A stretch of 64,000 nt of DNA, taken from assembly GCF_000003815.2 (NCBI RefSeq), contig NC_049994.1, positions 10,119,244-10,183,243 of the forward strand, read 5' to 3'. The stretch comes from Branchiostoma floridae. Taxonomy: Eukaryota > Chordata > Leptocardii > Amphioxiformes > Branchiostomatidae. Position 1 is the stretch's first letter. Every line of letters starts with the position of its first letter. Position numbers and translations under genes: made by a program. Below are positions 1-64,000 of the stretch, in pieces. Under the pieces are notes generated by a model that was not told where the DNA came from, made no database searches, and saw only the letters and a list, made by a program, of their open reading frames with translations.

Positions 1-3000
1 GCAAATGTTAGGGCATGACTTGTGATACCCACAAACGACATTGTAGGATAAGTGGTGTTAAGAACATGCTTGTACAGTGGGTAAGCTCTGCCTTTGGTGA
101 CAGTTAGGCCACAGTTTGGAGTCAGGAAGGGGAAGCTCAGACGATAACCTGTACAAAAGACGATATCGTCTGCGTGGAACTCTTGTCCGTCCTGAAACCT
201 GACTGTGTTCGGACCCACAATACTCTCTACTCTAGTGGCTTGTGTAATATTTGGAGGAAGATTTTGTATATTCGCGATTGGCGGGTTAGAATGACTGATG
301 ACGACACGTTCGGCGACCTGTGCGAGTTCAACACTAATGTCGACCCCCGAGGCCAAGCCTCCCATGATGACGACGTTCTTTCCAGTGTACGGTTCTGGTA
401 CTCGGTAGTCATGGCTGTGTAAGGTCCTGCCCTGGAACTGGTCTGTACCGGGGATGGCAGGAGTGAAAGGGACGGAATTCCGCCTGCAGGAGAGATGAAA
501 CAAAATGTTCGTTTGTCTTTAGAGGTCGCTACAAGCATGCCAGGTGGTATCGACGATGACGTGTCGAATTATGAGCAGCAACATACAGTTGACTGCCTGT
601 GTCAGTCTCCAGGTTTCGCTGGAAAACTAGACATTGGCCAAATGGAAACTTGATACAGCAATGATATTTTCGCCATTTTATGATCCTATAGCCATTTACC
701 TTACATTTGTGCTGGGTCGCAATTAACTAGCTGTGCAAAAAGGGCCACATACGTTTGCTGTTGAGTGTTGTGAGACTATACACGTCTTTCCTGTATATCC
801 GATTACGTACCCGCCATTGCAGACCATGACTGCATCATATTGTTCCGTTGTTGGGCTCTCTGGAGCCGTGACCTTGAATGTCGTGATTTGCCATTTCATG
901 TCGCCAGGTGTCACGTGGACAGGTTTCACTATATCAACCCTGGTGAGGAACTGGAGAAGAGGAGACTGAAATTTGATTAGCAAACAAAAACAACTATTCA
1001 TGTTTTAGCATATATCCTAACTTATATATTCTGTATTAGCATCTCTCGGTGGACCAAATCGTTAGCATCCGAAACAACTATCCAATGTAATGTTTTTATG
1101 CCCTTTCCTAACTTATATCCGTTATAGTGTCATTTCTTGGTTTCATAGAACCCATTCGCCCAAATCACGAGGATACCTGGATATACTTGTGAAGTCCGAA
1201 GTTCTCTGCATAGTTCTCCAGGTACCGAAGCACCTCCTTGTGGGACATGTAAGATGGCAGGCCGCTGTCGTAAGGAAAGTCTGGGAAGACCATCGCCTCC
1301 TTCGGAAGATTTGTCCTTTTGTAGGAAAATGAATTCATTTGTAACTATCAGAACGCCTCCTTAGTAAAAAAAAAGCCAGAAGTTTGACGTACTCTTGTAA
1401 CGTGATAGAGTTGTGTATAGACTATAGACCAATATTAATTGTGGTGCACCTTTATTGATTACAAAGGTAGCCATTCATAGCACACTTCATTAATAACGAC
1501 TCTCTGTCTTCGGTGACTCCTAGTTATTGTAGTAAATAGAGTAAGCCGGTATGCCAAATTTAAATCTTGTCAAATATGCTTTTGAAGCATCAAGGAAGAC
1601 TGCTCGGGCTTTAAGTCCTTGGTCGAGTGCTTGATGGATTTTATGAACAGGGTATGTCAGAGTTTGCGGTAGAATCTCCAAGGGAGAACCCGGCATTGCG
1701 ATCAGTACGAAGCTTATTTTGGTGGAAGTATGAGGAAAGTGAGCTGTGAACTACCCTTTCCAAAACGTTAGATACACAACCTAGGAGGAATATGGGTCTG
1801 TAGTTTTCCTTTGTCTGCTTGTCACCTTTCTTGTGTACAGACACTACGTTCGAGCATTTTCAGATTTCCGGGAAGCACCCGAGCTGTATGGAGGTATTGA
1901 ATAATTTTGATGATGGACTAGCCAATATTAGGGCAAGGTTTTTTTTATTTAAATTGGACATTAAGGTAAGGTTACACAAAATTTTGTAAACTTCAGAAGG
2001 GCAGCAGCCAACAGGTGATAACCGTTTCAGTTCTAGCCGTAAACAAGGGAAGAGAGACGCCTGTTGTGTCTAGGTTTGTTTGAGAAGCGAAGCAGCGATT
2101 AAAGACATTGGCCTTGGTCTTGTCGTCCGTAACAGTAAATCCATCTTCAACTAAGGGCGGAAACGTGCGATCTACCTTCCCCATAAATATTCATTTAGAG
2201 TCGGACCACCACTTTTTTTGGGTTAGGGGATGAATTTTCTAGGTCAAGACAGAGGCCGAGTCTGATTAGCTTTGTTCAACTATTTCGAATGTGCATCAAC
2301 GTGTCTCCCATAATGTAGTTAAATTCATCTATCGAACAGAGAGTAGCAAAGTCTTTAGAGCAAGCGGAAAGTAATGTGAACAGCTCTGTACGTTTATCAT
2401 TATATCGAGAACAATCCATAACAAAGTGACGTTCGTCTTCGATCTCATTTGGGCAGAATGGACAAAACCTCTGGTCACGGGGAATTTTAGAATATCTTCC
2501 GGCTTCTATGTTTAGTTTGTGACTACAGATTCTTATCTTTGTAATATATGCTAATGACCTTCGCGAATTCGGGGAGCATCTACACGCGCACAGAAGGTGT
2601 CGGGGACCCCTGCTAAGGTATCGGTAAGGTATCGTACGAATGATCCGGACCATTCGGGAGAAATTTTCCCGATATAGTAATGGCGATATAGTAGTTGCAT
2701 CTAGACGCTGAAAAAAAGCTGTCGGCGAGCCTACTACCTCGCCGATATCGAGGTAGTAGGCTCGCCGATATCGGAAAAAACTGTGTGTAGAATCTTAAAT
2801 AATGACATCGAGCAAGGATGACGATGTGTCAGTGGTGCGAGTGGGATCTGAAAACAGCTGGACGAAGTTGTTTTCTGATGTAAATCTTTCATAGCCAGGT
2901 CACTCTTTTTGGGCCCCAAGGCTATGGATGGGGTTTTGGCGCATAATGGAACCTAAAACTGGGTAAATGAGGCAATGATCCAGTGCATGCAGGGTGTATT

Positions 3001-4101
3001 GGACAGAAATTCAGAAGGCAACAGTTCGGTCATATTTATGGGGGATTGGGGTTGGTTTACAGCTAGCAATGAACAATCAACATCCACTACAGAAACTCCC
3101 AGGCTTAGTACATTTACTTTTTCTTTGACTATACTGCCAGTCGTTCCTAAAATACTTATAGTGGCTATCAGTAATGGTCCTGCATGAGAGAAACGAATAA
3201 CACAAAGAACACTACACATCATATACGACCCCCTTACCTACAAGCTGACACATAATAACACCTAACATACATCCATTCCTGCATCCATGCTCACTGATAC
3301 TTGGTGTTTGAGGCATCTGTTTCAAATTGGATGTTTTGGCAAAAAAAAAACATCCTAGGAGACCAACTGTTGTCTTGGGCTACCACTGAACCAGTTTTCC
3401 CACAAGGCAATTCCATAAGAGGCCCAACCATCCTTTCTGTAGGCTTGACTCGAAGTATAACCAAAGGGGATATACTGTGTTCATATGTCAAAGAACTGTG
3501 GATGCTGGTTCTTTATTGCTATCGTACATGCGTATCATACTGGGAGTAAGTCACAGTTGACTAAAATGATGAAGTACTTTAATAGCCGTGAATAAATTAT
3601 ATGCATATACCCTATCTACGGACACCAGAAATAGATTGGCATGATTGAGGTGATAATGTATGCGGAGGTCAAACGTAAGAAGATTGAATCAAGATACTAG
3701 TATAATGCTGCAACCTTGTTTTTAGGACAACACTCAGAACCACCTGCTTTTAGGACAATACTCAGAACCACCTGTTGCAAGTCACTAAAGTTTACAAAAA
3801 AATAGCAGTGGCAGGTAATATAACCAGCCGCTGCCGCGGTGTGTTACGCCGAACGGCGGTTATACCGGCTATATAGATACAGATACAGATACAGATCGCA
3901 CCTCAGGTTTTTGTACATGCTGGAGTGTACAGGAAGCCCGTGCTCGTCCGTCCCCGTCCTGTCCGTGTACACCCAGGTCCCGCCCACCGCCGCTGTCTGC
4001 TCGTACACGGTCGGCAGGTAGCGGTCAGGTTCGGCCGACAGGTAGCGCGCCGCGCACAGGCCGGCCGGGCCCGCACCGATTACAGCCACACGGAGTGCCA
4101 T
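1..4101 (-). CDS. FMO gene A: flavin-containing monooxygenase, 3' part cut by the window edge
   Basis: Four coding exons on the minus strand: 3902-4101, 1177-1315, 811-950 and 1-483 (continues past the left edge). All introns are GT..AG, and the phases (200, 139 and 140 nt) match genes B and C. The family uses FAD and NADPH to oxygenate nitrogen or sulfur in small molecules. Exon 1 starts MALRVAVIGAGPAG with the FAD-binding GxGxxG motif. Exon 4 begins with the junction to RNSVPFTP and keeps the FMO signature FxGxxxHxxxY and a CTGY motif. The second Rossmann motif reads GGLASG, where gene B has GGSASG. The exon 4 part is colinear with gene C without an indel or stop, so the gene looks intact as far as seen. 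Its exon 1 encodes the same 67 residues as gene B. Intron 1 is about 2.6 kb, swollen by transposon debris. The base at -3 from the ATG is C, a weaker start context than in B and C. The family call is firm; the substrate is unknown. Confidence 0.88.
1500..2660 (-). mobile_element. Decayed non-LTR (LINE) retrotransposon pieces in intron 1 of FMO gene A
   Basis: Minus-strand open pieces look like LINE ORF2. Bases 1993-2184 encode a segment with PPLVEDGFTVTDDKTKANVF, like the linker before reverse transcriptase. Bases 1641-1844 encode HKKGDKQTKENYRPIFLLG, the start of the RT domain, and in another frame downstream (about 1580-1610) comes AVFLDASKAY, like the RT catalytic block A. Bases 2276-2653 encode a segment with HKLNIEAGRYSKIPRDQRF then CPFCPNEIEDERHF, like the cysteine-containing C-terminal part of such elements. 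That C-terminal piece lies 5' of the RT piece on the same strand, so more than one insertion or a rearrangement is involved. Frameshifts and stops break all of it. Confidence 0.7.
2722..2768. repeat. Perfect 20-bp inverted repeat with 7-nt loop
   Basis: Arms 2722-2741 and 2749-2768 are exact reverse complements around the loop CCGATAT, in a locally GC-rich patch flanked by A-tracts. It lies within intron 1 of FMO gene A, next to the LINE debris. Confidence 0.8.
2770..3840. other. Rest of the insert in intron 1 of FMO gene A
   Basis: Intron 1 is 2.6 kb in gene A against 0.67 kb in gene B, and much of the excess lies here. Overlapping short open frames exist on both strands (for example 2953-3222 minus and 3301-3549 plus), but I recognise no family. 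Probably part of an inserted repeat. From about 3560 the sequence becomes similar to gene B intron 1. Confidence 0.4.
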
Positions 4102-5661
4102 TCGTGTTTGTACTGACCACTTTTGCTCACTGACATAAATGGGTCAACTGAGATAAACTCTTGAGCAGAGGTCATATGTCCGAATCACTTTGACAAAAGT
4201 AGTTCCATCCAAGAACTAAAATGCTACATCTTCGTTGGTTTAGAGTTACAAATATGCAGTTTGATCAAGATCTGCTGATGTAAGGCGTCTACGAAGTAAA
4301 AGGTTTATAAAGATGAAGACATCGTGCTAGCTGGAATGTTGGACGCCCAGCGCATCGGAGGTTTACAGTCTATTGTTGGAAGTGCTGCGGTCGAAGAATG
4401 TCAGCGCCCCTGGCGGGAATGTACGGCCAAATTACAGTTTGTAGGGACTGTACCATTAGAAGAATTGTTACTGCGTAGGTAGGTCTGGGACGTAATCCTT
4501 TTTTTAAATGCCTAATATGATACCATAGGCTTTATAGTTGTTTTCTGCTGTTGTACTATGCAATGTTGTGACTGTAAACACGGTCTTTTTGTTTAGAGTT
4601 CAATGATCTGTTATCTAACGTTATTCATGCCAGTGTAATTATATTGTTTTCCGCTCACTAACCCTCAACCGGTGTGGTAAATCAAGTTTACTGTAAATGC
4701 TGAATTATTGCTGTCCCGTCAAAGTTTGGTGAATAGAAAATGTACCTAGCTTAATGTTACCAAAGGCAGTGTGAGTATGTTTATGACACATTATGTATGA
4801 GTATGGTACATTAATCGATGTTCGGCCAGTGAAACTGGAGCCTGGAAGTTGTTTGGTAAATGTTGAATCAATTGTTTCTGTATTTACAGTCACGTGCAAG
4901 CATATCATAAACATGCAACGTATTTAGTAATGGACTATTTAAGTATGTTTTCTCAGAACCACAAAAATAGCCCATTTTTAAATATTTGATGTATAAAATT
5001 TGACAACATTAGCACAAAGATTGTCCTGTTCGCAATATCTATATATTCCCCTCCCCCCTCTCTCTATTTATTTCTCTCTCGCTCTATCTATATTTTCATC
5101 CCTCTACTCTCTCTCTCTACATAGGTATATGATATATATACGTATACCTGATATCATGATACAATATACATGTAGATACGACACAGAATGAAAGAGTAGT
5201 GACATGTGCATATGCAAGTCACGACTTGACTTTATTTTGATAGTGTTATATTGTTCTGTTTCTTGGCTGATATCGAGCGATTCCTGGCAATGTGTAAAAC
5301 TTCATTGTCGTGCGCATCGTCATCGCCATTGTAAGGGTGGACTCTCACTGCACTTGGGGCACTGGTGCGGCACTGCGGGGTTCGTAGATGACTCAACAAA
5401 TTCTTCAGAGATACAGAACGAATTTTCTTTCGTTTTGTGTATTTTCTTGTCTTCTAAGTCATACTTTTACGTATTACACAATATCTGAATTTTTAAAAAT
5501 CGCGAAAATAACAAAACAGTGCCGCAGTGAACAAACCCCGCAGTGCCGCAACGGTGCCCCAAGTGCAGTGAGAGTCAACCTTTCAGCTGAAGCAGCTGAA
5601 GTACTTACACAGCACACAGCATCATAGAATTGCGATCAAAAGCCCTGACTTGTAGTGTACT
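4102..5661. repeat. FMO A-B spacer, first copy of a duplicated segment
   Basis: The stretch upstream of gene A and downstream of gene B aligns along most of its length with 8058-9589, including CT-rich tracts near 5045-5120 and the foldback element at 5333-5583. The first few hundred bases before the ATG are also similar to those before gene B and, for a shorter stretch, before gene C, so a common promoter is likely in this part. No coding gene is supported. Confidence 0.8.
5333..5583. mobile_element. Foldback miniature transposon 3' of FMO gene B
   Basis: Long terminal inverted repeats of about 48 bp (5333-5380 and 5536-5583) share the block GACTCTCACTGCACTTGGGG. The inner sequence has no coding capacity. 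The core (CTCAAC..AAT, TTTTGTGT, GTCATACTTTTAC) resembles the core of the small elements at 16-37 kb, although the termini differ. It lies about 80 bp past the gene B stop, so it may be part of the 3' UTR. Confidence 0.75.
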
Positions 5662-8057
5662 TTACTTAGCAGTCGACAACTGCTGTTCTTCACTTTGGTG
5701 GGGAACCCTCTCCCATGTCTCCGGTCCTGTTATCTTGTACTCTGCATTTCTAAAGTGCTGAGGATCAGCTAACACATTCATGATAGAGTCTGCAAACATA
5801 GAATTCTGGCCCTTGGGGTCAGGTTGGCCAGTCACAATGGCTAAATCTGTGACATATGACATATACAGAGGGAAGACATCATGGGCTCTGTGTGGGGGTA
5901 GGCCTGTCTCTTGACGTGATTTATAGTCTTGTTCAGTTTCATGATCCATGACTGCCTTAGAGGGAAGACTAATGCTGCCATCCAAGACTCCTAGAGCAAG
6001 TTTTACTTGGAGCTGAAACAAGGCAAAAGCTAGGGCATTGCGCGGTAGACCTACAAATGACATTGTTGGATAGGTGGTGTTAAGAACATGCATGTACAGT
6101 GGGTAAGCTCTGCCGTCGTTGATAGTGATGCCACATTCAGGTTTAAGGAATGGGAAGCTGAGACTATATCCTGTACAATAGATGATATCATCTACGAGGA
6201 ACTCTTGTCCGTCCTGAAACCTGACTGTGTTCGGACCCACGATACTCTCTACTCTAGGGGCTTGGGTAACGTTAGGAGGTAGCTTGTGAATTTTCATGAT
6301 AGGTGGGTTAGAATGACTGATGACAACACGTTCGGCGACCTGAGCAAGCTCCACACAAATGTCGATTCCTGAGGCTGAGCCTCCGAGAATGACGACGTTT
6401 CTCCCGCTGAACGGTTCAGGGACTCGGTAGTCATGGCTGTGTAAGGTCCTGCCCTGGAACTGGTCTGTACCGGGGATGACCGGAGTGTTCGGGACGGAAT
6501 ATCGCCTGCAGAGGAAATGCAAAGGTTTTGTTAATGTATTATGTATAGAGGCCACTCCAGTTGGGCGCAAACCTTATATTTTAAACTTCAAACTATAAAG
6601 GGCTACGAACATGCCACAACAGTCGCTAAAATGTGTATGTTAATGTTTGCTAAGTAATTTTTGACGATCATGTGGAGTATTGAAAAAAAAGTAAGCTTTA
6701 TGTAGGAAGCTACACTCCTTCAAAGGGTAACTCTAGAAATTTCTCCGACTACGTACCCGCCATTACAAACCATGACTGCATCAAACTGTTCCGTTGTGGG
6801 GCTGTCTGGAGTCGTAACTTTGCATGTCGTGATCTGCCATTTCATGGTACCATGGACAGGTTTCACGCCATCAACCCTGGTCAGGAACTGAGAAACAAAG
6901 ACAAGTCTGAGAAGCAATGTTCGCACAGTTGGTTAGCAAACAAAAACAACTATCCATGTAATATGTTCTTCCCTTTTCCCAACTTGAATATACTATACTG
7001 TCGTCAAATGTCAGCTTAAACCTATTCACCCAAATAAGGAGAATACCTGGATATACTTGTGAAGTCCGAAGTGCTCTGCGTAGTTCTCCAGGTACCTAAG
7101 CACCTCCTTGTGGGACAGGTAAGATGGCAGGCTGCTGTCGTAAGGAAGGTCCGTGAAGACCATCGCCTCCTTTGGGATGTTGGTCCTTTTTTTAGCAGAA
7201 ATAGATAAAATCATTTTGTGTCCTCCAGAGGGACTCAACAAGGACACAGAAGTAAACAACACAGCAATTTGTCATACCTTTGTCACGTGAGAGAGTTGTG
7301 TATAGAAGTATTGCGATATACTTTTAGTAGCTGTCAGTCATAGCGGACAATGACATCCCTATCACACTGCTATCCTTCCCCAAATCATAGCTGGCACTAA
7401 ACCGAGAGCAAGGGGTAAGTGGTTATTCTAATATGGTCCTAAAACTGGTCCGACTACTCCCAACCTATCGCTAACCTTGGTTAGGTGTGATCGGGGTGGG
7501 GGACAAGGTCGGGGCTCGGTCCTGAATGTGTGACAAAGGCTTAAGCTATCGTACGGGTCTTCGAGTAAGTCACAGTTGACTAGAATGATGAAGTACTTTG
7601 ATAGCCGCCGTGGAATGAATTATATGCATATACCTTATCAACGTACATACGGACACCAGAAATAGATTAGCATGATTCCGGTGATAATGTATGCGGAGGT
7701 CAAACTTAAGAAGATTGTATAGTGCTGTTGATAGCATAATGCTATAACCTTGTTTTTAGGACAACACTCAGAACCAACTGCTTTTAGGACTATACTCAGA
7801 CCCACCTGCTGCAAGTCATTAAAGTTTACAAAAAATAGCAGTGAAACGATACTGCACCTCAGGTTTTTGTACATGCTGGAGTGTACAGGAAGCCCGTGCT
7901 CGTCCGTCCCAGTCCTGTCCGTGTACACCCAGGTCCCGCCCACCGCCGCTGTCTGCTCGTACACGGTCGGCAGGTAGCGGTCAGGTTCGGCCGACAGGTA
8001 GCGCGCCGCGCACAGGCCGGCCGGGCCCGCGCCGATTACAGCTACACGGAGTGCCAT
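5662..8057 (-). CDS. FMO gene B: flavin-containing monooxygenase, complete
   Basis: Four coding exons on the minus strand: 7858-8057, 7047-7185, 6757-6887 and 5662-6505, with GT..AG introns. They join to 1314 nt, or 437 aa. The enzyme should use FAD and NADPH to add one oxygen atom to nucleophilic nitrogen or sulfur in small molecules. Visible motifs are FAD-binding GAGPAG (residues 9-14), GGTW (40-43), the FMO signature FxGxxxHxxxY (F173, G175, H179, Y183), the NADPH-binding GGSASG (198-203) and CTGY (267-270). The length is like short invertebrate FMOs. The C-terminus ends EEQQLSTAK with no hydrophobic tail, so unlike many vertebrate FMOs it has no obvious C-terminal membrane anchor. The start is the first Met of the Rossmann fold, with A at -3 and G at +4. 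It is the middle gene of a tandem triplet. A foldback element begins about 80 bp after the stop. Confidence 0.93.
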
Positions 8058-9589
8058 TGTTGGTGACGACGTTTGCTCAGTGACATTAACAGGTGGATGA
8101 CAATCAACGCGAACTGAGATGAACTCTTTTGCAGAGGTCTCACGTCCGAATCACTTCAACTAAAAGTAGTTCCGTTCAAAAAGTAAAAGACTACATCTTC
8201 GTTGGTGTAGAGTTACAAAGATGCCATTTGAGTAAAATCTCCTGATGTAAGGCGTCAGGGAAGTAAAGGGTTTGTAAAGGGGAAGACATCGCGGTAGCTA
8301 AAATTTTGGACGTCCAGCGTTGCATCGGAGGTTTACAGTCTTTTGGAGTGCTGCGGTCGAGATATGTCATCGCCCCTGGCAGGAATGTGTGACCAAAGTT
8401 CAGTTTGTAGAGAGTGTACCATTAGAAGAATTGTCACTTTGTAGCTAGGTCTGGGCCATAATCCTATTTTTGTACGAAATAATGGCTAATATGATACCAT
8501 AGGCTGTATAGTTGTTCTTGCCGTTGTGCTATGCAATGATATGACTGTAAACGCGGTGTTTTGGTTCAGAGTTCGATGATCTGTGAGTAATCTATTCATG
8601 CCAGTGTGATTATATTGTTTTCTACTCATTAGCTCTCAATCGATGTGGTAACTCAAGTGTGCTGTAGATGCTAAATCATTGCTGTCCCGTAAAGTTTGGT
8701 AAATTGAAATCTGAAAATAGCTTAATGTTACCAAAGGCAGTGTCTATTCTCTACAAGTATGTTTATGATGAGAGTAATGCTCTGTTACATTTAGCCGGTA
8801 AAAACGGAACCTGAAAGCTGTTTAGTAAATGTTGAATAAATTGCAAGCATATCATAAACATGAAATGTATTTAGTAATGGCCGATTCAAATTATGTTTCC
8901 TTCGAACCACAAAAATAGTCCATTTTTTTATCTGATTTATAATTGACAGCATGAGCACAAAGATTTTTCCGGTTCGCAATATCTATATATCCCCCCTCTC
9001 TCTAATTATTTCTCTCTTGCTTTATCTATATTTTCATCTCTCTACTCTCTCTCTCTACATAGATATATGATATATATACTTATACCGAATATTATAATAC
9101 AATATACATGTAGATACAACACAGCATGACAGAGTAATGACATATGCGTATGCAAGTCATGACTTGACTTTATTTTGATAGTGGTATATTGTTCTGTTTC
9201 TTGGCTGATATCGAGCGATTCCTGGCAATGTGTAAAACTTCATTGTCGTGCGCATCGTCATCGCCATTGTAAGGGTGGACTCTTACTGCACTTGGGGCAC
9301 TGTTGCGGCACTGCGGGGTTCGTAGATGACTCAACGAATTCTTCAGAGATATAGAACGAATTTTCTTTCGTTTTGTGTATTTTGTTGTCTTCTAAGTCAT
9401 ACTTTTACGTATTACACAATATCTGAATTATTAAAAATCGCGAAAATAACAAAACAGTGCCGCAGTGAACAAACCCCGCAGTGCCGCAACGGTGCCCCAA
9501 GTGCAGTGAGAGTCAACCTTTCAGCTGAAGCAGCTGAAGTACTTACACAGCATCGAATCGCGATCAAAAGTTCTGACAAGTAGTGTACT
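8058..9589. repeat. FMO B-C spacer, second copy of the duplicated segment
   Basis: This is homologous to 4102-5661 at an offset of about 3.94 kb, with small indels. It contains the second foldback element (9271-9521). The duplication therefore spans gene plus spacer, not just exons. No coding gene is supported. Confidence 0.8.
9271..9521. mobile_element. Foldback miniature transposon 3' of FMO gene C
   Basis: Nearly identical to the copy at 5333-5583 and at the same position relative to the FMO stop codon. It was most likely inserted before the tandem duplication and copied with it. Confidence 0.75.
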
Positions 9590-12500
9590 TTACTTAGCAG
9601 TCGACAACTGTTGTTCCTTACTTTGGTGGGGAACCCTCTCCCATGTCTCCGGTCCTGTTATCTTGTACTCTGCATTTCTAAAGTGCTGAGGATCAGAAAA
9701 CCGACGCGCGAAGGCATCCATAAACATTTCGGTTTGACCCTGAGGGAAAGGTTGCCTGGTCACCATTGCTAAATCTGTGACATATGACATATACAGAGGG
9801 AATATAGCATGGGCCTTGCGTGGAGCTAGGCCTGCTTCTAGACGTGATCTAAAGTCTTCGTCAATTTCATGATCCATGGCTGCCTTAGAGGGAAGGCTAA
9901 TGCTGCCATCCAAGACGCCGAGAGCAAACTTGATCTGGAGCTGAAACAAGGCAAATGTTAGGGCATGGTGTGTGAGCCCTGCAAACGACATAGTAGGATA
10001 GGTGGTGTTAGTGATATGCTTGTACAGTGGGTAAGCCCTGCCATCGTTGATAGTGATGCCACATTCGGGTGTAAGGAATGGGAAGCTGAGGCTGTAACCT
10101 GTACAGTAGACGATATTGTCTGCGAGGAACTCTTGTCCGTCCTGAAACCTGACTGTGTTCGGGCCCACGATACTTTCTACTCTAGGGGCTTGTGTAACGT
10201 TAGGAGGTAGCTTGTTTATTTTCATGATAGGTGGGTTAGAATGACTGATGACGACACGTTCGGCGACCCGAGACAGCTCAACACATAGGTCTATCCCTGA
10301 AGTGGAAGCCCCCATGATGACGACGTTTTTCCCAGTGTACGGTTCTGGTACTCGGAAGTCATGGCTGTGCATGGTCCTGCCCTGGAACTGGTCTGTACCG
10401 GGGATGACCGGAGTAAACGGGACGGAATATCTCCTGCATGCAGTAGAAGTGAAAAACAGATTGTTTTTTGTCTATAGAGGCTGCTACAATTACGTCATCG
10501 ATAAAGATTAAACATTCAGGTAATAAGATACGCCAAAAAGCAGTTACTCAAGCAACTAAATATGCTTTTGGAAACGGTCAGACATTTCAGTGTCACTGAT
10601 GAGAGACATCGGGTGTTATCTGAAACGTCTGACCGTATGGGAGTCTGGTAAACCAAATAGGATGACAAGCAGGCTGGGCGTAATTGGCTAACCATACAAA
10701 AAGTGCCACATAACCGCTAGTCTTCATAACATGCTCTTTGGGGCCTTTTTCGGCTCATAATGCACTTTTGCTGGCCATTTCTTTTTGTACTGGGTCTCTG
10801 ATTGCCGGCCGTTGCTGATCCAATGGCCCATAGGGTGTATCATGACCCGAAAAAGGCCCCAGAGAGCCTGCTATGGAGGCTACACATAACATAAGAATGG
10901 GGGTTTGCATCTTTACGTGTATTTGCTTCGCTTTGGACTACGTACCCGCCATTACACACCATGACTGCATCAAACTGTTCCGTTGTAGGGCTTTCCTTAG
11001 CCGTGACCTTGGATGTCGTGACCTGCCATTTCATGGTGCCATGGACGTGGACAGGTTTCACGACATCAACCCTGTTCAGAAACTGGGAAACAGAGAAAGG
11101 ATCGAAGCTGTTTTTACTCGTTGGTTCGCAAGAAAGCTTTCCTCACAATATTTTCTCAATTTTCCCATCAAATATCTGCAGCAGGATAGATGTCACATAT
11201 CCAAGTTGCGCAGTAGAGGGCTCAACCTGATTTTGGTGCCGCCTAAAATCTTTGTTACCTCCTTACCTTGGCAATTCTGACCCAATCTGGAGACTTTTGG
11301 GTTAGAAGGAACAGGTAGGTTCTAAGCTTTGCCATTTTGGTCAAAGTATGTTTAGTTTTTAAACTTCATGACGGATTTGAGTTTTTGGGTTTGGAATCAG
11401 GAGAAAATTGGGGACAAAGGTATAGGGTGAGCATTTCTCGGAGTTTCAGCCAGTTGACAACCTGTTTTATTCGAATGTTTATAAAGATGACCATTGTGAC
11501 TTTCTGGTGGAGAATAACTTTTAGGATTGAAATCAGAGTAAGTGCTTTGCTGAAGTCTTATTTAAGTGTATTTTCCTGTGGGCAGGTCTCCGCCCTGCAC
11601 TTTTATATATCGGTTTGATAATGACCAATTCTTTAGGCGAAATCCATCAAGCAAGTCACACGGTACCTTAATATGATTGTGAAGTCCGAAGTTCTCTGCA
11701 TAGTTCTCCAGGTACCGAAGTACCTCCCTGTGTGGTAGGAACGATGGCAGGCTGCTGTCGTGTGGAAAGTCTGGGAAGGTCATCGCCTCCTTGGGAACAT
11801 TTGTCCTTTTGGAGAAAACAAATAAAATCATTTTGTACCGATCAGAACGCTCCTCCCTCTCTCTCGCAACTGTGTTTGAACCTGTTTAAAACTAGTCTCT
11901 GTCGTGATGGCGATCATTGATCGATTCTTGAGCGCTTTCAGCGTTCTGGCTAATTTTAGGTCGAGCAGCCGTCACATCGCCATCGCCGCAGTAGTAAAAT
12001 GGGAATTTAATTAATAGTCAGTAATTTGTCACGAGGCGCCCATCTCCGTTTCAGTAGCCCTGGGCCACACAACTTTGTGCAATCACTACAGCAGGGGGTA
12101 AGTCCAGTAGTGTCGTGTGTTCATCAACTTCTATTTCTCTTTCCAGAATGCTAAGCAGAGAAGGCAGTATGTGCCACTTTTTAAGTCTTTGGTATGACTC
12201 GGCCTTGGATCGAACACACGACCTACCGAATGAAAGGTGAACGCCCACTCGGCCATTGCACTCGGTCACGTCACGTCAGTTATGTAAAGACCAATTATGG
12301 CGCACAATATTTTCGCAAAGTAATCTGTATCCGTGGCATTAGGCATTACATGTATATGTGCAAAGTGTGAAAGTTCCCAACCGCGCTCTGAACTGAAGTC
12401 CCTTCATGACATGTCATGGAATGAACCCTGTTTCGAAACGCAGACGTGCGACATAGTCATTTTCAACTGTCTTCAAAGAAGAAGTCAACCACCGTAATAG

Positions 12501-13017
12501 TTACGTAGATTTAGTACCCTATTCTGTATCGTATGTACACTCGTCCACTTGAAATTTGTATATTAGAATTTAGTTTACCACCGCGTACTAGTACTTAGAC
12601 CGCATTCATCCATTTCATGTATTTAGTCTTTCTTCTCTTGCAATTAGCCCCATGGGCATGAATTTGCAATAAAACATTTCCATTGATATAAATTCGGTAC
12701 ATGTATGATACCGTTGACTTTGAAAAGTGGATTCTTTTTAGATTACAGCTATGGACGTCCATCATCAAGTACAGGTTACTAAGAAGTTACGAAAATAGCT
12801 GTGACAGCTTGTTGCACCTCAGGTTTTTGTACATGTTGGATCGCAGGGGAAGCCCGTGCTCGTCCGTCCCCGTCCGTTCCGTGTACACAAAGGTCCCGCC
12901 CACCGCCGCTGTCTGCTCGTACACGGTCGGCACGTAGCGGTCAGGTTCGGCCGACAGGTAGCGCGCCGCGCACAGGCCGGCCGGGCCCGCGCCGATTACA
13001 GCAACACGGAGTGCCAT
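9590..13017 (-). CDS. FMO gene C: flavin-containing monooxygenase, complete
   Basis: Four coding exons on the minus strand: 12818-13017, 11667-11805, 10946-11082 and 9590-10433, with GT..AG introns. They join to 1320 nt, or 439 aa. Function as for the FMO family: FAD- and NADPH-dependent oxygenation of small molecules. Exon 1 has GAGPAG at residues 9-14. The usual GGxW motif reads GGTF here (Phe where A and B have Trp). The FMO signature is intact (FQGRTMHSHDF), the second nucleotide-binding motif is GASTSG, and CTGY is present. Exon 3 has HVHG where gene B has HG, which accounts for the two extra residues. Exon 2 ends in HNHIK, unlike HKYIQ in A and B. It is the most diverged and the 5'-most of the triplet. 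The ATG has A at -3 and G at +4. Intron 1 holds a SINE; intron 3 holds two short repeats. Substrate unknown. Confidence 0.92.
10511..10650. mobile_element. Short dispersed repeat in intron 3 of FMO gene C
   Basis: The first 58 bases (10513-10570) recur at the right end of the window (63946-64000) with few differences, including CAGTTACTCAAGCAACT versus TAGTTACTCAAGCAACT. Inside is a small inverted repeat, GGTCAGACATTTCAG against CTGAAACGTCTGACC. Probably a dispersed miniature element or a retroelement end. Confidence 0.55.
10733..10867. mobile_element. Small foldback element in intron 3 of FMO gene C
   Basis: The ends are inverted copies: GCTCTTTGGGGCCTTTTTCG at the left and CGAAAAAGGCCCCAGAGAGC at the right, with further pairing inward. 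It is about 135 bp, non-coding, and absent from the matching intron of genes A and B. Confidence 0.6.
12040..12275 (-). mobile_element. tRNA-derived SINE in intron 1 of FMO gene C
   Basis: Read on the minus strand, the head has a tRNA-like A box, TGGCCGAGTGGGCG (complement of 12242-12255), and a B box, GTTCGATCC (complement of 12207-12215), spaced as in a class II (Ser/Leu-like) tRNA promoter. A non-tRNA body follows, ending near GGCCCAGGGCTACTGAAACG. The order head, body, tail is that of a SINE. The exact family name is not certain. Confidence 0.7.
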
Positions 13018-16000
13018 TTTTGGTGACGACGTTTGCTCAGTGACACCATTGATAATTGGCTGACATTTGTCCTGATATGAACTCTTGAGCAGAGCACACC
13101 TTATGGTGTGTCGTTGTCAAAAGTAGTCCCGTCCAAAAAGTAAAAAAGTTGAATTTTGAATCAGAGTTACAAAACATGCCGTTTCAGCAAAGCGACTTAA
13201 TGTACAGTAAAACGTCAAGAAGATAAAGCTTAAGGTTTTGTAGAAGAGAAGAAATCAGTGGTCGCAGGTCGCGTCGGAGGTCTACAGTACATTGTTTGAA
13301 GTGCTGCGGTCTACTGTTAGTGTAATTATGGTATTTTTCCACTTATTCGTTCTCAACCCGTCGGACAGGACAGCATAGCCATAGGTCTCTAACATTCTAA
13401 AAACGCCCTTCAACCTAACGAAAACGTTATTTGTAAATAATCACCTCACTGCGTACTTTTCTCCACCACTGGCCATACCACCCTTGTTGTTTTGACGCAA
13501 TATCAGCAATTTTAGCTCAAGACGGAACACTTTATCTTCTGTGGACCTTAATTTGTACCAATGGACACCTTTTATACTATGGGTTTTCGTAACTACGTTT
13601 TTAAAAACAACATCTCACGCAAGTTGTCTACCCAGAATTCAAACCAAACCCGCCTTATATGAATGAGCTACGTCCCCCCCCCCCCTGAAAACGATGTAGG
13701 ATTTCTAACTAGGCAATCCTCTTAGCTATGTCAATCATGTTGCTTAAAATGGTTTTAATTCCCCTTGTACGAGTTGCTCTCCGATAAGGCTGCCAAGAGT
13801 CTATGGCCTTTCATCTAGTACGTACTTGTGCAGCCATTCGATGTCCCTAACCACACATCTTTCTCTGATGTCCATCATAGAGCTTACTTACCTTGAGGCC
13901 TGCCCTGTTTCTGGCCATGTCCTGCCGAGAATAAACACTCATTCTGCGGATATCTAGCGTTTGAGTCACTTCTTCCGTAATAAGCCATCACCCTATTAAA
14001 GTAGAAGTAGTCCACTGTGTTCTGCTGCTGCTGCGGTGGTCTGGGCACCCTGCAACTGCAACCAGTCTTTCTTCAACTCTCTCCACTTTGTCCGGTTCGT
14101 CGCGATTTCCTTAGCTCCCGTAGTTTTCACCCGGGTACCGTAAGACTCCCTAAGTACCTTTTCTGTAAGGAACGCGTCCTGTGAGCAGACTTTAAATATC
14201 CTGCCCAATTAATGTCTCATCTAGTCGATTGATTGACGTTCTCGTAGATATGTTGTACTGTGTCGTCTGCGGACGTAAAATCCTGGTCAAGAAACTCTTT
14301 GAAAGTCGTATCTTCCAAGAAGCCACGATCCTCTTGTGTGTGTGATGGACTTCTTGACTCCCTAGATATTACAAGGACGTGGAAACTCACTACGCCAAGC
14401 TGGAGGTTCAGAAAGAGAAGGAGTCTTTAATTGACTTGCGCATGCGTATTAGACCAGCAGTGTGCATACAGCCCTTGCCACACAACACAAAAATCCGTCG
14501 GATGACGAGTTTTGTACCCTCATTGTTATTAGTTAGCTCATTGTTGTCTTAATCATCGCGCCCGGTGTTATCCCCAGCGATTTTTGTAAGGATGGGGCGA
14601 CGTTCGCAGGTCACAAAGCCGAATTAATATGATAGACATATAGATATATAATTTAACAGGGTGGAATTTCATGGGCAAAATCTGCGCAATCCTTTGTCGA
14701 TTTTACATACATACATTCGGTTGACCTTAAGATTCGGGTGGTCTTAAAAACCGGGTGACCTTAGATTCGGGTGACCTTTCAACAATCCGACGACAGTGGG
14801 GTGCTTCAGTGGCTATCGGAATTTTTGTCTTGGGCATAACATGCTCAGAAAGGTGTATTTTCTGCTTGTAGGGGTTGTCGCAGAATGTGTATTGTTCAAT
14901 TCTGGCCCGAATTTGTGACTTTTGCCATGTTTCGTCCTATGATTGACCTGAGATGACCCTGTTTTCGCCTTTGTTGGACTGACCCATATTGGAACAAGGG
15001 GTGAATCCTTTGTGACGTGGCATTTCAATCTTTAGGCCCTAGAATATCGGAGGTGACCTCATGCTTTTTCGTATTGAAATAAACCTTACCAATCTATCGC
15101 TTTATATTGGGGTAAAACGTAAGGTTTGAAGAAATAGGTGGATTTGTTTTGAAGTAGTTTTTTTTCATTTTTGAATGTTGATATTGTCGAAACTGGGATC
15201 TTTTAAAATAAAATCAAAATGAAACGAAAAAGCAAAAATAGCGCGTTCAATCAGCAAAATGTATAACCTGATTGGATAAACTCGCCAGGTATCACCAATT
15301 CACGACCGCCAGATTTTATTGATACATGTAGTATCCCCGAGTGATTAGTGTAATTCCCTGCTATACCGCCTGGAGGCGTCAATGCGCCACCAGAAATTAT
15401 CTCACGACATATTTACATCACACTGTACTATCAAGTCATGCTCAGGACTTGCGCAATATTGTCCAGCATGCGCATTCTGGCCAATGTTCAAGTAATTCAT
15501 GGAGCAGGTTGTGATGTCACAGCGTCTCCTTGCGAGAATTTGCTGCATTGCATGGCATTGGTGTGTCGTCACTGATGATAGAATCGCGATGCGTTAACAT
15601 TTTCGCAATATACTATATAGTATCGTCTCCTGAAAACAACAATCCCAATGCAAGACTGATCTGTGATCAACACATTCATGAAGTTTATCTAACAATTTTT
15701 GACCCTGGGCGGCGTTGGGGTCGCTTAAGTACCCCGATACCTGTATGCCATGCGCCAGTCTCATCTAGTACATTATTGTTGATATAGATCATACATTTGT
15801 ATAATATACCTTTATTGCTCTCCAAATAATCTCTTTTTCTCTATTGTGGTCACTGTTGCTTGCCTTGGAATGAAACAGCAGCGTCCCGAATATTTGCTCT
15901 CGTGGTTGTCCATATTCCTGTTCAAACGCTAAATTCTCCTACGTGCGTCACGTGTTTGCATCACGCACGAAGTTGCCTCCCCTGCCCTTCAACGGCCGTC

Positions 16001-16254
16001 TCTCTCTCTCTCTCTTCCTTATAATCTCTCTCTCTCTGTGTCTCACTATATATGCATATATACTATATATACATATTTGCTCAGTTATGGCGAAAACGGC
16101 ACAAACAACAGAACGAAGAAAGAAGAAAGCTTGTCCAAATAAGCTTTTCGCAACCTTTGCAAATTAGTTGTATTTTCCCTCATCTTGCCAACGAAAGTGT
16201 GTATTCTCTTCAAACGAAATAATTGCGGATACTCCCTAAAGATATGGTACGTTG
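13018..16254. other. Gene-free stretch upstream of FMO gene C
   Basis: The first 300 bases keep similarity to the regions before genes A and B, so they probably hold the gene C promoter. Beyond that I see a C-tract (13673-13685), a minus-strand open piece at 13996-14208 with NRTKWRELKKDW, which could be the tail of an old retroelement, and CT/AT-rich simple sequence near 16000-16075. No gene is supported. Confidence 0.5.
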
Positions 16255-16440
16255 GTGGCATAGCAGGGTCCGAAATTGTACTTGGTGTTACCATTTACTT
16301 TATAATGGAAATACCATGCAAACGTGCAAGTATGACTAAAAAGACAATGAAACACTTAAGTGTAAAAAAGATTCGTTTCTTCGTTTCGTTTTTTAGCTCT
16401 GTCTAATAGCTCGAACGTAGCGACGCCTATTCAGTGAGAC
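16255..16440 (-). mobile_element. Miniature element of the shared-core family (reverse copy)
   Basis: The complement contains the family core: GAAACGAATCTTTTTTACAC, then GTCTTTTTAGTCATACTTGC, GCATGGTATTTCCATTATAA and a weak terminal AATTT. Termini are decayed. Non-coding. Confidence 0.5.
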
Positions 16441-17091
16441 ATCAGAATAAGACCTTTATTGCGTGGCAATTGTAACAGGTACAATGTATGGGAATCTGTC
16501 CCGCTGGTGCCGTATTCTCCCTGTTCCACACGAGAAAAAATATCCCTCCCTGTTTGCGATAATGTCCAATGCCACCCAAAAAGCTAGACGCTCGTTAAAC
16601 TCGGATAAGCATAGCATCAGACGAAAACATGCAGACCTAATTTGCTTCATTGAAACTTTAAAAACAGAAACCCTCTCGGAGACGCCTCGGGTCAGACGAG
16701 GGCTATCAAATGACACAAATGAAACTAAACAAAATTTTACGAGGAGGTGCAAGCTCGGAACGAACTGGCGCCATCGCCAGACAAAAAAGAATTCCGATGA
16801 AAATTTTCCAAAGGAAGAAAAACAATTTCAATCTAATCCTGTTGATGATAAAAGGAAACAATCCAGCTGAAAAACATTTGAAGAAATGCTGACTAAATTG
16901 TTTTATAGATCTACAGATAAGCGTCATTCCACACATAATTTTGTAACTGAAACTCTTTTCAAATTTTGCTTAAAATGTTGATTATGTATTATCTTGAAAA
17001 CCCTACAGGAAGAAAAAATTGATATGGCAAATTCAAATTACAAAAATGGCGATGTTTCTATCTACTCCTGAAATATAGGCTTTTTCGTTTA

Positions 17092-17311
17092 CACCCCACT
17101 CTAGTCGGGCGTCGATTTGTTAAAAGAATTGTCAAGCGAGCGCCCAACGGATTTCATAGCTTTTAAAATATGTTTTTTTTTTGTGTTCTGTTGTATTTTC
17201 AGTCATACTTTTGATTCTATTTCTGTCAAAATTATCTTTCAGTTATGATATCAAGGGTTATACAAATCCAATCTTAGTCGGAGTCCGACCGCCGCATAGT
17301 GGAATAGGGGC
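17092..17311 (+). mobile_element. Miniature element of the shared-core family
   Basis: It starts CACCCCACTCTAGTCGGGCG, has the core TTTTCAGTCATACTTTTGA and GGTTATACAAATCCAAT, and ends GACCGCCGCATAGTGGAATA. The ends are imperfect inverted repeats (CCCACT..GTCGG against CCG..AGTGGAA). Confidence 0.6.
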
Positions 17312-18587
17312 AGCTACACACATTGAGGCTGTTTTTCGTTTTTCTGTGCGTCGCGCCCCCTATCGGACAACGACAACGTGCAGTTCGGTTCATAACTGCT
17401 ATAACTTCCACAGAACCCGCGACAAAATTTTCTTAATAAAATGATACCGAATAATCCTAGATAAAAAGGGAAGGACAGAAATTAAGGAAGGAAAACTATG
17501 TCCAGGAAAGGTTTTTTTTTCATCGTTTTGTTTTTATCAGAGCAAGCAGGAAGATACAAAATTGTGCGCCTAAACCTCGATCACAAAGCCTTACAGATAA
17601 CAGTACTATAGTATACCGTATACCATATATACGTAATGACAGTATAATGTCGCAAAATTTTACCATATGTAAAGCAAATAACATAGGGGTTCTGAACTAC
17701 AATATTGTATCTTTCTCTTGATTCCTTGAGTTTATTTCGTTAGAATATTAAAGGTGAGTTCCAGGGGAACAGCAGTTGTGTGTGGAAATTATCTACAGAA
17801 GACTTAAGTCGGAACGAAATTATAAAAATGAGAAGAGATAGAATAATGGTGTTTTTAATAGGACAAATAAATGTTTCAGATCGTTCGATGGGTAGTGTTA
17901 TATTTTTAGCAAAAAGACAGAAAAGCTCAAAATTCGTTGCATGCGGAATCACTTATATATCCCACATGCACCTATACAAAATGGCGTACTCCACTGACCT
18001 TAACATCGATAAACAACCAAAAATATCATTTCCGATTGCTTCTGCGTGACCTGTTAACGGCAAAAATAGGACTACTTAAAGCGTAATCATTTGAAATACG
18101 GAATTGAAGATGTTTCGTTTGATTCCGCGAAATTTTGTAGCTTTTGTTTGATACAGTTGTGTGATGTCCTTTAGTTCGCACTCAGTTTTAGCTTGCATTT
18201 CGTACAAAACCCAATCTTGCTGGTATTTCAGACATGAACTATTGTCCATACCGGTACGGTATGCGTCTATCTAAATATTGTATTATTTCATTCCAGTGAA
18301 TAGATAATTTCTATGATGTTATAGTTTCAAAGCACACGGTTACGATTAGCGCATTTTAATCAAACTCGTACCAAGGCCTGTACAGAACCAACCACCCGAT
18401 ATATTTCGTCCATTATTTCGTTACCCGTCATCACAATATGGAAGAAAAGATATAACTATGAATCAAATTTGTATTTTCAAAATGTTTTGATTGATCATAG
18501 TATCTAGTTTTTAACAGTGGTTGTTTTTTCGTTGATCTTGAAAACACTTTTCAAGTGAACATAACGGTACCATGGAATGCATCTGTG

Positions 18588-18801
18588 TTGGTACGAGTAG
18601 TTATGAAAGTACAATGTTAAACTTTCTTCCAACACAAAAGTACACACGGATCAAATTTTCAACCACCACTGTCGCTTTCTTCGGCATCAATACTGATGAT
18701 GCTCAGAAAAAAGCAGCAGTGGTGGTTGAAAATTTGATCCGTGTGTACTTTTGTGTTGGAAGAAAGTTTAGCATATTGTACTACAACATAACGGTACCAT
18801 G
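18588..18801. mobile_element. Foldback element with 53-bp perfect inverted repeats
   Basis: Bases 18619-18671 and 18717-18769 are exact reverse complements around a 45-nt centre, and weaker pairing continues outward to TGGTAC on each side. The string CATAACGGTACCATGG occurs at both outer edges (about 18560-18575 and 18786-18802) in direct orientation. Perfect arms suggest a recent insertion or active conversion. Open frames here are by-products of the symmetry. Confidence 0.8.
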
Positions 18802-19562
18802 GGCAATTTTGTTCAATCCGTTCTATTACAGAACTCCAATCCTTCCTGTTATGTATCATACTTCAAACCATCCCTAATTACATTTCATAACGTTAGCATT
18901 GATATGATGCTGAGGTTTTTATTGATGCACATAATGTTGGACTAATATCTCTGACGCCAAATTGAAATACTGACACTCGTTTGTCAATATACTTCTTCAC
19001 GCGTACGTCAACTAAAAGCAATGTGTGTCTAGTAATTATAAGCGTCCAAAACGAATTCTTACTTACAAACCATTGCCGTAGAAGACTGAACAATATGATA
19101 TTAAAATCAAGAAACCCACATATCATCGAAGACGGTTGTAAAGTCGTCTTCCACTGTCTCAAAAGAAGAGGTTGCTCTATAGCTAGATTTTGGTATCTTA
19201 CTTTACCTTAGTCATCTGTTTCTATATTTTAATGTACTTATTATCATTACGCTGTGCGACATGTTATTAGCCTCGGGCGTCCATTTGCAAATAATCGATT
19301 ATTCGATTATTAATAATGATAATGTAATCTTACTTCACCATGTCACTTTACCTGACTGCATCATAAGTATGATGACACATTTTGCGTTTTAGTCTGCCCG
19401 CTATTTCGTTAACTGTCATCAAAATATGGAAGAAAAGACAGCCATACGAATTCAAGTCCAAGAATTTTGGTGTTTTTGATATATAGTACTTGGCTGTAAT
19501 TGATATTTCGATGATATTTAACATCCAAATTTTACGTCAGAAATCCGTTCAGAGTGATAATG

Positions 19563-19790
19563 ATGCCCCCTTTGCAATAGGACGGCGCTCTCACCACGCT
19601 CTCTGTGACCTAGAAATCGAAAAATTGCTCAACGAATTGTATAGAAACAAAACGAATCTTTTAACGCTTCGTGTGTTGTGCTGTCTTCCAGCCAGACTTT
19701 TACATTTTAGCTCCAAAGAGAACAAGATTTTCCTTATTTTTTTTCTATTCTCATGCCGTTTCATCCCAATATGGAATTTTAATATGGAAA
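19563..19790 (+). mobile_element. Miniature element of the shared-core family, 3' truncated
   Basis: It has the head GGACGGCGCTCTCACCACGC and GTGACCTAGAAATC, then GCTCAACGAATTGTATAGAA, GAATCTTTTAACGC and AGACTTTTACATTTT, after which similarity is lost. Confidence 0.6.
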
Positions 19791-20001
19791 ATTAGGAAGC
19801 AAAAAAACAAAACAATAACAGCAACTAGCAATTTGAAAGACTAGAGAAAGTTTTCACTGTATCAAGGTAACTCCAAAGGACTAAAATCATTTTTATTTAC
19901 ATATAAATATCGGAATAGAATTGATACTATTCTTGGTAACGTTTCATTTTTCTACCGATCTTCTACATGTTCTGTATGTAGTAAATTAATTGGCAACCAT
20001 A

Positions 20002-20490
20002 CCCCTTTTCCACTAGGACGGCGCTCTCGCCGCGCTCTCTCTGCGACCTAAAATTTTACAGATCGCTCAACGAATTGTATAGAAAAGAAACGAAATATTT
20101 TACACTCTGTATTTGTGATCCTCTCAGTTACACTTTATATGCTGTATAATATGACCGGGATGAAATCAAAGGTTGCACATATCCTATTTAGATCGCAGTG
20201 AGAGCGCATCGCGCTCGCCGGCGACCTCTCTGCGACCTCTTTGCGCCCGCGCTGCGAACGAGCGATTTGACAGAGCGCTCGACGAGTATCGCAGATACAA
20301 AACGAATCTCTTTACACTGTGTCTTTCTTGCCTTTCAGTCATACTTTTACATTTTGCATCATATTTCAATGATAAAGTCTGAAATAGCTAGGGATATATT
20401 GAATATATTGGTTTATAACCAACAGTTACACAAATACAGTTTAGGTCGCAGAGAGGTCGCGGCCCGAACGCCGTCAGGTGGAATGAGGGG
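20002..20490 (+). mobile_element. Two adjoining miniature elements of the shared-core family
   Basis: Unit 1 (20002-20220) runs from CCCCTTTTCCACTAGGACGG to ATCGCAGTGAGAGCGCATCG. Unit 2 (about 20221-20490) repeats the same order: GCGACC blocks, GAGCGATTTGACAGAGCG, GTCATACTTTTACATTTTGC, GTTACACAAATACAGTTTAG, GTCGCAGAGAGGTCGC, ending GTGGAATGAGGGG. Heads and tails are imperfect inverted repeats of GGTCGCAGCGAGAGCG type. Confidence 0.7.
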
Positions 20491-23400
20491 TTTTAAGTGA
20501 GCATCTCTTTTTGGCTCTGGGCAATCATTAAAAAAACGCTATATCTTTTTTATTCTAAGTTGCGTTTCTGGATACAAGTTTTGCAGGGCTTTAAAACTAA
20601 CCTAGGACCTAAAATCAAAGAAAATTGCCGTCTGTAGTCTTAAGTCTTCAATTCTGTCCATTTCTTTTTGGCATCAGCAAATTATTCATCGCACGTTTTC
20701 CGAAAAATCGATAGATTCATATTCATGGTATATTGAGAGACATCTGCTGTAATCTTCATCTCATTTTTTCATGGCTGTCTTTGAAATTGTCCGTTGAAAC
20801 GTGTCAACGAACGCCGCATACAAAGGAATGCTACATGTTGACAATGGAACGCACTGTGGGAAGATATATCATTATAGTATCAGGGCGAAAGGTGGTATCT
20901 GCCACAAACGTTAACTATACAATATCATAGAAACGAATTCTTTTCAAACAGGGCAACAAACAGAGTATGTCTGCCCTGGTGAAATAAAATGAAATGAATG
21001 ATATCTCAATGTTACTGAACATATTGTTTAAAAGAAGTTTGACTGAAAATAGCAGAAATCAAAATGAGGCACCCATCAGTAGGTAGATGGACTAATAGAT
21101 GATACGGCTTTCCACTGGAGTATAAATATACAGAAAATTCGTTTTAATTAATGCATGAAACGCAGTGACAAACATAAAAAAAAAAATCAAATAAAAATCT
21201 TAAATGACATTGAAAATGCATGTACTGCGAAAACATAACTATATGTAGTTATTTCATAGTCAGCACATATGCAACTTCTGGCCATATATTTGCATTGAAT
21301 GACCGCATAGGCATGATGATAGAATTAAGTGAAGAAGATTAAGAGCACGATGATTTGTAAGATATAGAACTGAAGGCATGTCTTAAATATCTTAATGTCA
21401 GAAACCGGTATGAAAATCCTGAAGAAAGTGCGGAGGAAGTTCCAAGTTGATACGGACATTGTGAATTTTAGCGAATTTGTGCCCCATTTTCATCAAGGAT
21501 TACACAGTTTGGTGTGTATCCATATAAGATATTTTCCCTATCTGTACAGGTTGCTGAAATCGAACTTTTAACGAATTCTGACCAAATATTCTCAACAAGG
21601 TTATTCAATAGCATAGAACAACCTTACACACGTGGTTTATCTAGGTGTGGACTGAAAAAAATGCAATGTTAATTAAGGAAAGATACGTCGATTTCGGTTT
21701 TTAGAATAACTGGACATCTAAACTTGTGTGCGTCCAAAAGTGCAGGTCGTTCTCATTTTATCTGAACTCTAATGATTTTAGATCGGTTCATGTCTTTCGC
21801 ATTTCAGCAGTTGAAATAGATGTTTTCATTCGTCGTTAATCATCTACCTACAATTCTTGATGGCATTAAAAAAACTTACTTGAAACTCCGTTTTAACGAC
21901 ATCTATGGGTATTGTGGCTTGGGTGAGAATTTTTCCCGACCTACTCACATCAGTAGCCCTGGCATACGTACTAACCCACGAATGTACGATCACAGCAAAG
22001 GGGATATCATTATTTTTAAATGAAATAAGTAAGTTTTCTAATGATATAAAATGGCATACTGTTTATACATGATCAATAGACAGTTCGTTTAACAAAATCA
22101 TGTACATGTTTTCGAACTTTAGGTGAAAAGTATACATACCAAGGAAGAAAGCGGCAGAGTATACTCTTTACCACAGAAGTATTTGTACAAGGATTTTCGA
22201 AGACCATGTCAGAAAATCATCATTGACTTTCTGAACTGATTGCGCTTAAAATTATCACACAGATGATTCCAATCTAACTTAATCTTTCTAATTAACTCCA
22301 GCTTCTACTTCTCCTCTTTGACCACATCGCAGATCCGTTTTGGATGTACAAGAAAAAGACGATGTTAACCTTAATATTGAAATACAACATTTCTATATCG
22401 ACTAGACATAAGATATTGGAAATATAGAAGTTGGATAGCAAAAAAACAATAACAACATACTGTATTTTTATGAAAAAAGTTTATTAAAACTGATTTCATT
22501 CATTACTCTACATAGCAAGTGAGGAGAAATACCTAACTGGATACAGAAAACTGTACTTTTGAAATTCATGATTGCTATTTCTTTATTTGCTTACCCTTTA
22601 TACAATTCTTAACCTAATGGTAACAAAAGGTAGAACAATATTGAATAGGAGCAGACTATTTCGTTTGTGTAACATTTTGTACTATTCCTGGTTAAATATG
22701 TCTCTTTGTTCTGGTAAATTTATTTGTATAATATGTACTGTTATTCACTAAGGTTGTGTCTGTTCTTATAATTTCACCTTCTTTGTCTATAATATCATTT
22801 TTGATACTTCAAATGACAAAATAACATACATATATAAAATATATGATATGATAAATTTGAAGATTTCCCGAAGTGAGCGATTCTACAAAAGCAGTGAAAT
22901 TTCAACATACTAGACTAAATATACTGTGGTGCTTGGGGACGTGTGGAAAAATAACAGCGTTTTCTCATTCCGGCGTCAAAAATAATCGCCTTAGATTATG
23001 TGTATCATCATTTCAGTGCTAATACTATTCATTAATGATGAAGGTTTTAATGATTTGAAGTATGTCGCGATCAGAGGAAAGAATTTTGTAACAGACGGAG
23101 TTCACCGGCATGTCACATTTGCTTGTACGAGCGTAGTACCGTTACGTTCAATGGGAATCGTACTTGCAGAGAGAACTAGACTGTAACAAATAAACGAAAA
23201 CTCAGACATAATCAAGTACTAGATACTATGATGAACAAAGATATGTTAGATATAGGAATTTCAGTCATAGAGGCTCTTTTTCTTGTATATTGTGTTGATA
23301 ATTAACGAAATAATGGACAAGACGTTCACGTCGATTTGTTTCTGTATTATCTTGATGCTTGCAGCGTAGTAGTTGTTGTACTTTTAGAAATCACTTCGTT

Positions 23401-23789
23401 TTTTAAGATAGTGTGATTTAATATATAAATGCGCAAGAATTCAGGAAAAGTACAAATGTCTATAAGACCTATATAGAATACATTGTTAAAATGCTTTATA
23501 TTTTGTAAGAAATACAAAAAAAAAACAAAACACACACACACACACACAAAAAACACTGTGCATTGGTACCTGCCATCACATATATAAAAAATATAACGGT
23601 GCAACTTCACGTACCTACCAAAACTCTGACAAGGTTTGACAAGGTCTATTTCTCTGTGCATAACGGGGTACTTTTCGTAAAGTGGAATACTCTACGTGGC
23701 TATATATGCTTTGAATAGTAAAAAATACGTAGCTAATAACATGTTCAAAATATTCAACAATCGACTTTTTCTCGGTTTAAAATGGACAG
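20491..23789. other. Gene-free AT-rich stretch
   Basis: No open frame resembles a known protein. A short CA tract lies at about 23531-23547. I see no further clear repeat. Confidence 0.5.
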
Positions 23790-25440
23790 CCAAATATCGA
23801 CCGAGTGACGGTTGACCACTTAGAATGTGCGAATCGGTTTGCGAATAAGCGACCTTTGTTACGATCACTGTAAGTGCTAATACACCCTTTGGACATTGAA
23901 CGACAGAAGAGAGATCAAAGATTTACAGATTACTCAACAAATTTCATATTCAAAGGACGAATATTTTTACAAGTTTTCTGTGGTTTGCTGTCTTTTAATT
24001 CGTACTTTTGTATCTTGTGTTATATGCCAATTATGTATACTAGCATTTTTAAAATAAGGGTCGCACAAATGCAGTTACTCAGCGACCCTTCTCTATTGGG
24101 AAATCAGCAAATATAATTCTATGATCTTCCGTAATATCTCCATCAGGGTGTCGATCTCGCTGCTACAGCTTTGTGAAGAAATATATGACATATCGATAAA
24201 AAATACCATCGATGAAGAATGATTTCCTTTAAATTCCGTGTCTTTGCTCTCTTTTGAATTATACTTTGGCATCTGGCATCACATCCCAAATTTGCAAACT
24301 GAAATGCAATTTTCGTTCCCACGGTCTTGTGGGGAATCAGCAAATGTCTTGCGTAATTCTCTTACACCTCCATCCCACTTCAATTGCCGGCAACCTTGCT
24401 ACCACCGTCCTGCGACCGAACGTTTGATAGAGAGCTCAACGAATTTCATCGATAAAAAATAAATCTTTTAAAGCTTTGTGTGTTTTGTAGTCTTTTAAAT
24501 CATACTTTATATTTTGTATGATTTTCGAATGATAAATTCAAGACTTGCGACTGTCATACGTATACGACCGAACGCTCTCTCTGCGGCCTAAATTTTGACA
24601 TATCGCTCAACGAATTGTATAGAAAAGAAACAAATCTTTTTCTACTTTGTGTGTTTTGTTGTCCTCTCAGTCACACCTTTACGTTTTATGTGATATATCC
24701 AGTGTAAAGTGAAGGTTACACATACTCCTATCTAGGTCGCAGCGAGAGCACAGCCCGATCGCCGTCTCCGTCTAGTGGAAATAAAGGGGGCCTTATCTGA
24801 CACCCCTACCCCACTTTGACGGCAACGTCGATAAGACTGCCATACGACCGAACGATTTGTCAGAGAGCTCAACGAATTTCATCGATAAAAAGAAATCTTT
24901 CTAAGCTTTGTGTATTTGTAGTCTTTTAAATCATACATTTACATTTTGAATGATATTCCAATGATGAAGTCAAGGGCTACGAATTTCATCGATAGAAAAT
25001 AAATCATTGTAAGATTTATATATCTTGTAGTCTGTAAGATCATACTTTAACATTTTCTATGATTTTCCAATGATAAAGTAAAGGGTTACACAAATCAAAT
25101 TGAGGTCGCAGCGAGATCGCATCAGGCTCGTTGTCTTGTAGGAAATCACCAAATGTAATTTTACGTTCTTTCCACTAGGACGGCGCTCTCGCCGCACTCT
25201 CGCTGCGACCTAGAATTTGACATATCAATCAACGAATTGTATAGAAAAGAAACGAAAAAAAAATATGTTTACACTTAACACGTATGTTTTGTGTCTTCTC
25301 AGTCACACTTAAGTTTTGTATGATATACTCGTACCCAGTGTGAAAGTGAAGGTTACACAAATCCAATTGAGGTCGCAGGTTGCACCGCGATCGTTGTCTA
25401 GTAGGAAATCACCAAATGTAATTTTACGTTCCTCCGTAAC
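23790..25440 (+). mobile_element. Array of about six to seven shared-core miniature elements
   Basis: The same ordered blocks recur with centres near 23.95, 24.23, 24.47, 24.65, 24.92, 25.03 and 25.27 kb: a GCTCAACGAATT..TAGAAAA block, an AATCTTT..CTTTGTGT..TTTTG block, TCATACTT..ATTTTG, ATGATAAAGT, and GGTTACACAAATCC..GGTCGCAG. Terminal blocks CTAGGACGGCGCTCTCGCCG and GGTCGCAGCGAGA appear in inverted relation. Units have drifted by different amounts. No unit codes for a protein. Confidence 0.7.
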
Positions 25441-26359
25441 TCCCCTCCCCGCTCGCCACCTGTAATACCAATCATTTCACATAAAACTTGTTTTTCCTCT
25501 TATGCCGACACCGGAGAAGGTCAAATGTTATTTCAACGTTTCTGCACATGCGCAGTTGGCAGAAAATAAAACGGAAAGCCGTCTGTTTTCACTTTGGCAA
25601 CCTGTGTCAAATCTTACGAGTGTCGGTCGATTTTTTCCCGGAGAAATTTGATAACGTTTGGTAACGGTTAGTTAAGATTACTTAAAGTAATAGTTTATTA
25701 CATCAGATGTTTGAACTACAGCTTTTGTAACCATTTATTTTCAGTCCTGGGCATATGACTGTCTTAGCGTGTATATATCAATTCGGCAACATCTTTGAAC
25801 ATGTCTGGTAGCAGATTATCTGCCCAATGGTATATGACTATTTATGTCCTTATGGGTGTGCCTGTTGAATGATATAGTATGATATAATAAAATACTGAGT
25901 TCGTTCACCGACGCAGGTCCATGTATTTCATCATCAGTGAGTCATTTTTAAAGTTTTGAAGTCGTGACCAGAATATCCAATAGTTTTTCCCTTTTTACAG
26001 TTGACTATGGCCGTCGTTTGTCATACTAAATGGCGCAGTAGAGTAAACGTTATTACCAGTTAGACCCGTAGAGTCACCCTGGAGAAAATATTGACCAATT
26101 CAAATGAACGGAAGAACTGAATTGAATAACATTACGTTCAGAAAGAGTGGCGCTTACAACAATTAACACTACTGAAATGCGATTAACATGCTCTCCAGCA
26201 AAAAGAGGAGAACGAAGAAATAGTGCAGACACCTGCGACACGAGGGCAATTAGAATTCTGGCTGGGAAAGAACACCAGAAGTGAGAAAGAGAGATTGAGG
26301 GGGATAGAAGCTAGAAAGATGAGTTTAGATGGAGAGAGGGAGAGAGGGAGAGAGAGACA

Positions 26360-26428
<69 letters not shown>

Positions 26429-29400
26429 TGTACTAGGAGAGTCGCTAAAATGATTCGTTGGTAACTTAAACTGTATACTAGAACCAGTTTTCCAGCCTGA
26501 ATGTATTCGAAGTATACAATTGATGGTTTCTAGCTATAATAAGAAATCACGGAACGAATCTAAATCGAACGAAGGTCTAGACATACCTACATAGCGGCAC
26601 TTGTAACATTGCAGCACAAAGGTCTACGCAAATGGAGGTGTTCTAAATCAATGAACGAAGAGAACAAAATGAGCGAATGATCAGCAATGAAAATATTAGT
26701 AAATAGAGCGTCATCAGAATTAAGACTGGGAATGAGACATGGAAAGAGAAGCCGAAGGACGAAAGAAAGAAACGTAGCTCTAGGGAGGGATGGAGGAAAG
26801 AGGGAAACGGGGATTGATATATTTCACTGTATTATGTTCCACTAGATGACATGTAGAGGATCCCTGGAATAATTTTTTCACAAAATATATACTGTTATAA
26901 ACACTAGATTTTGTAATTATAACATGAACGAATTTTACATATTAAGAGACATGAGACATGAGTTTCTTCCCATACGTTAGCTTCAGCAAGCGGTGGAACG
27001 ATCAGAAGGAATGAAATGAAATATATCAAATAAACCCGAGCAGAGAATGTCGCAGGCTACTATCGGAATGAAACTATAGTTGAATGTCCTGAGATGTCAA
27101 AATTAAGGATGGAGAGAAAGGAAGAGAAACGAAGGAAAGACAGACAGCTCTAGACAGAGAGATTTAAATAGATTATGAAAATTACAAGGAGACCCATGAA
27201 TAATTACTATACGTAAAGATTTTAGAACTGAGCGATATCAGACAAAACCACAACTTTTCTAAAGGGACTTACATGAACGAATCCGAAATTCTCAGTGACG
27301 CTATATGTATCTTAACCGACTGAACAGAAATGAGAAAAAAAGAGTGAAGTGAAGCAAAACGACACAGGCTAACATCGAAGCAAAATTGTTTAGAACAGAT
27401 ATATGTTGATTGAAAGTATTGAAATTTTCGTTGCCGTGATACATTGAATCTAATTGAAATATGAAGAAATCCACCAAACAAAACATGAGACCGTTACGAC
27501 GTTTGCTCCACAGCTGTATTGGTACAGTAATCCTTGAATATAGATGATTCTCTGATTTCCAATGATATTCCTTTGAACGTAAATGATTAACTGGCAATCT
27601 AAACTTAATCGAAAGAACGCTGATTTAAATTAAGAACACATATGAGTAATTCTCTGCTGAACAGTGGTATTCCTTTCAAGAAATAGATAAACATGGCCAA
27701 GCAACCTTTTAAAGTAACACCAGTTTGAATTTAGAGAAGACTGCGCAGTCTACATTATTTTGAATTATTGGTACAGTGAGCAAGAATATTCGTCTTTTTT
27801 CTGAAGGCGATGACCTAAACTGTGTTTAGATCACGGTGGGTAGCTTTGTATACTTTATATAGATGTTCTTGAATTCGTACCAACACGAACAAAGATTTGA
27901 CCAGGGTTGCTTGCAAACTGTCGAAGATTTTGGTACATGTAAGTCCAATTTTTGTGTTGGCAATTGCGATTCAATTTTGTCGTAGAACACGGGCAAAGTC
28001 AAAGGTTCAATTCGGTCAAATTGAAACAATTTCAGAAGTAATATAAGAAGTAATTGTATTTCATAACCATAGAGTGGTATGTGCAAGGATTCGTTGATGA
28101 GGATTAGATTTTAAAGTACACAATACACAAAAATGTTTTTAGAAATAACACATAAATCTAGATAACGTCTACCATTTTAGACGTTTTCAAAAATACTGTC
28201 TTTTACCAGTGAAGCTATGTATGAATTTCTGAAGACAAACTAGTTTTAAATCTAGTAAACATCAGTTTAGTTTCAATCATTCAATTTTAAGAGTTATAAT
28301 GTTATATTTAACAATATCTTAACGTATTCGCGTCCAATATAGATGAATAGAAAAGCTTATAGTTTTCTGTAAACATAAGACTTGCTGGAAGTCTATGAGT
28401 ATAGTTTTGAGTTTAAGGAAAGAGAGTAGCAAAACGTTTATTTCTCCATATGATCTGCATATGTGTAAAAATATATGAAAGTTTGAAATAGTACCCATTA
28501 TGTGAATGTACAATTAAGCATGTATACCTCTAAGACTAACATTAGTAATGATCGTATCTTCTTCCATATATTTTGCTTTAAAACTGTAAAACCGTTGGGA
28601 TCTATAGATACTGAGAGCTACCATTGGGCACATAGGAAAGGTCCTGAAAATCTAGAAAAATTCAGAATCCATGTCTTCAGACAACGATTAAAATTTGTAA
28701 AAGATAGTTGAAAGTTTGCTGTAGATTAGGTAACAAATCTATATAGAGGTATTCATAACGCCGCGTCCTTTAAATTACTTATCTTCAAAGTATAAAGTAG
28801 CCAATCTTTATCTGGAAGATGGTATTCGGCATACAGCTTTACCGTATAAGCAATGTAATTCTTAGTTTGTTCCAATTGGCTCGTTTAGGACACGAGACAT
28901 ATTCGATTCCTCAGTCAAAAAGGCCACAAGGGAGCAAAAAGAGATGGATGTAGAAATGTTCTAAAGTGCTTTTCTGTTTATAAAACAATTTGAGTACAGT
29001 CTGCGCCCTTGCCAGCGCTGTTGGACCACTTTCGCACTTGTTGATGAACATCCAACCAAAATAAACGGAAAACAGCTGCACTAGACAGATGCAACATCTT
29101 TATATCTAAACACGGAGTTCGTGTAAAACAGATAGACATAAACAAAAACGCCAAATTCTTCCTTGTCTATCGACAGCAAGTTTAGATATCCAAATCTGGC
29201 TTAGTTTTTACCTAAAAGCTTTACAACATAACTTGAACCAATCGTAGGAAATTGTGAAAAAAGAAGGAATGACAAGAACGCTTTTAGTTAAGTATTACTT
29301 TCAATCATAATGAAATATCATCTAGTATTGAAAACGTCAAGTATTTGATGCTGTGTTGACAAAACAACAGTAACAAGATGACATAGTAGATGCTCTCCAT

Positions 29401-30027
29401 GCTAATTGTCCCATCCTTTTGTCTGTGTGGTGTGTGACAACAGATAAGAGGACGTCATCCGTCGTCCTGGACAGGTGTGACACAACAGGTGAGAATTTCA
29501 GGATACGTACAAAACGTACCAATGAGCAGTATCTTTTTGCGTATTTTGGTAAGTTACAATCGTAGATGTTTGAAAGTTAACGACAATATGTAAGAACTTA
29601 AATTTTGTTTCTTAAATAGTTGTAAGAGGTCTTTGTATAGAATCAAACCTAGTCAAGATATGTATATGACAACGTCCATTATATGATAACGTAATTTCTA
29701 TCATTGTGGGTACTTAACACTTCATGATTTCTTTAGCATAATATTTTTAAAAACTAGATTTGTTGCAACACTGGAAGATGGTGTCAACTGATTTGGAATG
29801 ATGAAAGACTTTGAAATTATGCCATTGTGGTCGCTGCTTTAGTCATTCCTAAGACAAACGGTTACCGTTGCGAATGTTTGCGTTGTTTATATAGCTTTGG
29901 TATGACAGCAAAAACTACCTCAAATGTGTAATATGGAAAGAAATAAGATCAGAGATCAGTATATGCGCGGACCTGAAAGTTTGTCCTATTTCCACTGTAA
30001 GAAATAAGACACACACGTGAATTGTCG
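25441..30027. other. Gene-free stretch with one large microsatellite
   Basis: Apart from the purine-rich microsatellite at 26334-26426 I find no repeat or coding signal that I can support. The sequence is AT-rich with scattered short open frames. Confidence 0.5.
26334..26426. repeat. (GA)n / (CA)n / (GA)n microsatellite
   Basis: An uninterrupted run of GA units, then about nine CA units, then a long GA run. Likely length-variable. Confidence 0.95.
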
Positions 30028-30255
30028 TTCCTCATTACACTAGACGGTGATCGTGCTACAACTTAAATGATATTTGTATAAACCTTGATTTTATCATTGG
30101 AATATCGCACAAAACGCAAAAGTATGACTGAAAAGACCACAAAACAGACAAAGCTCGAAAGAAGAATTGTTTTTATTAATGCAGTTCGTTGAGCATTGTG
30201 TCAAACCCCTCGGTCTCAGTGTAGTCGCCGCTGTAGTGGAAGGAGGGTGTAACTC
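30028..30255 (-). mobile_element. Miniature element of the shared-core family (reverse copy)
   Basis: The complement reads a head with CAGCGGCGACTACACTG, then CAATGCTCAACGAACTGCAT, GAGCTTTGTCTGTTTTGTGG, TCAGTCATACTTTTGCGTTT, GATAAAATCAAGGTTTATAC and a tail ending CACGATCACCGTCTAGTGTA. The order and orientation of blocks match the plus copies at 20 and 24 kb. Confidence 0.65.
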
Positions 30256-31381
30256 AGGTTGAATTTTGTTTATGTGAAGATGATGATGATAATAATAGCC
30301 TTTGTAGTACATTCATGCCTTATCGGGCTAAGTACAGGCATACAGATACAAATGTTGTAACAAAGAACATGGTGACATTGAGAGAACATACTGAAACTAC
30401 TCTAACCCATTGGTTCGGCTTCTTCTCCTCTCTTAAATGAAGATACATTTTTCAATACTAAATAAAGATCTAAAGTGAAGAAACGTTACTATAATTCGAT
30501 TGAAAAAGACATTTCTATCGTTAGTATATAAACTACTGTCCAAAATGATATGGTATTCGTCTTCTAACTATTCAAGTCACAAAGCTGACAAAGTCTTTAC
30601 TCCAGAGGTGTGCTGATGTGCCTTCCCGATTCAACGCGGAGTTTGTTGCAGCTGATTCGTAGTCCGACCGTGATGGTAGTTCTTTGTCGTTCGTTTGGGA
30701 TTTAAAAAGCAATATCAAAGTATGGTCACTACAGAATTTTAAAGTAAAAGCGAAGACAGTATTTTGATTCATGTTAAAGTGCGCTTATATACTTAACAGC
30801 TGAAGACCCAGCAATATCATGGGCGTTTTACACCAACAAGGTTTGTTGTCCAGTACTTCTCCAGATCCAGATTCAGATAGCTGAGTCCATGAAAGTTTGT
30901 AAACCTAGATATTGAACTTTCTTCCTCTACATCAACTCATAGGCACAGTTATAGTACACGCATAATAAAACTCCTGTAGCTGTGTGATACCGTCCTCGGG
31001 AAAGGAACGCACCGTTAGGACTGTGGAATCCTGGCCTCCTACATAGCTTCAGTTATGGATGTATTCCCTCGTTGGGATGTAAAGTCGGAGGTCCTTTGTT
31101 TGAGGAAAGAAACACATCAAGCACATTAAAGACCCCACACACTTATCAATAGTAATATTTCTATTGCATGTTCATGCCCCTAGGCTAAATCATTAGGCAC
31201 AATTATTATCGAGGAGAGACGGTGACCTTCCCGGTGTAGTGGATCAACCCGTACAGTTTCCTGGTCTGGGGTTGGCATCTTGTAAAAGCGACAGTTTCTC
31301 AATCCTTCCACAAATATTAATGTGGCACATTTAAATTAAGAAATTAAGAAAATACACACACAACTGAGAAAGCGTGTAGAG

Positions 31382-31846
31382 TAGGGGTGGGTACCGGTAC
31401 AGAAAATCCAGGTCCAGGTACAGAAAATTCAGGTCCAAAGGTTCAGGTCCAAAGGTTCAGGTCCAAAGGTTCAGGTCCAGGTCCGGACCTGAACCTGGAC
31501 CTGATTCAGCATGACTCATACCAATGGTCCATTTCACTACAATGAAATCTGTTTGGTGGAGTATTAGACTTACACTGGCGTTTTAAAATCCTACAACGCT
31601 AACTGCACCTGTACGATTGGCTGTAAAACTTGGTAGAACTTACTATAAACTCTACTCTACTGCAATCTGGTTATTTTCGTCCACCTGCAAGCGCCAAAGC
31701 GTGTGGATGCCTGATAAAGTAATCTGTTAATTTTCTAATCGGTCCAACATCCGGTCTACCTAATTTTTTCAGGTTCGGTTTTTCTAGACCGGTCCAATAA
31801 GAAAAACCGGTTTTGTACCGGTACACTGTACAGATACCCAGCCCTA
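31382..31846. mobile_element. hAT-like miniature element, copy 1
   Basis: It begins TAGGGGTGGGTACCGGTAC and ends as the inverted form (ACCGGT..CAGATACCCAGCCCTA). It is flanked by GTGTAGAG (31374-31381) and GTGTAGAA (31847-31854), an 8-bp target duplication with one change, the length made by hAT transposases. Near its left end are four CAGGTCC(AAAGGTT) repeats, then an inverted GGTCCGGACC centre. Non-coding. Confidence 0.75.
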
Positions 31847-31915
31847 GTGTAGAAACTTTTAAACTAATAGATAACGTTATAACAATGTTGATGTCAGTAG
31901 TAACGGTACCGTCGA

Positions 31916-32362
31916 TAGGGGTGGGTACCGGTACAGAAAATCAGGTACAGGTACAGTTCAGGTCCAGAGGATCAAGTCCAGGTCCGAACCTGAAGCTGAT
32001 TGATTGTTTATGAAAACTTGTGAAACGGCAATACTCAAAACAATTGTCCAATTTTCTACAAACTACTACTTGGCGGAGTATCCGACTCCTTCTGTCGGTT
32101 TAAAACGCTGTCTTCGTGTGGAATCTGTAAGTTGGACTGTGACCAGTCATTTCTACAATGTTTCCTCTTACTTCTACTGTACTTAGCTATTGCTGTTTTC
32201 GTTAACCAGTACGTGTTAAAATGTGTACACTCTGCCAATATAATCTGGTCATTTTCTACTCCGTCCCAAAATTCGGTACACCGATTTTTTTCTCCGTTTT
32301 TTTCTCCTACCGGTCCAAGGAGAAAAACGGTTTTGTACTGGATGAACCGGTACCCACCCCTA
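31916..32362. mobile_element. hAT-like miniature element, copy 2
   Basis: Same termini as copy 1: TAGGGGTGGGTACCGGTAC at the left and GAACCGGTACCCACCCCTA at the right, and the same internal order (CAGGTCC repeats, then AATCTGGT..ATTTTC, then CCGGTCCAA..AGAAAAACGG). The flanking bases do not form a clean 8-bp duplication. It lies only 70 bp from copy 1. Confidence 0.7.
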
Positions 32363-35329
32363 GTAACCGATTGTGATGTCGATTGCATGGGCAGTGTTTT
32401 AGGTAGATACGAGTACCGGTACCCGATTTGTACTTCTTTTGCTTTATGTAATCAATTGAGTTTTGCTTAATTGCTCATTGTGCATTTTGCTTGTCTTGTT
32501 CTATATCATGAAAATGTAAGAAAGAAACAGGTCTCCTACATTTAGATAAAAGCTGATGTGTTTGTGGTTGTATTTCTGTACTGTTGATTATATTTTCGTC
32601 ATTTCCTTACCTCTTTGGAGACAATTCAAATATATGTATTTGCCAGTATAGGTAACAGAATGAGCTTTTGTTTTTTGTATTTCTTTATATCACACTTGGG
32701 AAATCAAAATATACTCGGTGCAAGTCGAAAGTTGATATATAAAGTGAGTTACAAATTGTCATTCTACAAAATGCTATACTTGCTCCCTTTAGCCCATACC
32801 TATTTGTGGATTGTAAGAAATAGACAAACTGAGTCTTATTTAGCCACCACATGACGTTTCTTCAAACATTGATTGGTACGTACGCTTCAACTATCGAAAC
32901 TTTTCCATAAGGCTCAAACTATATCCTGGCTCAGGTACAGACTTATTAGGAAGACAGTCCACTCAATTTAGCATATTTCAACATGCCTGCATATAGATGA
33001 ATATTCTTATTCACAAAACATAAAACACCACTAAACGGACAAGACAAAGTGGTGACCAAACGCAAGCAATACAATCCTCACCGCCATTTATACAGGGATA
33101 AAAGTAAAATACAAACTAAGCATAAAATCAAACTTTAAAAGATAGTTAACTAGACATTGTTTAAACATAAGTCTATACGTAAGCCCAATATCGTTATTTA
33201 TTTTGAAATAATAAAATAATATATTATAATGAAAACTTTGTAAATAACTAAGAAAGTGAGCCTTATCAAATCTGTGCTGTATATCAATATCAACTAATGA
33301 GGAAACACCTTTTTGTTTTATTTTCCACAAGACTTTATTATACTGTGACCAGACTAGCAATTGGTATGGGCATACAGATTACCTAGTGGAGATGCATGAG
33401 TTCACGAAGCTTAGTTAAGCAGTGCCATAGTATGTGTATGTATGTTGTATTTATATAATGGCGATAGAAATACTCTTTTGCTCATATTGTAGAGAAATTT
33501 CTGCTGGTAATGATCAATAAGATTAAAGTATGCGTTTTGACCACTGCGATTTATATATTCAACAAGACCAAGAGAGGAAAGAAGCCGAATCTATGTATAG
33601 GAGCACGTTAGAATGTTTTGATATTAGAAGTCGCTATATGTGCTTTATTACTAGATTTGCATTCTTTAAAATTGTACTCATTCAGATAGAGTTTGTATGC
33701 ACAATAAAGCTTTCATTGTTATTATCATTATTAATCTGAAACCGCTGAGATGTATAGAGGTTCTACCTAGGTTTTACTTGTGTTAAGGTTGGATTATTGT
33801 ATCATAGACATATAGATCACAACACGAAATTAAATTGAGTGCCCTTAGCGTGTTTGGTGTAAAAGAAGCTTTTCATGAAAAATTCTAAACCTTGTGTAAA
33901 TATCATTCGACGGCTAATGATGAGTTATAAGCACATACTGACATAACTGTTGCATTGAGTGAGTATACTTCTCACTGTCATGGTGCATACAATATGAGAT
34001 TCATACATTTGTGTATGATATCGTATGAAAAGTTATTTGCAGAAATACCTGATCGTTTGAACCATTTTGTTATTATTTAAAACATATCGTGACTTGTTTG
34101 GCTAAGAACAAACTCAAGCTAGACTGCGTTAACTATATTAGCTATTTTAGCCCAACAAAAAGTATGGAAAACCGATTTCTGTAGATCATATCTTCGTTGT
34201 TACTTCACAAATTGCATTTTGTTTGCATACATTATCCGAAAGCTTTATTTTCTACTTTTGTCCAATGATTGTTCGTCCATGGGTCAACTATTATGGCTGG
34301 TTGGGTGAATGGGTTGCAAAACAAATATGCCGAATCCTCTACCAACACTGCCTGACATTGGTAGGCAAAGTTGTTTGACATACCCAAGAACCTATGCTTG
34401 TCGTATAAGGCTGTGTTTACTCCAAATAAGGTACCATTTAAAAGAAAAATAAACAAGCTATTCAACGATATATTATCCTACTGCTGACCATAAATGATAA
34501 CGGACCGGACATATGATGAAGGGAAATTTTGGTTCTTCAATTTGGCGACCTTCGAATGTGCAATAATAAGAAAAGGGATAACACTGCAAAATACCACTGT
34601 ACAGGACAAAAAGATAAACTTCATAATAAATAAACTTTTTAGTATGTCAACGATACCAACGCAGACATACAATCTACAGGGATAATTTTCTGTAACTTTT
34701 TAAATTTTCTGTTGAGTTTATTTCAGTAACAGCAACGTCAGGACAAAGGCACAATGCAAAGAAACATTTGAAAGAACCACATACACATATAATTCCCTTC
34801 TATTCTGTTTGTACATGTTTGTCTAGATATCTTATATTTTGAAAGGAACAAGAAATAACAAGGAAGCTTATCGTAGCATCTGGTAATCTTGCATGATATC
34901 ACTTTGGTCTAGAACTTGTAAGACATACATACTCCCTACTAGATCTTATAAACCCCTCCCTGAAGTTCGGGGTAGGGTCGTTGTTATTGAAATTGTTGAT
35001 TAGACAAATTGTTCTAAACAAGTTAAGCAAACAAACTGAAGCCTTGATACCACATATGTGTGTATTTTATTCTACATTAAGTGCATTGGAAATTTTACAT
35101 AGTCGTTTCTGGTTTTTAATGTCAATGGCAAAATATCCTGTTGTACGAGCGTATATAGTACCGAAGAGCACAGGTCCTAGTCAAAGCACGAAAATTTAGA
35201 GATTCCAACCGTCCTTGCCTTTATGAAAACCAGCTTTTTGATAATTCTGAAACGTTATTTGCCAACGTAGGATAAGATAGTCATTGTGCATTTTAGATTT
35301 CAAGAGTGAAATCATATCGGGTGGCTCCA
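32363..35329. other. Gene-free AT-rich stretch
   Basis: No coding or repeat signal that I can support. A minus-strand open frame at 34232-34465 starts with a hydrophobic segment but matches no family I know, and no splice partners are evident. Confidence 0.45.
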
Positions 35330-35610
35330 TTGCTTTCCACTGCATGTGGCGGTGACTGATTTGCAACCATCCGGCGACCTACAATATACGGGTTTTAACG
35401 AATTTCATTGATAAACAAATGTATTTTGTAAGTTTTGTGTGCTCTCTTGTGTTTTAAACCCATTCCTTTCACCTCATGGATCATATGCAATTTCTAAAAT
35501 GCTTTTGAAATTCAAATTCTCTAATGTTGCACAACGGTTTGCGTCAGTGTAGAGGAGACGTCAATGGTGACCTCCGACTTGTTGCGAATTTCTTTCAAAG
35601 ACGTCCCTAA
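35330..35610 (+). mobile_element. Possible degenerate shared-core miniature element
   Basis: CGGCGACCTACAATA, then TTTTAACGAATTTCATTGAT, GTAAGTTTTGTGTGC and a tail with GACCTCCGACTTG follow the block order of the family, but the similarity is weak. Confidence 0.35.
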
Positions 35611-36775
35611 AAATTTTCAGTCTAAATGCATTGAACATATAATACATTTTGATTGACTAATATCGCTTACGTTGCTCAGATAGGATATATCCATTGTATC
35701 ATGAACACTTAAGGAAAGGGTGGGTTTTGGAAGAGTGTTACAATTCAATAGGATAGATATTTGAAGAGTGATACAATTCTTTAGAATAGACTTTAGAAGA
35801 GTGTTAACATTCTATAACCTTCAGTACATTTGTATCAATAATTCCTGAATGATATCAATTCTAAGGTTGTAACCAAGAATACATGGGCCTTTTCTTGATA
35901 TTTTTTAGAAATATTTCACAACTGACTAAAGTATTTTAACTTCTATCTCACGAATTTTACAAATGTTGAAATGTCTTTGCAACCTCTCTTTTACTAATAC
36001 TCACTTTTTTCGTTCAACTTAAACATTCTTATTTTTGCAAGAATAGGAAGTTAACAATGTCTTGGATATACATCATAATTAATGAGGACCTTTATTGCAT
36101 ATTTTTGCCACACTGTTTTAAGTGAGGTGAGGTGAGGTGAGGTTTTAAGTGGAGTTCACAGCAAAAGGTGTTCAAATTTATACATACGAGGTACACTGCT
36201 TAAAGATAGATAACATCAACTTCTCCTTGCTTTTTAGTTACAGTGAAAAAAACAGATATGTTTTGCGATTTAATATTTGTGTAGCTGCGTTAGAAATATG
36301 AATTTTTCTACAATACTTGAAATATGGAAACACGGTTCGTAAAAATCTATATCGTGTATCATTTTTTCTCTTTGCTATATAATCCACATTCTATGACAAA
36401 TGGCATTCGTCCTCTATTCTATTTCTATGTATTTTATCATATCTAGTAGCTGAAATACATGTGTTTTGTATGAAAAATACCTCCAGACCAGGCTGATTTG
36501 CATGGCTGATTGCTCGGTATGTTATTCTCGGTGTGCGGTTCACTTCTGTGCGGTTATCCCCATGTGGTGGCGCCGAACATTTTTGTCTTACGGCAATGGT
36601 TTTGACCTTGGAGCGGACCACCCACAAAGTTGGTATCAGATATTGCAAATCGATACATTTTGAATTTCACATAAAAGGAGAGGGGACTCATGGCTAAGGT
36701 TGGAAACAAATGATTTACTTTTGGCTATGGACAATATTTATCCATAGTCCTATCTGTTGGGTATATACTTTTCGT

Positions 36776-36995
36776 TGTGCCCCCATTCTACTAGGGCGGC
36801 AACACTGTCGCACTGTCACCTCAACTTTGACAAATCACTCAACGAACGTCATAGATAGAAACTTTGTTTTTACGCTAGGTTTCTCTCTCTCTTCCATTAT
36901 ACTTTAAGATTTTGCATGTTATTCTAATCAAGGGTAACACATTGTGACATACCCAATTTAGGCCGCAGCGACTTCGCCTTGTAGTTCAAAGGTGG
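36776..36995 (+). mobile_element. Miniature element of the shared-core family
   Basis: It starts CCCCCATTCTACTAGGGCGG, then AATCACTCAACGAACGTCAT, ATTATACTTTAAGATTTTGC and CCAATTTAGGCCGCAGCGAC. The block order is that of the 20-25 kb copies. It is the copy nearest to the Hox gene on its 5' side. Confidence 0.6.
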
Positions 36996-39900
36996 CCTAT
37001 GTGTAAAGTTGAAATGGACTCTGTGTCGAGCTCTTTAAAATGTCTATTTACAACGTTCTGCATTTTCACCATTGATGACATAGTAGTTACAGTAGGTAAA
37101 AATGATGGCTACAACAATTGATTGTTATTGATGTGTCTTTTTAGTAAATGAACGTCTAATACGAAATCATTTATCAAAACAAGATATGAAGCAATCGAAG
37201 TTCTTTTTGTGCTAATTCAGTATAAAACAGGTACTGGATTCTCGTGTCTGACTAGCTAGGTACCACCAATGAAATATATATGGACAGATACATAAGAACA
37301 CCGACAGATATGAAATATACAGACAGATACGGACACAGATACGAATTATACAGACAGATACAGACAACGGATACAAACTTGTGCCTGATGTTCCTCTACC
37401 TTTGAATGGTGACCGTTGTCCAAAACAATCACTCAAGGAGTTTCAAAAATGATTTTCACACAACCTATAATGTAGAATACATTACATTGTCTCCATTTAC
37501 ATACTATGAACTATTGTAACAATGCAAATAGAGTCTATCTATTTAGATGTATTGGCTCAGAATATATTACCGTTATGGTGTCTATTCTAGAAGAACAATA
37601 TTTGCTTCTTGTACAGTACTTGCAACAATTGGTTTCGATTCTAATAAATTACAGGAACTTTCCTAGCTTTCCTATTTAGATATAGTCACAATTGATGTGA
37701 AGGTAACTTCATGAAGCGACACATAGAAATAACAGATAATTCTTGAGTTTTACTTGATAGACTTTTTGAATAATAGCTTAACGCAAGTTGGACTTCCCAA
37801 GTCTTATTATTTTAGATATTATAAACTATACTGGACCCTAGTGTTTATCGTAGAATACAAAGAAAATATAGCTATTCTCGCACACAATATTGATTCTCAT
37901 ATCTTGTCATTCCATTTAATAAAATAGTGCCTATCCAAATATTCCGTATTTTTACGCGTCAAATTTGAGAAATATGTGACCAGAATGTGTACTTATACCA
38001 TACTTTAACACATATTGAATTGTCGATCGTCGATATAAAAGAGGACCATATTTGTGATACTGCCAGTCTAGCTAATATAGGCTCAGACTCTTTGATTTGT
38101 CTTTGTCATCTCCGTATACTGTATCTATATATATCTATCAACATTGTTTTCAAAGTTGAATCTGTGATATGCTTGATTAGGAATATTGTTGCTACATTTT
38201 TGTACACTGTATCACTGTTTCTACAATGTTCTGTTTAACATAAAAAAGAGTTTTGGTTGGGTTTTATCCGACTGATTTAGGAATTAGAGTCACAGTCATC
38301 ATGTGTACCTGAACTAACTCAACTGTTCGCAGAAATTATACTGTTATTATAGAACATCTTCTTCTTAGTCTCTTGTATAAAATTGAAGGATTCCAGACAA
38401 CACGATAACCGAACTCCCAGACATCGTTCGTGGCATCCTACCAGGAATTATTATCGGCAACCATCGGGAAAAGGGGGCGTGGCTTGTACAGTCATATGTG
38501 GTCGGAGAGTACAACATGTGGTTTAATACTTACATAGAAAGTAAAGGAAATTGTCGAGAAATCGTCTGTTTCCGTTTAATACGTATCGTTGGTTAATCCT
38601 AAGAAATGACAAAAGATGAACAAAATTTTTGTATTATACGCTCTTCTTACACTAGAACAGCTTATCTACGTATACAATCGTGCAGTATACTACACGATCA
38701 AAAGTACGCATACATATGTATAGAACATGTACAGACATAGTATGCACTATTCGTTACATCATATATTGTCTTATAGATGGCATCCTTTCGTCTCGAAATA
38801 CTAGTTGAAGAAATAACACTCGAGTACACATGGCAAAACGTAAGGAACTCCAATGGGCTTTTGCATTCCTGTTGCATATGTATAATTATAAGTGGTGTCT
38901 TGCTGGTACAAAAAAACAAATACTTAAGTGTAGCTGAAGCACAGTGAAGGATTTTGTTGATCAGATCAAATGTCATATGGAATCTCTGTGAACAACAAAT
39001 GGTTGCTAGAACAGCTATATCGCTAAAATAAGCAAGAGAAAAAACACATGCGACTTGGAAGAAATTCTAGCTCAAAAGTAGGTGATTTATCCATTATAGA
39101 TCCTCTTTACTTATTACCAGATACATTTCAGTTTAAAGCAACTCCCTTCATGGTTGAAAAAATTGTAATTTGTGTAATTTGAGACAGATGCGAGTGTTTT
39201 TTTTCTGGATTATATTTTTGTATGTCAATACCCATGTATGTCCATGATTTTCCAAGCTAGCTAATCAAAACGTACATTTGTAAATGTTACTATGATTCTA
39301 TATTGTCTACGCCTTTCACTAAGATGTCAAAGGAAAACAAATATAACACCAATAGGTTTATGTATACAACATTTAGATAAAACTTGTCGATTTACTCAAT
39401 ACTTTTCCCTATGACAAATAGCAAGTACATAGTATGTTGTGCCCCCCTCCCATACCCGGTACTTCTACCATCAGCGTCTTTACCCCAAGAGAGCTATAGC
39501 CTCACGAGCGAACCAGCGAATATAGTGTGTCTAACCGAAGCCGCACACGCTTCGAAATAGTTAAAACATACAGATAATGTTTATACAATAAACTATGACA
39601 CAAAGGGATGGTACGTGTGGTACATACACACCTGGACTCATGTGTACAACCCAAACGAGAAGGTCACACTACAGCATTCACTCTTGTTTTGGAAACATGG
39701 TAGTGCAGGGCTAGCTTTGTTTGGCCTTGTACACTGCATTAGCGTTACAAGCAATATACGCGTTAAACTATTATCTAAAAAAACTAGAACAAGAAGCTTA
39801 TTTCAGCTCCATACTTCGCTTGTTCAACTGGTAAAGCTATTCCTTGCAATGTGTGATCTCTACAAAAAAAATGGAGTAGAATGTATGCTAAGAATGATAG

Positions 39901-42059
39901 TCTATTCGCCTTTGGGAATGTATAGACGAGGCAACTCTCAAATATCGCACTTATAGCTACATGTTGCGCAAATAGTCACTACTGTTGTGAAAACCTTTCA
40001 TATTCGCCAAGTTATTTTTGTGCAGGTGCTTTACGTTTGTTTTTGCACACAGGTGAGCATTTTTGACATGTATCCACCCGTAGAAGGGCACGTGCTTCTC
40101 AAATACCATTTAAAAACACAAAAAATATCAAAGAAATGAACAATATATATATATATTATAAATGTTTCAAATGGCAACATTACTTAAGAAGTCTACTTGA
40201 CTATACTTAATTATCGTTTGCCATACTCTATAGGTAAATAGGTAGATAGATTATGTTTTCTCATCTGAACATTCAGATTGCTAAATCTATGTAATGTTGT
40301 TAGGCTGAAATTTAGTGATATTTCTCCATTTATGTGAGCAAGATCCGTTTGTTTATTCCAAAGAGTAAACTAAACAGGTACCAACCCGCTGAGGAGAACG
40401 GTTAACATAATTCTTATGTATTTTGTTGAAGGTATAGAAGCAACAGTTCATAGTAAATGGTAGCACGTGTTTCGTCCAAAATATCACTACGTCTACATAC
40501 CGAAAGGCAGCAGACATGTATGTACACACAGTATCCTATCAGTGTGCACCAGCTTTCTCGGAGTGCTGGACTTTAACTGACAATTTCTAATAAATAACTG
40601 CTACAATTTAAACATCATTGCAAATTTATGTGTGATATATTCGACTCGCATGACAAGTATGCCGATAGCATCGTTTCCTATACTGCATATCAGTTTGTAT
40701 ATAAGCTGGCGGTATTTTCAGAATTGTATAGTTTGGGGGTTTTATATACAAGAAATGTATGTGTATTGTGCTGTATTGTGGTACGAGTAACTGTATTGAT
40801 AGGTAAGCTATCTAGCTTTTAGTATAGGTGGAAATATTTTGTAAATATCGTTTACGTTCGGTTAAAAAATGTGGAAATATATTGTAAATATCGTTCGGAT
40901 AAAAATCCATTCTCCTCTCCGAGACCACTGTGGCAAATTTTCGTTTTTTTCCTTAAGTTGATTTGACCGAAGATTGAAGGAATTGTGCTCTTCACCGTCC
41001 TTAGACTTGTCGGTATAAAATCGAAAAATCATTTTACATAGAAAAACGTATCAAAGTTTAGATATTCACAAACTCAGACTCAAATCTAACTCAGATAGCT
41101 AACAAATTGATCAAAATATTATCATAGTGTGTTATAGAAACAAATGCTTATTTTATAGCATTTCTCGTTCTCTGAAAATTGCATGTTTTGTCAGGATATG
41201 AATTAATGTTATCCTATGAGGTTTACGTCAAGTTTGTGAGAGTGAAACTCGTTACCACATAGTGTAAACAAAAGTTAAAACATTGCCTGTAGTAGTTGAC
41301 GTGGTGACAATACATGGAATAATCGCATCATGTGTGTAGACGTACGAATGCTGACATGTTACCCCCCAAAAAGAAGACGGACCAATTCAATCGGGAAGAA
41401 TATCAAATAATCAATAAAATGAGATAATAATTATTCGCAACATACCGTGTTTCTGTCTAGACAAAACAGGTTTGTAAACGAGTCTTGATCATGTTTTTAT
41501 GTCTGGTGGTGTCCCTTCACATACTTACCATACCCTTGCCGTCTTGGCGCCAAAAATATCGAACAAAAATCGTTCAATAATCATTAAAGACGGATAGTCC
41601 AAGATTGTTTAGAACAAAATTGCTCTGGTAATACTGTTGGTATTGATAACAGCACAATCAAGTGAAAAGAGTCGGTTTGGTGTGACAAAATATTGTAGTG
41701 TTGTCGCGTATGTTTATATCAAGCGGCTGTTTCCAGAAATAATTCTATGCAAAGCATCATACACTATGCTCAGCTTGTCGATATAATTATGCATGGATGA
41801 TTTGAAATTTTGGATAAAAAACAAAACTTAACCGTAGAAAAGTTGCTAATTGTCGAAGCATTGCCTTATTTACTGTTTGCCGGCTGTTGTGTAGTTTTTT
41901 GCGAAAGACAATTTTCGTCGACATTTTTTTGAAATTGTCGCCCATCCACCGACGAGCCTAACTTCGTCTAGACGTTGTTGTTATGTTCTTGAGAAGACAG
42001 AAATTGAGACGTGGATGAGATAGAGTGTGGTCTAGAAAAACACATTTTTTTTTCCTACA
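36996..42059. other. Repeat-poor region upstream of the Hox gene
   Basis: Five kilobases with no transposon, microsatellite or coding region that I can support. One E2F-type palindrome TTGGCGCCAA lies at 41544-41553. An open frame at 39615-39956 has no recognisable similarity. Hox clusters of chordates are known to exclude transposons, and this stretch would be a place to look for conserved enhancers. Confidence 0.5.
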
Positions 42060-42269
42060 TGGGGTGTGCCACAATTTCCCGCGCACGTCACGTGACTGTC
42101 ATAAAGCGATGGCACCATCCAATGAGCGCGCCTGTCTCAGAGTGGGCCACGCTATGATGAATGGTGTTTAGGCAAACCTCCGTACGACGGTATTTCAAGC
42201 CCGTCTCAGACACGGCTTCGGTGTCCTTGAGTCATTCACGCCTGGAAACACCGACGGCACCGTTTCGAC
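42060..42269 (+). promoter_or_regulatory. Probable promoter / 5' UTR region of the Hox gene
   Basis: The base composition turns GC- and CpG-rich just before and through exon 1. Matches to known site types lie close together: an E2F-like TTTCCCGC (42075-42082), a palindromic E-box GTCACGTGAC (42087-42096), a caudal/posterior-Hox-like TCATAAA (42099-42105) and CCAAT (42119-42123). I see no clear TATA box at a fitting distance, and the transcription start cannot be placed. These are motif matches only. Confidence 0.4.
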
Positions 42270-45235
42270 ATGAGCGGCATCGCCGGGGCGGAGACCGACC
42301 TACTGCCGAGGAGCTGGGGTGGTCTGAACGGCGGATGCAAGCCTCTTCCCGGCCAGGGCACGCCACACTCCAACACCTACACCGTGCAGTCGAGCGCTCT
42401 TTCACGGGACTCTGTTTACGCGCGGGACCTTCCCGTGCCGCTACTCATGATGCCAGCTCGTAAGGATGTATCCCACGGGGCGACCAACATGGGGTGGAAC
42501 GCCTCCTCTCACCATTTGCACATGGCGCAGGAGTGCCCCGCTCCTATCGCAGAGTACTACACGCCGGGAGAACAGACCTATCAACCCGTCGGATTCGCCC
42601 TACCGCAGTCCAGAGGATGCGACCCCTTCCCCAATGGCCATGAGTACTGTCCCCCCGGCTACGCCGTGGACGCCCAGTACGGATGCCGCTACTACGACCA
42701 ACGCAGTCCCGTCAACCAATCCATGTACGGAGCCCAGCAGCTACACCCGACCACCAACTCTTCCCCTCCTAAAGCAGCCACAGTCTACACGCAAGGTAAT
42801 TTTTATCACAAACGACAACTAAACGATATTCTCCCCCTTTTAACGTGCACTTTTTACAAGGATTAAAACGTCGGAAGGAAGATTTATGCGCTACGGAAGT
42901 CGATTTAAACGCCAGGGCGGGAGCTCCGCTAGTCGCCGTTTTTGAACCACTGGAGGAGAAAAGACGAATATCGGCCGTGTCTCGTGTCCTAGCTTGTCTA
43001 CGCGTCCCGTAGTACACTATTTCTTGCTATGTCATGGCTTGGAACGTTGTGCTGCTCGTATTTGAAGCTAAATTATCATATCTAGTTTCTAATGAGCGAA
43101 ACAAAAAAGAACACTAGCGCACAGGTGGTCCTGCAATACTCCAGCTGGGTTTACGGCATGTTCTTCACTTTAGTGCTTTGCACAACCGCTCGAGAAAGTA
43201 CAACTATCTTTTTTGTCATGCCTGCCGTCGCGTTGTTTTGCACGAGGACTGAAATGCACCTGCTCATTCATATTCAATCCCTCATTTGTTCTGACAATTT
43301 ATGAGCAAAAAAGTCATCTTTATTCAGAACAATAAAACAACGATCAATTTCCAGTTACTACGAGGTAGTGTTGCGTTTGGTAATTTAGCTTAAATACCAC
43401 TACAACACACGAACGTACGAGCCCAAAACACGCCGTCTCGAGAAAGAGATCAACTATCTCTGTAATCATTGAATTGAGTCGGGCTGCAAATATTCATAGG
43501 GATTTGAAAACAAAAGGTAAGATACAAGGGAAAGTAATAGTAGGATAAAAAGACTGGCGTTATCACACACAATATACCAACCGCAGAATTCTCGCTCACC
43601 CTGTGTGGTGTTTTCTTTTTTTACCATCGCTCATAAAGTTTCATTAACTAGTGGAACCACCGCGTATTGTGAGAGACCTTGTCTGCCAATGCTAAAATAG
43701 ACTTGTACTTTTTATACGACTAACATACAGCGGATAACTAGTTTGCCATTGAGCCCTTCCCAATGTTGATTTCATATTACTCATGACCGAAAAAGGGAAA
43801 TACAGAAGTTGCGTGAAAAGTAACGATTCTCACATCTTTTACGAAGCGGTTAAGTTGTTGGAAAAGGGTCAACCAATGTTTTATGTTCCCCACAAAACAC
43901 ACAATTGTTTCTATGTGCCATATAATTTGAGCAATTACAACAAAGAACGTCTATCTAAACGTCTGATTATACTTCGCATAGAAAACTATATTTCAAATAC
44001 TCTATATAAGAAAAAAATAGAATACTTCCCGAGACTTTGTGGTGATAGAAAAATAGAACAAAGTCGGGTGAAAAGGAAAAAAAAGTGGTCACAGATGTTA
44101 CTAACCGCAAACGTTATTTGTTTCCATACTTTCCGCAGACCCCAAAAGTCTATTCATTTAGACCTACGCTAGTGACATCTGTACTGGGTTCCACTATGTT
44201 CTTCATTGATCGTACTGAGGTTACCGCGTTGTGGCATTGACTGAGTTCTCAGAGAAAAGAAAAATCTTTAACAGCTTTTTAAGAGACTTAATCCTTGTAG
44301 GATTAGGTACGCGCGTCAGCTGTAGAAAATTAATACGTTTTTAACTAGAGGGATTACCTTGTATTGTTAGTACCATAACACAGTCTGGTACAGATAACGA
44401 TCTTTGTTTCCGCATATAGGTTACAATATACAAAGGGCAGATATGCGGTAGTCTTTATAAATTGATAAGTTAATCTTCGGAGATACATGTGGTATGTAAT
44501 TAAGACGAGACAAGTATGCATGTTAAAGTTAGGCTTGGATTGCTTTTTTTTTGGAATAGCAAATTGACGAGACGGGCGAAAAACAGAGAAAGTATTAATT
44601 CTACGTGCTCGTGTGTGCACGTGTGTATGTGTCTCTCTGTGTGTGTTTGCGCATGTGTGTGAGTGTGTCCGCGCGCGCAAATATATAAAAATTGAGGACG
44701 TCGACTGTGCATTTGCTCTTCCTCTGACAATGAAAATTGAAAAGTTTGAAGTTTCTTTGACATTAGTCATGATGCATTTCATATGGACTTATTATTATTA
44801 TAAATTGGTGTTTAAAACTTTGCATTTTTCTTGTTTGACATGTCTGTACTTTTCTGCTATCTTTAAAGCATGTCTGCGTAGTTGACAAAAGGTTAAACCT
44901 TATTTTTTTGTCCTTTTTTAGCCCTTACTGCATTCCCAGGCACCAACCCCGTAACCGGAGGTACGAAGGGCTTCACCGCAACCTCCGGGACGACACCCCA
45001 GCGCCCTCGGACCAGAAAGAAGCGACGCCCGTACAGCAAACCTCAGCTGGCCCTTCTCGAAGACGAGTACGCCTCGCAGAAGTTCCTGACGAAGGAGAAA
45101 AGGAAGGAGATCTCGGAAAGCAGCAGTCTGTCGGAAAGGCAGGTGATGATTTGGTTCCAGAACCGCCGGATGAAGGAGAAGAAGCTAGCGCGTCGAGCCG
45201 CGGCGCAAAGACACGCACAACACTTATACGCATAA
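42270..45235 (+). CDS. Posterior Hox gene (Abd-B class, Hox13-like homeodomain; probably amphioxus Hox15 or Hox14)
   Basis: Sequence-specific transcription factor of posterior body patterning. Exon 1 is 42270-42795, ending at CAAG|GTAATT in phase 1. Exon 2 is 44922-45235 after TTTTTTAG. The join stays in frame and gives 279 aa. The ATG is the first after an in-frame TGA at 42228. Residues 1-175 are low-complexity, rich in Pro, Tyr, Ser and Gln, with no clear hexapeptide. The homeodomain is residues 206-265: R210, Y213, L221, Y225, and WFQNRR at HD 48-53 (residues 253-258), followed by MKEKK. It has Y20, A21, K24, F25, T27, K28 and KEKK, as in vertebrate Hox13. Position 46 is Met, where most Hox proteins have Lys and Hox13 has Thr. 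The protein ends 14 residues after the homeodomain. A second acceptor at 44940 is also in frame and would drop six residues. No second Hox gene lies in the 42 kb on the 5' side. The Hox class is firm; the paralogue number is an inference from position. Confidence 0.93.
42796..44921 (+). other. Single intron of the Hox gene
   Basis: This 2126-nt phase 1 intron begins GTAATT and ends in a T-rich tract before AG. An alternative in-frame acceptor lies 18 nt downstream (AG at 44938-44939). The intron is AT-rich, holds a degenerate GT-rich microsatellite at about 44605-44690, and has no recognisable transposon. An open frame at 43783-44172 (129 codons) resembles nothing I know. Confidence 0.85.
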
Positions 45236-45801
45236 TTCTACAACCACTAGTCACAATGTATGTATCTATCCAAGTATTTGATGTACATAAACGTGTTTTT
45301 TGAGGAGAATATCAATAACATAACGAAGCCACTATGTTTTTTTCTTTCTTTGAAAAGTGACAGAGCATTCCTGAATGCTTATCTTTTTACCTACGTCAGT
45401 GTACGTAAAACTTAGTGCAGCTTTACGCCAGGTAGAATAGTCTGAAACAGGTGGTATACGTAGTCCAAAACAAGAGAAAAGGTCAAGGATAGACAAGGGG
45501 TATACTTTTCTTCTGTCTGAAGGACGATTTGATGTGAGATTTGTCCTTGAGTTAATTTGTAGACCATGAGGGTGACCAGAAACCACTTGTTAAGGACGGC
45601 TGTCCTGCTGGCAAAATTACACCAAATTAGTCTCAGTCTAAGTAATGTCTGCGAAAACATCCTGCCCGACGATAGACACTCAGCTGATAGCAGAGGCGAG
45701 CGTTTGTAGTAGCTTGCACCAGACGGTAGCCAAACAACGTGTATACCAACTTTAGCACATCCGGGCACTTTCATGGCAGTAACGTCGGCGCGAACAACAA
45801 T

Positions 45802-45807
45802 AATAAA
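45802..45807 (+). terminator. Candidate polyadenylation signal of the Hox gene
   Basis: The first plain AATAAA on the coding strand that I noticed after the stop lies about 570 nt downstream. Whether it is used cannot be told from sequence. Confidence 0.25.
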
Positions 45808-46401
45808 ACCGCCATTTTGTGTGTGTTTACGTGGACAGTACTCTAGTGAAATCCAGCTAAATCCAAGAATGGAGTTTCTCAATCAGATTTGGTGATAAAC
45901 CTTGAACGTGACTTTGACTATCAGTAATACAGTCTTGTTTTGGCCTTACTCCACTTACGGTGTTTTTTTAAGTTGCCAACGCCCTGCGAATGTTTGATAG
46001 CAGCAAAACGGTGCTTTAAAGTAGTGCGCTTATTCCTCTGAACAATTACGCTTTGGTGTCGTAGACCTTTGAGACTTTTTTGACTGAAAATATCTGCTGA
46101 TTAGATTCCTTACGTGGATTTTAATGTTCCCGCTATCATTGCTCTCGGGCAAAAAGTATTAAAAATTATCAAACGATAAATCTTGATCATGGAATAATAA
46201 CAAATATATGTAACATAGCAGAAAATTCCTCTTTTAAGATTGAAAGACAGTTTGTTATGTATCAATTGGATGTTCGGAATATTCAGGAAATTAATCGGCA
46301 GTTGAGACTATCGGAAAGGATAGCCTCTTCCAGGCCATTCCAAACGAAGGTCGAAGTCATAAATATGCGTCGAAATCATAAACCTGTCGAACGAACCACC
46401 C

Positions 46402-46415
46402 GTTACCATGGCAAC
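46402..46415. promoter_or_regulatory. RFX X-box-like palindrome
   Basis: GTTACCATGGCAAC closely matches the X-box bound by RFX transcription factors, and the flanks extend the symmetry to about 20 bp (CCCGTT..AACGGG) with a single mismatched pair. It lies 1.2 kb downstream of the Hox stop codon, and no supported gene starts beside it. The motif match is plain; binding is an inference. Confidence 0.4.
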
Positions 46416-46604
46416 GGGTCATCACTCTTCAGGAAATCGTTTGACAGGAGATAGGAGCTGACATCACGTTGTAAAAAAAAACATGGAGGCATAGGATGGT
46501 AATGTCACTGTCCTTGAGAATACACGCTGAGGACGAGAATAGCAATTGTGAACCCTACAAATACAATAATAATGTTACTGTAGTATCGATATATTCACAC
46601 ACAT

Positions 46605-46810
46605 AACGCTGGTTCACCTTTATCCGTTGGGTGACCTATAACCGTTGTTTATAAAAACAGGATATTTAGGCATGTGGTTGTCCTAGACCAATACTGTTAT
46701 GTGGGCATATTGCAATTTGAAACCAATGTCCGTCGACTTGATATCCCAAATACCTTATTTTTAAGAGCAACAGATATAGGTCACCCAACGGATAAAGGCG
46801 AACTAGCGTT
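46605..46810. mobile_element. Foldback miniature transposon downstream of the Hox gene
   Basis: The left end AACGCTGGTTCACCTTTATC and the right end GATAAAGGCGAACTAGCGTT are inverted repeats. Pairing continues through CCGTTGGGTGACCTATA and its complement, about 36 bp per arm. The centre is non-coding. It is the first clear transposon on the 3' side of the Hox gene. Confidence 0.75.
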
Positions 46811-49800
46811 GCAAAATACAGATACGAATGGTAGATTTTGACTGTGCCAAATGAGACTGCCAAACAGTAGTCAAACATGCCATCGACTTTTATAACTGTA
46901 AGGTTGTGCAGGAGAAGCCACAACATTGTGTATGAATTGGTCGTCACGGTTGAGTCTTGTTCACGTTATTTAATGGGCATGCATGCATGCGCGATACTTG
47001 TGCTAGTTATTATGGTTCTTGTGCTTGTGTGATGTCAATGACAATCAGCATATACAAAATGTAACCAGCATTTTAAGGTGCTACTAGCTAGTAGAGTAGG
47101 AGTGTGTAGACTGTGATTGTGATGGAAAGATGGGGACAAGGCACTGTACTTTCAAAGGGGGTGGCAAATGAAAACACTGTCGTAGAAAAGCGTTGAAAGG
47201 CAAGCTATCCACTGGATTGAAATAGAATGTTGCCAAAATGATGCACGCGAATTGAACGCCCCCCCCCCCCACCCCACCCCACCGTGGACTGGGAACCGGT
47301 AGACCGGCACTTAGCGTAATCTGCATGACGCATTGGCGTGACCGGAGGGGTCATAGGTCAAGGTTACTATGTTTTGCTCTCGCCAATCCTATGTACATGA
47401 AATGGCGCGTGGTGTATTTATGTTCTTATATGTGAACCATAGGCGCCCTCGCTCCAATAACTCTACCCACAGGCGTCATCAAGGCTTGACTTCAGGTCCA
47501 AAACGTGGCTAAACCTGCCAACATTTACCAATGCCATAATCAATACGCGGCGCTCTGTAGGAAGGTGTTTTTCACCATAAACGCGATGGATCTTATCATT
47601 CTCAGTAGTGTGAATCCCGGAGGCATTTACATGTCCCCTGCGCACCAGGAGATAAACCATAGATCAAGGTCTTCTGGATCAAAATGCACCTGTTATAAAA
47701 TACGATTCACCCCACAGGTAACGTTATGGTCGCATGATTCTTTCAGATGAAGTGCTTGTCTTGGGTCTCACAAAATACGGTGATACTTTGCCCTCCCCTT
47801 ACTTTCCCTAATAGCCAGTTATGTCAGCATAATGGTAGTAGATGCATTGCCAAGGTACGTTATAAAGTGACCGCATCTTAGGCAGGGCCAGAAAATTCAT
47901 GTTACAAGAAATGTATGCATAAAATGGAATGCTATCTGGTGTCGTAAAAAAGCTGTAAAATATGCTACGGATGGAGCCATTGGTTCTTCGACTTGTACTC
48001 GTTTGTGTGGAATGGCTGTAGTAGGCAATAGGCTCGTATTCGACAACTAATGAATGCCAAAGCGTTACGGTCCATAGAAAATGACCTTGAATGCGAATCT
48101 GATGCGAATAAGTAGCTATTTACACGGGGTTAGGTAGCGTAAGGAGAACTATTGCTGCATTGTAAAGCGTTCGTGCTGTGCCAAGTTTATAATCATTGTT
48201 TCTCACCTTAATGTTGTGATCAGAGATGTCTGTACTTCATATCCTTTGAAACACTATCTTGAATAGTTTAATAGTCTATGATGGGATACCCACTCCCACT
48301 TCTCTTTTCAAGATGGCGGATTTCTAAATCAAAATTGAGATAAGATTGACGATAAAATTTTGAGATGTTCTGATTTTACTCAAATATATTTTCCCGGGTC
48401 TCACTGGACTTTTATTGTGATGTATTCATGCATTCTATTTTATTGCTTATTGAAATTTAGAACTCAAGATCGTTTTGTACCTCTTAAAAAATACATCATT
48501 TTCTTTTTCATCTTTAGTCCGCCATCTTGGAATCTCTGCATTGGCAGTCCACTTAACACCGTCAGTCATGAGCTGACCTTGAATGTATACTACCCACCCA
48601 GCAATAAATATGGAAATACCATGAAAGAACACTTAAATCGTATGCATTGCTATAAGGAATCGTATTTGATATATGTCATGTCATAACAACTGTATCTCTA
48701 TTGGCCGTATGTAAATGTGCCTACTTGGGGATCATCTCTATGCTATAGTAGTAAATATATATATATATGAATATATAGATATATCATGTATCATTTTCTC
48801 TTAATTTATGAAAATGTTCCCATCTCTGTAAACCAAGTAGAGCCATGTCTAGTTCAAATCATCAGTGAAGCATCATGTGAGGTATTCGTACTGATTTAAA
48901 TACAAAACAATATTCTCCCGTAAGGCATTGTACCTGTCAAACGCTCACATTGTGTCAGAATCTGTTTTCGTCGTTTTGCTGATGATAACAATTGTAAGCT
49001 ATATAATCAATGAAAAACAACAAATCATTCGGCTACTAGATGAAGTCAACATGACCGGCCTTTGGGCCAGACTTGCCTACCTCATGTTGTATAGCGTTAT
49101 GTTCCATGTTTAAGGTCACTGTTCATGATTTGGTAAGAACAAAATGTGTTCATTATGTGTTTTATAGTTAGATGTTGTTGTCTAGTGCATTTTCCAGTGT
49201 TGTAGTGGGTAGTGATGTAGTTGTTTCGTGCACGGCAGTTCATAATGCTGTTTTTCACTACGGTTCAGTTTACCTTTTTTATATTTCCATTGATGAATGA
49301 CAGTAATAAACAGCAACCAGGATCTTGTAATTGAAATTGCTTCCTTTTTGTCATTCATCTTTATAAGACTTTCAAATGAAAACACTAGACATCATGCCAC
49401 ATTTGTCAACAATGGCGCCCTAGCTATAGTGTGCCAGTCGAGAATATATTTAAAGCAGAAGTAGCCGGGTGTATACCTTGGAAGGAGCACCTAGTAGGCC
49501 AAAATAAGTAGTAAGAATATTTCAGCAAAAATCTTAGATAACAAGGTCATACATAGGCAAAGTTACTCAAAGAAGATTATTCTGAATCTGAGACAATCCA
49601 AAATACCTTATTCTTTCACTCAATGTATTCTTTACACGCGCTACATGGAAAAATATTGTACACGTTTAGAATAAGTGAATGACCTCTGTTATTTGGGGTT
49701 CTTGAGCTTTGCTAAACGTTCTGGAGGATTCGTCCAAATTTGTCATTGGAGGGCTCAGTAAGGTACTCAAGGGAAGGTCACATCATCCTCATGGCCCCAG

Positions 49801-52184
49801 TGTTTGCTACTGTTACAGACTTATCTGAATTCATCGTGCCAACGAAGACAACCGGATCCAAAATGGCGGACATCACGTGTGTCCATACCGCAGGGGACTC
49901 TGGGAACTATCTCTGAAATGCACCTGTGACTACATCAACGGAAAAGCTGAACGCTAAAATACACTTTTGAATATCACAATAAGACATTGCTGCATGCGTT
50001 TCTAGCATCAAATATCGTAGAATCTACCTGAAGGATGTGAATAATTCAACAAAGACATTGTCCGCAATACTGTTCGGGAATTGGAGTCGGTTTTAGATTC
50101 TGTGAGAGAGCTTGTCTCTCATGAGTGCGTTTTTGCAAGATATATAGCCTTGTTTTCTTGCACTTCCGTGAATGGAATCTAGAAATGAAAGAAAGGAAAA
50201 GAGATGATGGAGGGTATCAATATCGAGACCAATTCAGCCGAGCCCTCTAGAGATGAAGTCGGATTTACTTTAGTGCCCGGGTATGCACGTTGAATGTCAA
50301 TAAAGGTCGGACATTTTACACCTCTGTGCTATGGGAAACGCACTCTCAGATGTTGTCTTGTGAGCCGAGTGCTCAGCCGGTGGTCTCAAAGGGCCAAAAA
50401 AATCCAGACAGACACGACAGCATGGCGTCTGTGGTCTAGGGCAGAACTCCAAGAGAACCCGCAAGAGCAACCGCAAGAGAAATACCACAAGCGTCTCAAC
50501 AGAGCCCACCAATACACCCAACCCTTTTTTCCCTTAATAAGCACACAAAAAACGAGGATGTAAAATACTCCCACGGACATGCAAGACTAATGCAGCATCC
50601 TCCTGAGCAAAATGATTCTATTTTTCTTCAACACATAAAATCTAATAACATCCTGTCAGTTCTGATTGAAGGAAAAGGCCTGAACGAACGGGCTCCACGG
50701 ACAAGCCCTCTAATTATTTCGATATCGTGCTGTTTTTGAAAGAATATGACGTTTTGAATGAAATTTGAAGCTCCAAACGTAGATGGAAACTCGTCTGGGC
50801 ATATATTGCCACGGTCTGGGATTCATGTTTGATGTCTCTCTACTTCTCAGCGAATAACATGACTTAAAGATCTAAAAAAATGTCCTAGTTAGGTATGCTA
50901 TCCATTCCGGGTAGGGAATAACGCTTGCTTGTGCTTTATTGCATATTATTACATTAAGGACAATTTTCTTATATATCTGACTAAAAAGAATCAGATTGGA
51001 AATAATTTAGATAAAAAATTCCTTGAGTAAAATATTGTGATCATCCTTTTTTTAAAATGAAGCAAAAGGCGTGTCAACAGTGCTCCGATATGAAATCAAA
51101 GAAGGTGATTTTAGCCAAATTGTTCTTTGTCAAGTGACCTGGGGACCTTTTAGTGTCACCCGATTGTATAATAGGGCAAGGTTTATTGACAAGACAAAAA
51201 GTACAGTGACTTTTGTATGGTCAAACATAAACTACAAAAAGAAAGAAAGAATGCAGCATAGATCTTAAATTTCTACTAATTAAACAATATAGGATAATAC
51301 AATTCTACTAAGTAAACAATTAAGGATGATAAGAAAATCTCCATACAATCAGGTAGGACTGAAGGTGAGTGTCGCTATTTTGAGCAAAAATGGACCCAGT
51401 GTCGAGTTTAACAGGGTAAACGTTAGGTGAACAATGGAGTTGGCACCGGCAATTACTATTCACGCATCCCCAGCCCTTTCCAAGAAACGCAGCGTCAGTG
51501 TTGCGGCGTATTGATGTCATGATTTATAACAGGGGCAGAGAATAGCGATAAGGGCACACCACAGACACAACCAAACAGTCTTTGATATGTGATAAATAGA
51601 AAATGAAAATGATACATAGCGAGCAAATGCTTATTGTTGCAAATATGATAATGAGAGAAGCAAAATGTGCAAAGATGATAAATGCATAACATTATGCATG
51701 TTGTTGAATCTATATCATGTATCAAATTGTGATTTTCTGACCTTAAGGTAAGTATTGCATTAAATAACTACATCAATAACTAATTGGAACCTTTTCGAGT
51801 ATTCTGGCCTCTATACACTAGCTCGTTTATGCGTTTCACTCTTTGGATAAATCTTCCCTTCTTTCCAAAACCATGGTTAGCTTACGGTTGGATTTTCTTT
51901 GTAGACCTGTTTTAGATTAATAGAAGCGGTCTCATACGTGACTATTCTGTTCTTGCTCTCGTAGTGGTCATGTTAGGAAAATGTCAATATCATCACACAC
52001 ACACACGCACACAGAGTCCTGTAAGATTAATCGTTACTGTACGTGAGGTCGTTGACCTCTGCCCTGTTGAGGGCAAACCGCGAGTCGTAAATCAGTTCCG
52101 GGTTGCAGCGGGGTGGGCACTGCGGCAAGGCGGAGAGTTCCAACCTTCTTCCAAGAAGTCTAGACAAAGCTATATGTATATATA
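46811..52184. other. Gene-free stretch
   Basis: I see no supported gene. It includes a C-rich run at about 47259-47280, and AAGATGGCGGA (48309) with its inverted copy near 48520, which may be the ends of an old element. The rest is AT-rich with scattered short open frames on both strands. Confidence 0.45.
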
Positions 52185-52325
52185 CATATATATATTTGCC
52201 TATGTCGCGAGAATGTGGTAGGTTGCTACAACAAAAGAGACGGGCACTTTGACATCACACAAAAAGAGGAGTAGAGATAGAAGTGGGAATGGCTTGTCTT
52301 ATCTTATTAATATAGTATTTTGGGG

Positions 52326-52389
<64 letters not shown>

Positions 52390-52528
52390 CCTATGTCGTG
52401 AGAATGTTCACACTGGTAGGCTGCTACAACAAAAGAGACGGATACTCTAAAACACCACGCAAAAAAGAAGAGTAGAGATTAAAGTGGGAATGGATAGTTT
52501 ATAATAGATATCTTGATATAGTATTTTG
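52185..52528. repeat. Diverged tandem duplication around an (AT)n tract
   Basis: A unit of about 135 bp starting TATATTTGCCTATGTCG (about 52189-52320) recurs at about 52381-52528. Both carry GAGAATGT, GGCTGCTACAACAAAAGAGA or a close variant, and AGTGGGAATGG. The copies are joined by a pure AT run at 52326-52386. Confidence 0.8.
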
Positions 52529-54499
52529 TTAGCGTACGTGAAGGGAATTTTACAACTGAAAAAAATCATATCGTGATATTTTTTTACACTCAGAGCAACC
52601 ATTGCAAACGATTATCACAATCGTTTAAGGTAAACGCGTAACGCTTGTGGACAAAAGCAACGTAATGCTATGGTTACCTAAGGAGCCGTTTGGTTTTAAA
52701 AGATAGTCGCTTATCCTTCAGCTTTCCAGATTAGCTTGTTATATCTTTCTCATACTACCGTGTTTTATTTCCTAGTTATATGTAGCAGTGATATTTCTGA
52801 GGCATAAAGTTTTATTTGCACCCACGTTGAGTGTGTTCGGCTCCTCACATACTATATACCTACTCTGGCTGTCGAATCTCATTTGAATCAGCATATGTAA
52901 CAGTAATGTGACGTCACAAAGTGGGCGGAGCTTGAATTATGTTAAAGAGAAATGGGCGGACTTCTCATGGAGATTGGGTAACAGTCAGTAGAGGAACAGA
53001 AAGGTCTGTTTCCTGTATAGCGATGTATTGTTTGTGACTTTTTTTCTCCAGAAACACTGAAACGTGAAATAGGCGCATCAATTTTCCTACTTTTTTGCAA
53101 CAAATTTGACGTGTTATGTAATATATTTATTTTCACCTTGCTGTTATAGGGATATGTTGGAGCTAATTTCAGCAGGTTGCTTGATCTTTTAGCCACTGTT
53201 ATTGTCCATTATTATTGGACTTCTTAATTCAATCGTTCGCAGCAAGGTCAAATGATAATATACTTAAATCAATGAAAAAAATTAAGTCCATGAAGTAAAG
53301 CAAAAAAATGGTCATTTTGAAGAAGACAAAAGTAGCCAAAAAAAACTGGAATGAAGCCTTATTTCATATGGATACAAAATCTGGAGAAAGAGTAAACGTT
53401 TCGATTAAGAAGTTGACGTCAAGATTCCATGAAAAGGAATGTAAGATATTGTGAATAGCTTCAACAGGCTATTAAATAAATACATGTACGAAAAAGTTTT
53501 TGAACTCACGACCAAGAGAATCATGGTAACGTTTCTGCAGACCGCCTGCTACCTCCCCAAAAGCAACGATGACTGGGTCCGTGTTTCTTAGGTATGCATA
53601 CTTTCCCTTCTTGAGAAGACGTTTTTTCAAGAAAGTCACTTTTTTCGTTCCGCGGTTAATTCGACCAATTGCAACTCAAGACATTAGGAATAGCACCGAA
53701 GATATACATTTGCGGAAAGAAATTGCCTGACATATACCTTAGATGATCTCAACGCCAGATGTCGAAGCCAAAGATACATGAACATTAATCAAAGAGAAGA
53801 AAAGCGGAAGACTGTGTGTATTTGAGATACCAATCTACTATAAAGATGAAATGGTAGATATATATGGCTGCAGAACCAAAAATGTGATTTTAGAAGCAGT
53901 AACGTTCTTCTTTTTCCTATGAACTTAAGCAACTTTTTCAAGTGTCATGATAGGTACTAAATGTACTTTAGTTTTGGTACAGTTCTTTTGATTTCGGCCA
54001 CTTGAAGTGACTATTTTGATACTACGAAAAGGTAACATGCATAGGTGTTCAGGCACTAGTACACGTCAAACTATCTATATAGGATTGGCCGAATCCTCTG
54101 TTGTACCGTTGAAATGCTTTATCATAACTAAGACAACCATATGACCGCATACATAGAACATACGTATAAATAAATGCATTTTAGCAAAATTACATCAGGA
54201 ATAGAACATTGGTTACTGACAACTTGTATCAACAACCACAGAATTCATAGATAACACAGATCTGCATAGGTCTGCATAGATTTCCAACCACGGGTGCTCT
54301 TGAAATTTGGACATTTTAATTAAAAATGTGAAACTCAACACATTTAATCTAAAAGAATCAAAGTTATATGTCTGATATGCCACGAAGTCTGATATGCAAA
54401 GAACCAGTGGATTGACATGCTCTTAGATGAGTGTTTTGTTGGCAAAATGAATAGATTCTATGAAAAGGAGAGAGAGAGAGATTGTCGCTAAATCTCAGT
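52529..54499. other. Gene-free stretch
   Basis: Contains the CRE plus GC-box pair at 52909-52930. I see no coding gene or clear repeat. Confidence 0.45.
52909..52930. promoter_or_regulatory. CRE palindrome beside a GC box
   Basis: TGACGTCA at 52909-52916 is a perfect cyclic-AMP response element. GGGCGG follows within 15 bp. I see no gene next to it, so it is only a motif pair. Confidence 0.2.
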
Positions 54500-55120
54500 A
54501 TTACATTTGCATGCTGCAAAGTTGACAGGAGCAATACTTTGGAAAGTTCGAAATCTTATAGATGATATACAAAACGCAATTGATATGGACACCATCTTAC
54601 TGTTTTCTGTTGCTCGAAACAGAGAAAATTAACTTTATACACTGGTTACCTATAGTTCATTAGACCAGCAAGTATTCACTGTGTAAAGAGTCCGTTTATG
54701 TTGCTTACAGTTATTTGAGGTGCTAGCGTTATTGAGGACAACACCAATCAGGAGAAAGAAATTGTCGCTTAATGTCACCGCAACACTCAATGTTTTGCCT
54801 CACTACTTGAGCTAGGAGCAGTATTACATTTGCATGCTGCGTCGTTGACAAGGAGCAATAGTTTAGAAAGATCGAAATCTTACATGTGATATACAAAACG
54901 CAATCAAATATTGCTGTATTTCCTGGATCTAATTATCTCATCAACACCAACTTTCAACTACTTTCTGATGCTCAAAACAGAGACAGTGAACTTCACCATA
55001 CACTGGTGAGCTGTAGTTTATTAGATCAGCATGATGTTGACTGCGCAGAGAGTTACTTACAGTCATTTGCGGTGTCAGCTTTATTGAGAACAAGACCAAT
55101 CAGGACTCGTACCCTTGGTG
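54500..55120. repeat. Diverged tandem duplication of about 300 bp
   Basis: Blocks in the same order occur in 54500-54770 and 54820-55115: AGTATTACATTTGCATGCTG, GTTGACA.GGAGCAATA, GATATACAAAACGCAAT, TGATGCTC/TGTTGCTC..AACAGAG, TACACTGGT, TTAGA.CAGCA, CTTACAGT.ATTTG and AAGACCAATCAGGA or a variant. The open frame at 54886-55149 is inside the second copy and is broken in the first, so it is unlikely to code. Confidence 0.75.
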
Positions 55121-55859
55121 TAGAAGACGACATCAAAGAGGATATGTAGGTGCAATGGTTCCTCCTTCTCCTGTCGTTGTTGTACTTGGTAAGATTAGTA
55201 TGTTATGTACATCTAGCTCTATAGCTTCATTTAAGGCATGTAACTCCTCCCAGTTCAGACACCATATCTCTTTATTGCTAATCTCAACAAGATTGCTTGA
55301 TGAAATTAGCAAATGATTTTAGATTCATTTTGTGTAGATTAGCTAGGGTGAGCGTAAGGAAGACATGGGACAGAAGACCCACCGAATTGAGTATTGTTGC
55401 CCTGTTCCTCTAAGCTTATAAAGTTGTTTTGTGAAGACAGAGAAATGTTGCAAAAAACAACAGCAAAGTGCAAAAAAGTTGCAACGAATAAGGTATAACA
55501 CGACCGAGTAATGTTGACTACCAAAAGGCAGTGAGTGTCTGCATGTAGTCAAATACACATTATTCCAAATTTGTAGAGGGTGATAGACATTGTTAAGTGC
55601 TGTTTCCAACGCCTGAACTCCCGTTACAACTTGCTTTATGTATGTTGAAACTGTTTGATTATTTTGATGAAAAGATGGACTGGTTCAAAGCTGTATGTAC
55701 CCGAAACATTCATGCAGAAATTCATCTATCAAACACGCAAAATGTTCCAAGGCAACGAAAAGAACAACTAAATAAGTAAGTAACTTTTTTTGCATTCATG
55801 TTCAAGTGGCCCAACGAAATGTATCAACGAAAAACGAAAAACCTATGCTGAATACAGAC

Positions 55860-56060
55860 AACACAGGTGTATTGAATCACACATTCAGGACCGTTCTACG
55901 ACTTACTCCCGACCACTCCCAACCAAGTTCGGCGCAGGGTTGAGAGCAGTCCATCGTATTCTATCCTAAGTTTACGCCTCCGATAGCATCCAAGAAAACC
56001 TTTCCGACTTTGTTTTTTCAAAATTTATAGTCGGCTTGTAGTAGTAGGCAACTTCTTCGA
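55860..56060. mobile_element. Degenerate relative of the 57.4-kb element
   Basis: Shares CGACCACTCCCAACCAAGTTCGG and ATTTATAGTCGG-type blocks with 57424-57722, but its termini are not clear. Confidence 0.4.
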
Positions 56061-57423
56061 CCATTCCAACCATGTTCATGAATAACTAAAAAACATGGAT
56101 AACATCGGGATGCTATGGGTGGTTATATGTGCAAGAGTTTATCTCTTGAAAAGTATACAGTTAAGGGAGATTATTGCTCAATTCAAAAATCGAATTCTCC
56201 CCCAAACACTCATCAACGACTCGTGCCAGAATTCTGTTTCAGTGCCATACTTATAGAAATACGATATAATGTTTACTGTTTGCTCTCAACTTTATATTGA
56301 AGAGCCCATTCGGCAAGATCTAAAGTATAGTGTGAACAAATAGATATGCAGGTAATAGTGCTGTAAATTCAAGGGATCACTTACGATGGATTTCACGGAT
56401 TCTTGACGACATCTTGTTGGAATGCTGTTTGCATACAGGCATGTTTGGGGCCAATACTGCCAACAGTAAAAAATGTAGAAGATAAAATGGTTAAGAAGCA
56501 ACATTTTCCAGGCTACTAAACTTTTTGAAAACTTTTATTTTTGTACAAAAAAGGACGGGCCACAGGGCCAAAGTTGTCATCATATTTGCCCATTTATATA
56601 GAAAGGAAAATTGAAGTTTCTAAAACTTGGTATGTAATGTTGGAAGTATGCAAAGCTAGGTGGATACTCGTAGGTCTGTATCTGAGTGACTGATCAACAA
56701 GGGTTTGACCAAGGAGGTTATATAGACATATATAATCTCCTTGGTTTGACTTTGTAAAAGTTCATAGCTAAGTGTGATTTTATAGATAATATTTACTAAA
56801 TAATTGATCTTAGGTGTTGAATATGTTGGTTGCAACTTATAGATGAGCACCTAGTCAATAACTAACGAATGAATACACCTTCCGTTTCATAGTTGTTCGT
56901 AGGAGGCTGACTTTACCACATTCTATACATCTTTTATTTTAATCGTAGCTTCCAATTGAATTAGATAATGAAGATATTTGACCTAAAATCATAACGTTTT
57001 TAGATTAATCAATGTACGATAAATGTGCTTAAGTGAATGAAAAAGACGCAAACCTATTGGCAGAAATAATATGATGGCATTTGCAACGTAATAAAGAAAC
57101 ACATGGCGAACAGACAGCTAGCTATGTTTTCATTTTGAGAAGTAAATATTTCTAAATATACACAGCGCCATCGCCGTTTGGTTACCAGAGATGTAAGTAT
57201 AACCATGGTTCAAACGTAGCTATATAAACATGCAGAAATATCCACTGTTGCGTCTGAAATGACAATCTGCATACAAATTGTGTCTCTACCATGGGTCAAG
57301 TTCATCTTAATTGAATCAAGAAAGAGTGACGAAAAATAATGTAAAAGCAGGTAGGAGGGCAATTTGCGTTTTTATGATACTCACGGACCGGTATGGGCAG
57401 GTTGTATGCACTAAAATTACGTC

Positions 57424-57722
57424 AAGCCCCTGTCGCGAACGACCGTGCCCCCGACCACTCTCAACCAAGTTCGGCCATAGACTATAAGCCATCTATTCTA
57501 ACTCCTACAAACTCCACTGATGGTATTCAAACAGAATACAATTTCCCGACTTAGATATTTGAAAATTTACAGTCGAATGTCTCGGACGATCCTTAAGGAT
57601 AAGTAGGCAAACTCGCCGACAAACTCCCGACCTTAAATGACCTTGTTCACGACCAACGTTAACTCCCAACCTTGGTTTGGAAAATGTCAGGAGGCCATGG
57701 TCGGCGATATGTGACAGGGGCT
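57424..57722. mobile_element. Miniature element with AAGCCCCTGTC terminal repeats
   Basis: The left end AAGCCCCTGTC and the right end GACAGGGGCTT (with an inserted triplet before it) are inverted. The inside has several CTCCCGACC / CCGACCACTC blocks. Non-coding. A diverged relative lies at 55.9 kb. Confidence 0.55.
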
Positions 57723-57976
57723 TTACATACTGCTCGTTTGGAAATAGTAAATTTAGCTCCTGGATCTACATCAACAACAGGGCTGTCCCTAGCCTTAAAT
57801 TCTTTTCATTGTTGAGAGCCCATGTTGTTAAGTTTCTTTGCTAAATCTGTCATTTTAAGCTTAGGAATATACATTTTCATTAGTTTCATGTCATGAAGAT
57901 CAGATTTATGAGACGGGAAAATTCAGAAACAGGCCCTGGATACTTACATCTATAGCGTATCATACAGCTTTTTACT

Positions 57977-58101
57977 ATCTTAAAATTCTATACTCATTCA
58001 TATATCTATCCTTCTATTTCTCATTCTTTTAATCCATCGATCTTAAAATTCTATACTCATTCATATATCTATCCTTCTATTTCTCATTCTTTTAATCAAT
58101 C
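57977..58101. repeat. 63-bp unit repeated twice in tandem
   Basis: The unit starting ATCTTAAAATTCTATACTCA is present at 57977-58039 and again at 58040-58101 with a single clear difference, so the duplication is recent. Confidence 0.9.
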
Positions 58102-58915
58102 GATTGTCTATACATCCTTACATCCCTCAAACCATTTCTTCCTTCGCTAAACCCTACAGGTACATTGTCTTTAACGCGACATATACCTCTGGTTTAACAA
58201 TCCTTATCCATCTTGAGTTGTAGGAAACAAAACGTTATCATTTATGATTTTGAGATAAGGAGCTACATGAACTGCTGGGAAAATAAAAACCATATATGTG
58301 AATTAAGGATTAGAATCGCTGCTTTATTTTTTAAGATGGCGTGGAAGAAAGTGAACAACATTTTTCCATGGAGCCAACATTCGACAATATAGTACTGAAA
58401 CTATCGGCTTTCAACAACAAAAAAGTTTTAGAAAAATGTACGTAATAATTTACATTCAATATTACACATGAAGACAAATAATCTATAAAATATCTAGTTG
58501 ATTAACTTACGAATGATCATGCAAAGCTACAGAATGGAAAAGTTTACTTTAGGTGATATGAGGCAAAGAAATATGGACTTAGATTATTCCACTTGTCCGC
58601 ACTGCTAGAGTTACATCAATGTCGGAAGTTTAACATTTGAAATTTAAAAGCTTTTAATTAAGTATCCCTACAGTTTTGTATCTTGCATCGGAAGTAAAGA
58701 TAACGTTATATATGTATTTTTTCGTAATATACTTATTTGTGCATTCATCAAGGTTGACGTACAGAACTACAACATGGCTCCATTGAACTTGTTGAAGTCA
58801 TTGTTATGATATTTTAGTAGCTTCACCATGTGGATTTAAGTATAGACTGTCTCATTTGTACATGTATTTATATATTTGACTTTGACTATTCATCTATTTG
58901 ACTTTGACCATCCTT

Positions 58916-58950
58916 CCATTCATTCATTCATTCATTCATCCATCCATCCA
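58916..58950. repeat. CATT/CATC tetranucleotide repeat
   Basis: A run of CATT units passes into CATC units. Confidence 0.85.
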
Positions 58951-61900
58951 TCACTCCTTCTTTTCATCCTTCCATCCATACATGCACCCATCATTCCGTA
59001 GTTGACACCACATGTATTGATGTTTTTGTCACCTGATGTGTGGTTTTCGCCGATCAACTCCCATTTGGTTATGACTAACAACGTCACAAGGTAAGTGTGG
59101 TTATTTTCTCGATGAAGATAATGCTAGTTTGAACCCAGATAGTTTGCAGAGAAATGTATGTGAAACTGTTCATTTCTATATTACATGAAATGTTGGAGTT
59201 GGTGCCTGAAAATGCAGATTCAAATAAAGCGATGTTATATAGTATGCCTTAGTTTAAAGATGTTTGACAACATGTTTCTCAACTGGTATAGAATCTTGCA
59301 AATTGCTTAGCAATAAAGAAACATGACTTGTACGTTTCACTTAATAACTGTCCTTGAACGAAGCACAAAGTTGTTTACATTGAGAGTGCTGATTTTATGT
59401 TTATACGTTTGTACCTAACCCTACCGATTTAAACTTTGGTCTTTCGGTTGAGATACTAAATGCTGATCTAGCCAGTATCCATTTTTATGAAAATGATAGC
59501 ATATGAATTAGCGTGTCAACAGGTTCCTTTCAAGCACGTAAAAAAGCAACAGCGAATGTTGAAATCATATGGTCTGGTCAGTATTTATCTGTAACATGTA
59601 TAAGATGCAGAGATGTCAATATCAGGATTAACATCTGCCAAGTGTTCCAGTCGCCCACCTCCCTGACTTGTTACGTTGTCTGTGGATAATCAAATAATTG
59701 CCTTAGGCATTTCCTGCAACATCAGAAATCATAACCAACCGCTGGCTGAGCTAAGACTTATAATGGTACAAGAAAGTTCAACATATCTCTCTCATCTATA
59801 CCTTCTTGTCTATTATCATGTCGACCGTTATAACACTGAACATCTCGCAACCAAATCTGGCCCTTCTACACTTCTCAATGTATTACTTTGTGTCATGCCT
59901 GACCATTTTCTGCCACGATTCCTGTTATACCTGTCTCTCCTTCGTCTTCCTTGGGAGATTTTTTTGACTGAAGTTTGGCCTAGTCCCGATGAACTTGAAA
60001 TGTTCCCATACCAATGTGCAACAGTTTTCTTTCCTGTGCTTAAGAGGCCTTCGTCAGGACCGTTCCTTGCTTAGCTCTATTCCGTACTTGTTTTCGAGAT
60101 GGGGTATCGGTGAGTGATACCCAGAATCTTCCAAAATCATTTCATCTCGTACCATTACGATTGGATAAAAAGGTAGCAGGAAAGTGATGTCTAAAGTTCT
60201 CGTCGCCATCTTATTTTTCTACAATTCTACAAAGCGCTAACGGAAGATGTGTGATATCAAGACAAACTGGTTCGGGTTAGAAATTTAGCTTTACACTTTG
60301 CTCATGTGTGTTAATGCACATGTTATCTAATTATGCGTGATATTTTCTTGAAATTCTACGTCTTTTACAATTTCTTTTACAAGCTGAAGATGGAGCATCA
60401 AGACAAGCTTTTCTAGAAATTTAGCCTTATCCATTGGTCATCCATAAACTTTCCAATATATGTATGTTAGTTTGTGTATGTATATGTATCAAGCGTGATG
60501 AGATGTCTGCTATCTCATTGTGATATTTATTTTCATAAAATTCCTCTTCAAGCTTATCTTTGCTCTCTGCTGAAGACCTCTTGCCAGTTCCCTTTCATTT
60601 CCAATATAAAAAGATTTTGACTTTTATAAAAAATGTAATTCTACGTGAAGATGGGGAAAGCATTTTCACATGTTTTAAGTTAAGAAATTCACGTTTACAG
60701 AAGTAATAGGATCCAGCTCAATTTGAAGCTCCCTCGGTACTTATTCAAATATCAGGAGTTTTACATTAGCTACAGATGACCTCATCACATCAACAAGTTT
60801 CAGATATCAAAGAGAGGCCCTCAATTCCATGTCTAACAAAACGTGTTCTTATAAAATATATACTAAGCTACTCAGTTTGTTGATATTCTTTTGTAAAACG
60901 ATAGTGAGATATTCGGGTAATTAAGGACAAAATGGACATTTTTTTGTTTGGACGTCGACCTTTCTTTATTCATGGCAGCTCGGCCCTAAGGTCGCTTTTC
61001 ATATGGCGAAATACATGGGGTTTTCCTTCAAAATAATTGATGGGACTAAAAGCCAGCAATAGCTACAAGTTAGTAAGAAAGAAACGTCCAGATTTGGTGT
61101 TTCTTTTGCTTTCGCAGGAGCATAATACTTCATCTTACAGGACTTACCTATATGGAACTGATATCACGTAGGAAATAATCGCTTTGGAACGTCAGATTTT
61201 CGTTACACCCTATTTCACGTTCTTGAAATAATGATATAAAGTATGACATTTCCTCGATAGGATACTAAGACGAATGACGAAAATAAGTGTTTTTATTCTT
61301 CTCTAATGATCATTTTCTCATATGTATCTGCAATCTTAGGAACATTTTGACCCCAAAAAAATATATCTGTTTTCCAGTCGCATACAAAGAGATGCAAATG
61401 ACCGTTTTATTTTTTTTGCATACGAGACATTATCTGTTTGACAATTATCGAAATGATACATGTAGATTCTTGTCTGTGTGTCATATGTTCATTCCATTAA
61501 AACATTCTGTTTTTCCCATCAATAGAAGTCATATATATAAGCAGCTTTAGTTTTATTCACATTGGATCACAGTCAAAAATAGTTGAACTACTGTGATACA
61601 AATACTACGTATAGAAGTATAAAGTTTGAAGTTTTAGGCTGTAAATTAAATTTGAATGTAGAGTTTGGTGAAAACAGTCCTCTTTGCAAAATGTTCAAAG
61701 TCATTAAGGATAACTGTACCCTTCATTTCACAAAGTAGTTACGGCTCCTTGCTATAGTAGTGTATTTGGCTGCTTTGCTCCTGGTCTCTTTCAACAGTCA
61801 TCGCAGCCAAATACTATACAAATGCACCGTAGCTCTGAAAAACAAAGATACCGTTATCTCTACTTTCCTTGTTATCATCAAGAACATCTAACAAGATCCA

Positions 61901-63945
61901 CAATGACATCTAAAGGATTGTGGATATTGCTGTGCGCACATCAATGTGATCAAATTGAACTTGGGGAGTCGATGAACGGATTTTAGACTTTACAAGGGTA
62001 ATCATTTCTTCATTTCCCGTCTCCTTAATTGTTTCTTCGATCGAGAAACATACCTCATCTGCAGACTGCTATGCTGAAAACTATTTGTTTAGACGACAAG
62101 TTTTGTCTTTTTGTACCCCCAACTTGGGTGTTCTGGTCACGATTACTAAATATATTACGAACTAAAACGTCACGGGATGTTTTGTCAGCTGTATCTCAAG
62201 TGGCCATGGAGAAATAATGCAGAACCAAATAATGTTATCATATGAATGATTTCTAACAAAATATTTCAGTTCATATTTAACTACTCAATCAGATACTTAT
62301 TGCTTAAGGGAAATAACAGTATGCTAAATGTCTATAAAGAGCATCAGTGGTTCAATGTGTCCATACACAAAGTGTGCTTGGCACGGACAGAAGTTGGAAC
62401 ACTTGTCACGCTGAAACTTTTATAGATTTTATTGATGTGATCCAGCTTGCTGACCTTTGCCTCTGATATTGCTACTTGCCTTGTCTGGAACCGTGTAATA
62501 AAATCCTGGTCTAATATGAAAGATATGTGCAAAGAATATCATATTCTAAGTGAAATAAGGACGAAAACAGCTCACTTGTGAAAAGTTAAGCCCAAATGTC
62601 ATCAGAAACACCTTTCGTACAATCACGATGCTTAAAGTTGAGATATTTGGCACGAGAGGATAGACTTTCATAGATTGAGTGTCATAAAACTAAAACTTCA
62701 TTTTAATCACGATGGCTCAGTGAGCAAGACGTTAAAGTCCTTCACACATGGTTAGCACCCAGTGCATTACACGGATTTTTCTTGAACATCTTTATTTCAG
62801 AGTCTTAAATAGAAAGTTTGAGTGTACTCCAAGATGCTGTTGCACTGTCTCTGTCTGTTTTCAATTCTGTACCATAAACCATAACTCTTTGCTGCGCCTT
62901 TGCAGTTTGAATATCAAATCAAACTGTATAAACCATCATGGCTGTCCTGTACGTATACAATGATGAATTGAATTGAAACTTTGGCTAACGATAGTTTAAG
63001 CTTAAGACTAGATTAATATCGGTAAAGTTGACTAAGAGTGAGAATACATAAGATTTATAAAATCAGGTTCGTTCATACGTGGATACTTTAAAATTCTTAT
63101 TTCTTCTAACGGGCACTAGTATTGGCATAATGATGAAGTGGCCTGAGACAAAGTAAAAACATTAGATCTACATCAAGTATTAGACATTAGATTTGTAAAA
63201 CACCAATAAAAGTCATTTGTTCATACTAATAAAAATAACGATAATACACTCATCGATAAGACAGGCGTGAAGAATGAAAGCGAATTCGAGGGCAGTCGAT
63301 TACGTGCTCTGATTTGTTGTCATGTTCTTCAACATTTGCCCTTCTTACAGATGCTTGCAGTCTATGTCTTTCTATGTCAATTCCCTGTAAATGAAAGCAC
63401 AGCCAAAACATGTTGATAATTATCATAATGCATACACGGAAAATAGAAAATATTGTTACCAATGTGGCTGCAATATACCGATTAGAAACACAAAATGTAG
63501 CCAGAAGTTTTAAAATTTCAAAGTCGCAGTTCGTTCTGGTAACATGTGAGTATACCCTCAGACGATGTTTTACTAGTTTTATACTCTGATATATGGCTGA
63601 TATATATGATTATGATTATGATATATATATATCTGATATATGATTATGATTATAATTATACAATGTTATGTAATGGCGTATTGAACCTTTAGAATTCCAT
63701 CGGACAACGCTTAATATGCCGCGTTACGCCATGGTATAGCACCACTTTTGAGAGTCTAAAACCAGGCATTTTTAGAATCTTAGAAACTTGTTAAATCCTT
63801 TCTTAGCCATCATTCGAGAAGCTAGATATGTGATCCATTCGAACACCTCAGCACAAAATCCTGACAAGTGAAAATAGAACTATGAATATGGCAGTGGTGT
63901 TTTACGAACGATACATGTTCCTTTATACGTCGATGTAGGTTAGAC
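58951..63945. other. Gene-free stretch to near the right edge
   Basis: No coding gene is supported. The longest open frame, 59676-60074 (132 codons), has no similarity that I recognise. A small hairpin lies at 61757-61818 (TATTTGGCTGC and its complement). TGGCTCAGTGAGC at about 62714 resembles a tRNA A box, but no B box follows at the right spacing. A TA/GAT-rich simple tract lies at about 63590-63660. Confidence 0.45.
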
Positions 63946-64000
63946 ATCCAGGTTATAAGATACACCAAAAAGTAGTTACTCAAGCAACTGGATATGGTCT
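63946..64000. mobile_element. Start of a dispersed repeat cut by the window edge
   Basis: Matches 10513-10570 in intron 3 of FMO gene C over its whole visible length. The element continues beyond the window. Confidence 0.55.

Follow-up and report, generated by a model that had tools for sequence, protein, structure and literature searches.

Which of the posterior Hox genes are common to chordates by descent is a long disputed question, and the described system closest to the locus considered here is the amphioxus Hox cluster, for which published accounts are cited by the passages that treat these genes. In Branchiostoma floridae the cluster covers about 470 kb, with a single orientation throughout (PMC6307173), and is carried on chromosome BFL16 (PMC11175523), with Hox15 situated between Hox14 and the EvxA-EvxB pair (PMC8386295). 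Three amphioxus genes, Hox11, Hox12 and Hox14, have an intron inside the homeobox, which in Hox12 lies at a different place (PMC3707753); in ascidians, Hox12 and Hox13 are adjacent, with their orientation reversed (PMC5602962). Hox15 has been assigned to PG13 with a posterior probability of 0.97 and by a non-tree classifier (PMC2842273), and with a bootstrap of 84% (PMC5602962), an assignment that has been accepted in review (PMC3707753). A clustering study placed Hox15 as an extreme outlier near no Hox group, yet most similar to Hox13 (PMC2876039), and in other papers independent duplications are favoured or orthologues are denied (PMC3534614; PMC4066700).

The DNA analysed, referred to as the window, is a stretch of 64,000 nucleotides of the B. 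floridae genome (contig 16, 10119244-10183243) that includes a two-exon gene on the plus strand, from the ATG at 42270 to the end of the stop codon at 45235. This gene is almost certainly lancelet Hox15, which stands at the 5' end of the single Hox cluster and resembles vertebrate Hox13 more than any other lancelet gene does; by homology it is a sequence-specific transcription factor, with a probable posterior role. Neither the gene nor its resemblance to Hox13 is new to the literature; a text search of the literature with five homeodomain peptides gave no match. The first coding exon (42270-42795, 526 bp) comprises 175 codons plus one base of the next, and is joined across a GT-AG intron of 2126 bp (42796-44921, with the GT donor at 42796) to a second coding exon of 314 bp (44922-45235) that contains the entire homeobox and the stop codon, for a joined frame of 279 amino acids. 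The unsplit homeobox occupies 45011-45190, such that homeodomain residues 1-60 correspond to protein residues 206-265, and it was recovered in a genome-wide search at contig 16 positions 10164257-10164427. The Pfam Homeodomain model matches residues 207-263 with a score of 64.7 bits (cut-off 22.9; E 6.5e-18). Exon 1 is without a known domain, its single Pfam match (E 7.7) falling far under the relevant cut-off. The probable promoter and exon 1 are covered by a G+C-rich stretch at 42000-42999 (55-57% G+C, versus 33-38% in the upstream 41000-41999).

A posterior Hox homeodomain of Hox13 type had been proposed in a preliminary description of this DNA, and solved structures, identity counts and a phylogenetic tree all bear this out, with the best match to Hox13 and not to Hox9-12. 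Among the best 60 of 113 solved-structure matches with E <= 0.001, the first nine are HOXB13 or HOXA13 (77.8-72.1 bits), followed by Abd-B (58.4), engrailed (57.8) and HOXA9 (55.8 bits). Over 58 residues, the homeodomain is identical to vertebrate Hox13 (HOXA13, HOXB13, HOXC13 and HOXD13) at 37-40 positions, to vertebrate Hox9-12 at 31-34 and to lancelet Hox9-14 of the same genome at 31-33; the highest count, 40/58, is reached with both HOXB13 and HOXC13, and the best lancelet genes, Hox9 and Hox14, reach 33/58. Similar values were obtained over 60 residues with a hand-entered comparison set, four members of which (two Hox13 sequences, HOXA9 and Abd-B) were checked against solved structures and agreed: 40, 40, 39 and 37 identities to four Hox13 sequences, and 32-34 to Hox9-12 and Abd-B.

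The likeness is not uniform along the homeodomain. Eleven positions separate the Hox13 rows of the comparison set from those of Hox9-12 and Abd-B, and at these the lancelet protein is Hox13-like at 20, 21 and 24, Hox9-12-like at 33, 37 and 54, and has a residue of its own at 6, 22, 36, 38 and 46. With these eight departures, and with an exon 1 that has no significant Pfam match, Hox15 differs from vertebrate Hox13. All the residues originally singled out as Hox13 hallmarks are found in the gene (Y20, K24-F25, T27-K28, and the KEKK that follows WFQNRRM), but they are weaker as hallmarks than had been supposed. Y20 is also found in lancelet Hox13 and Hox14, and is therefore not specific to Hox13, while F25, T27, K28 and KEKK each occur in some Hox9-12 sequence of the comparison set; within that set, K24 alone of those listed is restricted to Hox13, and A21 and K24 are the only residues that the gene shares with Hox13 exclusively. 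Lancelet Hox13 and Hox14, which have Y20 and a common cluster with Hox15, reach identities of 32/58 and 33/58 with it, and Hox14 differs further in its split homeobox. These two genes are nearest each other (42/58), and their nearest vertebrate homeodomain is HOXD11 (41/58 and 40/58, respectively), in agreement with the likeness to Hox11-12 reported in passages of two publications (PMC2876039, PMC3707753).

Alignment of residues 206-265 and a tree that included lancelet Hox9-14 of the same genome grouped Hox15 with vertebrate Hox13 at a support of 91/99, and trees without the lancelet genes gave the same grouping at 94/91 and 92/96. The tree favours a common descent of Hox15 with vertebrate Hox13, as one-to-one orthologues. 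The alternative that survives best holds that the gene is Hox15 by position, but arose through a duplication within the Hox13/14 line that is specific to lancelets, its resemblance to vertebrate Hox13 being convergence. We consider this unlikely, though deserving of weight. With about 60 columns, the AU test rejects neither the grouping of Hox15 with lancelet Hox13/14 (p 0.233) nor that with Hox14 (p 0.158), Y20 is common to all three lancelet genes, and independent duplications have been favoured in some papers (PMC3534614; PMC4066700). On the other side stand the support of 91/99 for the grouping with Hox13, the identity of 40/58 with HOXB13 versus 33/58 with lancelet Hox14, and the sharing of A21 and K24 with Hox13 alone in the comparison set. 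In a smaller tree, again with about 60 columns, the AU test likewise rejected none of vertebrate Hox12 (p 0.217), Hox9/10 (p 0.097) and Hox11 (p 0.075) as the partner of Hox15. The preliminary description had called orthology to vertebrate Hox13/14 an open question; that caution still holds in part, given the AU test and a literature that is not unanimous, but the publications lean toward a PG13-like Hox15.

The identification of the gene as Hox15, as distinct from its kinship, comes from its place in the cluster. A homeobox search covered the 513,431,437-base assembly (431 contigs), with 150 of 246 candidates scored. Among these are the homeoboxes of at least 14 Hox genes, all on the plus strand of contig 16 from 10164257 to 10637264, the first of which, at 10164257, is the unsplit homeobox of the window; counted from the ATG at 10161513, the cluster spans 476 kb. 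Hox14 comes next on the 3' side; its homeobox, at 10246243, is split after about residue 45, with the second half at about 10249000. Hox14 is followed, also on the plus strand, by lancelet Hox13 (10302072), by Hox12 (10310025 and 10311581), split earlier than in Hox14, by Hox11 (10325607 and 10328836), again split, and by Hox10 (10357986) and Hox9 (10446470). Seven further homeoboxes of the cluster, judged by resemblance, we take to be those of anterior and central Hox genes. Of the 15 Hox genes expected in all, one is absent among the 150 of 246 candidates that were scored; we presume it to be Hox5 or Hox6.

On the 5' side, where the preliminary description had placed a cluster edge, no Hox gene was found. 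The next homeoboxes are at 10079438 on the minus strand and 10052377 on the plus strand, and both read like EVX1; the latter Evx is also the nearest homeobox 5' on the same strand as Hox15, so that no same-strand Hox gene was found beyond the FMO genes that flank it. The Evx pair is thus oppositely oriented, with 27 kb between its members. The nearer Evx is 82 kb from the Hox15 gene, with FMO genes and a phosphate transporter between them. A profile search of 10074500-10119300 together with the window revealed no homeobox besides one Evx and Hox15, and for 10056500-10074500 there is none among the 150 of 246 candidates scored in the genome-wide search. For the window, a homeodomain profile built from 14 hand-entered sequences was searched against 2928 frames, of which the Hox15 frame scored E 4e-27 and no other fell below 0.4; searches with single sequences added one weak match (E 0.056), which was taken as chance. 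Candidates for a split neighbouring homeobox (56862-56939, 58657-58797, 60430-60594 and 30663-30764; E 0.056-0.84) proved on reading to be chance matches, and other WFQNRR-like stretches of the window matched at only 5/10 residues.

Because Hox14 is the next gene 3' and the Evx genes are the next homeobox genes 5', the gene is Hox15 at the edge of the cluster, thereby settling the earlier guess of Hox15 or Hox14 in favour of the former. The genes with split homeoboxes here (Hox11, Hox12 and Hox14) are exactly the published amphioxus three, and because these split homeoboxes, the order Hox14-Hox15-Evx, the cluster span and the chromosome all fit the published amphioxus arrangement, the gene can be equated with lancelet Hox15. 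A posterior Hox gene of some other animal, for instance a tunicate, hemichordate or echinoderm, is highly improbable in view of this arrangement and of the reversed ascidian Hox12 and Hox13. Compared by published description, it resembles amphioxus Hox15 in its place between Hox14 and the Evx pair, its orientation, its unsplit homeobox and its Hox13 likeness, and no difference was found. That the gene is instead lancelet Hox14 or Hox13 has nothing but a general posterior-class likeness in its favour and is scarcely credible, since both of these genes are located 3' on the same contig; for Hox14, position and the unsplit homeobox of the present gene together rule the identity out.

A pseudogene, as might be suggested by in situ probes that gave no Hox15 signal in Branchiostoma lanceolatum (PMC3534614), is improbable in the extreme, given the two-exon open frame, clean splice sites and intact homeodomain described above and the amplification of Hox15 transcripts by RT-PCR reported in the same publication. 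A separate study found low expression of Hox2-Hox15 (PMC4793263). Literature on Asymmetron and Hox, as far as it was returned by the search, held nothing on Asymmetron Hox15, and no amphioxus paper was among the titles listed in a literature search on chromatin of the amphioxus Hox cluster.

As for the function of Hox15, homology predicts that its homeodomain would bind Abd-B-type AT-rich DNA sites and that the protein would help set posterior identity; a role in tail or hindgut may be envisaged. Hox9-10 proteins use a tryptophan motif near the homeodomain to recruit PBX. The 279-residue protein has tryptophans only at 16, 76 and 253, and none in the segment that leads from the exon junction up to the homeodomain; that segment therefore lacks a PBX motif like the one in Hox9/10, and Hox15 would act without one near its homeodomain.

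The flank between Evx and Hox15 is occupied by genes of other kinds. FMO genes in place of another Hox gene had been noted on the 5' side from the outset, and the window, in which no second homeobox was found, indeed carries three tandem FMO copies, all on the minus strand, in an array that extends from contig 16 position 10118913 to window position 13032. Copy 1 (3-4101) has one exon at 3901-4101 and another at 3-476 that continues past the window edge; copies 2 (5665-8072) and 3 (9593-13032) are mapped by their first and last exons, at 7857-8072 and 5665-6501, and at 12817-13032 and 9593-10429, respectively. Copies 1 and 2 are identical in 67/67 aligned residues of their first coding exon (3901-4101 and 7857-8072), versus about 80% likeness among the C-terminal exons, a pattern that suggests exchange or gene conversion between copies. 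A phosphate transporter gene with a PHO4 domain sits some 4 kb to the left of the window, on the plus strand of contig 16 (frames 10110653-10111186 and 10114682-10115449), with Evx on one side of it and the FMO array on the other. This flank of FMO genes, phosphate transporter and Evx agrees with a published statement that genes adjoining Hox clusters, evx excepted, are highly rearranged (PMC11175523). Nothing on the Hox15 flank appeared among the titles and abstract openings listed for FMO and amphioxus.

Non-Hox genes of the window were sampled by comparing 8 of its 98 frames of at least 80 amino acids with Pfam. A 172-codon frame on the minus strand at 2279-2794 has no Pfam match but shows a cysteine-histidine pattern that resembles the terminal part of a non-LTR retrotransposon protein; a weak relative of it, with a stop, is present at 30579-30698. 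The 175 bp at 18608-18782 match their own reverse complement at 88% and are perhaps a short inverted-repeat element, and related repeat copies, 79-92% alike, are found at 20007-20220 and 24413-25431, the second of which contains two 109-bp units in tandem (24872-25089). No tRNA gene was found in the window, and none of six RNA-family matches up to E 0.5 attained half its gathering score.

Outside the homeodomain, a single lead bears on the relationship to vertebrate Hox13. When hand-entered N-terminal stretches of vertebrate Hox13 proteins were compared with exon 1, the score of the HOXA13 stretch against residues 103-128 was equalled by 3 of 500 shuffles; for HOXB13, HOXC13 and HOXD13, shuffles reached the score in 423, 154 and 319 of 500, respectively. 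Because the stretches were entered by hand, the motif is kept as a lead only, and the proposal of true orthology between Hox15 and vertebrate Hox13, with a vestige of the N-terminal motif of Hox13 (TYQP..AL...NG..YCP) retained in exon 1, is, at present, a doubtful one. The gene fits the published picture and adds to it only this weak lead and an account of the neighbouring genes, and therefore contributes little that is new. Lancelet Hox15 is one of the main pieces of evidence for a Hox13-like gene in the chordate ancestor, and if it were a true orthologue with a trace of the N-terminal motif, that ancestor would already have possessed a Hox13 protein conserved outside the homeodomain.
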